Part shown: positions 1 through 64,000 of the stretch, piece after piece
Layout of the letters: each line of letters opens with the position of its first letter
How positions within the stretch are numbered: the stretch's first letter is position 1
DNA from: Polycladomyces abyssicola
GTDB lineage: Bacteria > Bacillota > Bacilli > Thermoactinomycetales > JIR-001
Length of the DNA stretch: 64,000 nucleotides
NCBI RefSeq assembly: GCF_018326425.1
Contig: NZ_AP024601.1
Span: 3,088,001-3,152,000 of the forward strand
Direction: 5' to 3'
Made by a program: the position numbers and the translations under genes
The notes under the pieces: model-generated
Database searches by the model: none
What the model was told of the DNA's origin: nothing
The model's input: the letters and a program-made list of their open reading frames with translations, nothing else

Positions 1-1593
1 TTCGCTGGTGATGTTGCCGGGAAGAGATTTATTTAACAGAAACAGTTCTTTGTCATCCCCAATCCAACGAATGAGCGCTTTCTTTAACAAGAGGAATGAG
101 ATCGGGAAACAGATGACGTATGGAAAGAGGTTCTGAAACACATCCTTTGCCAAAATGCTTAATTGATGTTGAACGGCTTCCAGGCGTTTAGTCCCGGTTG
201 TACCTTGCAATTCTTCACGGACTTCTGTCCACTTTTTCTGCATAAAGCTTTCCACTTTGCTTTTTGCTAATTTCGGGTCACGCTTGACAAGATTTTTCCA
301 CACCTCTTTTATGATGGGGGACATGAACCGACGCGCTGACTTAACAAAACCCAGTTTTGGAGGAATTTGGAGAAACTCCGGCCGTTGAATGACTTCACTG
401 AGAGCATGGCTGAATGCTTCATCAAATAAATTTTTAAATACTTTTGGCAGTATTTTTCTTCCTAGCTTGGTACGAAGCACTTCCGTGGGATCAACAAAAA
501 GACGTCCCCCTGCTTCTACAAATACTTTTTTCGGAAAAACGGTTCGTAAGACCGATAGCCCCATCGGTTTCATAGCATCTGTCATCATTTGTACATGGCC
601 GAATGAGAACATGACACGAAGTGGTTCTTGCGGAATGTCAGGCAGAGGATACAGTGACGTGATCGGCCGGCTTTGGACAACAAAAATCTTTCCATTTTCA
701 ATACAAAACTCAATATCTTGTGGGGAGCCAAAATGTTTCTCAATTCTTTTTCCCAGCTCAGCCAAACGTAAAATTTGGCTGTCCGTCAGGGCTTGTTTGG
801 TTTGTTGATCCGGTGGTAAGTCTTTTTTTACTGTACCTCCTTCAGGCAGTGAGTCAATCGCGATTTTCTTTTCCGATATATTCTTGTAAATGATTTGGCC
901 GTCCTTCACTTTGTATAGATCCGCCGATACCATCCCGGATACAATGGCTTCACCCAATCCGAAACTGGCATCGATGGAAACTACCTTGCGATTCCCATTT
1001 ACAGGATCAGCGGTAAACAAAATCCCTGAGATTTCCGGATTCACCATCCGTTGAACCACGACAGACAGGTAGACTTGACGATGATCGAATCCATTTTTCG
1101 CTCGATAGGAAATAGCACGATCTGTAAACAAAGACGCCCAACATTTTCGAATATGTTGAAGCAGTTCATCCTGCCCCTTAATGTTCAAATAGGTATCCTG
1201 CTGTCCAGCAAACGAAGCGGTAGGCAGATCCTCAGCTGTTGCACTGGAACGGACGGCATAAGCATACTCCTTCCCCACCGATTCCCAGGCATGAATGATT
1301 TCATTTCTCAAATGAAAAGGGATCTCCAATTGTTGTAAATGGATACGAATACGCTCTCCCAACTTCCGCAATTGATTGAAATCATTTGGGTCCATCGCAT
1401 TGAGTTCATCTAAAAAAGAGACCATTTCGGGACTGGTGGCGATAAAGTCTCGATACGCGTACGTCGTCACACAGAATCCACCTGGTACCGGAAAGCCTGC
1501 CTTACTCAGCTCACCCAGGTTGGCTCCCTTTCCCCCGACATAAGGGAGACTGGAACGGTCAACTTGTTCAAAAAATAACACATACGATTTCAT
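1..1593 (-). CDS. rph: Rifampicin phosphotransferase / PEP-synthase-like enzyme (partial)
   Basis: The open frame starts at ATG 1593 and leaves the window at base 1, so about 531 N-terminal residues are visible. It opens with the ATP-binding fold of PEP-utilising enzymes: SLPYVGGKGANLGEL near residue 15, PVPGGFCVTT, AVRSSATAEDLP near 115, then ILFTADPVNG and QDIEFCIENGKIFVVQSRP near 300. This is the pattern of rifamycin-inactivating phosphotransferase and of phosphoenolpyruvate synthase; the visible part cannot separate them, because the swivelling His domain lies off the edge. A good ribosome site (GAAAGGAAAGG) precedes the ATG. The predicted promoter is about 290 bases upstream and is bracketed by operator-like palindromes. 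Confidence 0.8.
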   Translation of the reverse strand, partial: MKSYVLFFEQVDRSSLPYVGGKGANLGELSKAGFPVPGGFCVTTYAYRDFIATSPEMVSFLDELNAMDPNDFNQLRKLGERIRIHLQQLEIPFHLRNEIIHAWESVGKEYAYAVRSSATAEDLPTASFAGQQDTYLNIKGQDELLQHIRKCWASLFTDRAISYRAKNGFDHRQVYLSVVVQRMVNPEISGILFTADPVNGNRKVVSIDASFGLGEAIVSGMVSADLYKVKDGQIIYKNISEKKIAIDSLPEGGTVKKDLPPDQQTKQALTDSQILRLAELGKRIEKHFGSPQDIEFCIENGKIFVVQSRPITSLYPLPDIPQEPLRVMFSFGHVQMMTDAMKPMGLSVLRTVFPKKVFVEAGGRLFVDPTEVLRTKLGRKILPKVFKNLFDEAFSHALSEVIQRPEFLQIPPKLGFVKSARRFMSPIIKEVWKNLVKRDPKLAKSKVESFMQKKWTEVREELQGTTGTKRLEAVQHQLSILAKDVFQNLFPYVICFPISFLLLKKALIRWIGDDKELFLLNKSLPGNITSE

Positions 1594-1870
1594 GGGTTGG
1601 TCACCTTTCCTTTCAATGTCCGCCTCGAAACGGATACGGGCGCGGGCAAATGTGCTGTCGCTCAAACATCCAGCTGCGTTGTCCTTGTGGTCTGTTCCTT
1701 CGCTTTGCCAGGCTCCTGAAGGTCCGCTCCCCCGGAAAAACATCGCCTAATCAATTCATTGCATCATCGCAATGAGATTTCCATCTTTTTGAAATTGCTT
1801 CTATTGCTGCGATTCGCGATGTCAGGAATCCCGATCCCAGGTAATCCATCCTGCCTTCCCAAATCTAAAA
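1594..1870 (-). other. Long untranslated leader of rph
   Basis: About 280 bases lie between the predicted start of transcription near 1883 and the rph start codon. They are GC-rich, with small stems such as CAGG-AG-CCTG, but no run of Ts after a stem, so no clear terminator. No convincing protein frame was found. The length suggests room for a structured leader, but I do not recognise a known riboswitch. Confidence 0.35.
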
Positions 1871-1943
1871 TGAGTGATTACTCACTTACAGTGTATGATA
1901 GGTCCTCATTGGAAGTCAACAAAAAGTGAGTTGTTACTTACTT
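1871..1943 (-). promoter_or_regulatory. rph promoter bracketed by two FadR/TetR-type palindromes
   Basis: On the minus strand TTGACT (1914-1919) and TACACT (1890-1895) lie 18 bases apart and point at rph. A palindrome TGAGTGATTACTCACTTA (1871-1888) covers the expected transcription start. A second one, AAGTGAGT-TGTT-ACTTACTT (1924-1943), sits just upstream of the -35. The first resembles the Bacillus FadR box (TGAATGANTANTCATTCA) and the box in front of fadF in this window. Which repressor binds is inference. Confidence 0.55.
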
Positions 1944-2040
1944 CATCATGGTATCCATTTTGCCCGACCAAGGGAGGAGTCGACTTGGCCATTGCCCCAA
2001 CCCCGCAATCGCTGAGTGGACTCTTTTTTTCAACTTTCAA

Positions 2041-2102
2041 TTGACAAATGGAAAGACATGGCGTATATTTATTTTGAGCAATTAAATCGTGCACAATTAA
2101 TA
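2041..2102 (+). promoter_or_regulatory. gpx promoter with OhrR-like operator at +1
   Basis: TTGACA (2041-2046), 17 bases, then TATATT (2064-2069) is a near-perfect sigma-A promoter. Directly downstream at 2079-2100 lies AATTAAAT..GT..ACAATTAAT, close to the peroxide-sensing OhrR operator type known from Bacillus. Its place over the transcription start fits repression. The promoter also rules out the in-frame upstream ATG at 2016 as the start of the peroxidase. Confidence 0.6.
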
Positions 2103-2129
2103 TCAAAAGAAAGGGGTACAAACCTCAAC

Positions 2130-2603
2130 ATGAGTGTCTATGATTTTTCCGCCGTCACCATCAACGGTGAAGAGAAATCCTTGTCCGATTACCGCGGTAA
2201 GGTGTTGCTGATCGTCAACACTGCGAGCAAATGCGGTTTTACCCCGCAGTACAAGGAATTGCAGATGTTGTACGAGCGGTATCGCGACAAAGGATTGGAA
2301 ATCCTTGGTTTCCCCTGCAATCAATTTGGCAACCAAGAACCGGGTTCCAATGATGAGATCGCTTCGTTTTGTCAATTGAACTACGGCGTCAGTTTTCCCA
2401 TGTTCGCCAAAGTGGACGTCAAGGGGCCGAATGCCCATCCGCTGTTTCGCTATCTGACCGAGCAGGCGCCGGGGTTTTGGAACAAGGAGATCAAGTGGAA
2501 CTTCACCAAGTTCCTCATCGATCGGGACGGGAACGTCGTCAATCGGTATGCACCGACAACCTCTCCCCGAAAAATCGAAAAGGACATCGAACAATATTTA
2601 TAA
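2130..2603 (+). CDS. gpx: Glutathione peroxidase family protein
   Basis: The product has 157 residues and the thioredoxin-like fold of the glutathione peroxidase family, which reduces hydroperoxides; bacterial members usually use thioredoxin. The peroxidatic cysteine is in [12 protein letters not shown] (Cys35). The conserved Gln motif is [12 protein letters not shown] (65-69), and WNFTKFL carries the conserved Trp/Asn. ATG 2130 was chosen because the protein begins there in family style (MSVYDFSA), AAAGGGG lies upstream, and the promoter at 2041-2069 lies after the longer alternative start. It is a single-gene unit followed by a terminator. Confidence 0.93.
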
Positions 2604-2676
2604 AGATTACGCTAAAAAAGTGAAAGGGGAAAGCCAACCCTTTAAGGTTTAGAGATCATGAGCGTCAATACCCAAA

Positions 2677-2706
2677 AAAAATCACGCCACAAACAGGCGT
2701 GATTTT
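2677..2706. terminator. Bidirectional terminator between gpx and the VanW gene
   Basis: AAATCACGCC and GGCGTGATTT form a stem with A-runs on the left and T-runs on the right, so it can serve both convergent genes. Confidence 0.85.
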
Positions 2707-2741
2707 CATATCACGGGCCTGTGAAATCATTCTACGATGTT

Positions 2742-4421
2742 TCACATACTGCCCGTTCCCCCATTCGGTTGGGGAGTCCCCCCCGACCCTGTGGTTCCTT
2801 GCGAACTGGCATCCGTCCCCGTTGAGTCCGAACTGCCCGAATCGCCGGTTCCGCTAGTCGTCCCGTCTGTTCCAGTAGTACCGGTATCGGTACCAACATC
2901 TCCCGTGCTACCGGGATCAGTCCCGGTACTGCCGGTCGTTCCGCCAGTGGATTGTCCAGCGTCTCCACTGCTGCTGCCCGTACTTCCCATATCCGTTCCG
3001 CCGGTGCTCCCCGTCATACCACTGGTATCGCCTCCAGCCTGACCACCGGTATCTCCGGCCGTGGCGTCGGCTCCAGACAAATCACCGGTTTGCCCGTCCG
3101 ATCTGTGGGATGAGCCGGAATCACCGCTGTCAACCGTACCGTCACCGGTTCCTGAATCGTTTTTCGAGGAGTGATGCGAATCCGGACGATTGTAATCCGG
3201 CGGCAACTCGATGTGGTCCGACGGTTGGCCCGGTGTGACCGATTGTTCGGGCGGCAAGCGTTTGGAAGCCGGTTTTACCGGATTGCGGTCCACTTTCACG
3301 TCCGGCGTTGAATAGATTTCCACAGTCAGAGCATCCGTCTTGAGCTTCGTACGAATGACGACCGGGGCATTCAGGTTGTTCTTGAAACGAAAATCGGGTT
3401 CGTTCCAGGCCACGGTAGCATCCCTGCCTGCCGGAACATAAGTGGGGGTTTTGCTGTATGAAAAACGAGATAAGACCTCCAATCCCGCGTTGTCCACGCA
3501 GTTAAACAAAGTGGATGAAGTTTGAGAAACGCCGCCCCCCACTCCCTCGCTGTATTCGCCCTGCACGATTTTCGTCACTGGTTCGTATCCCCGTTCTTGC
3601 GTCCGTTGACCCACCGTTTGGTTGAACGAAAATACATCTCCCGGATTCAACACCACGCCGTCGATTGCGCGACTGGACAGTCGGATGTTCGCCGCTCGAC
3701 TTCGGTTGTCCGGATTGAAATAGGTCGTGTACTTGCCGATCCGTTGTCGGTCCACCAGTTGTAATTGTTCCTCTGTCACCTTGGGAGCTTGGGGAATCAT
3801 GGGGATCTCTTGCGGGCGGTTGACGATTTTGGGTATGCGGGAAATCCACTCATTCTCAATCACATCGGTATCCATCACCATACCGGAACGGGAGGGTTGA
3901 ATCGGATCACCGAGCCGTTTCATCCTGGCATCTACGGCCGGCTTGTCCACTTCCTTCTTCACCAATTTCAACCATAATCCCAATTGGCGTCGGTTGATGG
4001 TATCCGGATTTTTTCCGTCATAACCGACACTTTTTAGATCCAATTCCCAAGTTTTTCCACCGTGCGTCAGAATCAGTTCCGAAGGTTGAAACAAATCACT
4101 AAACCCGTAAACACCGACCAGTGCGAGGAGGAGCAATGCCACCAACATGATGCCCATTCTCTTTTTTTGTTTTCGTTTGTAGGCTTGGAGTGCCCGCCTA
4201 ACGGCAAGTTCCGTTTCGTTATCCTCCACCACCGCCAGAGCGGTCGGTGCTTGACGTACCAATTCCTCATAAGCCTTCTGGATCTCCAAGAGCTTTCTGG
4301 CCGCATCACGCGAAGAGTTCACATCGGGATGATACTTTCGCACTTGCTGGCGATACGCTTTTTTGATCTCTTCGATCGTGGCGTCCTGGCGAACCCCGAG
4401 AATGCGGTAATATTTCTCCAT
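2742..4421 (-). CDS. J-domain / VanW fusion membrane protein
   Basis: The product has about 560 residues. Residues 1-68 are a J domain with the HPD motif (residues 32-34 in KYHPDVNSS), normally a DnaK partner. A Lys/Arg-rich stretch and one membrane segment follow (about 85-110, MLVALLLLALVGVYGF). The outside part holds a VanW-type domain (about 235-375) with GDVFSFNQTVG and GVGGGVSQTSSTLFN. From about residue 400 there is a long Ser/Thr/Gly/Asp tail of low complexity, typical of a wall-spanning or exposed tail. The start is uncertain: ATG 4421 or TTG 4424, with GGAGGT 8-11 bases upstream. The inferred topology puts the J domain in the cytoplasm and VanW outside. The function of the fusion is unknown. 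Confidence 0.85.
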   Translation of the reverse strand: MEKYYRILGVRQDATIEEIKKAYRQQVRKYHPDVNSSRDAARKLLEIQKAYEELVRQAPTALAVVEDNETELAVRRALQAYKRKQKKRMGIMLVALLLLALVGVYGFSDLFQPSELILTHGGKTWELDLKSVGYDGKNPDTINRRQLGLWLKLVKKEVDKPAVDARMKRLGDPIQPSRSGMVMDTDVIENEWISRIPKIVNRPQEIPMIPQAPKVTEEQLQLVDRQRIGKYTTYFNPDNRSRAANIRLSSRAIDGVVLNPGDVFSFNQTVGQRTQERGYEPVTKIVQGEYSEGVGGGVSQTSSTLFNCVDNAGLEVLSRFSYSKTPTYVPAGRDATVAWNEPDFRFKNNLNAPVVIRTKLKTDALTVEIYSTPDVKVDRNPVKPASKRLPPEQSVTPGQPSDHIELPPDYNRPDSHHSSKNDSGTGDGTVDSGDSGSSHRSDGQTGDLSGADATAGDTGGQAGGDTSGMTGSTGGTDMGSTGSSSGDAGQSTGGTTGSTGTDPGSTGDVGTDTGTTGTDGTTSGTGDSGSSDSTGTDASSQGTTGSGGTPQPNGGTGSM

Positions 4422-4424
4422 CAA

Positions 4425-4701
4425 ATGCGCGGACCTCCACGATAAAGATTAAATCCCCAAATTGTTACAGATAATAGCGCGAGATCCCCTCCCATGACAT
4501 GACAAAAACAGGGATAGTTCGGAATTCTGCCAACCGAATGGGTGATTCTTCTTTCTGATCATATTTTTTATGAATATGCAAGCATCTAAACAACACATTA
4601 GCATAGGAAGAAAAGGTCCACAATAAAGAAACACGTCGTATTCGAAAATACATCCTATGTCCTATACACATAAACAAAGGAAGGTTTTGCTTTTTTTCTC
4701 C
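4425..4701. other. Intergenic region upstream of the J-domain/VanW gene
   Basis: This AT-rich stretch holds the GGAGGT ribosome site of the VanW gene near 4433-4438 and must hold its promoter. I could not pick one clear -35/-10 pair and saw no reliable small gene. Confidence 0.4.
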
Positions 4702-4731
4702 TAAAAAAACCCCTCCATGGATGGAGGGGGG
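4702..4731 (-). terminator. fadF terminator
   Basis: On the minus strand CCCCTCCAT-CC-ATGGAGGGG is followed by TTTTTTT, about 120 bases after the fadF stop. Confidence 0.85.
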
Positions 4732-4853
4732 AACTGCTCAGGGGTACAGGATTCCGAGGTGTGTTTGATCTCTGTCGGTGTGTACATTTCCCTGCGATAA
4801 GGAAGCGTTTTCACATCAAACCAGTACATGGCCGAATTCTTTACCAAACCACG

Positions 4854-6935
4854 TCAGTGAACACCCTCCGCCACCGGTGGCTCAGTATCAAACTCGACGG
4901 ACAAGGCGAGCAGTTCGGCCACATCCATTGTTTTCACCCGATCTTCCACTTCTTTCGCTTTGGTGCCGTCGCTCATCATCGTCAGGCAATACGGACACGC
5001 ACTGCCGATCACGCTCGGATTGACGGCCAATGCCTGCTCAGTCCGTGCGACGTTGACACGGACGCCGGACGTTTCTTCCATCCACATCATGCCACCACCG
5101 GCGCCGCAACACATCCCGTTTTCCCGGTTGCGCTCCATCTCCACCAGCTCGATCCCGGGAATCGACTGCAAAATGAAGCGGGGAGCGGAGTATTCTCCAT
5201 TGTAACGCCCCAGGTAGCACGAGTCGTGATAGGTGACCCGTTCCTTCACTTCTTTGGTCGGCTTCAGTCGGCCTTGACGGATCAGTTCAGCCAGTACTTG
5301 CGTATGGTGGTACACCTCCGCCTGCAGACCGAAATCGGGATATTCATTTTTAAAAGTGTTGTATGCATGAGGGTCAATTGTGATGATTTTCTTCACGTTA
5401 TGCTTTTCAAACAACGCGATGTTCTCCGTCGCCAGTTGCTGGAACAAAAATTCATTTCCCAAGCGCCGGGCGGTGTCGCCGGAGTTTTTCTCTTTGTTGC
5501 CCAAGATGGCGAATTTCACGCCGGCTTGATGCAGGAGTTTGGCCACCGCCTGTGTAATTTTTTGACTCCGGTTGTCGTAAGAACCCATCGAACCGACGAA
5601 CAGTAGGTATTCAAAATCCTTCTCCTCTTTGACCGTAGGTACGGGCACATCCAGTCCCTCTTTCCAACGGTCCCGCTCTTTCTTGCTGAGTCCCCACGGG
5701 TTGCCCTGCCGTTCGATATTTTGGAACGTCCGGGTGATTTCGGCGTTCATTTTGCCCTCGGTTAACACGAGATACCGGCGCATGTCGATGATTTTGTCCA
5801 CGTGTTCGTTGGCCACCGGACAAGCATCCTCACAGTTACGACAGGTGGTACAAGCCCACAGTTCCTCTTCAGTGATCACGTCGCCGATGAGGTTGACCGG
5901 AACCGTTTCCTGACCGGCCGCCACCTCCATCACCGCTTGGTTGGCGCCGCTGAATGCAAAGGCCGGCATCCACGGGGCCTGTGAAGTAATCGCCGCCCCT
6001 TTGACAGTCAGATGATCACGCATCTTCACGATCAGGTCCATCGGAGAGAGCAGTTTGCCCGTTCCGGCGGCTGGACACATGTTGGTGCAACGGCCGCATT
6101 CGACACAAGCGTATAAATCGATCAGCTGTTTTTGGGTGAAATCCTCGATTTTCCCGACTCCGTACGATTCAGCCGACTCGTCTTCGAAATCGATCGGTTT
6201 CAGTTTGGATGGCGGATCCTGCCGCTTCAGAAAGACGTTGACCGGTGCCACCAGCAAATGAAAGTGTTTGGACTGTGGTACGTACACCAAAAACGAGAAC
6301 AGGATCAACGCATGGATCCACCAGAACACATAAAACCCCACTTCTCCCGCTTGCGGCGATAACGAGCTGAACGGTGCGGCGATCAGACTGGAAATCGGTG
6401 TCGACCAAGCAGCCTGATGGTCTGGACGCCACACGTGTTCAAACGCAGCCGACAACAGGATGGAAAGCATCAAACCAGTCAGAAACCAGATGACGAGTCC
6501 CGCCTTCCAATTCCGCTTCAGACGCGGCAATTTCTCGATAAAACGGCGGTAAAATGCGTAGCCTGTCGCCAACAATACGGCAAAAACCGTGATTTCCTGA
6601 ATCAGCGTAAACACCGGATAAGCTGGTACGGGCAAATGATACCCCGGCGCCAATCCCTTGATAAACAAATCAACGGCACCGAATTGTATGACAATGAAGC
6701 CGTAAAACATCACGACGTGCATGATGCCGCTCTTCTTGTCTTTGAGCAGTTTTTTCTGTCCGAAAACGTTGACCCACACCTCGTTCAGCCTGGTACGCAG
6801 ATCCGCTTGCCAATCGACCGGTTTTCCCAATTTGACATAAGTGTAACGACTGTACACCACTCGAGCAAATAGGTAAACGGCATAACTGGCTACGGTGAGA
6901 AAGGCGATCCAATTCACGATTTGCAAAGCGGACAC
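4854..6935 (-). CDS. fadF: FadF-type Fe-S oxidoreductase (ETF:quinone route)
   Basis: This membrane-bound iron-sulfur protein has about 693 residues. The N-terminal third has several membrane helices (NarI/cytochrome-b-like). Then come two 4Fe-4S motifs, CVECGRCTNMCP and CTTCRNCEDACP, and a C-terminal pair of CCG-type domains (SCYLGRYNGEYS, GMCCGAGGGMMW, SACPYC). The layout matches Bacillus FadF, which is thought to pass electrons from fatty-acid beta-oxidation flavoprotein (ETF) to menaquinone. GTG 6935 is preferred because AAAGGAG lies 8 bases upstream; the GTG at 6944 overlaps that site. A FadR-type box in front supports the fatty-acid role. No ETF genes are adjacent. Confidence 0.88.
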   Translation of the reverse strand: MSALQIVNWIAFLTVASYAVYLFARVVYSRYTYVKLGKPVDWQADLRTRLNEVWVNVFGQKKLLKDKKSGIMHVVMFYGFIVIQFGAVDLFIKGLAPGYHLPVPAYPVFTLIQEITVFAVLLATGYAFYRRFIEKLPRLKRNWKAGLVIWFLTGLMLSILLSAAFEHVWRPDHQAAWSTPISSLIAAPFSSLSPQAGEVGFYVFWWIHALILFSFLVYVPQSKHFHLLVAPVNVFLKRQDPPSKLKPIDFEDESAESYGVGKIEDFTQKQLIDLYACVECGRCTNMCPAAGTGKLLSPMDLIVKMRDHLTVKGAAITSQAPWMPAFAFSGANQAVMEVAAGQETVPVNLIGDVITEEELWACTTCRNCEDACPVANEHVDKIIDMRRYLVLTEGKMNAEITRTFQNIERQGNPWGLSKKERDRWKEGLDVPVPTVKEEKDFEYLLFVGSMGSYDNRSQKITQAVAKLLHQAGVKFAILGNKEKNSGDTARRLGNEFLFQQLATENIALFEKHNVKKIITIDPHAYNTFKNEYPDFGLQAEVYHHTQVLAELIRQGRLKPTKEVKERVTYHDSCYLGRYNGEYSAPRFILQSIPGIELVEMERNRENGMCCGAGGGMMWMEETSGVRVNVARTEQALAVNPSVIGSACPYCLTMMSDGTKAKEVEDRVKTMDVAELLALSVEFDTEPPVAEGVH

Positions 6936-6980
6936 GAAACTCACTCCTTTCGGAAAGTTGCGTTCATCCTATTTATTCAA

Positions 6981-7014
6981 ATATTTTAGCATAAACTGAG
7001 TGGGTATTCATTCA
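6981..7014 (-). promoter_or_regulatory. fadF promoter with FadR-type operator
   Basis: TGAGTGGGTATTCATTCA (6997-7014) matches the known Bacillus FadR consensus at nearly all positions. On the minus strand it overlaps a promoter TTGAAT-N16-TATGCT. Repression relieved by long-chain acyl-CoA is the known mode for this family. Confidence 0.65.
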
Positions 7015-7248
7015 ATTTTTCAGAGGTTGTCCATTTTGAAACCGTTCACATCTTCATCGTACTGCTCCCGACGGTCCTTGTCGAGATCTGTTTCCCTGTG
7101 ATCCAGTAATTACTTCTTTGCAGAGCGCCCGGAAAGCAATTGAACAGTACACCAGACACACTCTGGTACAGGAGGTGCATGGATATCCATTCTCCGGCAA
7201 ACATTAATCCTAAAGCATTCTCATGGCACGGTGAAAGGGGAAGGTACA

Positions 7249-7752
7249 TTGAACAAACCAACCATATGGAAAAAAAAGGCTTTTTGGACATGGGCGTTAT
7301 TTTTATGCACCTTCGTTCCGGTATTGATGACAGGGTGCGTTCGACAAACATCCACATCAGAGGACACCGCCATCCAATTCTATAAGGCTGTATGGGTGGA
7401 CGGCGACATTCAAGAGGCACGCTCTTTCACGGCTCCTTCAGTCAAGGGCAGAGAGTTGACTTGGCGCATAAAGGAGACACGCCGGATTCGACCGGTCAAC
7501 AGTCCCATTCTCATCGTGGAATCCCCCATGCATGCATCGATGAACCCTGCACGGAAAATTTATCTGATCCGTCGCCCTCGTGACCGTCGCGACTTTCAAG
7601 TGGAACTCGCCCGTCGCGACGGACACTGGATCGTAACGGGCTTCAAACAAAACTACCACCCGCTTCGGGGTGGGTACAACAGCGATGAAACATTTGAACG
7701 CCTTCATCATGAACATCCGGGACTCAAGTGGCGGCACATCGATCAACCGTGA
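7249..7752 (+). CDS. Small lipoprotein of unknown function
   Basis: The product has 167 residues. A basic N-terminus (MNKPTIWKKK), a hydrophobic stretch and the lipobox LMTGC (Cys30) mark a lipoprotein. The rest is a compact Arg-rich domain of the size of the NTF2/DUF4878-like folds found in Bacillus lipoproteins (DTAIQFYKAVWVDGD near residue 40), but I cannot confirm a family. TTG 7249 was chosen because AAAGGGGAAGG ends four bases before it; the in-frame GTG at 7231 has no ribosome site. Confidence 0.75.
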   Translation: MNKPTIWKKKAFWTWALFLCTFVPVLMTGCVRQTSTSEDTAIQFYKAVWVDGDIQEARSFTAPSVKGRELTWRIKETRRIRPVNSPILIVESPMHASMNPARKIYLIRRPRDRRDFQVELARRDGHWIVTGFKQNYHPLRGGYNSDETFERLHHEHPGLKWRHIDQP

Positions 7753-7757
7753 ATCAA

Positions 7758-7805
7758 GGGACGGATTCCCTCTCCGTTTCCGGAAGCTAACGGGAATACC
7801 GTCCC
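7758..7805 (+). terminator. Long hairpin after the lipoprotein gene
   Basis: GGGACGGATTCCC...CCGTT pairs with AACGGGAATACCGTCCC. The stem is long but followed only by a mixed C/T tract, so termination is probable rather than certain. Confidence 0.5.
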
Positions 7806-7900
7806 TCCCTTTCATCCGGGTATCCCTTTTTTCCCGCTCCCGTTCGCCGAGCGATAGGACATTGTCTATTGAAAAGCACCCTCTCTTGGTTCTAAGAACC

Positions 7901-8137
7901 TTATGCCATCCGCTCCAGGCGTTCCAACCGGTGCAAAATGTCATCGATCACTTCACGATTGACCGCTTGCGCTTTGGCTCTCTCCAGTTCCTCCTTCAAA
8001 CGCTCGTTCTCCTCCAACACTTCCTCATAGTTTTGGATCACCAAGTCCAAAAACTCATCCACCGCTTGCCGGGAATATCCTTTTCGCTCGCGCGGGAAAT
8101 CCTTGTTGAAAATGTCTTTGGGCGTTAAACGTTCCAT
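7901..8137 (-). CDS. gpsB: GpsB-like DivIVA-domain cell division protein
   Basis: The product has 78 residues. Residues 1-50 are a DivIVA N-terminal domain (LTPKDIFNKDF...GYSRQAVDEFLDLVIQNYEEV), followed by a short coiled coil. The C-terminal motif DDILHRLERLERMA resembles the FDILKRLSNLE end of Bacillus GpsB. GpsB binds the membrane near the septum and couples penicillin-binding proteins to division. It is somewhat shorter than the 98-residue Bacillus protein. GGAGGAG precedes the ATG, and a good promoter lies at 8186-8214. Confidence 0.85.
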   Translation of the reverse strand: MERLTPKDIFNKDFPRERKGYSRQAVDEFLDLVIQNYEEVLEENERLKEELERAKAQAVNREVIDDILHRLERLERMA

Positions 8138-8185
8138 CGGACTCCTCCTTCACCTTCCCGATTAAAAACCTTGTATTCTTCCCCC

Positions 8186-8214
8186 ATTGTAGTGGAATCT
8201 GATGATTCCGCCAA
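8186..8214 (-). promoter_or_regulatory. gpsB promoter
   Basis: On the minus strand TTGGCG (8209-8214), 17 bases, then TACAAT (8186-8191) points at gpsB about 50 bases downstream. Confidence 0.65.
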
Positions 8215-8326
8215 TAGAGTAAATATTCGTATAAAAAGAAAAAAATGAGTGGTTTATTCTGTACAAATCAGTTTTTCTGTGATATCGTAAATCCGCCGCA
8301 ATAACGTGGAATGAAAGGGGATACGG

Positions 8327-9385
8327 ATGGAAGAGGAACGTCCCGTCTGGCGGCGCTATGTGGAATTCGTTCTCCGTGCCATCGTATTCTGTTTGGCTCT
8401 GCCATTTTACTTGATTGTGACTTTTCCCCGTTGGTGCTGGCATCATATGCTGTACCCATTTTTCCGGTGGATCGGTCGCTCTTTGAGTGCGATCGGGCGA
8501 TGGTGTTGGCGATGGTGCATTGTCATACCTATTCACTGGGCATGGAATCATCTCATCACCACCCCGGTGAGATGGGTATGGAAGCGGATTGTGATCCCTA
8601 TTTCACGTTGGTCCTCCCAAGTGTTGATCTGGTTGTGGCATCATCTGATCGTTTCTCCGCTTACGCGATTCTTCCGCATCATCGCGGCTCTCGTCTGCTG
8701 GCTGTGGCCGGTGTTGGTGTCGATTGCAAAGTGGGTGTGGCGATTCGGACTGGCTGTCCCGCTGTCATGGATTTGGCACAGATGCATCGTCCCCCCGATT
8801 CGTTGGCTGTTTAACGTTGCTTTTCCCGCGCTGTATCGGTTGTGGCGTATTTGCATCCTTCTCCCCATTCAGTGGATATGGCAGTCTGTCTTGCTTCCAC
8901 CGTTACGGTGGGTTTGGCGACACGCTGTTATACTGCCGCTTCTGTGGATTTGGCAAGGAATCCGTATCTTGATTCCTTGGATCTGGCATTATGCTATCCT
9001 ACTTCCCATCGGCTATATCTGGAGAGCGTGCCGGCGCTTGTTTATTGAACTTTCATATATATCCAAACAAATCTGGAACCTGATCGCCAGGGTCGGAAGA
9101 TGGATATTCGGTCACCTTCTCATTCCTTTTTTCCGTTGGCTGTGGTTATATGTGCTACGCCCACCTCTCTCGTGGGTTTGGTGGGTCACCCTTTGGATCT
9201 ATCGCGGGTTGAAATGGTTGCTGGTTCACGGAATATACCGACCTCTTCGGTGGATTGTGATTCATGCCATGATTCAACCGGGTCGATTGATCTGGCATCA
9301 TATCCGAAAAACGGTGAAACTGTGCCGGCAATGGTGTAAAGAGCTTTCGAACGCTTTGAAGGAAATATGGACGGGACGACATTGA
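8327..9385 (+). CDS. Trp-rich 12-residue-repeat membrane protein
   Basis: The product has 352 residues, 44 of them Trp (12.5 percent). The body is a degenerate tandem repeat of about 12 residues, of the form W-x-W-(K/R/H/N/Q)-x-x-(I/V/L)-x-x-P-(I/L/V)-R. Clear copies are WAWNHLITTPVR (71-82), WVWKRIVIPISR (83-94), WIWHRCIVPPIR (148-159), WIWQSVLLPPLR (183-194) and WVWRHAVILPLL (195-206). W-x-W pairs occur at 71, 83, 136, 148, 183, 195, 207, 218, 271 and 283. Acidic residues occur only at both ends and once near 241; the body is cationic and hydrophobic. ATG 8327 has AAAGGGG seven bases upstream. It is surely membrane-associated, but I recognise no family. The alternating Arg/Trp spacing is too short for ordinary transmembrane helices unless two repeats make one helix. 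Confidence 0.85.
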   Translation: MEEERPVWRRYVEFVLRAIVFCLALPFYLIVTFPRWCWHHMLYPFFRWIGRSLSAIGRWCWRWCIVIPIHWAWNHLITTPVRWVWKRIVIPISRWSSQVLIWLWHHLIVSPLTRFFRIIAALVCWLWPVLVSIAKWVWRFGLAVPLSWIWHRCIVPPIRWLFNVAFPALYRLWRICILLPIQWIWQSVLLPPLRWVWRHAVILPLLWIWQGIRILIPWIWHYAILLPIGYIWRACRRLFIELSYISKQIWNLIARVGRWIFGHLLIPFFRWLWLYVLRPPLSWVWWVTLWIYRGLKWLLVHGIYRPLRWIVIHAMIQPGRLIWHHIRKTVKLCRQWCKELSNALKEIWTGRH

Positions 9386-9472
9386 CAAGGTTCAGGAATC
9401 TGTTTAGCGACACATCATCGACACCCCCACCTCATAAGTTTGATGGTATGCCACGGTCAAAGGAGGAAAGGA

Positions 9473-9688
9473 ATGGGTGTTTTGTACGATATTGCGCAAC
9501 TGGCCAAAAAAAATGACGTCAGAGCGCGAATTATGCTGCGGACCATGCTGCTTTCCAACCTTACCAACGTCCCTTTGCAAAAACATCCCCGCCTGAACCA
9601 CGCCAAACATCAGCCGGCAGCTCGTGTTTTGGATAGGACAACATGTGATGGGGTTCAGTCGGAGCTGTTTGCCAAAAAAACTTTTTGA
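9473..9688 (+). CDS. Small hypothetical protein
   Basis: The frame encodes 71 residues beginning MGVLYDIAQLAKKND, preceded by a textbook AAAGGAGG ribosome site. The C-terminal half is basic and of no known family. A strong terminator lies about 95 bases downstream. The N-terminal part looks like an amphipathic helix. The good ribosome site and terminator are the only support; composition is not telling. Confidence 0.5.
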   Translation: MGVLYDIAQLAKKNDVRARIMLRTMLLSNLTNVPLQKHPRLNHAKHQPAARVLDRTTCDGVQSELFAKKTF

Positions 9689-9782
9689 ATGCCGGACCAT
9701 TGGCTTAGGTCGCCGCCCTCCCGGAAACATCCAAAATTTCCAGACGCGCCTTGGCAAGTATTTGTTGGACCTCTTTTCTCTT

Positions 9783-9817
9783 GACTCCGGATGCTGCGAC
9801 TCATCCGGAGTCTTTTT
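9783..9817 (+). terminator. Intrinsic terminator
   Basis: GACTCCGGAT, a 10-base loop, ATCCGGAGTC, then TTTTT. It ends the unit of the small gene at 9473. Confidence 0.9.
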
Positions 9818-9886
9818 GTGGTCTGGGGGAAGACAAACCGCTACAATACAATAAGGTGCAGCAACCCTCACGCACGAAGAAGGGTG

Positions 9887-10447
9887 GTGAAGGATTTGAG
9901 CATTCTGGTTTTATATGGAAGCCAACGTGAGGAGAGCAACGCCAAAAAGCTGACACAGGCGGCATTGAAAGGAATCCCCCATCAAGCGATCGATCTCAAG
10001 GATCACACCATCCTCCCCATAGATGATCGCCGTCATGTCCCGGGCGGATTTCTGCCTGTAGACGATGATTACGATACTGTCATCCAAGAGGTGTTGCGTC
10101 ACGATACGCTGATTTTCAGCTTGCCGATCTATTGGTACGGCATTCCGGGGCGGATGAAAAATTTTATCGACCGATGGTCGGTCAGCCTACGGGATTCCCG
10201 TTTTGATTTCAAGGAAATCATGCGGCGCAAAACAGCCTACATCATCGCCGTCGGCGGTGACAATCCCCGTGTCAAAGGCTTGCCACTCATCCAACAATTC
10301 CAGTACATCTTCGATTTCGTGGGTGTGACGTTCGCCGGCTACATCATCGGTCAAGCAAACCGACCGGGGGAAATCGAAAACGATTTTAGGGCGCTGGCCG
10401 AGGTGGAACAACTGAACCGCATTTTGCGACAGATCGTTCAGGAATGA
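9887..10447 (+). CDS. NAD(P)H-dependent FMN reductase family protein
   Basis: The product has about 186 residues with a flavodoxin-like fold. LVLYGSQREESNAKKLT near the N-terminus is the phosphate-binding loop for FMN, and SLPIYWYGIPGRMKNFIDRW is the typical second FMN-binding stretch (the P-x-Y/W-x-G-x-P-G pattern). It may serve as a quinone, azo or chromate reductase; the substrate cannot be read. The start is uncertain among GTG 9884, GTG 9887 and TTG 9896; AAGAAGG lies at 9877-9883. It is a single gene with its own terminator. Confidence 0.82.
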   Translation: MKDLSILVLYGSQREESNAKKLTQAALKGIPHQAIDLKDHTILPIDDRRHVPGGFLPVDDDYDTVIQEVLRHDTLIFSLPIYWYGIPGRMKNFIDRWSVSLRDSRFDFKEIMRRKTAYIIAVGGDNPRVKGLPLIQQFQYIFDFVGVTFAGYIIGQANRPGEIENDFRALAEVEQLNRILRQIVQE

Positions 10448-10450
10448 TAG

Positions 10451-10480
10451 AAAAAGGACCGGGATTATCCGGTCTTTTTT
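10451..10480 (+). terminator. Intrinsic terminator
   Basis: GGACCGG, GATTAT, CCGGTC then TTTTTT, directly after the flavin reductase stop. Confidence 0.9.
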
Positions 10481-10572
10481 CTTGGGACGTCACTCGTTAC
10501 GCTGGTGGACATATGTGACCGACAGAGGGGCCGCATGCTAACCCCTGACCGCGTCCCGAGCATCGGCTTTCT

Positions 10573-10764
10573 TCATTTCTTTTGCCCGTCCATCGAATGA
10601 TCATCCATGGAGTACTGATCCGTCATTTTCTGGTCGCCCATTTCGTCGTCCATTTTTTTGTCCTGATTGGGCATGTCGCCCATGTTATGGTCATTCATCC
10701 CTTTTTCGCTCATGTTTCCCTTGTTCATTTGTTGGTCCATGCCGTTGTCCATTTTTTTCTCCAT
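10573..10764 (-). CDS. Met/Asp-rich small ORF
   Basis: The frame encodes 63 residues, 13 of them Met and most others Asp, Gln, Asn, Lys or Gly, with repeats such as MDNGMDQQMNKGNM and MDDHSMDGQKK. There is no signal peptide and no Cys. Met with His/Asp clusters of this sort can bind copper or silver in known proteins, but that is only a compositional likeness. ATG 10764 has a weak GGAAG site upstream. The region just upstream is a broken piece of kamE, so the ORF may be part of decayed DNA. Confidence 0.4.
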   Translation of the reverse strand: MEKKMDNGMDQQMNKGNMSEKGMNDHNMGDMPNQDKKMDDEMGDQKMTDQYSMDDHSMDGQKK

Positions 10765-10787
10765 CCGCTTCCAATACGCAGTTGATA

Positions 10788-10875
10788 TGGTGATGTGGAC
10801 CCCTTTTTGCGTACCCACCTGGAAAACGAGGAGCGCATCAGCATTCTGCTAGACGCTTTGGCCACCATCTCCTCG
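10788..10875 (-). pseudogene. Broken fragment of a kamE-like gene
   Basis: These 88 bases align with 27331-27419 inside kamE on the same strand, with about nine mismatches and one missing base. The minus-strand frames still spell EEMVAKA and, after the missing base, ADALLVFQVGTQKGVHIT, against ADALLVSQVVTQKGVHIT in the intact gene. Both flanks lose the likeness at once. It is a remnant of a second lysine/ornithine aminomutase beta-subunit gene or of a partial duplication. Confidence 0.85.
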
Positions 10876-10912
10876 CGTATGTTACAATTTTTTTGAGGAT
10901 GGGGGTGAGCCC

Positions 10913-11692
10913 GTGATTTCTCTTGAAAGACAAATCCTTTATATTCTGATGAGAAAACCTGAAATAGAAGTGTCGGAACTGATCGACATCTACAACGGAC
11001 GGCGATATTCTCCGCAATCGATTCGTAACGCGTTAAGCCGTCTCAAGCGACTGGGATACATTCGACACGATCGGCGGCGGTATTCGCTTACTCCTGCGGG
11101 GACAAACGTTTTGACGTCGTTTCAATTCAAATTGGCTCAAAAGGTTCGTACCTGGAACGGAACCTGGCATTTGGTCATGTATCAAATCCCCGAATCCCAC
11201 CGAAGCTGTCGAAATACCTTGCGCCAAGAACTGATTCATCTAGGGTACGGTCAGTTGTATCACAGCGTATTTCTCTCTCCCCACGACCAAACGCAATCTG
11301 TCAGACAAATATTAGAGGAGCAGGGATTGAGCGAGTTTGTCAGCATGTTCACCGGACATTTCACTTTTGGGGAGATTCATTCGAGAGTGCATGAGATCTG
11401 GGACTTGAAGCACATCAGGGGGTTATACAGGGAATTTCTTGCCTGGGGTTCGGAAAAACGTAAACAAATATCCCGACGGCCTTCCATCCCGCCGTGGGAC
11501 GCCTTTTTCGAAATTTTGGAGCTGGGTGAGCGTCTCGGGAATATTCTCCTTCAAGACCCAATCCTTCCTACTGAATTTCAGCCGAAGGATTGGCCTGGTC
11601 CCGAAGCATGGCGTTTGTACCGTGAGTTGTATCACCATTTGATTCAACACGTTGAAAGCGAAAAGGGCATTTTACAGTTGCCTCATAAATGA
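10913..11692 (+). CDS. paaX: PaaX-family transcriptional regulator
   Basis: The product has 259 residues. An N-terminal winged helix (residues 1-70, with SPQSIRNALSRLKRLGYIRHDRRRYSLT) is followed by the PaaX central domain and ends with LPTEFQPKDWPGPEAWRLY, close to the family motif P-x-x-WPG-x-x-A. Known members repress phenylacetate degradation genes and sense phenylacetyl-CoA. No paa genes are in this window, so the target is unknown. GTG 10913 has GGGGGTGA upstream. Its stop overlaps the next ATG (ATGA), which suggests translational coupling. Confidence 0.8.
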   Translation: MISLERQILYILMRKPEIEVSELIDIYNGRRYSPQSIRNALSRLKRLGYIRHDRRRYSLTPAGTNVLTSFQFKLAQKVRTWNGTWHLVMYQIPESHRSCRNTLRQELIHLGYGQLYHSVFLSPHDQTQSVRQILEEQGLSEFVSMFTGHFTFGEIHSRVHEIWDLKHIRGLYREFLAWGSEKRKQISRRPSIPPWDAFFEILELGERLGNILLQDPILPTEFQPKDWPGPEAWRLYRELYHHLIQHVESEKGILQLPHK

Positions 11693-11931
11693 AAGCGCTT
11701 TCTGATTATGTACCACAGCAAACATTTTCATCTATAGCTAAAAAAACCGGGGCAGACCGAACATCTCGATCCAGAAAAAAGAAAGCAGACGGGAATAAAT
11801 TTACCAACATGTTGACAGGTGGGGACCCTGAAATTACCCAAACAGCTGAGCATTATTATATGCTGGTCTCGATGCTTGCACCATGTCTCAAAGAGCATAT
11901 GCTCCAACTAATCTGTGGGATTTACCATTGA
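11689..11931 (+). CDS. Hypothetical ORF coupled to paaX
   Basis: An 80-residue frame whose ATG overlaps the paaX stop. It is basic in the middle (SRSRKKKADGNK) and has a hydrophobic stretch near the end (YYMLVSMLAPCL). I recognise no family. The ATGA overlap is the only evidence that it is translated, and its end runs about ten bases into the convergent membrane gene. Confidence 0.35.
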   Translation: MKALSDYVPQQTFSSIAKKTGADRTSRSRKKKADGNKFTNMLTGGDPEITQTAEHYYMLVSMLAPCLKEHMLQLICGIYH

Positions 11932-12417
11932 AGCATCCGTTTCTTGATCCATTTCCACCAGAGGAGACCAAAGGAAATTCCTGCACTCATTGAAAATGCA
12001 TATAACTCTATGAAATAACTCAATTTTTTTAAATGCCTTAAACTGATTAAAGAAGTTAGGTGGATGCTGAAATCCCATGAGGAAAATACCAGTTGGAATA
12101 AAGCACAAGACAACTCCGACTAAAGAATATAGCAGAGCCCCTCGTTTTCGACCATAAAATTGATCCAAGAGCAGAAAGACAAAGAGATACAAAGGAAGAA
12201 AGACGAGAATAAATACTAGGACCCACACAAATAGCTCGATACTGTGTCCAGACACAGATCTCCACAATTTTCGTAAGGAGAAATCTTCAATAATCGTGAC
12301 GAGCCAGATGGTTTTCCTAATAAAGAGTTGGATGTAGTAAGCAATGATACCGAACAAGAAGCTCATCAAAGCAACTTGAAGGAATCTTTTTAGAAAGATC
12401 TTAGTTGATTCTTTCAT
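11922..12417 (-). pseudogene. Small multi-pass membrane protein with a frameshift
   Basis: The frame from ATG 12417 encodes three membrane helices (LMSFLFGIIAYYIQLFI; LFVWVLVFILVFLPLYLFVFLLL; LLYSLVGVVLCFIPTGIFLM). It then loses membrane character after a run of seven T at 12024-12030. In the neighbouring frame the sequence continues with SYFIELYAFSMSAGISFGLLWWKW and ends KKRMLQW, a natural fourth helix with a basic tail. A one-base slip in the run would explain this. It may be a real mutation, phase variation or a sequencing error. The family is unknown. Confidence 0.6.
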
Positions 12418-12493
12418 ATTCTCCCTCCTTATCTATTCACAAATGAATGAACATATACTTTTCTTAACACTTACAAGTCAAGGAGTTATCGAG

Positions 12494-12574
12494 ATGAGTC
12501 CAAAAACGGCTCTTAGCAGTGCATCCGAGCAAGCAGCAGATACTCCCTCAGGAGCTTCTAACGGCGCTCTCTAA
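12494..12574 (+). CDS. Possible 26-residue small gene
   Basis: ATG 12494 follows AAGGAG with eight bases between. The frame encodes a Ser/Ala-rich peptide (starts MSPKTALSSASEQ, ends ASNGAL), and its TAA runs straight into a strong terminator. There is no signal peptide and no hydrophobic helix. The tight packing of ribosome site, frame and terminator is typical of small expressed genes, but chance is possible. Confidence 0.4.
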   Translation: MSPKTALSSASEQAADTPSGASNGAL

Positions 12575-12606
12575 AAAAGATTCCTTCAACTGAAGGAATC
12601 TTTTTT
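12574..12606. terminator. Bidirectional terminator
   Basis: AAGATTCCTTCA and TGAAGGAATCTT form a tight hairpin flanked by AAAAAA and TTTTTT. It serves the small ORF on the plus strand and the secreted protein gene on the minus strand. Confidence 0.9.
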
Positions 12607-12618
12607 GGCCATCAATTT

Positions 12619-13608
12619 TTACCTCTTAACAATCTTTCTGATATCCCCATAGTAAAGGTGGTAAGTTTTCTTTATGCCACCTCGGCGGTACTTTTTCGCT
12701 CCCGACTCATAGTTGACATACAATTGATTTCCAACTTGGACTATTTCCTCGGCCATCGAATACATCTTCAACGATTTTACTTTGTTCGTTGTACCGAGTC
12801 CCTTATAGATATCCAAGGTACTGTTTTTCTTTCGACCAAAGGATCGACTGTAGAGAATATAACCACGGTTGTTTACATCTTTTCCGTAGAACTCTACACC
12901 TTGCACATTGGACGGCGTTTGATAGGAGACATATTTCAAAGACATATTCTCTTTGGAATCCAAGTTATGGCAGTACAATCTACCTGCTCTTTTATCTACG
13001 AATTTACCGATACATAGTTGTTTCGTAGGGTTTTTCTGCTTTACCTTGTACTTGAAATGATAAGTAACATAAGAAACACCATGTTTCAGGTTATATATCT
13101 TTTTGGGATAAATCGGTTGATCATCTTTTTTATTGACCAGTTGAGATAGGGGATACTGTAGCAGATAGTTCTTGCCACCAGTGGTAGAAGCAACCCATAG
13201 ATAACGAGGAGTTACTGTAATTCCCCCCACATGTCCTTTATGTTTTTTGCCTTTTTTCTCATACAAATAAACGTTTTTTACAAATTTACCGGATTTTCTG
13301 TCCACGACAGATATTGTGCTAGGGTGCCCCTGTGAGCCTTTCCCTTCGTCCCAGTAATCGGAAATGAGAAGCCAATTCTTGGATTTCAGGTAGCTAAGTC
13401 CTTGTGGGATCCATCCATGATTTTTGACTCCTGGAATGGTAGGCCCCACCTTAAACAGCTTTGACTGTTCCGGCCTGTCCACTGGCGGCGTTGGACTTGG
13501 GCCTGGTGATGGCTTTGGTGTCGGGCTTGCCTCTACAGCTAAAGGTGTTCCCATAAGGCTCACTATACAAATAAAAGCAACTACGATCGACCATTTCTTA
13601 CCATTCAT
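12619..13608 (-). CDS. Secreted protein of unknown function
   Basis: The product has about 329 residues. A signal peptide (MNGKKWSIVVAFICIVSLMG, cut near AVEA-SPTP) is followed by a Pro/Ser linker. The rest is a mostly beta domain with Gly/Tyr/Lys-rich repeats (GWIPQGLSYL, WLLISDYWDEG, HVGGITVTPRYLWVAST) that looks like a beta-propeller. ATG 13608 is chosen for its AAGGAGG site; the frame upstream lacks one. It probably acts outside the cell; no catalytic motif was seen. Confidence 0.75.
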   Translation of the reverse strand: MNGKKWSIVVAFICIVSLMGTPLAVEASPTPKPSPGPSPTPPVDRPEQSKLFKVGPTIPGVKNHGWIPQGLSYLKSKNWLLISDYWDEGKGSQGHPSTISVVDRKSGKFVKNVYLYEKKGKKHKGHVGGITVTPRYLWVASTTGGKNYLLQYPLSQLVNKKDDQPIYPKKIYNLKHGVSYVTYHFKYKVKQKNPTKQLCIGKFVDKRAGRLYCHNLDSKENMSLKYVSYQTPSNVQGVEFYGKDVNNRGYILYSRSFGRKKNSTLDIYKGLGTTNKVKSLKMYSMAEEIVQVGNQLYVNYESGAKKYRRGGIKKTYHLYYGDIRKIVKR

Positions 13609-13885
13609 TTGGAAACCTCCTTGATAAATGATATGGCATGGCATCTCTTGATCAAATGCCTTTGTGGGGTGGGTATCACACTTTAGACAGAAAAACAAGC
13701 ACCTAAGGGGTAAAAAATCAAAGGGCTGAGGTGGGAGTCGGGTTGTGGTGTGAGTTTAGGTTGTAGATGAGGCAGAGCTTAACGATGAGCGAACGTCTCC
13801 TGAGTGGTAGACTTAGCAGGTTTCTGGGATTTGAGTGTGGTATATCTCCTGTCAGAAGCCAGGAAGAATGATGGCGAGGTTTGAT
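13609..13885. other. Intergenic region upstream of the secreted-protein gene
   Basis: It holds the AAGGAGG site of the secreted protein gene. Otherwise no gene could be supported; frames here lack ribosome sites. Confidence 0.35.
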
Positions 13886-14027
13886 CCTCTCGGTCGCTAC
13901 AGCGACGGAGAGGTGGATGGATACGATGAAGGAAATGATCATGCTGATTGCGCTGGTCGTTCGAGTCATCCCAGAAAAAGCGGTGACCCGCCAGGCCGGA
14001 AACGATGCGGGTCACTATCAGTGTTAG
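13886..14027 (+). pseudogene. Holin-like type I toxin remnant (possible)
   Basis: A hairpin (CCTCTCGGTCGCT with AGCGACGGAGAGG, one mismatch, 13886-13913) buries the ribosome site of a short frame starting ATGGATACGATGAAG at 13917 or 13926. The frame begins MDTMKEMIMLIAL, like the first residues of Bacillales putative holin-like toxins, then turns hydrophilic and stops after about 33 residues. A second stem (GTGACCCGC with GCGGGTCAC) lies near its end. Ribosome-site hiding is typical of type I toxins; the short hydrophobic part suggests decay. Confidence 0.35.
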
Positions 14028-14232
14028 TCTCATTTAGGATCACGCCCTGCTTGAGGCGTAACTTTCCCCTCGCACCCATTATACTATACCAATATATGTA
14101 AATCAAACTGTTTGAGCGGGTCTTGTAATCCCGTCAAAGCGCGATTCCCCAAGACCTTTTGGCTTCCTCTTCCGCCCCAGAGTATTTCGTCATAAATGAC
14201 TCAAGTCCAAACATCCGCAGCAAAAGGTGAAA

Positions 14233-14259
14233 ACAAAAAGGCGCGGAATGAACCGCGCC
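14233..14259 (-). terminator. Terminator-like hairpin on the minus strand
   Basis: On the minus strand GGCGCGG, TTCATT, CCGCGCC is followed by TTTTTG. No gene could be assigned to it; it may end an unseen small RNA. Confidence 0.6.
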
Positions 14260-14633
14260 CAAAAAAGGTTAAAGAGCATGTGCTGAAAGGGGAACTTTCC
14301 CGAATAGTGGAGGAGCTTCTGTTTGCCTATGTCACAAATCAAGGTAATAAAACGGTATCGGTGATTAACACGGGGTTTACTTATATATATGACACAAAGG
14401 CATAGAAAGGTTGGGCCAACTATGAAAATCCGCATTCAACTACCGCTCTTGGAACTGAACGGAGTTCTGGCAAGGATTTTCCGCTTTTAAGAAGTGGCGT
14501 TTTTTATTACCGAATAGGAATTCGGTACAACGTAACCCTCGTGGATGGATGTGAGTGCCACATCAGTGAAGCGAGAGCCCACGGTAACCAACGAGAGGGA
14601 CGCTGGTGCTTTATCCAACTGGGAAGTCACCTG
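14260..14633. other. Region without a supported gene
   Basis: Apart from the hairpin at 14481-14508 I see no convincing gene. A plus frame at 14196-14405 runs through the minus-strand terminator and lacks a ribosome site. Confidence 0.35.
14481..14508 (+). terminator. Terminator-like hairpin, repeated near 38.97 kb
   Basis: CCGCTT-TTAAG-AAGTGG (with a G-U pair) is followed by CGTTTTTT. The same 28 bases with one change occur on the minus strand at 38967-38994, beyond chance. Confidence 0.6.
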
Positions 14634-14662
14634 TTGTAAAAGTGGAATCGTTTGTATATACT
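14634..14662 (+). promoter_or_regulatory. Promoter of the antisense RNA
   Basis: TTGTAA (14634-14639), 17 bases, TATACT (14657-14662). The expected start, near 14669, is right at the end of the opposing toxin transcript. Confidence 0.6.
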
Positions 14663-14668
14663 AAATGT

Positions 14669-14800
14669 GAAAAGGCCGGTAGCGCCAACTACCGACCTGC
14701 CCTGACCACCAGATGTGCGGTGGCAGTGGGTCCAAGTCATTCAAACTTCAATTACTCAGAACTCCACTTACCTGCCGGGTGTGGAGTTTTTGTTTTTCTT
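14669..14800 (+). ncRNA. Predicted antitoxin antisense RNA
   Basis: The start is inferred from the promoter at 14634-14662. The end is a terminator (ACTCCAC ... GTGGAGT then a T-rich tract, 14761-14800). It contains strong stems (GGCCGGTAG/CTACCGACC; CTGCC..ACC/GGTGGCAG). It would pair with the 3' end and the last coding bases of the toxin mRNA on the other strand, as RatA and SR4 do in Bacillus. Confidence 0.55.
14670..14697 (-). terminator. Toxin mRNA terminator
   Basis: On the minus strand GGTCGGTAG, TTGGCG, CTACCGGCC then TTTT. Confidence 0.65.
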
Positions 14801-14905
14801 TTTGTCGTTGTCCTGCTTGAACAATCGACTAAGTATCCATGGCAGAGCCACGGTGATGGTACTGGATATCACCGCAATTACGGCGTCATGTACCAACTTC
14901 TCCAA
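14768..14905 (-). CDS. Predicted type I toxin, small membrane peptide
   Basis: A 45-residue peptide: short acidic N-terminus, one membrane helix (AVIAVISSTITVALPWIL), then a strongly charged tail (KQDNDKKKNKN). Start TTG 14905 has AAGGAGGTGA with eight bases between GGAGG and the start. The ribosome site can pair with CCTCC just upstream (14914-14918 with 14925-14929), the usual self-block of type I toxins. It has its own extended -10 promoter and terminator and faces an antisense RNA. It is too short for ordinary gene finders. The layout resembles TxpA/BsrG; the peptide itself is not a clear member. Confidence 0.6.
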   Translation of the reverse strand: MEKLVHDAVIAVISSTITVALPWILSRLFKQDNDKKKNKNSTPGR

Positions 14906-14965
14906 GCGGATCACCTCCTTGCTTGGAGGCTCACCGCACACCCGGCGGCGTCATCGGGCTATACA

Positions 14966-14994
14966 ATTATATCATATCATCGGATAATTTGGAA
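14966..14994 (-). promoter_or_regulatory. Toxin promoter
   Basis: On the minus strand TTCCAA (14989-14994), 17 bases, TATAAT (14966-14971) with the extended motif TGA before the -10. Confidence 0.65.
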
Positions 14995-14996
14995 TC

Positions 14997-15517
14997 TTAC
15001 TCAAAGTGCATTTCATACCTCATACAGATGATCTGCTTGACCCCGGAAGGCAAGCGTTTCTCCTTCCTTTCGTACTCACGGAATCCCAACGCGCGCCAAA
15101 ACGAAAGCGCGTCCCGGTTTTCCTTCACCACCCCCAGACGCACCTCGGGCCACCCTTGGGTGGCTGCCCACTGGAGGAATCCTCCCGCCGATTCGCGGCC
15201 AAAACCGCGTCTCTGAAAGTCGCGGTGGATCATCAACAGCCCCAACCACGGCATACCATCTTTGTCCGACCGTTCCCAGTATCCAGGATCCCTATGAGCT
15301 TCCGGTCCTCCCGCCGAAAGACTCCCAGCGGTATACGGCCCGTCCATTCGGCCACCTGCAGGTCCCGCAACATCTGATCGCGGGTATAGACACCCACTCC
15401 ATCGGGAGTACCTTCCGTAAGACAGAGATAATCTGGATTGGACAAATAAACGAGATAGAGTTCATTCAAGTGCTCGTCTTCGATCGGGGCTACCGTCAAC
15501 CGCTGGGTTTCAAACAC
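14997..15517 (-). pseudogene. GNAT acetyltransferase, frameshifted
   Basis: From GTG 15517 (site GGGAGG) the frame reads FETQRLTVAPIEDEHLNELY up to KLIGILD. The remaining GNAT part (YWERSDKDGMPWLGLLMI, then HRDFQRRGFGRESAGGFLQW, the acetyl-CoA loop) is in another frame. One missing base near 15279-15283 explains the break: GAT-AC-TGG where GAT-TAC-TGG is expected. Joined, it gives a normal-sized acetyltransferase of about 173 residues. The substrate is unknown. It may be a real pseudogene or a single-base sequence error. Confidence 0.75.
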
Positions 15518-15540
15518 TCCGGTTTCCTCCCATTTTCCAT

Positions 15541-15562
15541 AAAAAGTCCCCCTTAAGGGGGA
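15541..15562 (-). terminator. Terminator of the 15.6-22.3 kb operon
   Basis: CCCCCTTAAGGGGG followed on the minus strand by ACTTTTT, just after the SDR stop. Confidence 0.85.
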
Positions 15563-15570
15563 ACGAGCTT

Positions 15571-16338
15571 TTAAAAATAGTTGCTGGTAATCCCACCGTC
15601 GATGGTGATGACCGCGCCGTTGGTCCAATCGGATTCGTCGGAGGCAAGGTAAATCGCGCAATGGACGATGTCCTCCGGTCGGCCGAACCGTCCGCTGGGC
15701 TGGCGGCTGAGGCGGATGCGCCGGGCTTCCTCATCCTTCAACAGCCATTCCGTCATCAGCGGGGTTTCAATCGGCCCCGGACAGATCACGTTGCTTCGAA
15801 TCCCTTTGGGCCGGAATTGAATGGCCAGCGATTTCGTGAGGGAAATCACTGCCCCCTTGGAAGCGGTATAAGCGTCTTGAGGTACACTGCACCCGACCAG
15901 GGCGACAAAGGAAGCTATATTGATGATCGACCCTTTCCCCTGTCGGATCATATGGGGAATCGTGTATTTGCAGGTCAGAAAGATACCCCGGACATTTACC
16001 GCCATCACCTGATCCCATACCTCAACGGATGTGTCAATGACGGAGTGATCCGCTTCCGGCATAATCCCCGCGTTATTGTACAGCACATCCAGCCGGCCAA
16101 ACCGTTGATGGGCTCCTTCGATCGCCTGCTTCACACTGGCCTCATCGGCCACATCGCAGGGGAAGAAAGCCGCTTCTCCCCCTTGCCGGACGATGGATTC
16201 AGCTGCTTCTCGCCCCGCCTCCTCGTTCCGTTCCAGCACGGCGACTTTTGCTCCCTCGGCGGCGAACATCTCCGCCGCCTTTTTTCCCATCCCGCTACCG
16301 GCACCGGTGATGACAGCTACTTTCTCTTTCAGGCGCAT
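15571..16338 (-). CDS. Short-chain dehydrogenase/reductase (SDR)
   Basis: The product has 255 residues: a classical NAD(P)-dependent SDR. TGAGSGMG near residue 12 is the coenzyme loop, NNAG near 90 and YTASK near 155 are the structural and catalytic motifs, and PGPIETPL is the substrate loop. ATG 16338 has GGAGGG upstream; the longer in-frame ATG at 16380 does not. It is the last gene of the operon with a gamma-glutamyl ligase, aldehyde dehydrogenase and M20 hydrolase, so it may oxidise an alcohol intermediate. By itself the family does not tell the substrate. Confidence 0.85.
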   Translation of the reverse strand: MRLKEKVAVITGAGSGMGKKAAEMFAAEGAKVAVLERNEEAGREAAESIVRQGGEAAFFPCDVADEASVKQAIEGAHQRFGRLDVLYNNAGIMPEADHSVIDTSVEVWDQVMAVNVRGIFLTCKYTIPHMIRQGKGSIINIASFVALVGCSVPQDAYTASKGAVISLTKSLAIQFRPKGIRSNVICPGPIETPLMTEWLLKDEEARRIRLSRQPSGRFGRPEDIVHCAIYLASDESDWTNGAVITIDGGITSNYF

Positions 16339-16410
16339 GAAAATCCCTCCTGCAAACGGTGTGATATCCTTGTGCTTCATCTGTATGGAGTATCAAGTCA
16401 CATACGCTTG

Positions 16411-17781
16411 TTAAATGCGTTCAAAGTATCGCCGTTTTTCCCAATCGGTGACGATTCGGTCATACGCTTGCTGTTCCACCCGAGCAGCATTCAGGTAGTG
16501 AGCGGCGACCTCTTCTCCCAACGCTTTCCGAACGAACCCGCTTTCGGAAAACGCCAAGATCGCTTCGTACAGGGAAACAGGGAGACGGTGTGTACCGGTC
16601 TGATTATATCCGTTGCCTTCACAGGCCGCGTCCAGCTCATAACCTTGTTCGATGCCTTCCAATCCGGAAGCAATCATGGCCGCATATGCGAGATATGGAT
16701 TGGCATCGGCTCCGGGGAAACGGTTTTCGATCCGGAGGCTCTCCCCTTTGCCCACGATTCGCAGCCCACAGGTCCGGTTGTCCCAACCCCAGACGATGTT
16801 GGTCGGTGCCCAGCTGGCGGTGATGTACCGTTTGTAGGAATTGACATTGGGGGCAAACAGGATCGCCGTCTCCCGCATATGACGAATGACACCCGCAAGG
16901 AAATGACGCATCGTCCGTGACATGCCCCGCTCCTCCTCCGGATCGAAAAAGGCATTTTTCCCACTTTCCCGGTCCCTCAGGCTCACGTGAATGTGACAGC
17001 TGGAACCGGTCCATTCGTGATCCGGCTTGGCCATAAATGTCACTGCCACCCCTTGCTGGATCGCCATCTCCTTCATGCCGTGTTTGAGCAGCACGTGTCG
17101 GTCAGCTGCTTCCAACGCCGGACTGTACCGTACATTGATCTCATGCTGGGCGATGCCCGCTTCCCCTTTCGTGCACTCCACCGGGATCCCCGCCTGTGTG
17201 AGTTGCTCCCGGAACAAACGGTACAAAGGTTCATTTCGCGTTCCCTGCAAAAGTTGATAATCTTCATTATAATGACCGCCGAGATTCAACCCTTCATACC
17301 CCTTGCTCCACGCTTCTTCGTAGGTATTCCGGATCAGGTAAAACTCCAGCTCGCTCGCCATGTACAGATCAAAGCCCATTTGTGCGGCCCGTTCCAGCTG
17401 CCGCTTCAGGACGGAGCGCGGGGCGATCTCCACCAGTCTGCCTTCCTCATCCACCACATCTGCCAGGATCAAGGCCGTTTTTTCCAACCAAGGGATCAGG
17501 CGAAGCGTCTCCCAATCCGGCTTTGCCGTCCAATCGCCGTATCCCTTTTCCCACCCTACCGCTGAAAAACCCTCCGGGGTGGTCATTTCCATATCTGTCC
17601 CCAGCAAATAGTCGCAGAAATGCGTACCTTTATCCATGACTTCGAGGAAATAATCTGCTGTCAGCCGTTTGCCGACCAACCGCCCCTGCATATCGCAAAA
17701 TCCCAGGATGATCGTATCCACCATATCTTCGGCAATCCATTGCTTCAAAATATCCGGAGATGCCGTCTGGACTGTCGTCAT
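16411..17781 (-). CDS. Glutamine-synthetase-like gamma-glutamyl-amine ligase
   Basis: The product has 456 residues with the glutamine synthetase fold: a beta-grasp N-terminus (DTIILGFCDMQGRLVGKRL), then the catalytic barrel with ASELEFYL, GEAGIAQHEINVRYSP, GSSCHIHVSL, NSYKR and RIENRFPGADANPYL. It lacks the features of a housekeeping GlnA and resembles PuuA/GlnA3/GlnA4/IpuC enzymes, which join glutamate to amines (putrescine, ethanolamine, isopropylamine) using ATP. Its place between ALDH and SDR genes with an amine-type permease supports catabolism. The real amine is unknown. Confidence 0.85.
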   Translation of the reverse strand: MTTVQTASPDILKQWIAEDMVDTIILGFCDMQGRLVGKRLTADYFLEVMDKGTHFCDYLLGTDMEMTTPEGFSAVGWEKGYGDWTAKPDWETLRLIPWLEKTALILADVVDEEGRLVEIAPRSVLKRQLERAAQMGFDLYMASELEFYLIRNTYEEAWSKGYEGLNLGGHYNEDYQLLQGTRNEPLYRLFREQLTQAGIPVECTKGEAGIAQHEINVRYSPALEAADRHVLLKHGMKEMAIQQGVAVTFMAKPDHEWTGSSCHIHVSLRDRESGKNAFFDPEEERGMSRTMRHFLAGVIRHMRETAILFAPNVNSYKRYITASWAPTNIVWGWDNRTCGLRIVGKGESLRIENRFPGADANPYLAYAAMIASGLEGIEQGYELDAACEGNGYNQTGTHRLPVSLYEAILAFSESGFVRKALGEEVAAHYLNAARVEQQAYDRIVTDWEKRRYFERI

Positions 17782-17804
17782 GGAATCTCCCCTTTCTCCA
17801 CTTT

Positions 17805-19259
17805 TTACAGATTGATCGACAGATACTTGATGTTGAGAAACTCTTCCATCCCGTAACGTCCACCTTCTCGTCCCTGTCCGCTCTCCTTGATCCCTCCGAA
17901 CGGCGCTTGCGGGACGCTCAAGGAGGTGCCATTCACCGCAACCATGCCGAATTCCAACCCCTCCGCCACCGTGAACGCGCGACGGATATCCTTGGTGAAA
18001 AAGTAGGCAGCCAGTCCGTAAGGAGTATCGTTCACCCGTTTCACGATCTCCTCCTCATCGGAAAAGGAAACCACGGGTGCTACCGGACCGAAAATTTCCT
18101 CCTGCGTAATGCGCATATCAAAGGACACACCGGCCAACACGGTAGGGGCGTAGAAGGTCCCCCGCGCCAACGGTCCTTCCAAAAGCCGCCGACCACCGGT
18201 CAAGATCTCGGCTCCCTTCTCCACCGCATCCCGGACCAGTTCGTCGATTTTCCTGATGCCGGATTCATCGATCACTGGGCCAATCTCGGTTCCCGGCTCC
18301 CAACCGAAACCAACACGGAGCTGCCCAACCCGTTCGACCAATTTTTGCAGGAAGTCATCCAGCAAATGCTCGTGGACGTAGATGACGTTGATCCCGTTAC
18401 ACATCTGCCCGCAGTTCTCAAATTTATTGCCCACCGCAGCCGCCACCGCACGATCCACGTCCGCATCGGAAAACACAATCAACGGTGCGTTGCCGCCCAG
18501 TTCCAACGACAGCCGTTTCACCTGCCGGGCCGAGGCTTCGATCAGCTGTTTGCCCACCTCGGTGGAACCGGTGAAGGAGATTTTCCGCACCTTGGGATCA
18601 TCCAACAACGCTTGTCCGATTTCACTTGCGTTTCCCGTCACCAGGTTGGCCACACCGGTCGGTAGTCCCGTCTTCTCAAGCAATTGCATGAGAAAAGCGG
18701 CGGTCAAGGGAGTCTGGCTGGCCGGTTTCAACACCACCGTACATCCAGCGGCCAGTGCGGCTGCCATTTTCCGCGTTACCATCGTGGCCGGATAGTTCCA
18801 CGGCGTGATCAATGCCGCCACGCCCAATGGTTGGCGAATCACCAGGATGCGTTGGTCGCGTTTGGAGCCGGGGAGGGCTTCCCCCGCCACCCGTTTGGCT
18901 TCTTCACCGTACCACTCCGAAAAATCCGCCGCCGCATCCACTTCTTCCAACGCTTCCGACAAAGGTTTCCCCTGCTCCATCGTAAGGAGGCGTGCCAACG
19001 ACTCCCGGTTGCGACGGATTTCCTCCGCCCACTTTTTGAGATAAGCCCCCCGTTCGGCAGCCGTCAAACCGGACCAGGCGGGAAACGCCTGATGTGCGGC
19101 ATCCACTGCTTGTGCTGTTTCCTTTCGACCTGCTTTGGGTACGTCCCCCACCACTTCCCCGTTGGCGGGGTTGATCACGGTAACTGTTTCGCCCGTTACG
19201 CTGTCCACCCATTGTCCACCGATCCACATCCGCTGATGGGTCGCTGTCCACGTCTGCAT
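17805..19259 (-). CDS. NAD(P)-dependent aldehyde dehydrogenase (SSADH-like)
   Basis: The product has 484 residues. The full ALDH set is visible: TPWNYPATMVTRKMAAAL, FTGSTEVGKQL, ELGGNAPLIVF, the catalytic cysteine in ENCGQMCNG and EEIFGPVAPV. It is closest in style to succinate-semialdehyde dehydrogenase (GabD) and gamma-glutamyl-aminobutyraldehyde dehydrogenase. Only 23 bases separate it from the ligase gene, so they are co-transcribed. The likely job is oxidation of a gamma-glutamyl-aldehyde to the acid. ATG 19259 has an AGGAGGG site. Confidence 0.9.
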   Translation of the reverse strand: MQTWTATHQRMWIGGQWVDSVTGETVTVINPANGEVVGDVPKAGRKETAQAVDAAHQAFPAWSGLTAAERGAYLKKWAEEIRRNRESLARLLTMEQGKPLSEALEEVDAAADFSEWYGEEAKRVAGEALPGSKRDQRILVIRQPLGVAALITPWNYPATMVTRKMAAALAAGCTVVLKPASQTPLTAAFLMQLLEKTGLPTGVANLVTGNASEIGQALLDDPKVRKISFTGSTEVGKQLIEASARQVKRLSLELGGNAPLIVFSDADVDRAVAAAVGNKFENCGQMCNGINVIYVHEHLLDDFLQKLVERVGQLRVGFGWEPGTEIGPVIDESGIRKIDELVRDAVEKGAEILTGGRRLLEGPLARGTFYAPTVLAGVSFDMRITQEEIFGPVAPVVSFSDEEEIVKRVNDTPYGLAAYFFTKDIRRAFTVAEGLEFGMVAVNGTSLSVPQAPFGGIKESGQGREGGRYGMEEFLNIKYLSINL

Positions 19260-19374
19260 GTTCTCCCTCCTGATCCCTCTGTTTGATCCATTACAGACAC
19301 ACTGTGGTCCCTCAATGGGAAAAAGTTACCTTTACCTTGAATCGACGAACACCCGTTACGTCCCGGACGGGCGA

Positions 19375-20574
19375 TCAGGCTCTGCCTTCCCGCATGTTCG
19401 CCAAGGGTGTACAAGACATCAACAGCGCCAACAAAGACGTTCGCGGCACCACACTTTCCGGTTCGATATATTCGTCCGGCCCGTGATCCAGTCCACCTAC
19501 CGGCCCCAGCCCGTCCAAACACGGAACGCCATGCGCGGCGATCCAGTTGGCGTCGGAACCTCCGCCTGTGTCCGTGTCCCGCAAGTGAATCCCCAGGGAC
19601 GACGCACACGCCCGGGCCAATACGGCCAGCCGTTCGATCGCCGGATTGCGGACCATGGGCGGAAACCACAGCTTCATGTCCGCTTCCATCCTCACCCCGG
19701 AGATGCCAGGCCGGGAAACCACCTCCCGCACCAACGCCTCCACGCGGGAAACGGCATCGGGGTGAAACAGACGGATATCCACTTGTGCTTCGGCCCGATC
19801 CGGCACCACGTTGGATCGGGTTCCGCCCTGGATCGTACCGATGTTGATCCGAAAAGTCTCCTCTTCCGACGCCCGCTTTCGGAGCCACTGGAGTCGATCG
19901 ATCAGCTCCACTACGGCGTTGGCTCCCTTTTCCGGCTCGACACCCGCATGGGCGGATCGGCCGTGGGCGGTCAATATCAGCTGGATCACTCCCGCTCGGG
20001 CACTGACGATATTCCCATTGGCCCGTGCCGCTTCCAACACATAGACGGCATCCATCCCGGACAACAGCTCGATCATCCGATTCCGGGTGTGAAAAGAGCC
20101 AGTCTCCTCCTCGCTGTTCACCACCAAGCAGATTTCACCAAAATCCTCCCATCCCAGCCTCCGCAACACCTGAATGGCATATAGCCCCACCAACAATCCG
20201 CCCTTCATGTCACAAACTCCCGGCCCCACCAACCGATGACCCCGGCGTTGCATCGGCCTCTCTTCCGCCGTTCCGTCAGGGTAGACAGTATCGGCATGCC
20301 CCAGCAGACCGATCCGCCTCTGACCGCTTCCCCGCATCCGTCCCACCCACAATCCGGCACAGCCTTCGATTGGCAGATGGGTTACTTGAAAACCGGCGTC
20401 CGCCATCCAACCGGCGAAAATGTCTCCCGCCCGTTTCACACCTGCAGGGTTTTGCGTACCGCAATCGATTCCCACCAGTGTGCGCAATCGTTCTTCCCAA
20501 CCAGCCGTTACGTCAGCGGCGACGGAACGGATTTGATCCGGTGTAAATGGTTTCCTTGATGAGGGATGGTTCAT
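19375..20574 (-). CDS. M20-family metallohydrolase
   Basis: The product has 399 residues of the M20/carboxypeptidase G2 type. Metal-binding motifs are GHADTVYPDG, a following Asp (CDMKGG), the catalytic/ligand pair NSEEETGS, and TGGGSDANWIAAHG near the C-terminus. The inserted lid domain carries AHAGVEPEKGANA. Members hydrolyse amide bonds, often glutamyl ones. In this operon it could release glutamate from a gamma-glutamyl acid, a job done by the unrelated PuuD in Escherichia coli. AAGGAGG precedes the ATG. Confidence 0.85.
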   Translation of the reverse strand: MNHPSSRKPFTPDQIRSVAADVTAGWEERLRTLVGIDCGTQNPAGVKRAGDIFAGWMADAGFQVTHLPIEGCAGLWVGRMRGSGQRRIGLLGHADTVYPDGTAEERPMQRRGHRLVGPGVCDMKGGLLVGLYAIQVLRRLGWEDFGEICLVVNSEEETGSFHTRNRMIELLSGMDAVYVLEAARANGNIVSARAGVIQLILTAHGRSAHAGVEPEKGANAVVELIDRLQWLRKRASEEETFRINIGTIQGGTRSNVVPDRAEAQVDIRLFHPDAVSRVEALVREVVSRPGISGVRMEADMKLWFPPMVRNPAIERLAVLARACASSLGIHLRDTDTGGGSDANWIAAHGVPCLDGLGPVGGLDHGPDEYIEPESVVPRTSLLALLMSCTPLANMREGRA

Positions 20575-20662
20575 TGTTTTCCTCCTTTTCAGGCAATATC
20601 ACATGCATCATTTTCAGGTCACTCGGGAAACCATCATCCGCTGATCGAATTGCCGGCACGCC

Positions 20663-22201
20663 CTAACCGCCCAGCTCGGCTTCACGCCGGGCCAACTCCT
20701 CAGCTGACACCCGCAAGGCGGCCTGGGGGCCCGGGAAATGATCCCGATAATATGCCAGATCCATGACCAACAGAATCAACATCATCGCCACAAGCGCGAT
20801 CCCTGCATTTTGATTGGGCGGAATCACCATCACCACACTGATCAACACAATCCACATCAACGCGGCTACAGCAATCGGCTTACCCCACTTTCCCAGATTC
20901 CACGGGCCCAGATGACGCGGTGTGAACCTGCCTTTCGACTCGGCAGCCAGCCGGAGCCAAATGGGAATCCCGTAGGATACGTACAGTCCCACCACGCTGA
21001 CCCCTGTTAAAAACGCCAGGGTGGTGTAAGTGGTATTGGGGTTGGCCATTTTGATGAAATAGTCAACCAATGCCAGGATGAATGACAAGATGACCGACAA
21101 CCAGATCGCCGGAACGGGAGTCCGGTACCGTTTGCTGATCCGGGCGAACCAATCGCTGCGCGGCATCCCGTTGTCACGCGCAAAAGCGTACACCATTCGG
21201 GAGAAGGACGTGATGGAAGAAAGGCCGCAAAACCACATGGCCAACACGATCAGCCACAATATCGTTTGACCGAAGGTAGTACCCAATGCCTGGCTGATCA
21301 CATAAATGAACGGATTCTCCGCAGATACCGCCGCCTTTACATCATGGACGGACAAGGTAACGAAAGCCAACATGACCATCCCGGCCACAAAGGAAAACGC
21401 CACGGACGAGAAGATTCCCCATGGCGCCCGCACCCGAGGGTTAATCGTCTCCTCAATGGTGTGGGCTGAAGCGTCGTAGCCGGTAAACGTCCATTGCGCC
21501 TGCAGCAAACCGATCAGGAAAGCCAGCCAATACGGCTTGTCCGAAAACGTTTCTCCCAGCCGGAACAGGGTATCAATCGGTTGTAAGGGACGGTTTCCCA
21601 GAAAAGCCAGACTCACGACCAAAATCAGCACCACCGCAATGTGATACCAAGCGGAAAAATCGTTCAGCCTGGCCACGATGCGAATCCCCACATGGTTGAG
21701 AATGCCGTGGGACAACAACACCAGGGCAAACAAGATCAATGTGGACGTCTCCGTCATCTGATAGCCCAACACCGGCGAGAGCAAACCGTCGGCAAAAAGG
21801 GCAACTGAGTAGTCAATGCCCGCCACGATCCCGATCTGGCCGATCAGATTGATCCAAGCCGTATACCACCCCCAGCGTTTGCTCCCCAAAAGCGAGGCCC
21901 AATGGTACAACGCTCCCGCCGTCGGAATCGCGGAAGCCAGCTCAGCCATGGATGCAGCCACCAACATGCAAAACAAGGCCACCAACGGCCAACCGAAGCC
22001 CATCATGCCCGTCCCGCCATATGTCAATCCGTGACCGTACAATGAGACGGCACCGGTTAAAATCGAAATGATGGAAAATGAAATGGCAAAATTCGAAAAT
22101 CCGCCCATATCCCGCAACAGCTCTTGGGCATAGCCGAATCGGTGCAACAGCTTTTTGTCCTCGGACAACTGCATCTCCTTATGAGATTTGCTGGTCGTCA
22201 A
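20663..22201 (-). CDS. APC-superfamily amino acid/amine permease
   Basis: The product has 512 residues and about twelve membrane helices. GGFSNFAISFSIISILTG near residue 35 is the first-helix signature of the amino acid/choline (ACT) group of APC permeases, which includes GABA and choline carriers. TTG 22201 is supported by AAGGAGG nine bases upstream. The next in-frame ATG sits directly on a GGAG and is less likely. The start overlaps the end of the preceding small membrane gene. It probably imports the amine used by the operon. Confidence 0.85.
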   Translation of the reverse strand: MTTSKSHKEMQLSEDKKLLHRFGYAQELLRDMGGFSNFAISFSIISILTGAVSLYGHGLTYGGTGMMGFGWPLVALFCMLVAASMAELASAIPTAGALYHWASLLGSKRWGWYTAWINLIGQIGIVAGIDYSVALFADGLLSPVLGYQMTETSTLILFALVLLSHGILNHVGIRIVARLNDFSAWYHIAVVLILVVSLAFLGNRPLQPIDTLFRLGETFSDKPYWLAFLIGLLQAQWTFTGYDASAHTIEETINPRVRAPWGIFSSVAFSFVAGMVMLAFVTLSVHDVKAAVSAENPFIYVISQALGTTFGQTILWLIVLAMWFCGLSSITSFSRMVYAFARDNGMPRSDWFARISKRYRTPVPAIWLSVILSFILALVDYFIKMANPNTTYTTLAFLTGVSVVGLYVSYGIPIWLRLAAESKGRFTPRHLGPWNLGKWGKPIAVAALMWIVLISVVMVIPPNQNAGIALVAMMLILLVMDLAYYRDHFPGPQAALRVSAEELARREAELGG

Positions 22202-22343
22202 CCACGTCTCCCTCCTTCACGCTCCCAAGGAAACTCTCATGCGCTTCCTCGTCAAAAGAGCGCACATTCCGGTTGGCGATAGCACCAATCGTCACCGCCA
22301 CCACGCAAGTGGCTGCGATCAACAACAACCCCCACACCGTCAC
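22179..22343 (-). CDS. Small single-helix membrane protein before the permease
   Basis: A 54-residue frame from GTG 22343, preceded by AAGAGGTGG. It has one membrane helix (LLLIAATCVVAVTIGAIA) at the N-terminus and an acidic tail (SFDEEAHESFLG). It overlaps the permease start by 23 bases, so translation is probably coupled. Small membrane partners of this kind accompany some transporters; a role as a permease subunit is inference. It falls below common length limits for gene calling. Confidence 0.6.
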   Translation of the reverse strand: MTVWGLLLIAATCVVAVTIGAIANRNVRSFDEEAHESFLGSVKEGDVVDDQQIS

Positions 22344-22481
22344 CCGAACCACCTCTTTCTCCCGAGTACCATAGATGATGATATGGTCAGTTTATCATAA
22401 ATAAAGCCAATGTTCAAAATTAAACTATTATTGGAATAAAAAATGCGATCCCATGGAAACAGTGTCCAATGGGGTACAGGG

Positions 22482-22497
22482 TTCACCAGATGGTGAA
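22482..22497. promoter_or_regulatory. Inverted repeat in the divergent intergenic region
   Basis: TTCACC-AGAT-GGTGAA lies between the divergent permease operon and the threonine-synthase-like gene. It could be an operator; no further support. Confidence 0.35.
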
Positions 22498-22599
22498 AGC
22501 CAAACAAGTTTACACAATTTTCGACTTGATCGATATAACCAATCTTGGGATTTGTTAATATATTATTAAACCCATCCGATAAGTAGGAGTTGGATCGAG

Positions 22600-23823
22600 T
22601 TGTACAGTTATGTCTCCCATCTTTCATGCCCAAAATGTCACCGAACCTACAGAACAGAAGAAGAACATCATCTTTGCCAGTGCGGGTCTCCCCTCAGGGT
22701 GCATTATCATCTGGAAGAGTTAAAAAAGGTATACCAGCCTGTTCATTTGAAGGGGAGGGAGAACACCTTATGGAGATATCATGAGCTACTTCCTGTTCAA
22801 CATCCCGAACATGTTGTCTCCTTGGGCGAAGGAATGACTCCGTTGATTCCCATGTTCAAGATCGGGCAACAGATGGAGATTGCCCAATTGTACATGAAGG
22901 ACGAAGGATCTCTTCCAACCGGAACATTTAAAGCGCGGGGAGCGGCCGTCGGTGTATCAAAAGCGAAAGAACTGGGTGTACAGGAACTGGCCATGCCTAC
23001 CAACGGGAATGCGGGTGCTGCGTGGTCGCTCTATGCGGCAAGAGCCGGTATTCGAGCCAATATCGTGATGCCGGTCGATGCCCCGGAGGTTACGCGAAAA
23101 GAGTGTGCCGTCTCCGGCGCCCGCCTATATCTTGTCAATGGCCTTATCAGTGACGCCGGGAAAATCGTGGCACAAGGGATACAGGATTTCGACTGGTACG
23201 ATGCCTCTACACTAAAAGAACCATACCGGATCGAAGGGAAAAAAACCATGGGTCTGGAAATCGCTGAACAGATGGAGTGGAAAATACCTGATGTGATTAT
23301 ATATCCCACAGGAGGCGGGGTGGGATTGATCGGCATTTACAAAGCGCTGCAAGAATTGCGGAACCTCGGTTGGATTCAGGATCGGCTTCCCCGGTTGGTT
23401 GCCGTACAAGCAGAAGGATGTGCCCCCATTGTCAAAGCGTGGGAAGAAAAGAAAAGGGAATCCGAATACTGGCACAATGCCTCCACCGTTGCTTTTGGAA
23501 TCAACGTACCGAAAGCGTTGGGAGATTTTCTCGTACTGGAAGCGATTTACCAGACTGAGGGATGCGCGATCGCAGTGGACGATACTTCCATTTTGGAAGA
23601 ACAAAAGCGGATCGCCCAGTTGGAGGGTTCGTTTGTCTGTCCCGAAGGTGCTGCAACGTTTGTTGCCGCTCGCCGTCTGAGAGAAAACGGTTGGATTCAA
23701 GAAGGGGAAACCGTTGTCGTGTTGAATACGGGAACAGGAGTCAAATATCCCTATACCATACAGGCAAAACCGCTTATTCTCCAACCCGGTGAATCTATCG
23801 AAATGGAACTCCATAAGACATGA
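22600..23823 (+). CDS. thrC: Threonine-synthase-like PLP enzyme
   Basis: The product has 407 residues. The N-terminus has a small zinc-ribbon (CPKCH...CQCG) as in many archaeal and Bacillus-type threonine synthases. The PLP lysine is in PTGTFKARG, and TGGGVGLIG binds the phosphate. Start TTG 22600 follows TAGGAG. It is followed after 49 bases by a gamma-lyase-type enzyme and not by homoserine genes, so it may act in breakdown rather than synthesis. Annotation as ThrC is by fold and motif only. Confidence 0.75.
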   Translation: MYSYVSHLSCPKCHRTYRTEEEHHLCQCGSPLRVHYHLEELKKVYQPVHLKGRENTLWRYHELLPVQHPEHVVSLGEGMTPLIPMFKIGQQMEIAQLYMKDEGSLPTGTFKARGAAVGVSKAKELGVQELAMPTNGNAGAAWSLYAARAGIRANIVMPVDAPEVTRKECAVSGARLYLVNGLISDAGKIVAQGIQDFDWYDASTLKEPYRIEGKKTMGLEIAEQMEWKIPDVIIYPTGGGVGLIGIYKALQELRNLGWIQDRLPRLVAVQAEGCAPIVKAWEEKKRESEYWHNASTVAFGINVPKALGDFLVLEAIYQTEGCAIAVDDTSILEEQKRIAQLEGSFVCPEGAATFVAARRLRENGWIQEGETVVVLNTGTGVKYPYTIQAKPLILQPGESIEMELHKT

Positions 23824-23872
23824 CCGATTGGAAACGTTAAATCATGATTGATTCTAGAAAGGAGCAGGGATC

Positions 23873-25078
23873 ATGAACAAACAGTCTCATCATCAAGAGC
23901 TGCCTCCCGACAGACTCAAAAATGAAACCTTGGTGATACACGCTGATGATGAGGTCACCAACGACGGGACGGTAGCCCCGGCGATTTATTACTCAGCCAC
24001 GTTCCGCGCGCAAGATTCAGCCGAATTTGCAGACATGGCGGGAACTCCTCGCCACCCCCGATATTACACACGTTACGGCAACCCAGTACATGAGCGTGTC
24101 AAGAAAGTGATGGCTGAGCTTGAAGGAACAGAAACCGCACTGGTAACCGGCTCTGGGATGGGGGCGATTGCCACCACCATTCTTGCGCTGGTCAGCGCTG
24201 GCGACCATGTGATTGCCCAGACGCGGCATTATATGAGTACTGCCAAGATCATGGACGAGATGCTGCCACGATTTGGTGTCGAAGTAACCCTGGTTGAACA
24301 AGCCGACATCACCGCCTTTGAAGCAGCGATTCGGCCCAATACCAAGCTCATCATGGTGGAATCGCCGGCCAATCCGACTTTGGTGGTGACCGATTTGGCT
24401 GCCGTGGCGGAGTTGGCCCGTTCACGTGGGATCATCGTTGTGGCCGACAACACGTTCGCGACGCCGATTAATCAGCGCCCTCATGATCTGGGCATCGATG
24501 TGGTCGTTCACAGCGCAACCAAATATTTGGGTGGACACCATGATTTGACGGCTGGCGTGATCTGCACCAGCGAAGAGTTGGCCGAGCGTATTTGGCACAC
24601 GCATATCTCCATCGGCTCAGTTCTCTCACCGATGGATGCGTGGTTGCTATTGCGTGGTTTGCGTACGCTTCCGATGCGGGTCGAACGCATCAATGCCAAC
24701 GCCCTTGCATTGGCCGAGTTTCTGGAGGAGCAACCGCAGATCGAGCGGGTGTATTATCCCGGACTGGCCAGCCATCCGCAACACGAGTTGGCAAAACGCC
24801 AAATGCGTGGTTTCGGCGGAATGATCGCCTTTGAAATCAAAGGTGGTTATGACGCGACTGAGCGCTTTGTTTCTGCACTGAAATTGTCGCTTAACGCAGT
24901 CAGCTTGGGCGGGGTCGATTCACTGGTGGTTCATACTGCGGCGATGTGGGGAGGCGTGATGACCGAGGAACAAATGCGGACAGCTGGGATTCAGCCCAAT
25001 TTCGTACGTTACTCGGTCGGCCTCGAGCATATCGACGACCTGAAAGCGGATCTGCTACAAGCGCTGCAGGTGGTTTAA
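23873..25078 (+). CDS. Cys/Met metabolism PLP enzyme (methionine gamma-lyase-like)
   Basis: The product has 401 residues of the trans-sulfuration family. YYTRYGNPVHERV, the aromatic-glycine loop GSGMGAIATTILAL, DNTFATP and the PLP lysine in SATKYLGGHHD are all present. It could be a methionine gamma-lyase, cystathionine gamma-lyase or O-acetylhomoserine enzyme; the motifs do not decide. AAAGGAGCAGGG precedes the ATG. It is probably co-transcribed with the gene at 22600. Confidence 0.88.
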   Translation: MNKQSHHQELPPDRLKNETLVIHADDEVTNDGTVAPAIYYSATFRAQDSAEFADMAGTPRHPRYYTRYGNPVHERVKKVMAELEGTETALVTGSGMGAIATTILALVSAGDHVIAQTRHYMSTAKIMDEMLPRFGVEVTLVEQADITAFEAAIRPNTKLIMVESPANPTLVVTDLAAVAELARSRGIIVVADNTFATPINQRPHDLGIDVVVHSATKYLGGHHDLTAGVICTSEELAERIWHTHISIGSVLSPMDAWLLLRGLRTLPMRVERINANALALAEFLEEQPQIERVYYPGLASHPQHELAKRQMRGFGGMIAFEIKGGYDATERFVSALKLSLNAVSLGGVDSLVVHTAAMWGGVMTEEQMRTAGIQPNFVRYSVGLEHIDDLKADLLQALQVV

Positions 25079-25472
25079 TGCTGCTTGATAGATTGGAATG
25101 GATCCTGCACCGATTGGCCGGAACGTTTTTTTCCGGCCTCCAACATATTTCGACTCAGACAATCATCTGTTTGTTTTGCCGTAATCTGATCCGACCTGAT
25201 GCCCGGTTTGTTTTGAAACACGCTTCTTCTTTTTGGCTTGAGTTCGACAATGACACAGAACCAACACGGGTTCCGGAACGGAAATTTCTTCAATACGTCA
25301 ATTCCCTGACCCTTACGAACAATACGAAACCGGTTGTGTGGGTAGCTATCTCACGTCTTATTCGCTTCTAACCTACTTCTTCAAAATTGCACAAAGTACT
25401 GATTTTATATAGCCTTCCCAAACCGAATCGGCGTTTGTGTTCCTACTATGTGGTTGATGAAGTTCCCTAATC
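25079..25472. other. Spacer after the gamma-lyase gene
   Basis: It contains a perfect inverted repeat GGCCGGAA-N7-TTCCGGCC at 25116-25138 with no T-run after it. No gene is supported here. Confidence 0.5.
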
Positions 25473-25502
25473 AGACCAGCGCCAAGCTGGTCTTTTTCTT
25501 TT
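25473..25502 (+). terminator. Intrinsic terminator
   Basis: GACCAGC, GCCAA, GCTGGTC then TTTTTCTTTTT. It may end the transcript of the two PLP enzyme genes. Confidence 0.85.
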
Positions 25503-25567
25503 TCCCACTTGGGAAGTAAATGACTTGAGTCATGTGTCCAAATTTAATGATATGAGCCGCTGTCATC

Positions 25568-25798
25568 TCATTTCACCCGCCAATACTTATGTAATTCTTC
25601 AATTTCCGCTTCCTGCTTATCTAATATGCGTAAGACGCATTCATGGCTACATGCGTGAAATACTTCCCAATAAGTGCCAACCTTGTCCTCATCAGGCATT
25701 TCCAGTTTCATGCTGATCCATCCAGACGGCAAATTATCTGTCACACGTCTTTCCACGTCACCGCAGTTATCACATTGAAAAAAGATGCCTTTTGCCAT
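25568..25798 (-). CDS. Small zinc-ribbon-like protein
   Basis: The product has 76 residues starting MAKGIFFQCDNCGD; ATG 25798 has GGAGG nine bases upstream. Two Cys pairs (CDNCG and CSHEC, about 45 residues apart) suggest one zinc site. It ends in a short charged helix. Proteins of this size and pattern are common hypotheticals in Bacillales; the function is unknown. Confidence 0.65.
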   Translation of the reverse strand: MAKGIFFQCDNCGDVERRVTDNLPSGWISMKLEMPDEDKVGTYWEVFHACSHECVLRILDKQEAEIEELHKYWRVK

Positions 25799-25823
25799 TT
25801 TCTCATCCTCCGTTGTGATCACC

Positions 25824-26103
25824 TTACAAAAAATCTACCTGGACATACCCAAGAAAAACATCCAGACCATCACCATCAAGGGTGAAAACAAACGCTTGAA
25901 ATACTGGTACTTCTTCGTCAGCAAAAAAGAACGGCAACGGATCTGTGACAATCCTACGCAAACAACTGAAACCCGAAAAAATTCCCGGACCTGATCCGGC
26001 CGAAGGCATGATTGACGATTCGTCGACCGACAACGGGCAGCAAGATGGTTCGTTGGGTGGCGGTACCAATTCAAACGATCAAAGCGGGGGTTCCGACTAC
26101 TAG
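25824..26103 (+). pseudogene. 3' remnant of a secreted or wall protein gene
   Basis: Two plus frames carry protein-like text. KIYLDIPKKNIQTITIKGENKR comes first, and after a frame change GTSSSAKKNGNGSV, KPEKIPGPDPAEG and a Ser/Gly/Asn/Asp-rich tail ending SDY. Stops lie between them and there is no start or ribosome site. A strong terminator follows the last stop. This looks like the decayed end of an exported protein gene, perhaps a penicillin-binding protein; identity unproven. Confidence 0.4.
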
Positions 26104-26120
26104 TCGGCCCTCTTTTTTTT
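26093..26120 (+). terminator. Terminator of the remnant gene
   Basis: CCGAC-TACTA-GTCGG then CCCTCTTTTTTTT; it overlaps the TAG of the remnant. Confidence 0.85.
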
Positions 26121-26442
26121 GGGTCTCCAATCATGCAGGACGGACGGAGTACACCGGATCGGTGATTGATCATTCTGCCGAGTGTCATCAGGCGGTTCTC
26201 CCGCCTGATCCACCATCGGCCCGGCCCGTCCCCTAAAGACGTGTGAATTCGTTTCCAAGACGGTAAATAAGAAACAATCACATTGCCCATGATCAGACTA
26301 TCTTTATATAAGGACGGCATGACAAATTCTATACGCATGAACGTTCATTCCTTTTCACTGGTATTAGTTGTATTTATTTATTAGGATAGAAGATGTTGGA
26401 ATATGCGGCTACCCTTTCGACAAAGGTTTTCAAAACATCGGT
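26121..26442. other. Region without a supported gene
   Basis: No ribosome site with a following frame was found on either strand. Frames here look like noise between two gene remnants. Confidence 0.4.
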
Positions 26443-26663
26443 TCATCCTTGAAGTCGTTGCGGCGTGTCGACAGCGAGTATCCGCCCTTTGTGAAACATC
26501 GCCACCCGGTCACACAAACGCTCCGCTTCTTCCATGTAGTGGGTGCCAGGCCAATCGTTTTACCTTCTTTTCGAAGTTGGAGGATGAGCTCCCACAGCTC
26601 GCGGCGGGTGTTTGGATCCAATCCGGTGCTGGGTTCATCGAGAAAGACAATCTCCGGATCAAG
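26443..26663 (-). pseudogene. ABC-transporter ATPase C-terminal remnant
   Basis: The minus strand spells [19 protein letters not shown], the Walker B and D-loop of an ABC ATPase, then [18 protein letters not shown]. After a frameshift near 26560 it reads [20 protein letters not shown] and [13 protein letters not shown], with the switch His. The N-terminal half (Walker A, signature) is gone; the upstream edge abuts a terminator at 26695. Confidence 0.85.
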
Positions 26664-26694
26664 GTTAACGTACAGGGGGCCGGTGAAAAAATGA

Positions 26695-26725
26695 TGACCG
26701 CTAATGACAATTAGCGGTCATTTTT
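26695..26725. terminator. Terminator hairpin
   Basis: TGACCGCTAAT-GACA-ATTAGCGGTCA then TTTTT on the plus side; an A-run gives Ts on the minus side too. Confidence 0.85.
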
Positions 26726-26830
26726 CTTGCTATTTGAGAGAAGACTCATGCCCATCAAACTAAAAGTCGCCCCAAAATGAAAATAATGGTTTGGTATCAT
26801 CGAGGGAATTGGAAGGATTGAGCAATCTTT

Positions 26831-26853
26831 CTCCCCGGTGAGGGGAGTTTTTT
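26831..26853 (+). terminator. Terminator hairpin
   Basis: CTCCCC-GGTGA-GGGGAG-TTTTTT. Nothing obvious upstream on the plus strand is being ended, so an unseen short RNA is possible. Confidence 0.7.
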
Positions 26854-26858
26854 CCCGT

Positions 26859-27089
26859 CTATTTCGCTTCCATATAACGGTTCAACAGCAGAGCATTCAC
26901 CATCATGGTCAGCACACCCGACAAGATTTTTCCGATAAAAATCCCCAGAGATCCTATTAAAAACAATTGATCATGTACCAGCGCGCCTACAAAAATAATC
27001 CAGGCTGAACCTTTTCGATATCCCCAAACAGACAGGATAAGAAATGAAACCGGTCCCTTACCGTCAGAGACCAGTTGATGGTAATTCAA
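26859..27089 (-). CDS. Small hydrophobic protein downstream of kamE
   Basis: The frame encodes up to 76 residues with two membrane helices (SFLILSVWGYR region; LIGSLGIFIGKILSGVLTMMVNALLL) and ends NRYMEAK. It starts about 30 bases after the kamE stop on the same strand and so may be the last gene of the kam operon. The ribosome site is unclear, so the start is uncertain. The family is unknown. Confidence 0.45.
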   Translation of the reverse strand: MNYHQLVSDGKGPVSFLILSVWGYRKGSAWIIFVGALVHDQLFLIGSLGIFIGKILSGVLTMMVNALLLNRYMEAK

Positions 27090-27121
27090 TTAATTCAACT
27101 CCACTTCTGTTCCATTGCCGG

Positions 27122-27883
27122 TCAACGTCCCTCTTTCCTTTTTTCCTCCCGGCGTACAATCTCATGCACGATGAACGACGCCACGTCAGGGGCGAGCGTA
27201 CCCGGCCCGAATCCCGCGTCGTAACCCAGTTCCAGCGCCAACTCGTGATGGATGCGCGGCCCGCCGCAGATGAGGATCAGCCGGTCACGCAATCCTTCGG
27301 CTTCCACCAGTTCCACCAATTCGGTCAAGTTGGTGATGTGGACCCCTTTTTGCGTCACCACCTGGGAAACAAGGAGTGCGTCGGCATTCAGCTCGATCGC
27401 TTTGGCCACCATCTCCTCGTTGGGCACCTGGGAGCCCAGATTATACGCATCGATTTCAGGATACCGCTCCAAGCCGTACTCCCCATTATATCCCTTCATA
27501 TTCATGATCGCGTCAATGCCCACCGTGTGAGCATCTGTGCCGGTGCAGGCCCCGATCACGACCACTTTGCGCCCGATGCGCTCCCGGATGAAGCGGTTGA
27601 TCTCGTAGAAATCCATTCGCTCGGACTCTACCTTGGGAACCCGGATGTGTTGGTAATCGACAGTGTGGATGCATTTGCCGTAGACGATGAAAAAGGTGTA
27701 TCCTTCGCCCAGATCGGCCATGTGGTAGACTTGCGGTTCCTCTATCCCCATCTTGAGCACCAGTTGCCGTGCTGCCTCGCGTGCCTCTTCCCCGTAGGGA
27801 ACGGGAAGGGAAAAACTGAGTTGGACGACCCCGTCATTCAACGCGTCCCCGTAGGGCTTCACCCGTGTGAAGTCGATCGCCAT
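27122..27883 (-). CDS. kamE: Lysine 5,6-aminomutase beta subunit
   Basis: The product has 253 residues. It holds the adenosylcobalamin site GACTGTDAHTVG with the DxHxxG ligand His119. Lys130 (NMKGYNGE) is placed eleven residues on, as His133 and Lys144 are in the Clostridium enzyme, and forms the PLP link. Together with KamD it moves the terminal amino group of beta-lysine or D-lysine in lysine fermentation. Its ATG (site GGGGGGAGAGGG) lies 50 bases inside the end of kamD, so translation is coupled. A broken copy of an inner segment lies at 10788-10875. Confidence 0.93.
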   Translation of the reverse strand: MAIDFTRVKPYGDALNDGVVQLSFSLPVPYGEEAREAARQLVLKMGIEEPQVYHMADLGEGYTFFIVYGKCIHTVDYQHIRVPKVESERMDFYEINRFIRERIGRKVVVIGACTGTDAHTVGIDAIMNMKGYNGEYGLERYPEIDAYNLGSQVPNEEMVAKAIELNADALLVSQVVTQKGVHITNLTELVELVEAEGLRDRLILICGGPRIHHELALELGYDAGFGPGTLAPDVASFIVHEIVRREEKRKEGR

Positions 27884-29462
27884 CGCCCTCTCCCCCCCTG
27901 TTCGGAAGACCCAGTCGTTGTCTCAGTTCGGTTTCAAACGGATTGAAATAGTCCTCTCCCTTTTCCAACACACCTGACAGTCCCCGTCCGCCATGGAGCG
28001 GTCGTTTCACATCGGCGAACATCCCGCGTTCGATGGCGGTGAACAAACCGATCCGTCGCACTTCCTCCAGCATGGCGACGGCTTTGGCCAACACCTCCTG
28101 CGCACGCCGCTCAATCCGTCCGCCCGGTCGAAACAGGATTTCCTCTCCCAGATGCCGCGCGTTGTTGAAAATGTATTGAGCGTTTTCAATCGCCAGTTTG
28201 CGGTCGTGAATATGCGGCGTATGCATCGCTTCCGTCATCATGCCCAACAGTTGCACGCCCTGCCCTGTCAGGATGCTGACCAGGTTGAACAACGCATCCT
28301 GGATGTGTCCTTTGAAAATGTTGCCAGTCATGTGTTTGGTCGGCGGCATGTATTTGAGCGGGGCGTCGGGGAAAATCTGCCGGGCCATCTGGGCCTGGGC
28401 AATCTCCATCAACAGTCCGTCCTCGAGGTCGGGGTTCATCTCAAAAGCGTGACCCAGCCCCATCTGCTGTGGCCGAAGACCGGAGAGGAGCGCCAGTTGT
28501 TCGTTGATAAACTGGGATGCCAACACGGTGTGGGCGGACTCCACCGCATCTGCCGTGGTCAGATAGTTGTCCTCCCCGGTATTGATCATGATGCCGGCGT
28601 AGGCGTTGATCATCCGGGAGAATGACTGGTCGATCAGGGTGCGTTGCATATTGATATCGCGGAAGAGAATGCCGTACAAGGCGTCGTTCAGCATGACGTC
28701 CAGCCGCTCAAGCGCTCCCATCACCGCGATCTCCGGCATACACAGCCCGGAGCAGTAGTTACACAGACGGATGTAGCGGCCCACTTCCTCTCCGACCTCG
28801 TCCAGCGCCCGCCGCATGATACGGAAGTTTTCCTGGGTGGCATAGGTACCGCCGTAGCCCTCGCGGGTCGCACCATAAGGGACATAGTCGATCAGGCTCT
28901 GGCCGGTACTGCGGATCACCGCGATAATGTCTGCGCCCTGACGTGCTGCCGCTCTTCCTTGTACCACGTCTTCGTAGATATCGCCCGTTGCAACGATCAG
29001 ATACAGATACGGCTTGGGGCCTTCCCCCAAACGTGCGATCAATTCATCCCGTTGATTTCGGTTGGCTTCGATTTTGTCCAACCCGATGCGAGCCAGCTCC
29101 GCCCCTTTCCGCCGGATTTCCGCCCGATCCCGCAGGGGAATTCGGGTGAGATCCAGTGCACCCACTGCTACTTGTTCGGCGATCTCCTGCGGATTCAGCC
29201 CCAGCGCAAGCATCGCGTTGATTACCCATGTGGCCGCCCCGAGTTCCAGCTGCTCGCGTACCCTCAGGTGGTCCACCACCACGTTGGGCAAAGGAACTCC
29301 CTCAGCATCCACCCCGTCGATGCCCATCAACCGCAACACTGTCCGCTCCACCGCCACTGTGGTGCGCGACGCCACAAACCGGTCCACTTCAGCTGCGATG
29401 TCCGCCGACGCCTGACGTGCACGATCGATCTGATCAGGGTCCAGTCGCAATTTGACTTCCAT
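27834..29462 (-). CDS. kamD: Lysine 5,6-aminomutase alpha subunit
   Basis: The product has 542 residues from ATG 29462 (site GGAGGGGG) and matches the KamD family: MEVKLRLDPDQIDRARQAS at the start, CNYCSGLCMPEIAVMGALERLD and the C-terminal PPTKHMTGNIFKGHIQD. KamD forms the barrel that, with KamE, holds PLP and B12 coenzyme and carries out the 1,2-amino shift. The last 50 coding bases overlap kamE. It is preceded by kamC with 21 bases between. Confidence 0.93.
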   Translation of the reverse strand: MEVKLRLDPDQIDRARQASADIAAEVDRFVASRTTVAVERTVLRLMGIDGVDAEGVPLPNVVVDHLRVREQLELGAATWVINAMLALGLNPQEIAEQVAVGALDLTRIPLRDRAEIRRKGAELARIGLDKIEANRNQRDELIARLGEGPKPYLYLIVATGDIYEDVVQGRAAARQGADIIAVIRSTGQSLIDYVPYGATREGYGGTYATQENFRIMRRALDEVGEEVGRYIRLCNYCSGLCMPEIAVMGALERLDVMLNDALYGILFRDINMQRTLIDQSFSRMINAYAGIMINTGEDNYLTTADAVESAHTVLASQFINEQLALLSGLRPQQMGLGHAFEMNPDLEDGLLMEIAQAQMARQIFPDAPLKYMPPTKHMTGNIFKGHIQDALFNLVSILTGQGVQLLGMMTEAMHTPHIHDRKLAIENAQYIFNNARHLGEEILFRPGGRIERRAQEVLAKAVAMLEEVRRIGLFTAIERGMFADVKRPLHGGRGLSGVLEKGEDYFNPFETELRQRLGLPNRGGEGDGDRLHTGEALRGRVE

Positions 29463-29483
29463 GATCCCCCTCCTCACTTCCCG

Positions 29484-31100
29484 TCACCGGGTTGATTTCT
29501 TTCTTTGAGAAACCAATCTCCGCTCTGCGTCCCGCACAACCGCCTCCGGCATACCCATCAACCGGGCCACCACCGTCGCTTGACATGGAATCTCATCCCC
29601 CGCCTCCAGCGGCATCAATCGGTAGTCAATCCATTCCCGCCAATTTTCGGTTCGATGGAACGCAGATGTGTCAGGTGGACGTTTCCACCCCGCCGTCCGA
29701 TAACCGCGGATGCCCGTCACTTCCAATACCTCATGGTGATGTGTCACATGGACCGCCCAGTGCTCCCCGCATGCCAAATGGGCGGTTACTGCCGTAGACA
29801 ATGCTGCTCCCTCCGCCGGGTTGGTGCCCCTGCCCACCTCGTCCAAAAGGAGCAACCCGCCGGGGCGGCGTCTCAACAATACCCCCAAACGTGTCATCTC
29901 TGCGCCGAATGTGCTCAATCCGGCTTCCGCATCCTGGTCATCACCGATCATGCCGGCGAGGAAAGGAATGAGCGGAAGCTCGCAGATTTTTGCCGGTACG
30001 AAGAAACCGTAATGGGCCAGGGCCACCACGACACCCAGCGTTTTCATCGCCACCGTTTTCCCGCCCATGTTGGGCCCGATGATGACAGTGACACCACGCT
30101 TTACCTCCAGATCCAGCGGAGTGAATGTGTATCCATGTTCAGCCAGACGCTCCGCCAACACAGGGTGAACCGCCCCTTTTAACCGGATCGGGCCGTCGGA
30201 TCGGCGTGGTCTACTACCATTCCACCGCTCGGCCAGACGCAACCGGGCCCACTGCAGGTCAAACCGTGTAACGGATGCCAGCCAATCCAGCATGAGTGGT
30301 ATGTCCGGACGAAGTGCAGCAGCCAGCCGCGCCAAGACGGCTGCCTCCACTTCTTTGATGCGCTCATCGATTCGCTCCTGTTCCGCCATCCATTGCTGCT
30401 CTTGAAGCGTGGGCTTGGCATGGTATACGACGTCAAACGGCGTTTCCCGCACGGGAGTCAATGCATTCATCGCCGACAACTTGGTCGCTTCGGGCGACCG
30501 ACGATCCACCACCCATTCGCCTTCACGATTGCGGCAAACTCCCGTCAACTGTTCGATCTCCCTCGCCAATGCCTCCCGGTACTCGCGAATGTTTCGCTCA
30601 CATGCCTCCCGGCGACGGCGCAAATCGGCCAACTCCGGATCAAACGAGTCATCCAACCGGAATGCGGGCCCAAGTTGAGGACGGGGATCGAGTTTGTGCA
30701 AACACGCTTCGATCCGGTTGACGTCACCGGGGGAAATCCACTCATGCAATGACTGTCGGATCAAGCATTTCGCCCACCGATGCATATGCCACAACCACTG
30801 CTTGAGTTGAAACCATTCGGAGAGACCCGGCACCTCCCCACGTTCCAATCGGTAGAAGATCGGTTCTACATCAGGTAGATGCCGCAAACATGCTTCCACT
30901 GCTTCCCGCCATTCGGGCTGACGAGCCGTATTCATCAACCCCTCCAATTCCTGAAGGGACTCCTGCCATGCCGCTTCCTGTCCGGGAACAAACGGTGCCA
31001 ACGATCGCTTGGCCCGTTGACCAAACGGCGTAATCGGTTGAAACAGGGACCAGATTTCCGGCCACGACAGCGCCTGCCCGGTCTTCTCATCCATCCACAT
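29484..31100 (-). CDS. kamC: MutS-like ATPase, aminomutase reactivase subunit KamC
   Basis: The product has 538 residues. The C-terminal half is a MutS-type ATPase: Walker A GPNMGGKTVAMKTLG, Walker B LLLLDEVGRGTN and a His-rich switch VTHHHEVL. The N-terminal half is helical and lacks the mismatch-binding domain of MutS1, so a repair role is unlikely. In lysine-fermentation clusters such a protein sits beside kamD and is named as a subunit of the system that reactivates the B12 aminomutase. ATG 31100 is chosen over the upstream frame because GGGGGA precedes it. Confidence 0.8.
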   Translation of the reverse strand: MWMDEKTGQALSWPEIWSLFQPITPFGQRAKRSLAPFVPGQEAAWQESLQELEGLMNTARQPEWREAVEACLRHLPDVEPIFYRLERGEVPGLSEWFQLKQWLWHMHRWAKCLIRQSLHEWISPGDVNRIEACLHKLDPRPQLGPAFRLDDSFDPELADLRRRREACERNIREYREALAREIEQLTGVCRNREGEWVVDRRSPEATKLSAMNALTPVRETPFDVVYHAKPTLQEQQWMAEQERIDERIKEVEAAVLARLAAALRPDIPLMLDWLASVTRFDLQWARLRLAERWNGSRPRRSDGPIRLKGAVHPVLAERLAEHGYTFTPLDLEVKRGVTVIIGPNMGGKTVAMKTLGVVVALAHYGFFVPAKICELPLIPFLAGMIGDDQDAEAGLSTFGAEMTRLGVLLRRRPGGLLLLDEVGRGTNPAEGAALSTAVTAHLACGEHWAVHVTHHHEVLEVTGIRGYRTAGWKRPPDTSAFHRTENWREWIDYRLMPLEAGDEIPCQATVVARLMGMPEAVVRDAERRLVSQRKKSTR

Positions 31101-31229
31101 GACCGTCCCCCTTCTTTCCCGTGGTGCATGGTTTTTGCTCCTATTTCTCCTCAGCTCAAAGGGCGCTCGCCGGAAATCGATCACTCTTCTCTGCGATCAA
31201 TGAATGACCCCATCCCCCGGAGTACGCCC

Positions 31230-32267
31230 TCACGCTTCGCTCGGCATCGCATCCCGAACCACATCCACCACGGGAATCTCACTGATCACTTCCTGCACCC
31301 GATTTTTCATCTCGACGGGATCAAACGAATACCCCTCCGGCGAAACTGGATTCACCGCGACAGCCACCAGTCGGACCGCATGCAGGTACCGGATCTGCCC
31401 GCCCATCCGGTACCACCTTCTGACCGTCGGCATCGTGGCAAAACAACGGGTCGGATCGGACAGCAGCAACGTGAGCGGTCGTCCGGTCTCCAACATCTGC
31501 TGCAACATACGATCGGTCAGAGCACCGGGCAATGCCAAGGCCGTCCATTCCTCACTTTTCAAATGCTCCTGCCACACCTGTCGATCCACCAACAAACTGG
31601 AAAAAGGGAGCGACCGCAACTCTCCATCGCTCACCCCCATCAAAGCCCTTTCCCGCAATGCCATCTCGATCGCATTTCGCTCCAGCCCGTCTTCCACCAT
31701 GGGGAGCGTGAAGATCCTGACGGTTTCCTCTGTCTTTTTCACCACAGTTTGTAAGGTACGTCCCATGCTGGCCCCGACCACCAACACAGCCCCTTGCGTA
31801 AGGAGCGGACTGGCGGACACCTTGCGGTCATAGGCACCATCGACCAATGTGAGTGGCACCCCGTGATCCTGGAAACGGTGCAAAATTGTCCGCACTCCTT
31901 CCGCTGACGGTACCCCGGCCAGTTTGACTTGTGTCGGGCACGTGGACCGAGCAAGATAAATGTCACCGAGCAGAGAATGAACGGGAGTGGCTGCGACCAT
32001 CTCCCAATCACCGCCGCGCGGATCCAAACAGGATCCCGCCGTCGCCACCCACGTACCGCCAGGAACGCGGATGGGCGGCTTGGGCCTGCCGCTCCAAGCG
32101 TCCCGCTCTTCTCCGTCCACTCCGATGCTGAGGAGACCGACGGGGACACCACATGACCGGGATTCGGCGATCAATGCGTTCAACACCGTGGTCTTTCCGA
32201 CGTTTTTGGCCAACCCGACAATAGCGAGGGAAGCGATTCCCTCTCTCTGCACACGAGACAACAGCAT
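31230..32267 (-). CDS. kamB: P-loop protein, aminomutase reactivase subunit KamB
   Basis: The product has 345 residues. A P-loop is at residues 18-27 (GLAKNVGKTT), followed by a Ras/dethiobiotin-like pattern (LTLVDGAYDRKV). Its start is five bases after the kamA stop. Position and fold fit KamB, the partner of the MutS-like KamC in reactivating lysine 5,6-aminomutase. The exact assignment of KamB and KamC roles rests on family naming, not on evidence here. Confidence 0.75.
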   Translation of the reverse strand: MLLSRVQREGIASLAIVGLAKNVGKTTVLNALIAESRSCGVPVGLLSIGVDGEERDAWSGRPKPPIRVPGGTWVATAGSCLDPRGGDWEMVAATPVHSLLGDIYLARSTCPTQVKLAGVPSAEGVRTILHRFQDHGVPLTLVDGAYDRKVSASPLLTQGAVLVVGASMGRTLQTVVKKTEETVRIFTLPMVEDGLERNAIEMALRERALMGVSDGELRSLPFSSLLVDRQVWQEHLKSEEWTALALPGALTDRMLQQMLETGRPLTLLLSDPTRCFATMPTVRRWYRMGGQIRYLHAVRLVAVAVNPVSPEGYSFDPVEMKNRVQEVISEIPVVDVVRDAMPSEA

Positions 32268-32272
32268 GGTCG

Positions 32273-33607
32273 TTACGTTTGTGTCAACTCCTTATCCTTG
32301 GCGGTGTTTGCGGTTTTCTTCTGCACAGGCTTGCGCGCCTCTCCCGGATTCACTTCCCCGACTCGGCGTTCTTCACGCGGCAATTGTTTCGGCTCGAGGT
32401 TGATTCGTTCGTCGCTCATCAACGCGGCCACGCCGACATTGTTCCCTTTGGCAGCTTGACATTCCGGGCACTCATCCGGGTTGTGCGGCTTATAGTGGGG
32501 TGGTTCCGGATAGGACGTGATCACGCCCTCAAAGTTGCGCAACACGGTTTTGGTCGGGCTTTGCGAAATAATGTAGTTGGGGCTGAGTGGGATTTTGCCG
32601 CCGCCGCCCGGCGCATCCACCACAAACGTCGGCACGGCGTAGCCCGACGTATGGCCACGCAGAAACTCGATGATCTCCAATCCCTTGGAGACCGGGGCAC
32701 GGAAATGGCCGATCCCTTCGGAAAGATCGCATTGGTAGATATAGTAGGGACGTACACGGATCTTGACCAACTCATGCATCAGTTTTTTCATCACGTGCGG
32801 ACAGTCGTTGATCCCAGCCAAGATGACCGACTGGTTGCCGAGCGGTACACCTGCATCAGCCAACATTTCGCAGGCCCGTTTGGCTTCCGGCGTGATTTCC
32901 TTCGGGTGGTTGAAATGCGTATTGAGCCAGACGGGATGATACTTTTTCAGGATTTTGCACAAATTTTCCGTAATCCGTTGGGGGAATACGACCGGTGCCC
33001 GCGTACCGATCCGGATGATTTCCACATGCGGGATTTCACGCAGGTTGGAGAGCAGATATTCCAATATACGGTCGTTCACCAAGAGACCGTCCCCACCGGA
33101 GAGCAACACGTCCCGCACAGTCGGCGTGTTGCGGATATAATCGAGGCAGGCGTCCATCTGCTTCTTGGGCACTCCCATGCCGATCTGTCCCGAGAAACGT
33201 CGACGTGTGCAATACCGACAGTACATTGAGCATTGGTTGGTGATCAGAAACAGAACGCGGTCCGGATACCGGTGCGTCAGTCCCGGCACAGGGGAATCCG
33301 TATCCTCCAGGAGCGGGTCCTCCATATCGTACGGCGTCCGCATCAGTTCGCTGGACACCGGTACTGACTGTAAACGGATCGGGTCTTTCGGATCATCGGG
33401 GTCCATCAACAAAGCATAATAGGGAGTGATGTTGAGCGGGATCGTCTGATTGGAAATCTTCACCCCTTCCAGCTCTTCCTCAGTCAGATTGACCACCTTT
33501 TGCAAATCCTCCAATGTGCGGATCGTGTGGGTCAATTGCCACAACCAATCATTCCACTGCTCATCCGTCACGTCTTTCCACAGTTCCACTTCACGCCAGT
33601 CGCGCAT
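32273..33607 (-). CDS. kamA: Lysine 2,3-aminomutase
   Basis: The product has 444 residues and is a radical-SAM enzyme. The cluster cysteines are Cys126, Cys130 and Cys133 (CSMYCRYC), the SAM-side motif is GGDGLL, and the PLP lysine is Lys338 in PGGGGKIPLSP, matching Lys337 of the Clostridium enzyme. It interconverts L-lysine and L-beta-lysine, the first step of lysine fermentation. The C-terminal CPEC motif fits the structural zinc site. A charged extension of about 40 residues follows. It is second in the operon after kdd. Confidence 0.96.
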   Translation of the reverse strand: MRDWREVELWKDVTDEQWNDWLWQLTHTIRTLEDLQKVVNLTEEELEGVKISNQTIPLNITPYYALLMDPDDPKDPIRLQSVPVSSELMRTPYDMEDPLLEDTDSPVPGLTHRYPDRVLFLITNQCSMYCRYCTRRRFSGQIGMGVPKKQMDACLDYIRNTPTVRDVLLSGGDGLLVNDRILEYLLSNLREIPHVEIIRIGTRAPVVFPQRITENLCKILKKYHPVWLNTHFNHPKEITPEAKRACEMLADAGVPLGNQSVILAGINDCPHVMKKLMHELVKIRVRPYYIYQCDLSEGIGHFRAPVSKGLEIIEFLRGHTSGYAVPTFVVDAPGGGGKIPLSPNYIISQSPTKTVLRNFEGVITSYPEPPHYKPHNPDECPECQAAKGNNVGVAALMSDERINLEPKQLPREERRVGEVNPGEARKPVQKKTANTAKDKELTQT

Positions 33608-33656
33608 GTAGGATAACCCCTTTCTTGATTTGAAAATATGATTTCAGTCGAACGGA

Positions 33657-34724
33657 TCATACCCGATGTGCTGAGCCTGCGTAACGGGAAACATACAACT
33701 TCCGCAATCCCTCACATTCCCGCAAGATCTCCAGCGTCAGCGCTGCATGTCCTCGGGCGTATCCGTTGCCGATCATCATCTGCACATCCTTACCGACCCC
33801 TTCAGCTCCCAGTGCTGCTGAGGTAAACCGGACCGCCATGCTGAAAAAGCAGACCGTTCCCCCATCCTTCGTCGCCAAAATGGCGGGCAGCTCAGTGCCG
33901 GGTACGTTGACGCAGTTGATGGTAACATCAGCCAGCCCCCCATCTGTCACCTGTTCCACTTCTGTCAGAACAGCGACAGGATCGGTAGCGTCCACCCGGA
34001 TGAGCTCATCGGGCAATCCCAGTGCAGCGATGTCGTCACAAGCCTGTTGGCCGTATTCCAGCGCGATCACCCGCCCCTTGGGGCCTACCTGTTTTTTCGC
34101 CTGATACAGACACAGCAATCCGGATTTCCCTCCGGCCCCCATTACGATCACGGTTTGCCCCGGTTTCACGAGACGGGCGGTTTGTGCCGGCGCCCCGCAA
34201 ACATCCAGCGCGGCCAGTACCACGCGCTCCGAGAGATCCTCCGGCAGACGAGCAAACGGCCCGCTGGCAAACAGTACTGCTTTCCCCGTCACTTCTACCT
34301 GCCCTGTTTTCATCTCCACGTCTTCAATCGATTTCAAATGCAAAGGCGTCAGCGTCAACGACACCAAAGTTGCGATTTTGTCCCCCACCTGCAGATGTTG
34401 ATCGGGAAAACGGGGTCCGACTTCAACCACTCGTCCGATCAGCATCCCTCCGGAACCCGTGACCGGGTTGTGCATCTTCCCCCGCTCGCGAACAATCTCC
34501 GCAATGCGGCGCTTTACCGCTTCCGGATCGCCGCCAGCTTCCTCCTTCAACTGAGAAAAAGAAGCGGAGTCGATATTCAACCGGAGCACGTCGATCAACA
34601 GCTCATTGTCATAACATACCGGACGGGAATCCAACCGCCATGCCGGCTGGGGCAACACTCCTGAAGGCTCCAGTACCCGGTGCAAACCCAACGGATGTCC
34701 TTTTCGAACAACAGATTGCGTCAA
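33657..34724 (-). CDS. kdd: L-erythro-3,5-diaminohexanoate dehydrogenase
   Basis: The product has 355 residues. It is a zinc-alcohol-dehydrogenase-like fold with a Rossmann part (VIVMGAGGKSGLLCLYQAKK) and the family N-terminus (HPLGLHRVLEPSGVLPQPAWRLD). Kdd deaminates the product of lysine 5,6-aminomutase with NAD. Start TTG 34724 has GGAGGA six bases upstream. It is the first gene of the kam operon, about 30 bases after the predicted sigma-54 start site. The next pathway genes (kce, kal) are not in this window. Confidence 0.92.
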   Translation of the reverse strand: MTQSVVRKGHPLGLHRVLEPSGVLPQPAWRLDSRPVCYDNELLIDVLRLNIDSASFSQLKEEAGGDPEAVKRRIAEIVRERGKMHNPVTGSGGMLIGRVVEVGPRFPDQHLQVGDKIATLVSLTLTPLHLKSIEDVEMKTGQVEVTGKAVLFASGPFARLPEDLSERVVLAALDVCGAPAQTARLVKPGQTVIVMGAGGKSGLLCLYQAKKQVGPKGRVIALEYGQQACDDIAALGLPDELIRVDATDPVAVLTEVEQVTDGGLADVTINCVNVPGTELPAILATKDGGTVCFFSMAVRFTSAALGAEGVGKDVQMMIGNGYARGHAALTLEILRECEGLRKLYVSRYAGSAHRV

Positions 34725-34765
34725 ATGGGTTCCTCCTTCCTTGCCGGTCCCTCACCCGTAATAGT

Positions 34766-34782
34766 TGCAATATTCGTTCCAA
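34766..34782 (-). promoter_or_regulatory. Sigma-54 promoter of the kam operon
   Basis: On the minus strand TTGGAACGAATATTGCA has the -24 (TTGG-ACG) and -12 (TTGCA) elements with the right spacing; only one core base differs from TTGGCACGN4TTGCA. It lies 42 bases before the kdd start. Confidence 0.8.
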
Positions 34783-34811
34783 CACCAACAGCCCCATACT
34801 TTCGGGTAACA

Positions 34812-34843
34812 GAAAAAAAGAGATGCCGATTTTTCGGCATCTC
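34812..34843 (-). terminator. Terminator of the regulator gene, also a likely activator site
   Basis: GAGATGCCGA-TTTT-TCGGCATCTC is a perfect ten-base stem followed on the minus strand by TTTTTTTC. Its core TGCCGAAAAATCGGCA matches two sites upstream of the regulator gene and lies about 77 bases before the sigma-54 start site, where enhancer sites usually lie. Confidence 0.8.
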
Positions 34844-34882
34844 AGGTTCTCGACAAGTTGGCGGTCTCCGTTTTCCCGTCTG

Positions 34883-36292
34883 TTATGGCCGTTCAATCCC
34901 CAGCTTTTTTACCTTGTACTGCAACGTCTGACGCGGAATCCCCAGCCTTTTGGCCGCTTGCACCATATTTCCCCGACAATCCGCCACGGCTCGGCGAATC
35001 AACCGCTCTTCCACCTGTGCCAGTACCTCACGCAAAGACTGTCCCGACTCCCACTGCACATCGTCAACGAGCGGGGTGTCATCCGCCCCCTCCAGCATAT
35101 GCGGCGGAAGGTGTTCCAAACCGATCACCTTCCCCTCCAGCACGTTCATTGCACCTTCAATCGTGTGCTCCAGCTCCCGTACGTTACCCGGCCAATCATA
35201 TCGGGCAAAAAGGCGTTCCACCTCCGGTGCAACTCCGATCACGTCGGTACCCAACCGATCGTTGTACTTGCGAATAAAATGATCGGTCAACAACGGGAGA
35301 TCCTCCCGCCGTTCGCGCAGCGGCGGCAGGGTAATACGCACCACATGTACCCGATAATACAGGTCTTTGCGCAGACGCCCTTCCTTGATGCTTTCCAGCG
35401 GATCTTCATTGGTTGCCGCCAATATACGCACATCCACCGGACGCACGCGGGTATCTCCCACTCGCCGCACAACACCTTCTTCCAGCACCCGAAGCAACTT
35501 GGCCTGCAAATCCAACGGCATCACATGAATCTCATCCAAAAATATCGTTCCGCCGTCAGCCAACTCAAACAATCCCGGACGATCTTCCGCACCGGTAAAC
35601 GCTCCCTTCGCCGTGCCGAACAAAATCCCTTCCAACAAAGCGGATGGAATCGCTGCACAGTTTTGTGCGATCAAGGGATGTTTTCCCCTTGGGGACGCAT
35701 GATGGATGGACTGGACCATCAACTCTTTTCCGGTACCGGTCTCACCCACGACCAAAACGGGAGAATCAGTCGCCGCCGCTTTTTTCGCACGCGAGATTTC
35801 CCGCATCATCCGCTCATCTTGCGTCAAAATCTGCTCAAACCGGTATCGCTGACGTATCTTGGACGCTCGACGACGGCTGGGTTCGCGGATTTGCGTTTGC
35901 AATTCGATGACGGTTTCAGACAGTTCTTTGATGCGCGTGATGTCTTTCGATACCTCGACCGCGCCAACCAGATGCCCGTTGACGCGCAACGGCAATGTCG
36001 TGTTGATCGTCACGATCCGCTTCCCGTAGCGATTGTGGTACGTTTGTTGCTGATTGTAGATCGGTTGGCCGGTATCGATCACTTTCAACAGAGTACTCGT
36101 TTTTCGCGTCAACGAAGGGAAAGTGTCCAGTACGTGCATGCCGATCACTTCCTCGACATCCATTCCGTCCAACCGGGCGGCTACGGGGTTGTAAAACAGC
36201 GTAATCCCGTCCAGTCCCACCACATGAATACCTTCATCGATACAACGCAACACCTCGTGCATCATCTTTTCCGACATCGCCCCATGCGTCAT
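34883..36292 (-). CDS. Sigma-54-dependent activator with PAS sensor
   Basis: The product has about 469 residues. A PAS domain (about 10-125, [21 protein letters not shown]) senses a signal. A AAA+ domain (about 160-390) carries Walker [12 protein letters not shown], the sigma-54 loop GAFTGA, Walker [10 protein letters not shown] and the arginine-finger region. A Fis-type helix-turn-helix ([22 protein letters not shown]) ends it. It is of the RocR/BkdR sort. ATG 36292 has GGAAGG eleven bases upstream. It is placed directly before a sigma-54-driven kam operon, so it almost surely activates lysine use. Confidence 0.93.
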
Positions 36293-36322
36293 GTTTAACA
36301 CCGCCTTCCAAAGGGGTGAATA

Positions 36323-36372
36323 TGCCGAAAATTCGTCATTTTCATTTTAAACTGCCGGAAATTTGGCGTCCA
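36323..36372 (-). promoter_or_regulatory. Regulator promoter with two autoregulatory sites
   Basis: TGCCGAAAATTCGTCA (36323-36338) and TGCCGGAAATTTGGCG (36353-36368) start exactly 30 bases apart, three helical turns. Between them lies a sigma-A promoter TGGACG (36367-36372)-N17-TAAAAT (36344-36349). One site covers the spacer and -35 edge, the other the start site, which fits self-repression. Confidence 0.6.
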
Positions 36373-36625
36373 TAGCGTATTTGTCTGATCTGGTTTTCCC
36401 GGGTGAGAGGCAAAACAAGTCAAACCGTTACATATAAAAATCTTACTTGGTATGTTCCTGCACATGAGCTGTTTTATTTTTTTACGACATATCCAGTGAG
36501 AGTATCTACACCTGACATTTCCTTTTTGAAAATCTATAAGAAACCGATTAAACCTTGTTGAAACGACATGGGTTGAAGTATACTGAAAATACCTATTTTC
36601 TCGATGAAAAGGAGGGTGAAGGCCA

Positions 36626-36883
36626 GTGTCACAAACGGTTTCGGATCAAAAAGATACTCAGGATAAGGAGAAGAAAAAAGATACTCAGGATAAGGAGAAG
36701 AAAGAAGAGGAAGAAAAAGAGCCATTATGGGAAAGGGTATTAGATTTTATCTTCATGCCCTATGATGCTATTAAGGCGATTAAGGACTGGTTGAACTTAT
36801 TGCAGTTTATCAAATGGATTTTTCAAGGAATCGCTTGGGTCTTTAGAGGAATTTGGAGGGTGATTACTTCGCTTTTTGATTGA
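36626..36883 (+). CDS. Small protein with charged repeat head and Trp-rich amphipathic tail
   Basis: The product has 85 residues from GTG 36626 (site GGAGGGTGAAGG). The first 35 residues are Lys/Glu/Asp-rich and made by a tandem 27-base repeat (36648-36674 and 36675-36701, giving DTQDKEKK twice). The tail has the pattern W-I-F-Q-G-I-A-W-V-F-R-G-I-W-R, a heptad-like amphipathic helix likely to lie on the membrane. I recognise no family. Confidence 0.6.
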   Translation: MSQTVSDQKDTQDKEKKKDTQDKEKKEEEEKEPLWERVLDFIFMPYDAIKAIKDWLNLLQFIKWIFQGIAWVFRGIWRVITSLFD

Positions 36884-36935
36884 TTGGGAACATCAGGAAC
36901 AAGGTTATAGAGAAGTGAGTAAAATTATTCGCTAT

Positions 36936-37045
36936 CATTTACCTTGATTTACCTGGATCTGGCAGCGCTGAAAATCAATGTCGGTCAGCTTGATGTTAAT
37001 CAGTTCGCTCACGCGAACGCCCGTATACAACTGTTTTATTGAATC
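36936..37045 (-). pseudogene. Tyrosine-recombinase (integrase) fragment
   Basis: The minus strand spells [18 protein letters not shown] then [13 protein letters not shown] and a stop. This is the first catalytic-Arg region of XerC/D-type integrases (TGVR-x-SEL). The sequence before and after is lost. It marks a past integration event. Confidence 0.8.
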
Positions 37046-37343
37046 GATTCAAAACGGTATGGACAACTCCGAACAACACGTGTATTGCAACATGAAAAGT
37101 AGTTTGCGTTCCCCGAATTAGAGTATCACTACAACTGTTCTTGGTTTTTCGGGATTGAGCATTCGGAATCCATGCATGCTCATCAATGATTTGACGAGCG
37201 AATCACTCACGATGGTTGATATCGGACCCAATTTTAAGGGGCTGATAATGACATAGGTGCTACAAAACCCGTCCTTTCTCAACATGATCGGTTTCCTAAA
37301 AGACTTAGGGAAAACTGTACCGCTACAGTAAGGTAACAGGCAC
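37046..37343. other. Region without a supported gene
   Basis: It lies between the integrase fragment and the first inverted repeat. No ribosome site with a plausible frame was found. Confidence 0.4.
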
Positions 37344-37419
37344 CCTGTTACAATGTTAAGATTAGAAGGGATTGGACACCACATTGTGGATTTTGCCCAG
37401 CTTTTATGCTGGGTTCTTT
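37344..37419 (+). repeat. Inverted repeat copy A1, small-RNA-like
   Basis: These 76 bases recur on the minus strand at 38242-38323 with three changes and one six-base gap. Conservation begins at an extended -10 (TGTTACAAT) and ends exactly at a terminator (CCCAGC-TTTTAT-GCTGGG-TTCTTT), as if the unit were a roughly 60-base RNA gene. Confidence 0.7.
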
Positions 37420-37462
37420 ATGGCCTAATATACTCTCAGCCCATCAACCGCGTGCATATTGG

Positions 37463-37491
37463 GGTAATAGCAGCGAAGCTGTCACCAGGTG
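37463..37491 (+). repeat. Inverted repeat copy B1
   Basis: A 29-base sequence (starts GGTAATAGCAGCGAAG, ends CACCAGGTG) that returns inverted at 39399-39427 with two changes. Confidence 0.7.
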
Positions 37492-37591
37492 AAAAATAGA
37501 AAGAGTGGTGAAGGCTCCTTATTGAAAAAACCTTTACATGACCGTTGCAGAGATTTGAAATTGAGCTTCCGAAGGTTCATGGGGGGATAAC

Positions 37592-38074
37592 ATGCGCATC
37601 TTTTTTAAGAAATTTGCTATCGAAGTTCTGTCCTTTTTTTATCTTGCTTTTTTATCTTGTCTAACCAGTTTCCTCATAACGGAGGTCTCTATTTTTATTT
37701 ATTCAGCTAGTACTAAATTCAAAGATATTCCTCCTTTTTTCGGTAACATCGTAATGGCTCCTTTCCTTATTGGTTCAGGTTTTTACTTTGTTTTTATACA
37801 CTGTCCTTTTTACCTATTGGCTTGCTATTGTGTCAAATGGAAAACCAATAAACTCGTCTATTATATTGGAGTTAGCTTTCTTGTGGCTAGCATCTTGGGA
37901 TATATTGAGATGTTTGTACGCTCAATTGGAATTGAGGATCTACGTGCACCCCTAAACCTCTTCACCGCTGTATTCTTGTTTATATCAGGTGTTTCCTTTT
38001 CTGTCTATTTTAGGTTTAAAACCGCCTTCGGTCCGGATGCCATTCCGTTAGAAAAGAAGGAGCGAACTGGGTGA
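37592..38074 (+). CDS. Four-helix membrane protein of unknown function
   Basis: The product has 160 residues with four membrane helices (FFYLAFLSCLTSFLITEV; IVMAPFLIGSGFYFVFI; LVYYIGVSFLVASILGYI; LFTAVFLFISGVSFSVYF) and a short basic tail. GGGGGGAT precedes the ATG. It lies between the A1 and A2 repeats. Downstream in another frame is EPDQYKDIPIEQRVFFWSEK up to a stop near 38173, perhaps a broken partner or extension. The AT-rich base use differs from the metabolic genes around it and suggests acquired DNA. Confidence 0.65.
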   Translation: MRIFFKKFAIEVLSFFYLAFLSCLTSFLITEVSIFIYSASTKFKDIPPFFGNIVMAPFLIGSGFYFVFIHCPFYLLACYCVKWKTNKLVYYIGVSFLVASILGYIEMFVRSIGIEDLRAPLNLFTAVFLFISGVSFSVYFRFKTAFGPDAIPLEKKERTG

Positions 38075-38184
38075 CGTAGAACCTGATCAATACAAGGATA
38101 TTCCTATAGAACAAAGGGTGTTTTTTTGGAGCGAAAAGGATGCTAAAAAAGCTGTATATAAGAAGCAATATTAAGGTGTTGGGG

Positions 38185-38207
38185 AGAGGGGAAACCCTCT
38201 CTTTTTT
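38185..38207 (+). terminator. Intrinsic terminator
   Basis: AGAGGG-GAAA-CCCTCT then CTTTTTT, after the membrane gene. Confidence 0.9.
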
Positions 38208-38241
38208 GTGAGTGATGTGACAAACTTGCCATGGTGAAAGA

Positions 38242-38323
38242 AAAGAACCCAGCATAAAAACTGGGCAAAATCCACAATGTTGCGTCCAATCCCTTCTACC
38301 TACTATCTTAACATTGTAACAGG
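38242..38323 (-). repeat. Inverted repeat copy A2, small-RNA-like
   Basis: Second copy of the 37344-37419 unit on the opposite strand, again from TGTTACAAT to the GCTGGGTTCTTT terminator. It differs mainly by a six-base insertion (AGTAGG). Confidence 0.7.
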
Positions 38324-38399
38324 CCAGTGCCATATCCATTTACTCGGGAAGGGTACACCTCCCTTTCATTGTAGTACTCTGGAAAAAGGTCTCCACTTA

Positions 38400-38455
38400 T
38401 AGATTCCATAAAAAGTAAAACCCTCTATTGAGGGTTTTACTTTTTATGGAATCTA
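38400..38455. terminator. Terminator with a perfect 26-base-pair stem
   Basis: The arms 38400-38425 and 38430-38455 are exact complements around the loop TATT. They include AAAAAGT on one side and ACTTTTT on the other. Such a long perfect stem could be a bidirectional terminator or the end of an element. Confidence 0.75.
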
Positions 38456-38475
38456 CTATGCCTCTGACGACATTT

Positions 38476-38711
38476 TCAAAGCCGCTTGATACCCCAAATT
38501 GCAAGGACGATAGCTAGTACTATGGATATTCCGTAGATGATAGAGGACAAAGATAAATGAGATTTAAACAGTGCAACTTCACTGGAAGTGGGATTTCATT
38601 CTGGTTATCGATAAGCTCACCCCAGATCTTGTCACCTATAGTAGAGTAAACAAATGACCAGAGAAGCGGAATGATAAAAATAAGGATTCCAACTACTAAT
38701 ACCACCTTCAA
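38476..38711 (-). pseudogene. Two-helix membrane protein with a frameshift
   Basis: The frame from ATG 38711 gives one helix (VVLVVGILIFIIPLLWSFVY) and a linker (DKIWGELIDNQNEI). The next frame then continues SSEVALFKSHLSLSSIIYG and a second helix ending IWGIKRL at 38476. A single-base slip near 38590 would restore a protein of about 78 residues. The family is unknown. Confidence 0.55.
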
Positions 38712-38962
38712 ACCACAGAAAAAAATTTTCGATCCATTTTAACTCTCCTCTCATATCAACCTTTTCATCATTTATTCACCCACTCCACATTCACGGTTTC
38801 GATGACCCCCCTAGAATTGAACAAAAAAGTACCACTTAAGGCTCTTGGTACACACATTCACTTTTTCTTATCTCTAAACCCCCGATTAATCAATAACCTT
38901 CTGAATTCAACTAGAAAAAATATACTACATATAATAGCATGCCGGATAGTCGGCAAAGAATA

Positions 38963-39330
38963 TTACAATAAAAAACGCCACTTCTTGAAAGCGGCAAATC
39001 CCTTCCCTGACTCAGAACCAATGCCTTGGCATTGAAACTCTTTTAGCAGATATATAGCGTACAATTCACCGTCGTAACCGGGTTCGCCAGAACGTTCACG
39101 TCCTTCACCTGTGAATCCAACAATTGTCCCGAACTCATTTTCCGCAACATACAATTTGTGTTGATGTGTTGTAGCCGTTTAATCCATCTCTTCTCACTGT
39201 CGGAATAAGACATGTTGATTACATATTCATTTGGAACAATGGAGTTGTAAGTGGTACGCCAGCTATCGACATGAACTTTTGCAATAGCAGAACAGTCATT
39301 GAGCGTCCCCGGACGGATTCTAATTGCCAT
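38963..39330 (-). pseudogene. GNAT acetyltransferase, frameshifted and truncated
   Basis: From ATG 39330 (site GGGGGTG) it reads AIRIRPGTLNDCSAIAKVHVDSWRT, a typical GNAT start. After a one-base slip near 39155 it goes on as LYVAENEFGTIVGFTGEG, then AIYLLKEFQCQGIGS, the acetyl-CoA loop. It stops early at a terminator-like hairpin (38967-38994), so the last third of the fold is missing. Confidence 0.7.
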
Positions 39331-39398
39331 AAACACACCCCCGGCTTATTAAATTCGAGTTGTCCTTCTTGCCACGCCAAATAGGGAAAACTCACCTA

Positions 39399-39427
39399 CA
39401 CCTGGTGACAGCTTTGCTGGTATTACC
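39399..39427 (-). repeat. Inverted repeat copy B2
   Basis: The 29-base partner of 37463-37491 in opposite orientation (27 of 29 the same). The two copies enclose about 1.9 kb. Confidence 0.7.
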
Positions 39428-39801
39428 TCGGAGAAAAAGACCGACCGGGAATGGGATCGACTTTGTTTTATATAAATACACCCCCTCCACAACTAATCTT
39501 TCGTAGTGAGAGCCAATTTTGTGTTCACTAGCTAAATCGTAGATCATGTTTCCACACCTATTTTTGGGATGCGTAAATGGGACTATTGATAAAACGATTA
39601 TTACGTTGCTCGAGCGGTGTCCCAATAGGGTATACCCTATTGATACACTCCGCCTCTACCATTCACTGAGACAAAAGAAAAAGGCACGGAACGTCCGCGC
39701 CGTTTAACCATTTGTTGTGGGAGCTAAGGCTTTATTTTTTATCTTACAAAGAAGATATGCTGGGGGTTGCTTTTTAAAGACGATGATTCCTATGGCGCCT
39801 T
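39428..39801. other. Spacer with a perfect palindrome
   Basis: A minus frame at 39392-39625 runs through the B2 repeat and has no ribosome site, so I do not call it. The notable item is the palindrome at 39623-39642. Confidence 0.4.
39623..39642. promoter_or_regulatory. Perfect 20-base palindrome
   Basis: CAATAGGGTATACCCTATTG is a perfect palindrome with no loop and no T-run, so it is more likely an operator or recombination site than a terminator. Confidence 0.5.
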
Positions 39802-39996
39802 TTATTCTCTTACTTCAGTAATGCTTTGCAACAAAAATATTTTCATCTTCTTTCTGACCCGCATAACTAGCAGTTGTTCAAAAGGGAGAACATCGACGAC
39901 GTATCCGGTATATTGTTCCTTGCCTTTCTTTGTTTGATATGTAATGGTGATCGCTTTCTGTTGCAAATATGATTTTCTTATCATTTGGAGTAACAA
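39802..39996 (-). CDS. Small YolD-like protein (possible)
   Basis: From TTG 39996 (GGAGG nine bases upstream) the frame encodes 64 residues. KAITITYQTKKGKEQYTGYVVDVLPFEQLLV...KIFLLQSITEVRE follows the shape of YolD-like proteins: a strand, GxVxxxD, then a short C-terminal I-x-x-I-x-x-V motif. YolD genes often accompany a Y-family polymerase, which is not seen here. The longer frame to 40077 lacks a ribosome site. Confidence 0.45.
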   Translation of the reverse strand: MLLQMIRKSYLQQKAITITYQTKKGKEQYTGYVVDVLPFEQLLVMRVRKKMKIFLLQSITEVRE

Positions 39997-40097
39997 AACA
40001 AATTTCCTCCCATTAAAGGTCCTTAATACATTTTTCCTGTAGTAAAGTGAAATGGCTTTTATGGGAAAAATCCGCACTCGTCGTGTTGTCTTCCCAA

Positions 40098-40394
40098 TTA
40101 TCCCGTTAAGATACGCTTATATCCTTTACCCATTCTTAACAAGGTCTCCATGGCGTATCGTCGTGCTTTTTGTTCCGATGTAATCCCTTGAGTGATCTTC
40201 ACGATATCACTAATCACTTTTTTTCCTTCTCTGAACACACAAATTTGAAAAAGAGACCACGTGGTGCCTTCGCGCTGCATCAAAATAATGGGACTGTTTA
40301 AGTGGCTTCCTTCATAAAGCCATATGTAATAAGAATTTTGCCCTGATTTTGATTCTTTAAAAAGAACAGGCAGTAATTTTTTTTGACTTCGCAT
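40098..40394 (-). CDS. Hypothetical protein
   Basis: The product has 98 residues with AGGGGG before the ATG at 40394. It is basic, with a beta-like middle (YYIWLYEGSHLNSPIILMQRE) and a helical end (SEQKARRYAMETLLRMGKGYK). It is probably cytoplasmic. I recognise no family. It may be co-transcribed with the YolD-like gene 100 bases downstream. Confidence 0.55.
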   Translation of the reverse strand: MRSQKKLLPVLFKESKSGQNSYYIWLYEGSHLNSPIILMQREGTTWSLFQICVFREGKKVISDIVKITQGITSEQKARRYAMETLLRMGKGYKRILTG

Positions 40395-40741
40395 TATTGG
40401 TGAACCCCCTAGAATGAGGCTTTCTCTGGTTTTTGGGCCTTCATCTCTATCGCCCCATCAGGAAATAAGGAAACATTTGTTAAATACATAGGTCTTCATA
40501 CCTAGTATAATGGTACTTTTGTAGTGTTTGTTTCGATAAAGAGATATGTCAGAGGTTGCGAAATTTTTCGAGACGGGCAAAGTTTCTTTTTTTGCAGGTT
40601 CCTAGGGGTGTTGGGAAGAGATGAAACTCTCATTGTCTCATAACTCATCGAAACGGTCACTATTGAGACTTTGATTTTGATACTGAGTTTTGAGACCGAA
40701 AGAAAGCCTGTTTAGCGGCAACACAAGGGGCTTGGGCGGAG
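40395..40741. other. Spacer with repeated GAGAC motifs
   Basis: GTCTCA at 40635, TGAGACT at 40664 and TGAGAC at 40691 precede the palindrome at 40742. No gene is supported. Confidence 0.45.
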
Positions 40742-40769
40742 AGTCTCAAAAACGATCGTTTTTGAGACT
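40742..40769. promoter_or_regulatory. Perfect 28-base palindrome built on AGTCTCA
   Basis: AGTCTCAAAAACGA is followed at once by its exact complement. It lies 27 bases before the start of the 40797 gene and repeats the GAGAC motif seen three times just upstream. It is an operator or protein-binding site by inference. Confidence 0.55.
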
Positions 40770-40796
40770 ACTAAGGTCTACTGTCGATTCGTACCC

Positions 40797-41003
40797 ATGG
40801 CAACAACGCACCTTTGGGATCACAGTAACTTCTGTAATGATCCCATCTTGGATCGGATAAATAAGCTGGATGCTTACCGTTTAAATGAAGAGATGCGTCT
40901 GACTAATGAAATCGACGCCTTCGAAAAACGGATGGAAGACAGGGCGAAACGAGGGCGGCAACAGGTAGAAGAGAGGATCAATCAAAATCTGGGTAAACAA
41001 TGA
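40797..41003 (+). CDS. Small coiled-coil protein
   Basis: The frame encodes 68 residues: a short head (MATTHLWDHSNFCNDPILD) then a long charged helix (RLNEEMRLTNEIDAFEKRMED) likely to form a coiled coil. There is no clear ribosome site, which lowers confidence, but a shared terminator follows its stop and the palindrome at 40742 precedes it. The function is unknown. Confidence 0.45.
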   Translation: MATTHLWDHSNFCNDPILDRINKLDAYRLNEEMRLTNEIDAFEKRMEDRAKRGRQQVEERINQNLGKQ

Positions 41004-41027
41004 TTACTGCTATAAACGACAATTTGA

Positions 41028-41056
41028 GACGGCATTCGAAATGAATGCCGTCTTTC
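41028..41056. terminator. Terminator between the small gene and the sugar operon
   Basis: GACGGCATTC-GAAAT-GAATGCCGTC then TTTC. It lies just after the convergent ends of both units. Confidence 0.75.
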
Positions 41057-41061
41057 GTTGT

Positions 41062-42033
41062 TTATGACGAGTCCCCTGTGCCGACTTGCTGCCTGCGATC
41101 CGTCCAAAGTGCCGCAGCACCCAATACGCCGGCATCCTCTCCCAATGCAGCTGGCACCGCTTCGCACGTTCCTCGGAACGGTGCCATCAAATAACTGTCC
41201 AACTGCTCCTGCAACAAGGGAAACAGCACATCACCTGCACGACTGACACCGCCGCCCACGACTATTTTCCCCGGATTGAAAATGTGGATCAGGTTAGACA
41301 GTCCGATTGCCAAGTAACGTACCGTTTGACGAACGATTTTTTCGGCGTGGGCATCTCCCATCCGATACGCTTCAAACACGTGTTCCGCGCGGATCACCCC
41401 ACCATCTTTCGCGGCCAGTGAATGAATCAACGACGACGGATCCGTCGTTTGACCAAATTTTGCAATGGCCGTACCCGACACCAGCGACTCCAGACACCCT
41501 TGTCTACCACACCCACAAGGCGGACCTTCCGGATCGACAATCGTATGACCAATCTCTCCGGCAAACGTATTTTCGCCGCGAAACAGCCGGCCGTCCAATA
41601 CCAAACCGCTGCCCACGCCCGTGCTCACGGTCAAGTAAATCATCGAGCCCTTCCTTTGACCGGCCCCGAACCAATACTCTCCCCACGCCGCGGCGTTGGC
41701 GTCATTCTCCAGCTTCACAGGTACGCCCAAACGATCCTCCAGCACCTGACGCAATGGAACATCCACCCATCCGGGCAGATTGGGGGGAGAAAACACGACA
41801 CCTGAACGGGAATCCAGTGGACCGGGCGCAGCCACTCCGACTCCTTCTACGGAGGAGCGCACACCGTCGGTCAACTGGACAATTGCCTCGACCAGTCTGT
41901 CGATCACCGCTTGCGGGCCTTGTTCCACCCGTGTCTCCAACCGGATGCGGCGCAATATGGAACCGTCTTGATCCACCAATGCCCCGGCAATTTTGGTGCC
42001 ACCCAAATCAATCCCCACACATAAACCTTTCAT
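41062..42033 (-). CDS. ROK-family sugar kinase (glucokinase-like)
   Basis: The product has 323 residues from ATG 42033. The ATP site is GIDLGGTKIAGALVD, the sugar site is LENDANAAAWGEYWFGAG with catalytic Asp, and the ROK zinc site is GHTIVDPEGPPCGCGRQGCLE. It phosphorylates glucose or a related sugar on entry. It is the last gene of an operon with a ROK repressor and an ABC sugar importer. The start is uncertain because the AAGGAG site is far upstream; TTG codons in between are alternatives. Confidence 0.9.
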   Translation of the reverse strand: MKGLCVGIDLGGTKIAGALVDQDGSILRRIRLETRVEQGPQAVIDRLVEAIVQLTDGVRSSVEGVGVAAPGPLDSRSGVVFSPPNLPGWVDVPLRQVLEDRLGVPVKLENDANAAAWGEYWFGAGQRKGSMIYLTVSTGVGSGLVLDGRLFRGENTFAGEIGHTIVDPEGPPCGCGRQGCLESLVSGTAIAKFGQTTDPSSLIHSLAAKDGGVIRAEHVFEAYRMGDAHAEKIVRQTVRYLAIGLSNLIHIFNPGKIVVGGGVSRAGDVLFPLLQEQLDSYLMAPFRGTCEAVPAALGEDAGVLGAAALWTDRRQQVGTGDSS

Positions 42034-42063
42034 GGTCAATTCCCGGCTCAACTCCTTGATCGT

Positions 42064-42894
42064 TTATCCCTTCATACCGGAACTTCCGACACTCTCAATA
42101 AAGTAGCGTTGAAAAAAGAGATACAACGCGATCACGGGCAAAGCCAACATGGTATTCACTGCCATGATACTGCCCCATTGTCCTCCCTGCCCTTCCAAAC
42201 CGAACAAAGTGGCCATTTGCGCCAGAGGCATCAATTGCTGATCCCGCATGACCAAAAGCGGCCAGAGCAGGTCGTTCCAAGGCCCCATAAATGTGAGAAT
42301 GGCAACGGTGACCACGGCCGGTTTGGATATGGGCATCATGATCTGGAACAGAATGCGCCACTCACCCGCCCCATCGATCCGGGCAGCGTCAATCAGCTCT
42401 TGAGGGACGGTGAGGAAAAATTGACGAAAGATAAAAACCCCCAATGCGTTCACGGAAACGGGCAGGATCAGACCGGCAAATGAATTCATCCAATGCAGTT
42501 TCACCACGATAATGTACAGCGGGATCATGAGCAGTTGAAACGGAATCATCATTGTTAACAACATGATGGAAAACAGCATATCCCTTCCCCGAAACTTCAG
42601 ACGCGCCAAGGCATAGCCGGCCATCGAGGTGAAAATCAATGTGATCAGCGTTACGCTCCCTGCAAATACGAAACTGTTGTACAACCCTTTCCAAACTGGG
42701 ATCCGCTCGAACATGTAGCGGTAACTGTCCAGCGTGACGCGGGAAGGAATCAAATCGAGACGGAACACTTCTTCCGGTGTTTTCAATGACGCCAACACCA
42801 TCCAATAAAACGGGAAAACAAACATCACCGCTCCGGCCACCAACACGGTATATAAGCATCCTTTTTTGATCATATCGCCGATTTTTCGGCCCAT
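42064..42894 (-). CDS. Sugar ABC transporter permease, MalG type
   Basis: The product has 276 residues and six membrane helices. The EAA loop that contacts the ATPase is ELIDAARIDGAGEWRILFQIMMPISKP. It is a typical inner permease of CUT1 carbohydrate importers. No ATPase gene is in the operon, so a shared MsmX-type ATPase from elsewhere is likely. It ends with a short ESVGSSGMKG tail, common in this family. Confidence 0.93.
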   Translation of the reverse strand: MGRKIGDMIKKGCLYTVLVAGAVMFVFPFYWMVLASLKTPEEVFRLDLIPSRVTLDSYRYMFERIPVWKGLYNSFVFAGSVTLITLIFTSMAGYALARLKFRGRDMLFSIMLLTMMIPFQLLMIPLYIIVVKLHWMNSFAGLILPVSVNALGVFIFRQFFLTVPQELIDAARIDGAGEWRILFQIMMPISKPAVVTVAILTFMGPWNDLLWPLLVMRDQQLMPLAQMATLFGLEGQGGQWGSIMAVNTMLALPVIALYLFFQRYFIESVGSSGMKG

Positions 42895-42942
42895 ATCGCC
42901 TCCCCCTTCCGATGATGCATGCCACGCCGGCCCATCCTGTCT

Positions 42943-43806
42943 TCAATACGTTACGTCTTTTTCCAACAAACGCTTTTGAATCATCGACACGCTCAGGATG
43001 ATGAGAGCCAGCACCAATCCGATTGTGGCCGCATACCCCATATCCAGACTTTGAAAAGCGTTTTTGTATATGTACATCACGACGGACAACGAACTGTTAG
43101 CCGGTCCTCCACCCGTCATAATGTACGGTTCGGTGAACAATTGGAACCCGTTGATCGTCGACAAAATCACTACCAACAACATGGCCGGGTTCAACATGGG
43201 AATCGTGATCCGGAAAAAACATTGCAACGGTGTGGCTCCGTCGATCCGCGCTGCTTCGTACAATTGTTTCGGTATGCTCTGCAATCCGGCCAAAAAGATA
43301 ACGACGTAGTATCCGAGGTTTTTCCATGCGGCCACCCAGGCTATCGACGGTATCGCCCATGTTTCACTGGTGAGCCAGGGGACCGGGTGAAGACCCGCTT
43401 TTTGCAACAGCCCGTTGATCAAACCATCATCGGTGGACAACATCCAGGCCCACAAAAACGAAATAACTACCCCGGAGGTGACGACCGGCAGGAAATAGGC
43501 ACCTCGGAAGAAACCTCTTCCTTTCAACGGTTGATTCAGCGCTACCGCCAAGATTAACGCCAACCCGATCTGTAGCGGAATATTGATGAGAATGAAGCGC
43601 AACGTGTTCCACAACGCTTTGAAAAACAAGTCATCGTTCAACAGCCGCTCATAGTTCTCCAAACCGACGAAGGGTATGTCCGGAGACACGATATTCCAAT
43701 CGTGAAAGGTCAGCCACACGGAAAATAGGACGGGGTAAGCCATAAACACGAGCAAAAAGACCACATACGGGAGGACTAACCAGTAACCGGCCCTCTTTCC
43801 TTTCAC
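42943..43806 (-). CDS. Sugar ABC transporter permease, MalF type
   Basis: The product has 287 residues and six membrane helices. The N-terminus is AGYWLVLPYVVFLLVFMAYP and the EAA loop is QLYEAARIDGATPLQCFFRITIPML. It pairs with the MalG-type permease downstream. Start GTG 43806 has AAAGGGGGTGA upstream. A strong hairpin before it may limit its level relative to the binding protein. Confidence 0.93.
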   Translation of the reverse strand: MKGKRAGYWLVLPYVVFLLVFMAYPVLFSVWLTFHDWNIVSPDIPFVGLENYERLLNDDLFFKALWNTLRFILINIPLQIGLALILAVALNQPLKGRGFFRGAYFLPVVTSGVVISFLWAWMLSTDDGLINGLLQKAGLHPVPWLTSETWAIPSIAWVAAWKNLGYYVVIFLAGLQSIPKQLYEAARIDGATPLQCFFRITIPMLNPAMLLVVILSTINGFQLFTEPYIMTGGGPANSSLSVVMYIYKNAFQSLDMGYAATIGLVLALIILSVSMIQKRLLEKDVTY

Positions 43807-43826
43807 GATTTCACCCCCTTTTTACA

Positions 43827-43856
43827 GGGGCAAAGGAGGGGATTCCCCTTCGCCCC
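43827..43856 (-). other. Intergenic mRNA hairpin between binding protein and permease
   Basis: GGGGC-AAAGGAGGGG, ATT, CCCCTTCGCCCC forms a strong stem without a T-run. Such stems between binding-protein and permease genes usually protect the upstream mRNA or reduce read-through. Confidence 0.6.
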
Positions 43857-43867
43857 GGAATGCAAGT

Positions 43868-45172
43868 TTATCGGGATCGTTGCAGGATTTCGTTCACCTT
43901 TCTTTCCGCATCGGACAATGCTTTCCGGGGATCTTTTTTCCCCATGACAGCCGCTTGCTGGTATTCCAATGACAAAGCGTCAAACACATCGGTGATTTTG
44001 TCCGAATCGTCAATCGCCCGCGTGTACGGGGCTTGTCGGACAAACGAGTCAAGAACGGGCTTTTGACCCAGGTACTGTTGAACGGAAGGATCTTCGGCCA
44101 GGTCCTTGCGGAACGGAATTTGCTGCGTCATTTTCAAAAACTTGACGTCATTCTGTTTACTGATCAAAAATTTGGTGAACTCCCAAGCCTCTTTCGGATG
44201 CTGGGTCGAGCGGAAAATGGCAATATTCTTCGGATCCCCGTAAGTGATGCGCAATTTCCCCGCCATGTTGTCGGGAACAGGAATGGACATGACCCCTACT
44301 TCCATTTTCGGTGCCTGCTTTTCAATATCGGCCAGCGCCCACGGTCCGGTAATCACCATCGAAACTTTTCCTTGAACAAACAGATTTTCTTTGAAGGTGG
44401 ATTGCGGCGCGATTTTTTGTTGGAAAAGCGTGCGGAAGAATTGCATCACTTGCAATCCTTTCGGGTTGTTGAAATCGGCCTTTCCATTTTTCAAGAGTGT
44501 TTTCCCTTCTGTTGCGGCCAAATACCAGGGATAAAAGTCAAAGAACCGCTGCCACCAAGTTTGTTCCACGTTGGGAGCGATCGCCCAAATATCAGGTTTG
44601 CCGTCTCCGTTCGTATCGCGCGTCAGCTTGCGGGCAGCCGCGAGGAACTTGGAGTAGGTGTCCAAACCCGGTTTGTCGGGATTCAGACCGACTTCGCGAA
44701 AATGTTGTTTATTGTACAGGATCATGATCGGGTTGCCTTTCCAAGGAACTTGATACAAATGACCGTCCTTGGATTTGAACGCTTCCACGGTTTCTTTGGG
44801 AGTCCGCTTCAAAATCTCCTCCATCGCCCCGTCAATGCTGTCGATCGGCAGTAATCCCCCTGCTTCCACAAATTGTCCGATGGCACCCGGATTGATGTTG
44901 GAGCACACATCCGGTGTCGTTCCTCCCGCGATCGAGGTCAGCAACACTTCTTCCGTAGACCGGCTGGCCGGAAGTGGTTGCATTTTGACCTGAATATTGG
45001 GGTGTTTGGCATTCCACTCTTTCACCACTTCTTTGGCGAATTGTACTTCCACCGGGTTGGCAGCCGGCCAGTACGTTAGTTCCACTTTGCCGTTGTCGAC
45101 TGCACCGGAAGTGCACCCGACCTGCAACAGCATCAACATCAATGCCATCACGACGATTCCTACGCGCTTCAC
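43868..45172 (-). CDS. Sugar ABC transporter substrate-binding lipoprotein
   Basis: The product has 434 residues. The signal peptide ends in the lipobox LLQVGC (Cys20). The mature part is a family-1 solute-binding protein (VELTYWPAANPVEVQFAKEVVKEW; GTTPDVCSNINPGAIGQFVEAG; MVITGPWALADI). It holds the sugar outside the membrane for the two permeases. The substrate is not readable. It lies 15 bases after the ROK repressor stop. Confidence 0.93.
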   Translation of the reverse strand: MKRVGIVVMALMLMLLQVGCTSGAVDNGKVELTYWPAANPVEVQFAKEVVKEWNAKHPNIQVKMQPLPASRSTEEVLLTSIAGGTTPDVCSNINPGAIGQFVEAGGLLPIDSIDGAMEEILKRTPKETVEAFKSKDGHLYQVPWKGNPIMILYNKQHFREVGLNPDKPGLDTYSKFLAAARKLTRDTNGDGKPDIWAIAPNVEQTWWQRFFDFYPWYLAATEGKTLLKNGKADFNNPKGLQVMQFFRTLFQQKIAPQSTFKENLFVQGKVSMVITGPWALADIEKQAPKMEVGVMSIPVPDNMAGKLRITYGDPKNIAIFRSTQHPKEAWEFTKFLISKQNDVKFLKMTQQIPFRKDLAEDPSVQQYLGQKPVLDSFVRQAPYTRAIDDSDKITDVFDALSLEYQQAAVMGKKDPRKALSDAERKVNEILQRSR

Positions 45173-45186
45173 AACAGCTCCCTCCT

Positions 45187-46416
45187 CTATGTGAACTGGA
45201 ACGTAAAAATCTCTTCCAGCACCAATGCCGCCGCGCCCGTCATCGCCGACTTCCCACCAAGGGCGGAAGGCACGATCGCCACGTGGTCCCGGAAAACGGA
45301 TATGACACGCCGTTTAGCGATGTCAGCGGCAATCTCCACCATCTTGGGATACGCTCGGGGGATTTTTCCGCCGATGATCACTTTTTGGGGTTGAAAAGCG
45401 TTCACGATCCCGCTGATCCCAATGCCCAAAATGCGGGAAGTCTCCTCCACCACACGCTGAGTCAATGGATCTCCTTGTTGAAGCGCTTCCAAAACGAGTG
45501 AAAGTGTCAATGGTTCGTCTTGAGGATAAAAGGACGAATCCGCCTCCCGTCGCAGTTCTTCACCGATCCGGCGGACCATCGCCAGCCCGGATGCCATTGC
45601 TTCCAGGCAACCATAGTTGCCGCAGTTACAACGTGGTCCGTCCAGATCAATGGTGCCATGGCCGATCTCGCCCGCACCGAACCGATTCCCCCTGTACAAC
45701 TGCCCCCCGATGAGTATGCCTCCCCCGATCCCTTCGCCCACCAAAATGTAGATCAAATGATTGACATCTTGTCCAGCGCCGAACCACTTTTCCCCCAACG
45801 CCGACACATTCGCGTCTTTTTCCAGCTTGACAGGCACACGCAGTTTCTCTTCCAATCGTTGTCGGAGAGGAAACACGCCCCACCGTGGAAGGTTGGGAGG
45901 ATGAATCACTTCACCCGTCTCCTCATTGATGGGCCCCGGTGCGGATACCCCCACACCGAGGACTTTGTCATACACAATCCCCGCTTGTTTGACCAGTGAT
46001 TCAATCAGATCGGCCACGGATTGCACATAGTCTTCCGGTTCTCCGCTTGCAGGCGCATCCCTACGCGCCTGAGCGACAATTTGCGTCTCAAAGTTGAACA
46101 ACGCTGCTTTAATATCATCCACCGACAAATCCACACCGATGACATAGAGCGCCTCTGAGTTCAGCTTGTACAACAACGGTTTCCGTCCGCCGCTGGATTT
46201 CCCCACACCACGAACGGAAAGAATGGAGGAATGTAGCAATTCCTTCACTATGTTGGAGACTGCAGGGAACGTCAGCTGAGTTCGCTCTGCGATTTGCGCA
46301 ATCGAGACCGGTCCGTTCTTGCGGATATAATCGAGGATTTGTGTCTGATTCACTTGTTTGACCAGACGATGGTCTCCCCTCAATCTATAACACCTACACT
46401 TCTTTTCAAATATCAT
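45187..46416 (-). CDS. ROK-family transcriptional repressor
   Basis: The product has 409 residues. A winged helix comes first (VNQTQILDYIRKNGPVSIAQIAERTQLTFPAVSNIVKELL), followed by a ROK domain (VIGVDLSVDDIK; LEKDANVSALGEKWFGAG; zinc motif CNCGNYGCLEAM). It is of the XylR/NagC type, which leaves DNA when the sugar binds. ATG 46416 has GAGGA eight bases upstream; a TTG at 46383 is an alternative. It is first in its own operon, and a perfect inverted repeat lies 92 bases upstream. Confidence 0.92.
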   Translation of the reverse strand: MIFEKKCRCYRLRGDHRLVKQVNQTQILDYIRKNGPVSIAQIAERTQLTFPAVSNIVKELLHSSILSVRGVGKSSGGRKPLLYKLNSEALYVIGVDLSVDDIKAALFNFETQIVAQARRDAPASGEPEDYVQSVADLIESLVKQAGIVYDKVLGVGVSAPGPINEETGEVIHPPNLPRWGVFPLRQRLEEKLRVPVKLEKDANVSALGEKWFGAGQDVNHLIYILVGEGIGGGILIGGQLYRGNRFGAGEIGHGTIDLDGPRCNCGNYGCLEAMASGLAMVRRIGEELRREADSSFYPQDEPLTLSLVLEALQQGDPLTQRVVEETSRILGIGISGIVNAFQPQKVIIGGKIPRAYPKMVEIAADIAKRRVISVFRDHVAIVPSALGGKSAMTGAAALVLEEIFTFQFT

Positions 46417-46507
46417 TAAATAAATCCTCTAAAATGGTATCTAACTCGTTCTTCGAACACTAGAAAATATCCTAAATCCACTTTGCACACACAAATTGAA
46501 ACCAAAT

Positions 46508-46530
46508 CTTATTAAATAACATTTAATAAG
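46508..46530. promoter_or_regulatory. ROK repressor operator
   Basis: CTTATTAAAT-AAC-ATTTAATAAG has perfect ten-base arms. A partial copy (CATTAAATAAAT) lies at 46414-46425 near the start codon. The size and symmetry fit a ROK-type operator controlling the sugar operon. Confidence 0.7.
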
Positions 46531-46852
46531 CAATTATGATTATAACATAAAGAGAATTCATAACCAATATCCATTATTCTGATAATTAATCCCCAACGCT
46601 GAAGTCGTCCATTTCGATTTTAGTCTAGATCCTACCTTACGGGTACCCGATCGCGAACTTGTAACCACGGGGGCATCCAGATTCACAAGTGGTCCTTCCC
46701 CACATCCCCCTCTGGAATTGTTCAAAAATTGTACAAATCATTTTCCTTTTCAACGAAAAAAAATCTATTATAATGAGGGTGTAATATTACCGTAATGTTT
46801 TTGTCACTCAAGCGAAATGAGACCGAATTTTTTATAAAGGAGGGGAGTCGCC
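46531..46852. other. Intergenic region between the sugar operon and the 46.85 kb gene
   Basis: An excellent -10 (TATAAT, 46769-46774) points right toward the gene at 46853; the -35 is weak. Otherwise nothing was recognised. Confidence 0.5.
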
Positions 46853-47116
46853 ATGGCAAGTTATCGGGGAATATATGTGATGGGCGGTGCCAAAACTGGC
46901 CAACCCATGGATTGGCTTCAACCCGGAGATGAAATCTCCCTTGTAACCGCCGGGAAAAACATCAAACTGTCCGTGAAAGACACCTACCGTTACGAAAATC
47001 GTCGGGTATACGTCACAGACCGTTTCGGCCTGATTTTTGCCGATGAATTGGTAGCTTATACTATGCCGGTATGGAATAAAAAAGCGTCCGTCCTCCGGAA
47101 GTCTGAAGCAATCTGA
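46853..47116 (+). CDS. Small conserved-looking hypothetical protein
   Basis: The product has 87 residues. AAAGGAGGGG precedes the ATG and a promoter with TATAAT lies about 80 bases upstream, so it is well expressed. The sequence is a compact beta-rich domain (DWLQPGDEISLVTAGKNIKLSVKDTYRYENRRVYVTDRFGLIFA) with a basic end. No Cys, no signal peptide. The family is unknown. Confidence 0.75.
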   Translation: MASYRGIYVMGGAKTGQPMDWLQPGDEISLVTAGKNIKLSVKDTYRYENRRVYVTDRFGLIFADELVAYTMPVWNKKASVLRKSEAI

Positions 47117-47238
47117 GCAGTATTTCCACTCCATACATCAGATGATCAGTTGTTTTTTTCGTAAGTTCCTGCCTGACTGTATGTCCGCGCTCGATAGGAG
47201 CATACCGATTTGCCAATTCGCCTGCCACGGAAACCACG

Positions 47239-47276
47239 AGCCGATTCCGCCGCCGATTCGGGAGTCGGCTTTTTCA
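47239..47276 (+). terminator. Terminator before cidA
   Basis: AGCCGATTCC pairs with GGAGTCGGCT (one mismatch) and TTTTTC follows. It ends the 46853 transcript just before the next ribosome site. Confidence 0.75.
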
Positions 47277-47303
47277 TTTTTGTATGGAGACGAGGTGACA
47301 GCA

Positions 47304-47675
47304 GTGAAAGTAATTCGCATTGCGGCACAAGTCTTGTTGATACATTCATTTTTTCTGATGGGAGCAGGATTCATCCAATTATCAGGGCTGCCGATCCCCG
47401 GCAATTTGGCCGGATTGGGCTTCCTGTTTACAGCACTTTGTTTGGGGTGGATCAAAGTGTCATGGGTGGAGGAGGGCGCCCGTTGGCTGTTTGCGGAACT
47501 ACTTCTTTTCTTTATCCCTTCCGCCGTTGGAATCGTGCAATATCCACAGGTGATCAGCATCCACGGCTGGCCTGTCTGGCTCACGATTGCGGTCGGCACC
47601 GTTTTCGTTATGGCTTGCACCGGCTTGCTGGCCGACCGGCTAAACCGGCGAAACCGGGAGGTGACAGAATCGTGA
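47304..47675 (+). CDS. cidA: CidA/LrgA-family holin-like protein
   Basis: The product has 123 residues from GTG 47304 (site GAGGTGA). Four membrane helices and the family pattern LPIPGNLAGLGFLFTALCLGWIKVSWVEEGARWLFAELLLFFIPSAVGIVQY are visible. CidA/LrgA proteins act as holin-like pores or in export of by-products such as pyruvate. Its TGA overlaps the GTG of cidB, so the two are translated together. Confidence 0.9.
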   Translation: MKVIRIAAQVLLIHSFFLMGAGFIQLSGLPIPGNLAGLGFLFTALCLGWIKVSWVEEGARWLFAELLLFFIPSAVGIVQYPQVISIHGWPVWLTIAVGTVFVMACTGLLADRLNRRNREVTES

Positions 47676-48358
47676 CCGATTGGACAACGGCCGCCGGCCT
47701 GTTGGGTACTGTTGCCCTTTATGCCGTTTGCAAATGGGGGTATCGCCGCAAGCCGATCATCTGGCTGTCACCGGTGGTGGTGACACCGCTCATCCTGATC
47801 GTATGGCTGAAAGGGTGGGGAATCCCCTACGCACAATACCATCAGGGGACGAAATGGCTGACCGACCTGTTACAACCGGCCACCGTCGCCTTCGCCGTCC
47901 CCATGTACCGATATCTCCCGATTTTGAAAAAGCACGGACGGGTGATCATTACCAGTGTGGGGGTCGGAACGTTTGCCGCCATCATTTCCACCCTGTACCT
48001 GTCCGTTGTAGTCAGGATCGACCGGATGATCACCCTGAGCCTGATCCCCCGGTCCGTCACCACCCCCATTGCGATGGAAGCGGCTAAGATCGTGGGAGGC
48101 GTACCCTCTCTCACTGCGGCATTCGTCATCGTCACAGGCGTCATCGGCTATGTCAGTGCCCCATATCTCATCCGCTTGCTGCACATCCGAAACCCGATCG
48201 CACAAGGCGTGATGATCGGTACAGCCGCACACGGCATCGGTACATCCAAGGCGTTTGAGCTGGATGAGCAAGTAGGCACCGTCTCCAGCCTGTCGATGAT
48301 CGTAGCCGGTTTGGTGACGGTGGCCATACTGCAGATAGGAAAAGGGTGGTTTTTTTGA
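47672..48358 (+). CDS. cidB: CidB/LrgB-family membrane protein
   Basis: The product has 228 residues with about six helices. PATVAFAVPMYRYLPILKKH, SLIPRSVTTPIAMEAAKIVGG and GTAAHGIGTSKAFELDE are the LrgB family motifs. It is the partner of CidA in controlling cell lysis or metabolite export. The GTG start overlaps the cidA stop (GTGA) behind GGGAGGTGA. Confidence 0.92.
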   Translation: MTDWTTAAGLLGTVALYAVCKWGYRRKPIIWLSPVVVTPLILIVWLKGWGIPYAQYHQGTKWLTDLLQPATVAFAVPMYRYLPILKKHGRVIITSVGVGTFAAIISTLYLSVVVRIDRMITLSLIPRSVTTPIAMEAAKIVGGVPSLTAAFVIVTGVIGYVSAPYLIRLLHIRNPIAQGVMIGTAAHGIGTSKAFELDEQVGTVSSLSMIVAGLVTVAILQIGKGWFF

Positions 48359-48401
48359 ACAGCGGGGGTTTTAAAGGAGAGGTGACGCCATTTTTCTCAT
48401 T

Positions 48402-49733
48402 TCATTCCACCGCCTCCATGAGTAAATCCACCAGATGGACAGCGTGCATGCGTTGTTCCAGACCCGCCCGGCGGATTCCCCATTTCATTTGCAGGAGGCA
48501 TCCCGGATTGGAGGTGACGAGAATATCGGCCTCCGTGTTTTTGACATGGGTCATTTTTTCGTCCAAGATTTGTTTTGACATCTCCGGCTGGGTCAGGTTA
48601 TAAATACCGGCCGACCCGCAACAGCGGTCCGATTCGAACAGTTCCACATACGTTATCCCCGGTATCCGGCGCAATATATTCCGGGGTTGGGTGACATGCA
48701 TCCCGTTTCGCAAGTGACAGGAATCCTGATAGGTCACCCGACGTTGCAATCGCTTCAACGGGAGATCATCGATCACATCCGCGACGAGTTGGCTGATGTC
48801 ACGCACCCGTTCGGAGAACCATCGGGCATCCTCCTCCATCCGCACGTCCCCCTGAAAATGATGGGCGTATTCCACCAGCATGGCTCCGCAGCCGCCTGCG
48901 TTGGAGACGATCCAATCCACTTTCGCTTCCCGGAAAGCCCCAATGTTATCGCAAGCCAATCGTTTGGCCGTTTCGACTTCTCCGGCATGGGCATGCAATG
49001 CTCCGCAACACCGCTGTTTATCAGGGATGACCACTTCGTAACCCGCCTTGACCAGTAACCGGGCCGTATTGCAATTGGTTTCCGTAAAAAGCACATCCAT
49101 GATACAACCGCGGAACAGTCCTACCCTCCCCTTCGGCGTCCCTTCAGGTCGGATGATTTCTCCCAACTGCTCGCGAACCCCTTTGGACGATGCAAGCGGC
49201 ATCACGGCTTCCATCTCCCGAATGTGCTCCGGGAACAAACGCATCAACCCGCTTCGCTGTACCAACCACCCAACTCCCCAACGCTGGTAGAGGGCCAACC
49301 ACCAACCGAGCGTGCGGAGTCGATGCTGATAAGGAAAAAGGTGCTCGAAAAACAGCTTCCGCAATCCCCGGACGATCCGGGACGACGGCTCGCGAAGAGC
49401 GATGCCGGCTCGTGCCTGTTCCAGAACGCGGCCGTACTGTACTCCCGCCGGGCACGCGGTCTCACAAGCCCGGCAGCCCAGACACAAATTCATCTGGTCG
49501 GCAAATGCCTTATCCGGTTCCATCATCCCATCTGCCACCGCTTTCATCAAGGCGAGGCGGCCGCGTGGAGAAGCCTGTTCCAATCCTGTTTCCCGATATG
49601 TCGGACAGGCCGGCAAGCAAAATCCACAGCGCATGCAATGGGTCAACTCATCCTGATCCAATGTCTTTCGCAAATATTCGCCCACCTGTGCCCACGATTC
49701 CCGATCGATTGGTTTCTCCCCCACCGGTTTCAC
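48402..49733 (-). CDS. glcF: Glycolate oxidase Fe-S subunit
   Basis: The product has 443 residues. Two 4Fe-4S motifs (CMRCGFCLPACP and CLGCRACETACP) are followed by two CCG domains (KQRCCGALHAHAG; SCHLRNGMHVTQP; DRCCGSAGIYN). It passes electrons from the GlcD flavoprotein to the membrane. GTG 49733 overlaps the glcD stop, so both are coupled. No GlcE gene is present; Bacillus systems also use GlcD with GlcF alone. Confidence 0.93.
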   Translation of the reverse strand: MKPVGEKPIDRESWAQVGEYLRKTLDQDELTHCMRCGFCLPACPTYRETGLEQASPRGRLALMKAVADGMMEPDKAFADQMNLCLGCRACETACPAGVQYGRVLEQARAGIALREPSSRIVRGLRKLFFEHLFPYQHRLRTLGWWLALYQRWGVGWLVQRSGLMRLFPEHIREMEAVMPLASSKGVREQLGEIIRPEGTPKGRVGLFRGCIMDVLFTETNCNTARLLVKAGYEVVIPDKQRCCGALHAHAGEVETAKRLACDNIGAFREAKVDWIVSNAGGCGAMLVEYAHHFQGDVRMEEDARWFSERVRDISQLVADVIDDLPLKRLQRRVTYQDSCHLRNGMHVTQPRNILRRIPGITYVELFESDRCCGSAGIYNLTQPEMSKQILDEKMTHVKNTEADILVTSNPGCLLQMKWGIRRAGLEQRMHAVHLVDLLMEAVE

Positions 49734-51139
49734 GTGATCACCACCCTCCTCCGCGTCTCTTTGGAGAACATTTTTCCAGGGTTGAGCAATCCGTCGGGGT
49801 CAAACGCCCGTTTGATCCCTTTCATCACTTCGATCCCGGATTTCCCCACTTTCCACTCCAAAAACGGTGCCTTAGCCAGTCCCACCCCGTGTTCACCAGT
49901 GATCGTCCCGCCCAAGCGGATCGCCGCATCAAAAATTTCCTCAAACGCTTTTTCCACCCGTTCGATTTCTTCCCGGTCCCGTGCATCAGTCATACAAGTG
50001 GGATGGAGGTTGCCGTCACCGGCGTGGCCGAATGTGCAGATCTGCAATCCGTACTTTTCCTTGATCCGATTGATCTGTTCCACCATCGGCGCGATCGCTG
50101 CCCTCGGAACGGTGGCGTCCTCCAGGATCGTGGTCGGACGCAATCGGGCGAGTGCGGACAAGGCACTCCTTCGCGCCGACATCAACTGCACCTCTTCCTC
50201 CCTCGACTGCGCCACCTGCACATGAGCCGCTTTTGCTTGCCGGCAAATCTCCGCGATCCGCTCAATATCCCGTTCCACAACCGATGTGGGACCATCCTGT
50301 TCGATCAGCAGGATGGCAGCCATATCAGCCGGAAGCCCGATCTTGGCGTAATCTTCGATAACTCGAATAGTCCCTTGGTCCAAAAACTCCAGCGTACAAG
50401 GTATGATGCGTTCGGCGATGATTTGCGATACCGTCCGCGCAGCTGCGTACAAATCGGTGAAATGCGCCACCATCACGCGACGGTCTTCGGGAAGAGGCAA
50501 CAATTTCACCGTGGCCTCGGTGATGATCGCCAATGTGCCCTCGGAACCCACCAACAATTTGGTCAAATCGTAACCGGCCACATCCTTGGTCAACTTTCCT
50601 CCGGTACGCAGAATGTCCCCCGATGGCAACACTGCTTCCAGGCCGATCACGTAGTCCTTGGTCGTACCGTACTTTAACCCACGCAAGCCACCGGCACACT
50701 CCGCGATATTGCCACCAAGCGTGGATACGTGCATACTGCCGGGATCGGGCGGGTAAAAGAGACCGATCCGTTCCACCGCTTCATGCAACTGTTTGGTAAT
50801 CAACCCAGGTTGGAATGTGGCGGTCAAGTTATCTTGGTCGATTTCGATGAGTCGGTTCATTTTGGTCATCACCATAACCAGTCCACCTCCCACCGGCACG
50901 GTTCCCGCACTCAGATTACTGCCCGAACCGCGACCGACGATGGGGATGCGATGACGGGAGGCGATTTTCATGATCGCCTGCACTTCTTCGGTACTTTCCG
51001 GAAATACCACCCCGTCCGGCATCGCTTGGTACATCGGCGTGGCGTCATAAGAATATGCCAAGCGGGACTCAGGATCGTCCCGTACGTCATCCGGTCCCAC
51101 CACTGCCTGCAACTCTCGTTTCACTTCGCTTGACAGCAT
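49730..51139 (-). CDS. glcD: Glycolate oxidase FAD subunit
   Basis: The product has 469 residues from ATG 51139 (site GAGGAGAG). The PCMH-type FAD domain shows VGRGSGSNLSAGTVPVGGG and DPGSMHVSTLGGNIAECAGG; the C-terminal cap has FGHAGDGNLHPT and GEHGVGLAK. It oxidises glycolate or D-lactate to the oxo-acid. It is first in a two-gene unit with glcF. Confidence 0.93.
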   Translation of the reverse strand: MLSSEVKRELQAVVGPDDVRDDPESRLAYSYDATPMYQAMPDGVVFPESTEEVQAIMKIASRHRIPIVGRGSGSNLSAGTVPVGGGLVMVMTKMNRLIEIDQDNLTATFQPGLITKQLHEAVERIGLFYPPDPGSMHVSTLGGNIAECAGGLRGLKYGTTKDYVIGLEAVLPSGDILRTGGKLTKDVAGYDLTKLLVGSEGTLAIITEATVKLLPLPEDRRVMVAHFTDLYAAARTVSQIIAERIIPCTLEFLDQGTIRVIEDYAKIGLPADMAAILLIEQDGPTSVVERDIERIAEICRQAKAAHVQVAQSREEEVQLMSARRSALSALARLRPTTILEDATVPRAAIAPMVEQINRIKEKYGLQICTFGHAGDGNLHPTCMTDARDREEIERVEKAFEEIFDAAIRLGGTITGEHGVGLAKAPFLEWKVGKSGIEVMKGIKRAFDPDGLLNPGKMFSKETRRRVVIT

Positions 51140-51353
51140 CTGGTCGCTCTCCTCTACTCTGTGTAAGTAAACAAAACTATAGATAATCAACATACTGTTA
51201 CCTATATTTTAATATATCTGACCATTTGATCACCATTCTATCCGTTCAGTTATGCCTTAAAGTGTGACTTTTCTTTTTGTTTTCACTGGTAATAGTTGAA
51301 AGAATAATAGTATGATAGAAAAGTAGCACTTATCCATAGAAAGGAGAAAACGG

Positions 51354-52283
51354 ATGAACATCAAGTGGCGCACACTTCTGTCGCTCACATTGATTGTCGT
51401 TCTGCTCACGGGATGCAGTGCCATCATGAACGGCGTGGCCCAAGTGGCTGCCGTGAAACCGCAACCGAAAAAGCTGACGATGGAAGAAGTGCTGTCCAAA
51501 GCAGAACAGCATTTGAATCAAAACGGTGCCCGTTATCAAGTTTCCACCTACCTCAATATGCATTTTAAAGGGCCGAAAGCCTTACATGAGGAAAATGGAG
51601 AGTTCTCCAGTACACTCAAATTTCAGGGCAATACCGACATGAGCAATGATCCTCGGTCTTTTTACGCGGAAGGGACATTTTACGCCAAAAGCATCGAAGG
51701 ATTTAACGAAAAAAAAGACGAAGAGCCTATCAAAGTGTTTCACGATGGAGAACGTCTCTATATGGGTAGTGAAGAGGATTGGCGAACAATAATGGATAAT
51801 TCTGACAATCCAACTCGGGGAATTTTCCCCCATCCCGCATTTCCGCTTCACAAAATGGATGATTTGTCCGGACAATGGGCTGCATGGAAAAAAAGCAAAA
51901 TGATCCAAATGACCGAAACGGATCAAGCCTACATCATCGAACTGAAATTGGACGAAAATGCGGATATGGCCGCACAAGATGCGTATCTGAATGACGTGAA
52001 ACCGTATATCGACAAAATGAAAGAGGAAATCGGCGAAGACGCGAAAGAGCACCGCTTCAAAAGTTTGACCCAAACCATCACCATCGACAAAAACACATTT
52101 GTACCCAAGGAAATGACGTACGAACTGCATGCCGTTTTGCCGTTGGAAGCTGACAACGGTGTCAGTGCAAAAGTAAACTTCATTCACCGGTTTGAAGCCA
52201 CCTGGAAAGGTAAACACCCTGGGAAAATCCAGGTTCCTGAAGATGTGAAAAACAACGCGGAAGAAGTAACGGATATCTGGTGA
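51354..52283 (+). CDS. Lipoprotein of the LolA/LppX-like (DUF6612-type) shape
   Basis: The product has 309 residues. The lipobox VLLTGC (Cys21) follows a basic start. The mature part is a long beta-rich domain with KLTMEEVLSKAEQHLNQ, a surface-exposed acidic linker and THFxPKEM-like text (TITIDKNTFVPKEMTYEL), typical of bacterial lipoproteins that bind hydrophobic ligands. AAAGGAG precedes the ATG. The function is unknown. Confidence 0.75.
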   Translation: MNIKWRTLLSLTLIVVLLTGCSAIMNGVAQVAAVKPQPKKLTMEEVLSKAEQHLNQNGARYQVSTYLNMHFKGPKALHEENGEFSSTLKFQGNTDMSNDPRSFYAEGTFYAKSIEGFNEKKDEEPIKVFHDGERLYMGSEEDWRTIMDNSDNPTRGIFPHPAFPLHKMDDLSGQWAAWKKSKMIQMTETDQAYIIELKLDENADMAAQDAYLNDVKPYIDKMKEEIGEDAKEHRFKSLTQTITIDKNTFVPKEMTYELHAVLPLEADNGVSAKVNFIHRFEATWKGKHPGKIQVPEDVKNNAEEVTDIW

Positions 52284-52397
52284 TAATGGTAAGTCCGCTA
52301 AGGTATGTCTGACTCATTCACAACACTGCGGGTGTGCCTTTTCCAGAGGTCAGCGAGAAGGAAAAGGCCACCCGACTCATAAAAAAGGGGGATATTC

Positions 52398-52784
52398 ATG
52401 GCGGTACGTAAAATCGAACACGTGGGTATCATGGTAAAGGACCTGGAGAAATCCATCGCCTTTTATCGTGAGGTGATCGGGTTGGAACTCATTTCGACAT
52501 TGACGCATACGAACGAATCCTTGAAATTGGCTTTCCTTGGTTTTCCCGGAGCGAAAGAAACACAGGTGGAACTGATTCAAGGCTACAATGACCAACTGCC
52601 GCAAGAGGGAAAAGTCCACCATCTCGCATTTACGGTGGACGATATCGAAAAGGAATGGGACAGACTGAAACAATTGGACATTTCCTTCATTGATGACGAG
52701 ATCATCACGTTGCCCAACGGCAGCAAATATTTCTTCTTTCATGGACCGGACGGTGAATGGATCGAATTCTTTGCGCCCGCCTGA
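52398..52784 (+). CDS. VOC-superfamily protein (glyoxalase/epimerase-like)
   Basis: The product has 128 residues with the two beta-alpha-beta-beta-beta units of the VOC fold. The first metal-binding His is in KIEHVGIMVKDL, then Glu in ETQVELIQGY, His in VHHLAFTVDD, and Glu in GEWIEFF. It resembles methylmalonyl-CoA epimerase and lactoylglutathione lyase; the substrate is open. AAAAAGGGG precedes the ATG. Confidence 0.88.
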   Translation: MAVRKIEHVGIMVKDLEKSIAFYREVIGLELISTLTHTNESLKLAFLGFPGAKETQVELIQGYNDQLPQEGKVHHLAFTVDDIEKEWDRLKQLDISFIDDEIITLPNGSKYFFFHGPDGEWIEFFAPA

Positions 52785-52847
52785 TCGAACAACCAAACAC
52801 ACCCTCTCATTCAATTGCCGGACGGGTAGAATTATACCTCAAACCAA

Positions 52848-53789
52848 TCAGCCAGGTGTCGTAGATCTGAAGCGTACTCCTTGAGCGTCTTGGGACACCC
52901 GGTCCGGCTGTCCCCGCAGATACCAGGCGATACCACCAATGGTCAACGCACAGCCGAGGATCTGAACCGTCGTCGCCGGCTCGCCCAAGAGCCAGAAAGC
53001 CAGCAAAATCGCTCCCACCGGCTCACCCAGGATCGCCGTCTCGATCGTGACCGCCCCGACAAACTTCAGCAACCAGTTAAAGAGTACATGCCCGAACACC
53101 GTAGGCACCAGCGACAGAAGCAGGAAAATCCCCCACTCCCGGTAGGGCCAATCAAACAGCGGCACCCCATCAGCCAGATTTATCGCCATCAGGAGAAGAG
53201 AGGCAACGCCGAACACAGTAAAGCTGTAAATCGTTGAGGACAGCTTGTTTCTGAGCTGCTCACCGATCAGCATATGAATGGCGACTGACAATGCGCCGAA
53301 CGCAGACAACAGATCGCCGATCCAAGCCGTCTTGCCCACCTGCAGGTCGGCTCCGGCTACCATTACAGACCCCACCAGAGCCAGTCCCATGCCGCTGAGC
53401 GCGACGTGGCCGAACCGCTGACGAAAAACCAGAAATGCCCCCAGAGCGGTGAACAAGGGCGCTGTGTTGAGGAGTACCATCGAGCTGGCCACACTGGTAT
53501 AGCGGAATGAGGAAATCCACCCCCAGAAGTGAAGCCCAAGAAACACCCCGGACAAGATAAGCCATCCCCACTCCTTACGGCTGAGCGTGGTCCAATCGCT
53601 ACGGCGTTTCCACACCCAAGGAAGCATCAGCACCATGGTGATCAGCAGCCGGTTCATGCCCAGCACCCCTGCCGGCGCGTCAGACCATTTGATGAAAATG
53701 GCGGAAAAAGACACCGCCACCACTCCGACAGTCAAAAGCAGCACCCTTAACAGGGGCGACAACGCTTTCGATTCCATGCTTTCGTCCAT
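52848..53789 (-). CDS. EamA/DMT-family exporter
   Basis: The product has 313 residues from AT-rich start ATG 53789 (site AAGGGAGAG). There are ten membrane helices in two EamA repeats (SFSAIFIKWSDAPAGVLGMNRLL; TIETAILGEPVGAILLAFWLLGE). Such proteins export small metabolites or amino acids. A terminator-like hairpin lies between the promoter and the start, so attenuation is possible. An in-frame ATG at 53876 exists but the hairpin and ribosome site favour 53789. Confidence 0.88.
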   Translation of the reverse strand: MDESMESKALSPLLRVLLLTVGVVAVSFSAIFIKWSDAPAGVLGMNRLLITMVLMLPWVWKRRSDWTTLSRKEWGWLILSGVFLGLHFWGWISSFRYTSVASSMVLLNTAPLFTALGAFLVFRQRFGHVALSGMGLALVGSVMVAGADLQVGKTAWIGDLLSAFGALSVAIHMLIGEQLRNKLSSTIYSFTVFGVASLLLMAINLADGVPLFDWPYREWGIFLLLSLVPTVFGHVLFNWLLKFVGAVTIETAILGEPVGAILLAFWLLGEPATTVQILGCALTIGGIAWYLRGQPDRVSQDAQGVRFRSTTPG

Positions 53790-53809
53790 GACTCTCTCCC
53801 TTTCCACAG

Positions 53810-53834
53810 AAAAAAGGCTCCCAAACAAGAGCCT
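53810..53834 (-). terminator. Leader terminator upstream of the EamA gene
   Basis: On the minus strand GGCTC-N8-GAGCC is followed by TTTTTT. It sits between an extended -10 (TGGTATACT near 53900) and the start codon, so it can act as an attenuator. Confidence 0.6.
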
Positions 53835-53971
53835 CATTTCTTCACCCTGAGAATATTTCTGCACACGGACATACATGTTTACCTGTCAGTATACCACCAT
53901 ATCACAAAAAAGTATATCGCCCTGAAGATCTTCCCGGGTTGCTCGAATGTAAATCATCGTGGATTCCTTAT

Positions 53972-55603
53972 TCACTTTTTCCCTTCAATAAAAGCTTCCT
54001 TCAGCGTCAAATCCGCGCCAAAGGGGTGGCGAACCATATTTTTTACCCATTTTCGCTGAATGAAAGCTTCAGACTGAAAGTCGAGCGGACTGATTACGGC
54101 ATCTTCCAATAATTTTTTCTCCGCTTTCAAGTAGAGACCGATCCGCTTCTCTTCATCCGCTGTGCTTGCTGCTTGTTCCAACCATCGATCATATTCCGAA
54201 GCGGACCATTTGCCGGGATTACACGGTCCCTCCGTAGAGAAAGCCACCAGTACTCCACCCGGGTCACGATAGCTAGCACGCCACTCGTTGATTGCGATAT
54301 CAAATTCTCCGCGATCCAACTGTTGAGGAAAACCGCGAAGCGGCTTGGGATCGATTTTGACTTCCACCCCCAGATTGCGGCGAAATTGATTCTGCAAAAA
54401 CAACGCCACTTGTTTGTCTGTATCCGGCACCGTCATTACCACTTCTTCGGGAAAACGCTTGAGGTTCAGATCATTCATGCCTTTTCTTAACCATTCATGT
54501 GCCAGCTGGGGATCGAACCGATGCAATTCCGGCCGTTTTTCAACTATTTCTCCGGATCGTTCGTTGATGGGCAAAATGGCAGGTGGAATGACGGAGCTGG
54601 CCGGCATTGAACCATCCTTCAGCAGGTCATCGGTTAATGCCTCACGGTCAATCGCATAGCTGAATGCTTTCCGAATATGGGGATTGCGAAACAATGGATT
54701 TTGCAGATTGAACTGGAGGAATTGTACGCTGGCTGTGGGTTGCTCCTTCCAATCGGAAGTCTTTTTGTACAGATCGGCATAGATTTGATCCACCCGGGCT
54801 GTATCGGTTTGATTTGTATGGTAGAGTTGAATCCCTTCGGCCGTGTCACGAACGACAGCAGCCCTGACCGTTTCCAAAAACACCTCCCCCTTGTCCCAGT
54901 ACTGCTCGTTCCGGGTGAGTATGATACTTTTTCCCCGCTCCCATCCGGAAATGCGGAACGGACCGTCATATACCAACTCCGCAGCATTTTTGCCGTAACT
55001 TCTACCCAACCGCTCCACGATGTCCGCCCGTTGCGGCAAATAGGCGGATGTCGTTGTCAGCCCCAAAAAATACGGGATCGGACGGGTCAGCGTAATACGA
55101 AGCGTTTGCTCGTCGACCACCCGAATGCCCACCTGTTTCCAACCGATCCGACCGCGGTGGTAATCCTGTGCTCCTTGAATGGGAAAAAACAGATACGCCG
55201 ACCGAGAATGGGTTTGGGGGTGTAGTACCCGCTGCCACGCATAGGCGAAATCATCGGCCCGCACTGGCTTGCCGTCACTCCAGCGTGCTTCCCTGAGATG
55301 AAATGTGTACACGCGCTTGTCCGCACTCACTTCCACCTGCTGGGCGATGGCGGGTTCCGGTTTGTTGTCTTTGCCCAGCCGCATCAACCCCTCCATTACA
55401 TTGTTGAGCAAGTTGACGGAATGCGGATCGATTGCGACGGCACTGTCCAATGTCGCAGGTTCTTCGTTGACGGTCAGATTCAACACCTGCTTCTCTGGAT
55501 GAATCCGGTTCTGTGAGGAAACCTGGGGCAGAAGGCTGTCACAGGCGCTCAACAGCAAACTCATGGCTGTCAATATCGCGGCCATGCACAAGGGCTTCCT
55601 CAT
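53972..55603 (-). CDS. Oligopeptide ABC transporter substrate-binding lipoprotein (OppA-like)
   Basis: The product has 543 residues. The lipobox is SLLLSAC (Cys21). The mature part is a family-5 binding protein: NEEPATLDSAVAIDPHSVNLLNNVMEGLMRLGKD, ARWSDGKPVRADDFAYAWQRVLHP, and the C-terminal GADLTLKEAFIEGKK. It captures peptides outside the membrane. No permease or ATPase genes are next to it, so it is an orphan binding protein. Confidence 0.93.
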   Translation of the reverse strand: MRKPLCMAAILTAMSLLLSACDSLLPQVSSQNRIHPEKQVLNLTVNEEPATLDSAVAIDPHSVNLLNNVMEGLMRLGKDNKPEPAIAQQVEVSADKRVYTFHLREARWSDGKPVRADDFAYAWQRVLHPQTHSRSAYLFFPIQGAQDYHRGRIGWKQVGIRVVDEQTLRITLTRPIPYFLGLTTTSAYLPQRADIVERLGRSYGKNAAELVYDGPFRISGWERGKSIILTRNEQYWDKGEVFLETVRAAVVRDTAEGIQLYHTNQTDTARVDQIYADLYKKTSDWKEQPTASVQFLQFNLQNPLFRNPHIRKAFSYAIDREALTDDLLKDGSMPASSVIPPAILPINERSGEIVEKRPELHRFDPQLAHEWLRKGMNDLNLKRFPEEVVMTVPDTDKQVALFLQNQFRRNLGVEVKIDPKPLRGFPQQLDRGEFDIAINEWRASYRDPGGVLVAFSTEGPCNPGKWSASEYDRWLEQAASTADEEKRIGLYLKAEKKLLEDAVISPLDFQSEAFIQRKWVKNMVRHPFGADLTLKEAFIEGKK

Positions 55604-55751
55604 TTCATTCCTCCCTGGTGTAATCCGCTTTCTTTTTTCATTTCCTTATTCTTCTTTCTGTTTAGTACCTGATTTTTCCTCCCGTTTCTTTCGACGATTC
55701 CGGTCGAAAACAAAAGCAAATTTGGGCAAAATCCCGCTTATTTTTACATAC

Positions 55752-55786
55752 AAAAACGTGGGTGAAACAAGTCGTTTCACCCACGC
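55752..55786 (-). terminator. argS terminator
   Basis: On the minus strand CGTGGGTGAAAC-GACTT-GTTTCACCCACG then TTTTTG. Confidence 0.92.
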
Positions 55787-55798
55787 TTATAATCCGTA

Positions 55799-57466
55799 TT
55801 ACATCTTTTCCGGTGCTTCCACACCCACCAAAGCCAAACCGTTGCGAATCACCTGGGCTACGCCGGCAAACAGCGCCAACCGTGCCCGCGTCAGCTCCGC
55901 GTCGTCGCCGATGACGCGTTCAGCGTTGTAGTAGCTGTGGAACTGTGTGGCCAATTCGTACAGATAGCGTACCACACGGTTGGGCGCCAGCTGTTCTGCC
56001 GCCGTTACGATTTCCGACGGGAAGTCGGCCAGCTTTTGCAGCAGGTCAAATTCCCGGTCATCCTGCAACCGTTTCAGGGAATCGCGATCCAGTTCCAACG
56101 GGATGCCCCGTTCCTTGGCTTGGCGGAACACGCTGTTGATCCGAGCGTGCGCGTATTGCACGTAGTAGACCGGATTGTCCGTCGATTGGGAAACGGCCAA
56201 GTCCATGTCGAAATCCATATGCGTGTCGGGACTGCGCATGCCGAAGAAGTACCGCGCTGCGTCTACACCGACTTCGTCCATCAGTTCGGCCATGGTGACC
56301 GCTTTCCCGGTGCGCTTGGACATCTTGACCAACTCGCCACCCTGATACAGCTTCACCATCTGGGTAACCACGACGGTCAACTTTTCCGGATCGAGTCCAA
56401 GCGCTGCCATCGCCGCTTTCATTCGCGGGATGTAGCCGTGGTGGTCGGCCCCCCAGATGTTGATCACTTTGTCGGCCCGTGCGTATTTGTTGCGGTGATA
56501 GGCGATGTCCGGCGTCAAGTAGGTATAGGAGCCGTCCTGTTTGATCAACACCCGATCCTTGTCGTCGCCAAATGCGGTCGATTTCAACCACAGAGCACCG
56601 TCTTTTTCATAGGTATACCCTTTTTCTTTCAGTTCGGCCAGGGTTTCCTCCACTGCTCCGGATTCGTACAGGGAGGTTTCGCTGAACCAGACGTCCATCC
56701 GGACACGGAAACGCTCCAAATCTTCACGGATGCGGTCCAACAGCCGTTTCAATCCATATTCACGGAAAAACGCCAGCCGTTCTTCGCGCTCCATCGAGAC
56801 GTACCGATCCCCGTCCCGATCCACCAATTCCTTGGCGATGTCGATAATGTCTTGTCCCCGGTATCCGTCTTCGGGGATCTCCGCTTCATGCCCCAAGGCC
56901 TGCAGATAACGGGCTTCCAGAGACAAAGCCAACATGCGGATCTGGTTGCCGGCGTCGTTGATGTAGTATTCCCGCGTGACCTCATACCCGGCGGCTTCCA
57001 GAATATTGCACAGGGAATCACCGACCGCAGCCCCCCGTGCATGTCCCAGGTGCAGGCTCCCCGTCGGGTTGGCGCTAACAAACTCCACGTTGACGCGTTG
57101 TCCCTGCCCTGCGTCAGTACGACCATAGGCTTCCTTTGCCTCGTCAATTTCGACGAGCACCTGGGCCAAATAGGAGCGGTTGATGAAAAAGTTGATGAAG
57201 CCGGGACCGGCCACTTGGATGTCGCGAATATGCGCTTTTTCCCGGTTGATGTGGTTGACGATTTGCGCAGCAATCTCGCGTGGATTTTTCTTGGCCACCC
57301 GCGCCAATTGCATGGCGATGTTGGTTGCCAAATCCCCATGTGAACGGTCGCGCGGCACTTCCAGCATCACTTCAGGAATCTGTTCGGCCTGCGCGATGCC
57401 CGCACTGATCACTGCTTGGCGAATCTCCTCTTTCAGTGTTTCCTTCATGCGTTGAAAGACATTCAT
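55799..57466 (-). CDS. argS: Arginyl-tRNA synthetase
   Basis: The product has 555 residues. Class I synthetase motifs: the HIGH equivalent HLGHARGA with [11 protein letters not shown] before it, and the KMSKS equivalent [12 protein letters not shown]. The N-terminal Add-1 domain and C-terminal DALR anticodon domain are present. It charges tRNA-Arg. ATG 57466 overlaps the stop of the DUF1934 gene (ATGA). The neighbours recall the Bacillus order ywiB-argS. Confidence 0.97.
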
Positions 57467-57891
57467 GGTCGCTCCGTACCCTCCGTCCACTCAATCTGGA
57501 GTTGATATTGTCCCATCTCTTCCTCCCCCATATGCAACCGGAAAGAGAAGAGAATCACCCCGCCGTTGTCTCGTTTGTCACGCCGGTAATCCAGCGTCCT
57601 CACCCGCATTTCGCTTTCCCCCGCTGGGGTGTGGATGAGGCTGCCCGTCTCGTGTCCGGGGCGATAAGTTTGACGGTAAGTGATCGCTCCTTGGCGAATG
57701 ACGGTTACTTCGTTTTCTCCCGCCTTCACCACAGTACGCACTTCCTCCGCGGTCCCCTTGTTTTCCCAGTATCGCAACACCCACTGCCCGTCTCGAACCT
57801 CAAATTCTCCCACTTCGTTCTGCTCAATCGCGTCATCCCATTCGTCTTTAGACTGAATGGTTGATCGAATGTGCAAGTGAACAGGGATCAC
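57463..57891 (-). CDS. DUF1934 (YwiB-like) beta-barrel protein
   Basis: The product has 142 residues from GTG 57891. [28 protein letters not shown], then [31 protein letters not shown] fits the DUF1934/YwiB calycin-like fold. Its stop overlaps the argS start, as in Bacillus. The role is unknown; it is soluble and small-ligand binding is only a guess from the fold. Confidence 0.85.
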
Positions 57892-57967
57892 GGCTTACGC
57901 CCCTTTCCCGATTGTTTGTATCTTACCACTAGAAATGGGAAATGCCAAACGGGTTCATATCATATGG

Positions 57968-57998
57968 AACAAAGCTTCCTCCGTTGGGAAGGAAGCTT
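57968..57998 (-). terminator. speB terminator
   Basis: On the minus strand GCTTCCTT-N-GAGGAAGC then TTTGTT, just after the speB stop. Confidence 0.65.
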
Positions 57999-58019
57999 GG
58001 ATGATCAAGGAAATGTGGT

Positions 58020-58892
58020 TTATTTGACAAAACCGATCAACATCTCGCGCAACACTTTGGCTGCCGCCACCGGTGTCTGCTCCGTCGGATCGTAAGCGGG
58101 CGCCACCTCGACAATGTCCGCTCCGACGACACGCACATCCGATCGGGCAATCAAGTGGATGGCTTCCAACAATTCGCGCGAGGTGATCCCGCCCGGCTCC
58201 GGCGTACCCGTTCCCGGCGCAAACGCGGGGTCCAACACGTCAATGTCCACGGTGACGTACACCGGCCGCCCTTTCAATCCGGGCAGTTCGTTTCGGAGCG
58301 GTTCCACGACGTCAAACGGGTGAAAGTGAATACCGGATCGCTCCGCATACTCGAACTCTTCCTTGGTTCCGGATCGAATCCCAAACTGATACACATTTTG
58401 CGGCCCGATCAACTCGGCGATTTTGCGCAGGGGGGTGGCATGCGACAACGCTTCCCCTTCATAGTCGGTCCGCAAATCCGCATGGGCATCCAAGTGAATC
58501 ACAGCCAGATCGGGAAAATGCCGGTATACCTCCCGCACCACCGGCCAAGTGACGAGGTGTTCCCCTCCCAACCCGAACGGAATTTTGCCGTGGGAGAGCA
58601 CCTCATCCACAAACGCACCGATCTTCTCGACGCTTTTCTCCGGATTGCCGAAAGGCAACGGGATGTCCCCCGCATCGAAATATTTCACTTCAGCCATCTC
58701 ACGACGAAGATACGGGCTGAACTCCTCCAGCACCAATGACACTTCGCGCACCCGCGCAGGGCCGAACCGGGAACCCGGACGGAAGCTGACCGTCCAATCC
58801 ATCGGCATGCCATAGATGACGGCCTGCGCAGCATCCCAATCCTGTGTCGCACCGATGAACACATTGCCTGAATAGGCTTCGTCAAACCGCAT
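58020..58892 (-). CDS. speB: Agmatinase
   Basis: The product has 290 residues of the ureohydrolase family. The manganese ligands lie in GGEHLVTWP, HLDAHADLR and VDIDVLDPAFAPGTGTPEPGG. It converts agmatine to putrescine and urea. It follows speE by 12 bases, so it makes a polyamine operon speE-speB as in Bacillus. Confidence 0.96.
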   Translation of the reverse strand: MRFDEAYSGNVFIGATQDWDAAQAVIYGMPMDWTVSFRPGSRFGPARVREVSLVLEEFSPYLRREMAEVKYFDAGDIPLPFGNPEKSVEKIGAFVDEVLSHGKIPFGLGGEHLVTWPVVREVYRHFPDLAVIHLDAHADLRTDYEGEALSHATPLRKIAELIGPQNVYQFGIRSGTKEEFEYAERSGIHFHPFDVVEPLRNELPGLKGRPVYVTVDIDVLDPAFAPGTGTPEPGGITSRELLEAIHLIARSDVRVVGADIVEVAPAYDPTEQTPVAAAKVLREMLIGFVK

Positions 58893-58904
58893 ACCGATTC
58901 ACCC

Positions 58905-59750
58905 TCACTTTTCGATCAATTCTTGGACAAATTGCGGCAGTTGGAACAGGGCTTTGTGCATCTCCGGACGATAATAACGGGTATCGAGATGCGGCAGCTT
59001 GCTTTCGTCCACCTCTACCGGATCGAACTTTTTCGAACCGATGGTGAAGCTCCACAAACCGCTCGGGTAGGTGGGGATGCTGGCCGTATACAGCCGCGTG
59101 ATCGGGAAAATGTCCGAGATGTCGCGGAACACTTGGCGGATCAAATCGCGGTTGAACCACGGGGATTCCGTCTGAGCCACCATGATGCCGTCTTCGCGCA
59201 ACGCATCATAAATTCCTTGGTAAAACGGTTTTTGGAACAACCCCACTGCCGGGCCGATCGGTTCGGTAGAGTCCACCAAAATGACGTCGTACGCATTTTG
59301 GTGCTCCCGGATGTGCTTGATACCGTCTTCCACGCGAACCTGCACACGCGGATCATCCAGACGGCCTGCGATTTCCGGGAAGAATTGCTTGGACACCTCG
59401 ATCACGCGCCCGTCGATCTCCACCAATGTGGCCGTCTCTACTGTCGGGTGCTTCAGAATTTCGCGGATCGCACCGCCGTCACCACCACCCACCACCAACA
59501 CGTTTTTGGGCTCCGGATGGGTGTTCATGGCGACATGGGTAATCATCTCATGATAGACAAACTCATCTTTATCCGTTGTCATCACCATACCGTCAAGCAC
59601 CAGCATATTGCCGAACTGACGTGTTTCCATCACATCGATCGACTGATACTCGGATTTTTCGTGATGCAACGTCCGGTTGATCCGGGTGGTAATCCCATGA
59701 TTGGGCGTTTGTTTTTCGGTATACCAGAGTTCCGTTTCAAATTTATCCAT
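58905..59750 (-). CDS. speE: Spermidine synthase
   Basis: The product has 281 residues. [19 protein letters not shown] is the decarboxylated-SAM loop; the gate-keeping loop is [13 protein letters not shown], and the N-terminal beta domain is typical. It transfers an aminopropyl group to putrescine. ATG 59750 with AAGGGG upstream is favoured over the longer frame. It leads the speE-speB unit. Confidence 0.96.
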
Positions 59751-60069
59751 GGTTGTCCCCTTCCATCTGATCATACTGTGGCTGATTTCGAGCCGTTCTG
59801 TCTCACAAAGGTCCATCATAAGAATAATCGAAGTGAGTCAAGCACACAACGATTTTCCCGACTACTTTTCCATTGATCTTTCAAGTGTTTTCTTACCAAA
59901 CCGCATTCTCCAAGAGGACATACGAATAACTGATCACAACCCGACCCTCAGGTATATTCTTCCTGATCCATTCCCATACTGATACGGACCTTTCTTCTAC
60001 CTTTTTTAAAGAAAAAGAGAAGGTACACGGGGCTGATCCGCGTCCCGTGACCAACAATCTTGGCGGTGG

Positions 60070-62052
60070 ATGGGAATGCTGTTACGCGTCTTTCGCTGGT
60101 TCGGCCTGCTTTTGATAACAGGATCGGCACTTTTGCTGTTTACCATACTGTACCTTAAATCCAAACCGCTCCCGCCGCCGGAAATTTCGATGACGACCAA
60201 AATCGTCGACGAAAACGGCCGGGTAATCGATCAACTGGATGACGGGGAACATCGGGATCCCATAAGGTTGTCCCATATCCCACGCTCATTGGTGGCGGCC
60301 ACACTGGCGGCGGAGGATCAATCGTTTTACCGTCATTGGGGTTTCTCACTCAAAGGGATCGCCCGTGCCGCCTGGATCAATCTGAAGGAACACCGGCTGG
60401 CACAGGGGGCCAGCACCATCACGCAACAGCTGGCCCGCAATTTGTATCTGACCCAGGACCGGACATGGTCGCGCAAATTGAAAGAAGCCGCTTTGACTGC
60501 CCAGTTGGAACTGCATTATTCCAAAAATGAGATTCTGGAGATGTATCTCAACAAAATCTATTACGGCCATGGGGCTTACGGCATTCAGCGGGCGGCGAAA
60601 ATCTATTTCGGCAAACCGGTGGGGCAGTTGACATTGGCAGAAAGCGCCATGTTGGCAGGGATTCCCCGCGGCCCGGCCTTTTACTCCCCGTTTGAACATC
60701 CCGAACGCGCCAAACGACGACAACGAGCGATTCTCGACACCATGGCCAAAAGAGGATTCGTTCAGCGGGCGGAGGCGGAAGAAGCCAAACGGGAGCCGAT
60801 CGTCCTGGCTGGCAAACCCCCTTCTGAAAATGCCGCGTCGGCGCCGTATTTCCGCGATTACATCGTCAAAACGGCAATCACGCAGTTGGGGTTGGACGAA
60901 GAACTGGTGCATCACGGCGGACTGACCATCACCACGACGATCAACCTGAAGATGCAAAAAGCCGCAGAGCAAGCAGTTAAACAATATGTGGGCAACAAAA
61001 AAGGGCTTCAAGCGGCTTTGATCTCCATCGAGCCGAAAACGGGGTACATCCGTGCGATGGTCGGGGGGAAAAGCTATCGTGAATCCCAGTACAACCGAGT
61101 CTTCGCCAAACGACAACCCGGATCGTCTTTCAAGCCGATCCTGTATCTGGCTGCCCTTCAAAATGGATACACACCGCTGACGCGAATCGAGAGCCGCCCA
61201 ACCGCTTTCACCTACCAGGGCAAAACATATGCACCGCAAAATTTCGGCGGTTCTTATGCCAACCGGCCCATTACATTGCGGGAAGCGATTGCCCGTTCAG
61301 ACAACATCTATGCGGTGACCACCCATTTCCGCATCGGTCTGGATCATTTGGTGCAAACCGCCCGCCGCCTGGGTGTGCGCAGTCCGCTCAGAGCTGTTCC
61401 TTCCCTCGCATTGGGGACTTACGCCGTCTCCCCGTTTGAGATGGGGCAGGTTTATGCCACGTTGGCCAACGGTGGGGTGCGCAACCCACCGACCGGGATC
61501 CTGAAGATTGTGGATGCCAATGGCCAGGTGTTGTATCAGCATCAACCCCGGCCGTCGCAAACGGTTCCGGCCGCACCGACCTTTGTGCTGACGCATTTAT
61601 TGGAGAGCGTATTCGATTCCGGAGGCACCGCCCATCGCGTAAAACAAATGTTGTCCCGTCCAATGGCTGGTAAAACGGGCAGCACCAATTGGGACGGATG
61701 GCTGTCCGGTTACACCCCCGAGCTAGCCACCACGGTATGGGTGGGATATGACCGGCAACGGACGTTGCCCCACCGCGATGCACGACTGTCCCAATACATC
61801 TGGGGTGCCTATATGCTCGATGCACTGAAAAAACGGCCCCCCGTCCTGTTCCACCCCCCGAACGGCGTCAAAGGCGTCTACGTTGATCCGGATACGGACG
61901 CATTGGCGACGGATACCTGTCCGCATCCGGTGTTGGAGTATTTTGTGGCCGGGACGGAACCGAAAGAACCTTGCCCCGTCCATCCTTCGACATCGACGGA
62001 TGGACAGGAATCCCCGTCCATTTGGGATCGAATCATGCAGTGGTTTCAATAA
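60070..62052 (+). CDS. pbpG: Class A penicillin-binding protein (PBP1A/PbpG-like)
   Basis: The product has 660 residues. One N-terminal anchor helix is followed by a GT51 glycosyltransferase domain (catalytic Glu82 in AAEDQSFYRHWG; QGASTITQQLARNLYL; LLAGIP-like LAGIPRGP). Then comes a transpeptidase domain with S352-x-x-K355 (PGSSFKP), S410-D-N and K535-T-G. It polymerises and crosslinks peptidoglycan outside the membrane. The start may be ATG 60070 or 60076. Position next to ywhD and speE recalls Bacillus pbpG. Confidence 0.93.
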   Translation: MGMLLRVFRWFGLLLITGSALLLFTILYLKSKPLPPPEISMTTKIVDENGRVIDQLDDGEHRDPIRLSHIPRSLVAATLAAEDQSFYRHWGFSLKGIARAAWINLKEHRLAQGASTITQQLARNLYLTQDRTWSRKLKEAALTAQLELHYSKNEILEMYLNKIYYGHGAYGIQRAAKIYFGKPVGQLTLAESAMLAGIPRGPAFYSPFEHPERAKRRQRAILDTMAKRGFVQRAEAEEAKREPIVLAGKPPSENAASAPYFRDYIVKTAITQLGLDEELVHHGGLTITTTINLKMQKAAEQAVKQYVGNKKGLQAALISIEPKTGYIRAMVGGKSYRESQYNRVFAKRQPGSSFKPILYLAALQNGYTPLTRIESRPTAFTYQGKTYAPQNFGGSYANRPITLREAIARSDNIYAVTTHFRIGLDHLVQTARRLGVRSPLRAVPSLALGTYAVSPFEMGQVYATLANGGVRNPPTGILKIVDANGQVLYQHQPRPSQTVPAAPTFVLTHLLESVFDSGGTAHRVKQMLSRPMAGKTGSTNWDGWLSGYTPELATTVWVGYDRQRTLPHRDARLSQYIWGAYMLDALKKRPPVLFHPPNGVKGVYVDPDTDALATDTCPHPVLEYFVAGTEPKEPCPVHPSTSTDGQESPSIWDRIMQWFQ

Positions 62053-62058
62053 GAGAAC

Positions 62059-62086
62059 ACAAAACCCCCGCTAACACAAGCGGGGG
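62059..62086 (-). terminator. Terminator after the 62.2 kb gene, on its 3' side
   Basis: CCCCCGCT-AACACA-AGCGGGGG with TTTT on the minus side; it may act on both convergent transcripts. Confidence 0.7.
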
Positions 62087-62165
62087 TACAGGTGATTGCC
62101 CCAGTCTGCGGCGCCGGTTTCCCATCTGAGGATCCGAACGGACTGGAGCGTGTTTGGTCAATCAC

Positions 62166-62396
62166 TCAGCACTCGTCGCTTCCGCCGATCTTACCTTCGC
62201 CATCGGTCCACACGCCGTCGTTGTACATCGAGATCAAACCGGCCTGATTCAGTTCCTGCAATACCTCAAACATGCTGTCCCGTTTTCCGGCCGGCAATTG
62301 CCGGACAAAACGGTTAATCTCCTCCGGCGAAGCGTTTGTAGCGAAGTGAACACCACCGTGACGAACGAAATGATCATTGTCATGGGTGTGGGTCAT
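62166..62396 (-). CDS. Small hypothetical protein
   Basis: The product has 76 residues with GGAGGAGG before ATG 62396. The head is His-rich (MTHTHDNDHFVRHGGVHF), the middle helical (SPEEINRFVRQLPAGKRDSMFEVLQELNQAG), and the tail ends GGSDEC. The His-rich start and Asp pairs might bind metal; no family was recognised. Confidence 0.65.
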   Translation of the reverse strand: MTHTHDNDHFVRHGGVHFATNASPEEINRFVRQLPAGKRDSMFEVLQELNQAGLISMYNDGVWTDGEGKIGGSDEC

Positions 62397-62488
62397 GAGA
62401 TTCGTCCTCCTCCTTTTCCCCTATGATGCGCATTGGCGGCAGGGAATATCAGGGGAAAGGATGGGCCGGATGAAAACGCTTAACAAAA

Positions 62489-62520
62489 CCGAAACAGCGG
62501 GGTCTACCCCGCTGTTTCGG
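62489..62520 (-). terminator. Strong hairpin, probable terminator
   Basis: CCGAAACAGCGGGGT and its exact complement around a two-base loop, then TTTTGTT on the minus strand. Confidence 0.6.
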
Positions 62521-62568
62521 CGTCCTAGCAACTTTGGTTCCGTTACCTTATTTATTAGTGTATCCTTG

Positions 62569-62596
62569 CAAAAAAAGCGCGGCAATAAGCCCCGCT
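62569..62596 (-). terminator. ywhD terminator
   Basis: On the minus strand AGCGGGGC-TTATT-GCCGCGCT then TTTTTTT. A second hairpin at 62489-62520 lies further downstream. Confidence 0.8.
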
Positions 62597-62613
62597 CAAT
62601 GTTCACACAGCGT

Positions 62614-63114
62614 TCAATTTTCTGTGGTGGCCAACGCCTGTTTCAGTTCGTCACCGGAATTATTCCACATCTCTTCGTTGTTGTTGATCAGCAAATCACG
62701 CAGCGCTTTTTTCTCCACATCGCTCAACCCATCCAGCTTGATCCGCCGCTTTAGGGCAGCATCCATATGGTTGACGTGTTCAGGGAGAATCTTCCACCCA
62801 ATCCGCGCTCCCCGGTCGATTACCATGGAACACGCGGTTACACCGGCATAATACGGTCCCTTTTCATTTCGATCCACCGCTACCCAAACGACCCAGTACT
62901 TTTTGCCGTTGGGCACCTGTTCGAGATCCGTTGTCCATTTGATTCCCCGCTCCACTGCGCTTTTGGCATGAATCAGACCCAAATCGATCTTGGCTTGATC
63001 CCCGTCAATCAGCACGGAAGAGAGATTGCTCAAATTGAGCGTACCCGTAGCATATCCACCGTGAGTGGTGGAATCGTTTCGAATGATATTGAAACCGGAC
63101 TTGTTTTTTTTCAT
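62614..63114 (-). CDS. ywhD: YwhD-family protein
   Basis: The product has 166 residues: MKKNKSGFNIIRNDSTTHGGYATG, IDLGLIHAKSAVERGIKW, WVAVDRNEKGPYYAGVTACSM and the helical KDELKQALA-like end match the YwhD family of Bacillales. The molecular role is not known. It lies beside pbpG as in Bacillus, which supports the synteny reading. Confidence 0.88.
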   Translation of the reverse strand: MKKNKSGFNIIRNDSTTHGGYATGTLNLSNLSSVLIDGDQAKIDLGLIHAKSAVERGIKWTTDLEQVPNGKKYWVVWVAVDRNEKGPYYAGVTACSMVIDRGARIGWKILPEHVNHMDAALKRRIKLDGLSDVEKKALRDLLINNNEEMWNNSGDELKQALATTEN

Positions 63115-63141
63115 CCCACTTCGCCCCCTGTCGATCTTATT

Positions 63142-64000
63142 TTATCGCAGGAGTTTGGAGGGATGCAAAGCAAGCCTTCTCTTCGAGAGAGGAAGCGAGC
63201 ATTCTTCCAAGTGTTCGGCTTGGTCTTTTCTTGTCCCTTGTTGGGAAGTACCGGAATGATCCTGATTGTTGGTGGAGGACCTCTGTTTCACTGTGGAAAC
63301 CTGACAGATGGGCAGGTGGATGTTGAAGGTGGTCCCTCTGCCCGGCTGACTGGTCACGTGGATTTGCCCACCGTGATCAGAGATGATGCGGTGACAAATG
63401 GACAGCCCCATGCCAGTACCGTCTTTTTTGGTGGTAAAGAACGGATCGAAAATGCGCGACATGTGTTCCGGCTTGATGCCGGTGCCGTTATCCTCCACCC
63501 GGATGAGAATGCGATCCCGCATTTCTTTCCACCGAACGGTGACCTTTCCTCCCTCACTCAAAGACTCCAATCCGTTTTGGATCAGGTTGATCAACACTTG
63601 TTTCAACTGCTCCGCATCCGCCTCGATCACAACCGGAGTAACAGGGGGTTGCACGATCAGCTGATGCCCCATCAACATCGTTTTGGGTTGAAGAAGGCGG
63701 AGCACGTCCTCCATCAGTTGGTCCAGATTGAACACTGTGAACCGGGCGGGGCGCGATTCGCTCAAATGGAGAAATTGTCTCAACAAATCATTGATCCGAT
63801 CAATCTCCGGCAATATGATGGATTCCCATTTTTTCACCTGTTCCGATTCCCTGGCGGAAATTTGAATAAACCCACGGATGGATGTCAGTGGGTTGCGTAT
63901 CTCGTGTGCCAGTCCCGCAGCCAGTTGACCCAGCGCGGACAGTTTCTCCAGATGGCGTTGGCGTTCCTCCTCCTGATGCCGCAGGCGACGCTGCTCAATG
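63142..64000 (-). CDS. Sensor histidine kinase (partial)
   Basis: The C-terminal part, about 285 residues, is in the window; the gene runs off the right edge. The phospho-accepting His is in LAHEIRNPLTSIRGF. The ATP-binding motifs are NLIQNGLES (N box), VEDNGTGI (G1), FDPFFTTKKDGTGMGLSI (F/G2). A basic Ser/Gln/Lys-rich tail of about 45 residues follows. It is a NtrB/KinA-style kinase; the sensor domain and partner are not visible. Confidence 0.93.
   Translation of the reverse strand, partial: IEQRRLRHQEEERQRHLEKLSALGQLAAGLAHEIRNPLTSIRGFIQISARESEQVKKWESIILPEIDRINDLLRQFLHLSESRPARFTVFNLDQLMEDVLRLLQPKTMLMGHQLIVQPPVTPVVIEADAEQLKQVLINLIQNGLESLSEGGKVTVRWKEMRDRILIRVEDNGTGIKPEHMSRIFDPFFTTKKDGTGMGLSICHRIISDHGGQIHVTSQPGRGTTFNIHLPICQVSTVKQRSSTNNQDHSGTSQQGTRKDQAEHLEECSLPLSKRRLALHPSKLLR

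Follow-up and report, generated by a model that had tools for sequence, protein, structure and literature searches.

A tryptophan-repeat protein of Polycladomyces abyssicola and its family in Bacilli: a predicted membrane-interface helix with a unit resembling that of phage tape measure proteins

Indolicidin-like antimicrobial peptides are short, secreted and rich in Trp, Pro and Arg. Trp also marks repeats in much larger proteins: the published repeats of phage tape measure proteins span 11 or 18 residues and are recognized by their Trp or Phe, and the membrane role of the hydrophobic regions of these proteins is debated (PMC3271669, PMC5099701). Perilipin 4, alpha-synuclein and the apolipoproteins form giant amphipathic helices from 11-mer repeats, folded as a 3-11 helix (PMC5889406), and Plin4 is described as weakly hydrophobic and without bulky residues (PMC8064757). 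The window analysed here, a stretch of 64,000 nucleotides from Polycladomyces abyssicola, encodes a protein that recalls each of these systems in part.

The features of the gene are listed in Table 1. It occurs in single copy in the genome, and its ribosome site is normal, as the initial annotation had read it. The protein contains 44 Trp, 24 Pro, 36 Arg, 8 Lys, 15 His, 7 Glu and no Asp (K/R/H total, 59). Of the seven Glu, one is internal (residue 240) and the others are close to the ends, which agrees with the description of the acidic residues as "almost confined" to the two ends. There are 15 W-x-W pairs, compared with 5.4 +/- 2.0 in 20,000 shuffles that preserved composition; the highest count in any of these was just 15. 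Among the lags, 12 gives the highest autocorrelation of Trp (z 7.8), followed by 2, 23 (z 4.5) and 35 (z 3.7), and Pro gives a signal at lag 12 (z = 3.9). The Trp-rich W-x-W repeat with a period of about 12 residues, first noticed from the sequence alone, is thus confirmed. The pairs follow each other at 10-12 residues in the regular stretches, with breaks of 19, 23, 35 and 53. A profile made from the units of other family members gave the protein 130 bits (its own shuffles, 5.0 +/- 5.0), and the full unit profile placed 22 units on it. No tandem repeat is left at the DNA level within the gene, and the units are therefore old.

Table 1. Features of the Trp-repeat gene and its divergent neighbour, in positions of the window.
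Feature	Position	Strand	Description
Divergent neighbour, 78-aa DivIVA-domain (GpsB-like) protein	7901..8137	-	PF05103 E 1.7e-16
Ribosome-binding site AAAGGGG	8314..8320	+	6 bases 5' of ATG; read in sequence
Trp-rich repeat protein ORF	8327..9385	+	Intact, 352 aa, ATG start
Most transmembrane-like stretch, residues 14-33, FVLRAIVFCLALPFYLIVTF	8366..8425	+	Lowest Hessa sums; fits family N-terminal motif RGIxFxxYFPxYLI; proposed membrane anchor
Repeat units 1-5 (FPRWCWHHMLY ... PVRWVWKRIVI)	8423..8596	+	Unit profile
Repeat unit 6, VLIWLWHHLIV	8621..8653	+	Unit profile
Repeat units 7-14 (IAKWVWRFGLA, PLSWIWHRCIV, ... PLRWVWRHAVI, PLLWIWQGIRI, LIPWIWHYAIL)	8723..9001	+	Unit profile
Repeat units 15-22, less regular (ACRRLFIELSY ... 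FFRWLWLYVLR, PLRWIVIHAMI, PGRLIWHHIRK)	9026..9310	+	Unit profile
Polar, charged C-terminal tail (TVKLCRQWCKELSNALKEIWTGRH)	9311..9382	+	Translation; family C-terminal KPxxxWhkxxF region

To judge from its sequence, the protein belongs to a small, as yet unnamed family of stand-alone chromosomal proteins in Bacilli. The initial annotation had proposed a search for homologues in which the 12-residue register and the positions of Trp are conserved; this is the case in 17 intact members, and the lag-12 Trp signal is present in 17/17. They are distributed patchily across the order of the window and two other families of Bacilli, and some of their hosts are spore-forming soil bacteria. Members were found in Paenactinomyces guangxiensis, Shimazuella alba and four further genomes of the window's order, and also in family f9; family f17 contributed a single genome, with a member of 106 aa. 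From their appearance, f9 and f17 may be Paenibacillaceae and Brevibacillaceae. Matches were obtained in 10 of the 399 genomes of a class-wide sample and in 13 of 247 genomes sampled from f9, one of the latter (G515) being a tape measure protein, and a phylum-wide sample of 249 genomes held no member other than the window's own. No model among the Pfam, NCBIfam and PADLOC profiles covers the family, and the PDB gave no match to it by sequence or by fold. The window protein found nothing in a single-protein scan of genome contigs. A mobile origin was rejected, as a Shimazuella-group member used as query found nothing in phages and plasmids at E 1e-3 and viral contigs gave no match either.

Members range from 106 to 352 aa with about 5-22 units. 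One profile finds 206 units across the family, at a dominant spacing of 12 and also at 19-20, and the repeat period is about 11.7-12 residues. The unit consensus reads P(0.47)-L-[R/S]-W(0.63)-[L/I/V]-W(0.62)-[K/R]-[Y/H]-I-L-x, the next unit following about 12 residues on. The N-termini of the members share an RGIxFxxYFPxYLI-like motif, and their C-termini the motif KPxxxWhkxxF. One relative in the Shimazuella group lacks exactly one 12-residue unit. The family is under purifying selection: when the window gene was paired with its orthologue in the same-genus genome G002, dN/dS was 0.27 in one half and 0.37 in the other; it was about 0.2-0.27 in three f9 pairs, and four f9 orthologue pairs of 61-95% identity retained 19/19, 16/16, 17/17 and 16/16 Trp.

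The gene is dispensable in the genus of the window, since it is decayed in both same-genus genomes searched. The halves of the G002 orthologue are 85% and 70% identical to the window protein, and two bases are missing near codon 199, a frameshift that could be an assembly error. The second genome, G001, has lost a large internal part of the gene, and the remnant still lies beside the DivIVA gene. Remnants in three further genomes (G480, G490 and G609) suggest that the gene was lost repeatedly. Taken together, these broken copies are what a functionless relic would leave behind, namely a decaying tape measure fragment of an old prophage. We give this explanation the slightest chance of all those considered, since dN/dS is below 1, all or nearly all Trp are kept, the terminal motifs are conserved across families and no phage genes surround the loci whose flanks were read. 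In G002, the out-of-frame continuation past the frameshift (L002:1477-2589) is open for about 170 codons; the alternative frames of the Trp-repeat gene are generally long and open. A 71-aa ORF (MGVLYDIAQLAKKNDV...; window 9473-9688, plus strand) with a good Shine-Dalgarno sequence lies just 3' of the repeat gene, and its start is kept in G001, where it adjoins the decayed copy. It has no Pfam match.

The initial annotation knew of no family with this pattern. This did not hold, as phage tape measure proteins appear to carry the same unit in their Trp/Pro repeats. When the window protein was compared by tblastn with 50,697 phage records, 117 records matched up to an E of 10, with best values of 1e-4 to 3e-4, and all 60 of the records sampled evenly down the ranking were annotated tape measure proteins. 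Neither the shuffled nor the reversed window protein matched any phage record. A second family member matched 131 records; the 20 matches listed were all tape measures, two of them under other names (endolysin, minor tail protein). The family profile A4 scored three tape measure proteins at E 1.4e-13, 8.9e-10 and 4.1e-8, values to which large bias corrections apply, and did not score 90 locally shuffled or 3 reversed tape measure versions. The unit profile found 4-10 units per tape segment compared with 0.02 in shuffles; its background was only 14 hits of at least 10 bits in 218,704 positions of other ORFs. In the reciprocal search, the tape segment of L055, a profile hit in f9 with the units WLWQNVLVP, WLWKSVLVP and FLWNNVLKP, was run against 42 genomes of the order and retrieved only the Paenactinomyces family member (E 3e-4). 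By its PHROG match (phrog_1535, E 5.9e-146), L055 is a genuine tape measure protein, whereas the window protein matched phrog_8927 at no better than E 0.0044, with no stretch passing alone. A Foldseek search against viral models also returned mainly tape measures, the best E of 0.0034 being below significance.

The siphophage tape measures used for comparison included those of Gordonia phage Sixama, Tsukamurella phage TPA2 and Corynebacterium phage BFK20, together with PHROGs 8927, 6090 and 1535. Similar to the family, they have alpha-helical repeats that gain and lose units and are marked by Trp or Phe at about three-turn spacing, and the unit hxWhWxxhhxP can be read in both (WLWNNVIKP in a tape, WLWKRVIVP in the family). 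In other respects the two differ. Family members have 106-352 aa, whereas the tapes have about 800-2000 (typically about 700 or more). Their units are spaced at 12 and 19-20 residues, compared with 11 and 18 in published tapes (PMC5099701) and 19, 26 or 30 in those examined here. They are strongly positive with few acidic residues, whereas the tape segments are near neutral (14-17 KR and 13-18 DE per 200 aa). They have N- and C-terminal motifs of their own and no tape measure N- or C-terminal domain, and their genes stand on bacterial chromosomes amid housekeeping genes, with no phage tail gene module at the loci whose flanks were read. That the window protein is itself a tape measure was rejected on these grounds (length, missing tail genes and tape domains, spacing and charge).

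The resemblance does not prove common descent, because short repeat motifs can converge. Both the shortness and the repetition of the common unit, and the differences in spacing, net charge and terminal domains given above, fit a family that arose independently under the same helical constraints, with Trp and Pro every three turns. Against this convergence, the similarity depends on sequence direction, survives composition controls and is nearly exclusive to tape measures among phage proteins; we nevertheless rate its chance as a good one, if below even, and it is compatible with the interfacial helix proposed below. We think it distinctly less probable, if well worth considering, that bacteria domesticated the repeat block of a phage tape measure as a membrane protein in its own right, in which the modular tape would serve as a cationic helix of adjustable length, studded with Trp, to coat or brace the inner membrane. 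If such a descent were true, a tail part would have turned into a cellular membrane protein. The aromatic residues of tape repeats have been proposed to bind tail chaperones (PMC3271669, PMC5099701), and a bacterial protein with the same unit could act as an anti-phage decoy, which by imitating the tape would capture the chaperones of tail assembly or the subunits of the tail tube and so disrupt the building of tails. The patchy distribution and repeated decay would suit a decoy; yet no defence-gene neighbours were seen, PADLOC gave no match, and the strong positive charge and interfacial hydrophobicity suggest a membrane partner instead of tail proteins, so that we regard it as highly improbable. 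Whatever its origin, the family is an unnamed one with a clean 12-residue grammar, linked to tape measure Trp repeats of debated membrane role, and its short members (106 aa, 5 units) could serve as a tractable model of the tape helix and its possible membrane binding.

Long helices were predicted by AlphaFold, at residues 2-62 and 71-219 in a model of pLDDT 81 and at 7-32, 34-161 and 166-348 in a model of pLDDT 71. They run unbroken through the prolines with no turns between units; the alignment comprised three sequences and pTM was 0.24-0.31, so the models do not fix the overall packing. The hydrophobic moment is optimal at 91-95 degrees per residue (z 6-9; 8 members), and the basic residues recur with a period of 3.85-3.9 in 16/17 members. 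A beta-strand reading of W-x-W was discarded, as no moment signal was seen at 160-180 degrees and AlphaFold predicts helix. On the Hessa scale, a simple scale and not a full topology predictor, each protein of the family has 0-3 candidate spans, or 0-1.0 per 100 aa, compared with 0.9-2.1 per 100 aa in four polytopic controls; its values are lower than those of three of the four. Candidate spans are few because Pro and Arg/Lys recur about every 12 residues. The mean Wimley-White interfacial value is -0.12 to -0.30 per residue, compared with -0.09 to +0.06 in the polytopic controls and +0.24 or more in the soluble ones. Of the initial description as a membrane protein, affinity for the membrane is therefore likely, as predicted from the interfacial hydrophobicity.

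We favour, with slightly less than even confidence, a long, cationic, proline-kinked amphipathic helix that is anchored at its N-terminus and lies in the interface of the inner membrane as a tape coating or stiffening it. Because the Hessa propensity is low and the Wimley-White interfacial values are favourable, a helix with its anchor at the N-terminus and the rest in the interface is preferred to hairpins of two units. Each unit would add three turns to the helix. The basic positions 3, 7 and 11 would form one stripe, flanked on both sides by Trp 4 and 6, and Pro, Leu and Ile at positions 1, 5 and 9 would make up the opposite face; this layout, three turns of about 3.9 residues, agrees with the moment optimum and the basic-residue period. 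The N-terminal hydrophobic segment would hold the protein in place, with the helix in the head-group zone and the basic stripe towards the anionic lipid head groups. We place the helix on the cytoplasmic face of the membrane on the basis of the positive-inside rule. The tape, of variable length, may coat or stiffen the membrane. Two points count against the proposed geometry. Three turns of an ideal alpha helix take 3.6 x 3 = 10.8 residues and the 12-residue period is wider, so a straight stripe needs underwinding, which each Pro kink would have to provide; moreover, nearly the whole circumference of the protein is hydrophobic, a property also compatible with insertion.

The initial annotation had suggested that two repeats make one membrane-crossing hairpin. 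A multi-spanning protein of this kind, in which two 12-residue units form a crossing helix or re-entrant hairpin, for example as a small channel or transporter scaffold, would explain why the octanol-scale free energy favours burial in 295 of the 334 19-residue windows of the protein and why some members have K/R/D/E-free runs of up to 19-31 residues. The uninterrupted helices of the AlphaFold models and the few Hessa spans tell against the hairpin, and the basic residues form a helical stripe and not alternating loops. We judge such a protein to be unlikely. The mixture of Trp, Arg/Lys and Pro, suited to the membrane interface, is also that of indolicidin-type peptides, and the cationic units with their interfacial values could be those of a membrane-active peptide precursor or a self-limiting membrane toxin. 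However, indolicidin-type peptides are short and secreted, whereas here the units are joined without conserved cleavage sites in one long ORF conserved over the long term, and no transporter, protease or immunity gene recurs beside the family. This makes a peptide or toxin very improbable.

The proposed interfacial helix resembles in design the 11-mer helices of perilipin 4, alpha-synuclein and the apolipoproteins. Like them, it would be long and built from repeats, make three turns in each unit, show a single polar stripe and vary in its number of units, and the coating of lipid surfaces is what we propose for the Trp-repeat family. The differences are that the 11-mer helices are eukaryotic, and that the units of the family have about 12 residues, are packed with Trp and contain about one Pro each. 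No sequence relationship with these proteins was seen, and the 11-residue period of the synuclein/perilipin type was not found, the period being about 11.7-12 and the moment optimum 91-95 instead of 98 degrees.

The neighbours of the window gene are genes for DivIVA, an FMN reductase, a PaaX-like protein and an Fe-S protein. The position next to gpsB given by the initial annotation is correct in that the gene adjoins a DivIVA-domain ORF, but the adjacency appears incidental: apart from the window it was seen only at the decayed copy in G001 and at no other locus examined. A co-function with gpsB was dropped because synteny is not conserved. In the Shimazuella group the neighbours are, by inspection, asnS-like and dnaD-like genes. 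None of the loci examined has a partner common to the lineages, so context assigns no pathway. As two relatives adjoin tryptophan catabolism genes, control by a riboswitch or T-box was considered, and no Rfam match was found near 18 loci. No consistent promoter across loci pointed to sporulation or other regulated expression, and no clear promoter was seen in the sequence before the window gene; several relatives have TATAAT-like boxes (by eye) behind a terminator.

At L057:5304-8014 and seven other loci of the f9 genus g63, the order bacA/uppP - Trp-repeat gene - YkuD L,D-transpeptidase is conserved, a possible hint of the cell envelope, and a terminator-like hairpin closely precedes the repeat gene. 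The two relatives at L024:3604-6459 and L010:8746-9471 (G016, Paenactinomyces) stand beside genes of the kynurenine pathway (tryptophan 2,3-dioxygenase, kynureninase and a cyclase-like formamidase). The proximity of a Trp-rich protein to Trp catabolism is probably due to chance; the Paenactinomyces dioxygenase ORF beside the repeat gene looks broken. Elsewhere in the window, the minus-strand ORF at 2742-4424 encodes 560 aa in which an N-terminal DnaJ domain is combined with a hydrophobic segment, a VanW domain and a long tail rich in Gly, Ser, Thr and Asp, and reads as an unusual J-domain-VanW fusion.

Follow-up and report, generated by a model that had tools for sequence, protein, structure and literature searches.

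An 88-base relic of kamE beside a paaX-like gene in Polycladomyces abyssicola

The locus and the identity of the 88-base piece

The DNA analyzed here (the window) is a 64,000-nt stretch of the P. abyssicola genome. Between an FMN-reductase-like gene and a gene for a PaaX-family regulator it contains the tail of a Met-rich gene, a short stretch of possible filler, and an 88-base piece resembling the inside of kamE, followed by the leader of the regulator gene. The intact kamE and kamD genes are found 16.5 kb from the piece (Table 1). The first-pass annotation of this DNA had placed the piece directly in front of paaX. A PaaX-family gene does start there, but it scores 119 bits, below the 264.55 required of the paaX equivalog (TIGR02277), and is better described as paaX-like. 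A search for PaaX loci in the named genome collection confirmed none.

Table 1. Coordinates of features discussed in the text (window positions)
Feature	Position	Strand	Basis or remark
Tail of Met/Asp-rich (lipoprotein-like) gene, start missing	10573..10765	-	Longer start with lipobox-like stretch in G002
Probably not a gene: 81-codon open frame, GTG start in relic, running in KamE frame into Met-rich tail	10573..10818	-
22 bases between relic and Met-rich tail, candidate filler	10766..10787	.	Three genomes searched, allowing up to 3 mismatches: no further match
Relic of internal kamE codons (lysine 5,6-aminomutase beta) with a 1-base deletion	10788..10875	-	Alignment, shuffle control
Conserved leader of paaX-like gene, with extended -10 TGTTACAAT	10872..10912	+	Counterparts in G002 and G001
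PaaX-family regulator gene	10913..11692	+	Pfam PaaX_M 7e-24, PaaX_C 6e-13
Intact kamE, lysine 5,6-aminomutase subunit beta	27122..27883	-	NF052385, 423.6 bits, cut-off 280
Segment of intact kamE matching relic	27331..27419	-	Alignment
Intact kamD, lysine 5,6-aminomutase subunit alpha	27834..29477	-	NF052384

The piece and its counterpart within kamE are identical in 79 of 89 aligned columns, with nine substitutions and one 1-base deletion, and both have minus-strand orientation. The alignment scores 113 bits (E 4e-25 to 4e-28 in searches within the window), while the best of 500 composition-shuffled 88-mers searched against the window reached 31.9 bits. Similarity stops at both ends, with extension scores of 1 on the left and 0 on the right (mean 0.8 for 500 random pairs). 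A longer leftward match, from 10771, was obtained with a lenient alignment and was rejected, its extension score of 1 not being significant. Just two matches to the 88 bases are found in the P. abyssicola genome (3,197,230 bases, one contig), the piece itself and kamE, and a dispersed repeat or repeat family was rejected on this count. Flanking repeats of the kind that would mark an insertion were looked for around the piece, and none were seen. The first-pass description of it as a same-strand match to kamE at close to nine in ten bases, with one deleted base and abrupt ends, about 16 kb from the operon, was thus borne out, and neither of the outcomes it had named as counting against it, an alignment at chance level or a repeat at many loci, was found.

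The piece corresponds to 88 of the 762 bases of kamE, or about 30 of its 253 codons, and encodes no domain. In the KamE frame it is broken by a stop at the position of 27394 (GAG to TAG), beside the 1-base deletion. Judged by these comparisons, the piece is genuinely derived from kamE, unique in the genome, and decayed: an ordinary gene relic, presumably without function.

The same interval in two congeners

Two congeners, here G001 and G002, were compared at the orthologous place. Both have the paaX-like gene and kamE, and in both the piece is absent. In G002 about 480 bases lie between the counterparts of the Met-rich tail (to 10765) and of the paaX-like leader (from 10872), and they include a truncated histidine-kinase piece (HATPase_c positions 35–81 of 111, 1.4e-11). 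G001 has at this spot an MFS transporter gene broken into three frames. The broken genes found there differ among all three genus genomes, which makes the interval in front of the paaX-like gene a site of gene turnover, with the kamE piece as one relic among several. On the other side of the regulator gene, neither of the congener stretches compared matches the window between about 11.70 and about 14.8 kb. The HATPase_c piece of G002 (L016:3384-3720, G002:C13) shares a GLAIA-like stretch with a lipoprotein-like start of the Met-rich gene, and the two are fused in frame there; in a search of three genomes, its best match besides itself had an E of 0.06, so that no parent was found for it there.

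No intact parent of the Met-rich tail was found among 46 genomes, where only P. abyssicola itself and G002 have matches. The 22 bases between tail and relic were considered as a second captured piece and rejected, no source being found at the mismatch level given in Table 1. The arrangement could be read as an interval that repeatedly captures gene pieces, in frame and on the minus strand, in front of the same Met-rich tail, with short-lived chimeric genes as the product. The captured pieces would be kamE here, giving the 81-codon frame, and the histidine-kinase ATPase piece in G002. This is considered very unlikely.

It had also been suggested that the piece donated promoter sequence to the gene downstream, which appears at most half true. 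A promoter scan gives a site TGGCCA-18-TACAAT with TG, matching at nine of 12 positions, whose first hexamer lies in the relic (10859–10864). This hexamer, with 4 of 6 matches to the -35 consensus and a spacer of 18, is all that the relic could contribute. The extended -10 (TG-T-TACAAT, 10880–10888) lies outside it, is native to the leader, and has counterparts in both congeners. G001 has a -35-like hexamer of its own, at a spacing of 17, while the scan found none on that strand in G002; and about 0.7 such sites would be expected by chance in the stretch scanned. That the relic was co-opted as the -35 sequence of the paaX-like gene is accordingly held to be improbable, though it may possibly have donated a weak -35-like hexamer.

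Parentage and decay of the relic

The first-pass annotation had proposed a lost second aminomutase gene, perhaps an ornithine aminomutase, or a partial duplication. The part concerning ornithine aminomutase did not survive comparison. Intact kamE scores 143.8 bits against the OraE profile (cut-off 800) versus 423.6 bits for Lys_5_6_beta, and kamE and kamD are each far under the OraE cut-off. The relic has 9–12 differences from the kamE genes of the three genus genomes and 15–33 from 14 outgroup kamE genes, the first 14 listed of 80 kamE loci returned. Likelihood placement of the relic inside the outgroup clade (G011, G007, G014) was also rejected. Derivation from an ornithine aminomutase gene, or from another distant aminomutase gene, therefore has next to no probability; for oraE this comes from the closeness to genus kamE and the profile scores. 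The nearest named kamE genes are from members of the Thermoactinomycetaceae, Marinithermofilum among them. Some details bear on how these comparisons are to be read. The first difference table was made without a row for G007, which had been in the wrong orientation (57 differences). The tree used seven of the nine genes attempted, leaving out G009 and G026, and its AU test was run with 2000 resamplings, under the number that the program recommends. G009 and G014 are apparently the same contigs as L076 and L082, and are not independent between comparisons.

What did stand is a partial duplication, or a remnant of an extra kamE-type gene. The first-pass annotation had looked to an intact second gene in a relative for support, and this was not forthcoming: among the 61 genomes searched, 38 have exactly one Lys_5_6_beta gene above the cut-off and none has a second kamE at that level, and at the locus itself the two congeners compared lack even the piece. 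Further matches under the cut-off look, from the range matched, like other B12-binding proteins. Nor does other kam-gene DNA recur in the P. abyssicola genome besides the 88 bases, or lie beside the relic, in a search at E<=1e-5 with window positions 20001–40000 (40 of 85 candidates scored). With no second kamE in 61 genomes, a full lost gene is unproven.

The differences between the relic and its own genome's kamE fall into two groups. Four of the ten (at 27371, 27377, 27380, and 27383), each at codon position 3, match the kamE of other congeners, which identifies the source as a working kamE. Of the relic substitutions with no counterpart in congener kamE, four of five are at codon positions 1 or 2. 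Three (27394, 27366, and 27357) are at sites invariant in all 17 kamE genes compared and one (27390) is at a nearly invariant site; that at 27356 is at codon position 3, and the same base is found in Paludifilum. The changes at conserved sites, together with the lost base, indicate later decay of the piece, free of coding constraint. At 27380, the kamE genes of P. abyssicola and G002 have one base in common, and the other base is found in the relic, in G001, and in 14 of 14 outgroups. The source allele would therefore predate the split between P. abyssicola and G002, or have come from another lineage, although a reverse transition is a possible alternative.

Taken together, the preferred reading, to which a probability of roughly 85% is given, is that the piece is a non-functional relic of a partial or decayed extra copy of a genus-type kamE, lying where genes turn over in front of the paaX-like gene. 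Such a copy, whole or partial, would have landed on the minus strand between the FMN-reductase-like and paaX-like genes. Deletions would then have stripped it down to 88 bases, so that what was left abuts the native paaX-like leader at one end and, at the other, the tail of a Met-rich lipoprotein-like gene that was itself decaying. Partial duplication in an ancestor, ectopic or tandem, could have brought it there, or it could be a fragment of a related species' DNA taken in by end joining. Signals of its age are contradictory. The base at 27380 suggests a copy older than the split from G002, while the longer lipoprotein start at the join in G002 suggests a later event in the P. abyssicola lineage, or else differential deletion from a larger ancestral cluster. 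The promoter-like site that takes in bases of the relic also speaks against a reading without function.

The two routes of arrival that were weighed are alternatives within this reading rather than to it, and their likelihoods are shares of it. In one, a kamE fragment from another species of the genus, for example one near G001, was taken up and then integrated by end joining or illegitimate recombination, and there was never a second kamE gene at this place. The relic is slightly closer to the kamE of G001 (nine differences) than to its own (ten), its base at 27383 is found in G001 alone among the congeners, it does not have the base common to P. abyssicola and G002 at 27380, and its best placement in the tree is beside G001. 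Ku genes are present in all three genus genomes, P. abyssicola included, which makes end joining available, and by inspection the right-hand join could use 3–4 bases of microhomology (CTCG). Placements on the P. abyssicola, G001, and G002 branches or on the stem are nevertheless statistically equal, and only about two sites favor a foreign source, both of them transitions. This route is accordingly put forward tentatively, at somewhat under an even chance. In the other route, the 16.5 kb between 10876 and 27419 would have been duplicated in tandem and one of the copies then almost entirely deleted. This route predicts both the orientation and the adjacency observed, with kamE position 27419 joined to 10876. 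However, any insertion has one chance in two of having this orientation, and the relic allele differs from the present kamE at four synonymous sites; it is the less likely of the two, with perhaps one chance in five.

The piece can be compared with known systems. Like other bacterial gene relics and partial-gene pseudogenes it is short, frame-broken, unconstrained, and absent from congeners, but it is very short, at 88 bases, with its parent gene still intact 16.5 kb off. As in partial gene duplication followed by deletion, it is a truncated second copy that shares chromosome and orientation with the intact gene; its synonymous sites, however, differ from those of the present allele, so it may be old or foreign. 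Unlike kamE itself (NF052385), the source of its 88 bases, it has a deletion and a stop. As a short gene fossil it still lets its source allele be read, and it flags an interval next to a regulator gene in which genes turn over. It alters nothing known of lysine degradation in P. abyssicola, and a second aminomutase is not indicated.

Other repeats and broken genes

Several other repeated or broken sequences were noticed in passing. Window positions 14232–14611 are a mosaic of short matches to several places in the P. abyssicola genome (79% to 660 kb). It includes a dispersed repeat, 55 bases long, for which at least nine more matches were found, and a 47-base piece that reads AYVTNQG-TVSVI, like a beta-propeller repeat, and is also found in a short frame at 597 kb (with weak Pfam support). 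The gene at window positions 601–1746 has a broken PPDK_N paralogue at genome position 1151920 (L039:1267-1653), in which the start runs straight into an internal stretch. Positions 1617–1801, which partly overlap the gene at 601–1746, are matched at 76% by additional DNA in G002 (L016:6811-6985, on the reverse strand), and 1661–1742 match the P. abyssicola genome at 241 kb; 1617–1801 is probably a dispersed intergenic repeat. Nearer to kamE, about 640 bases at 25816–26451 are 84% identical to the genome at 2998 kb, and 26225–26446 are 92% identical to it at 321 kb. Short repeats, both inverted and dispersed, cluster at positions 37344–38455 and occur many times over in the genome.
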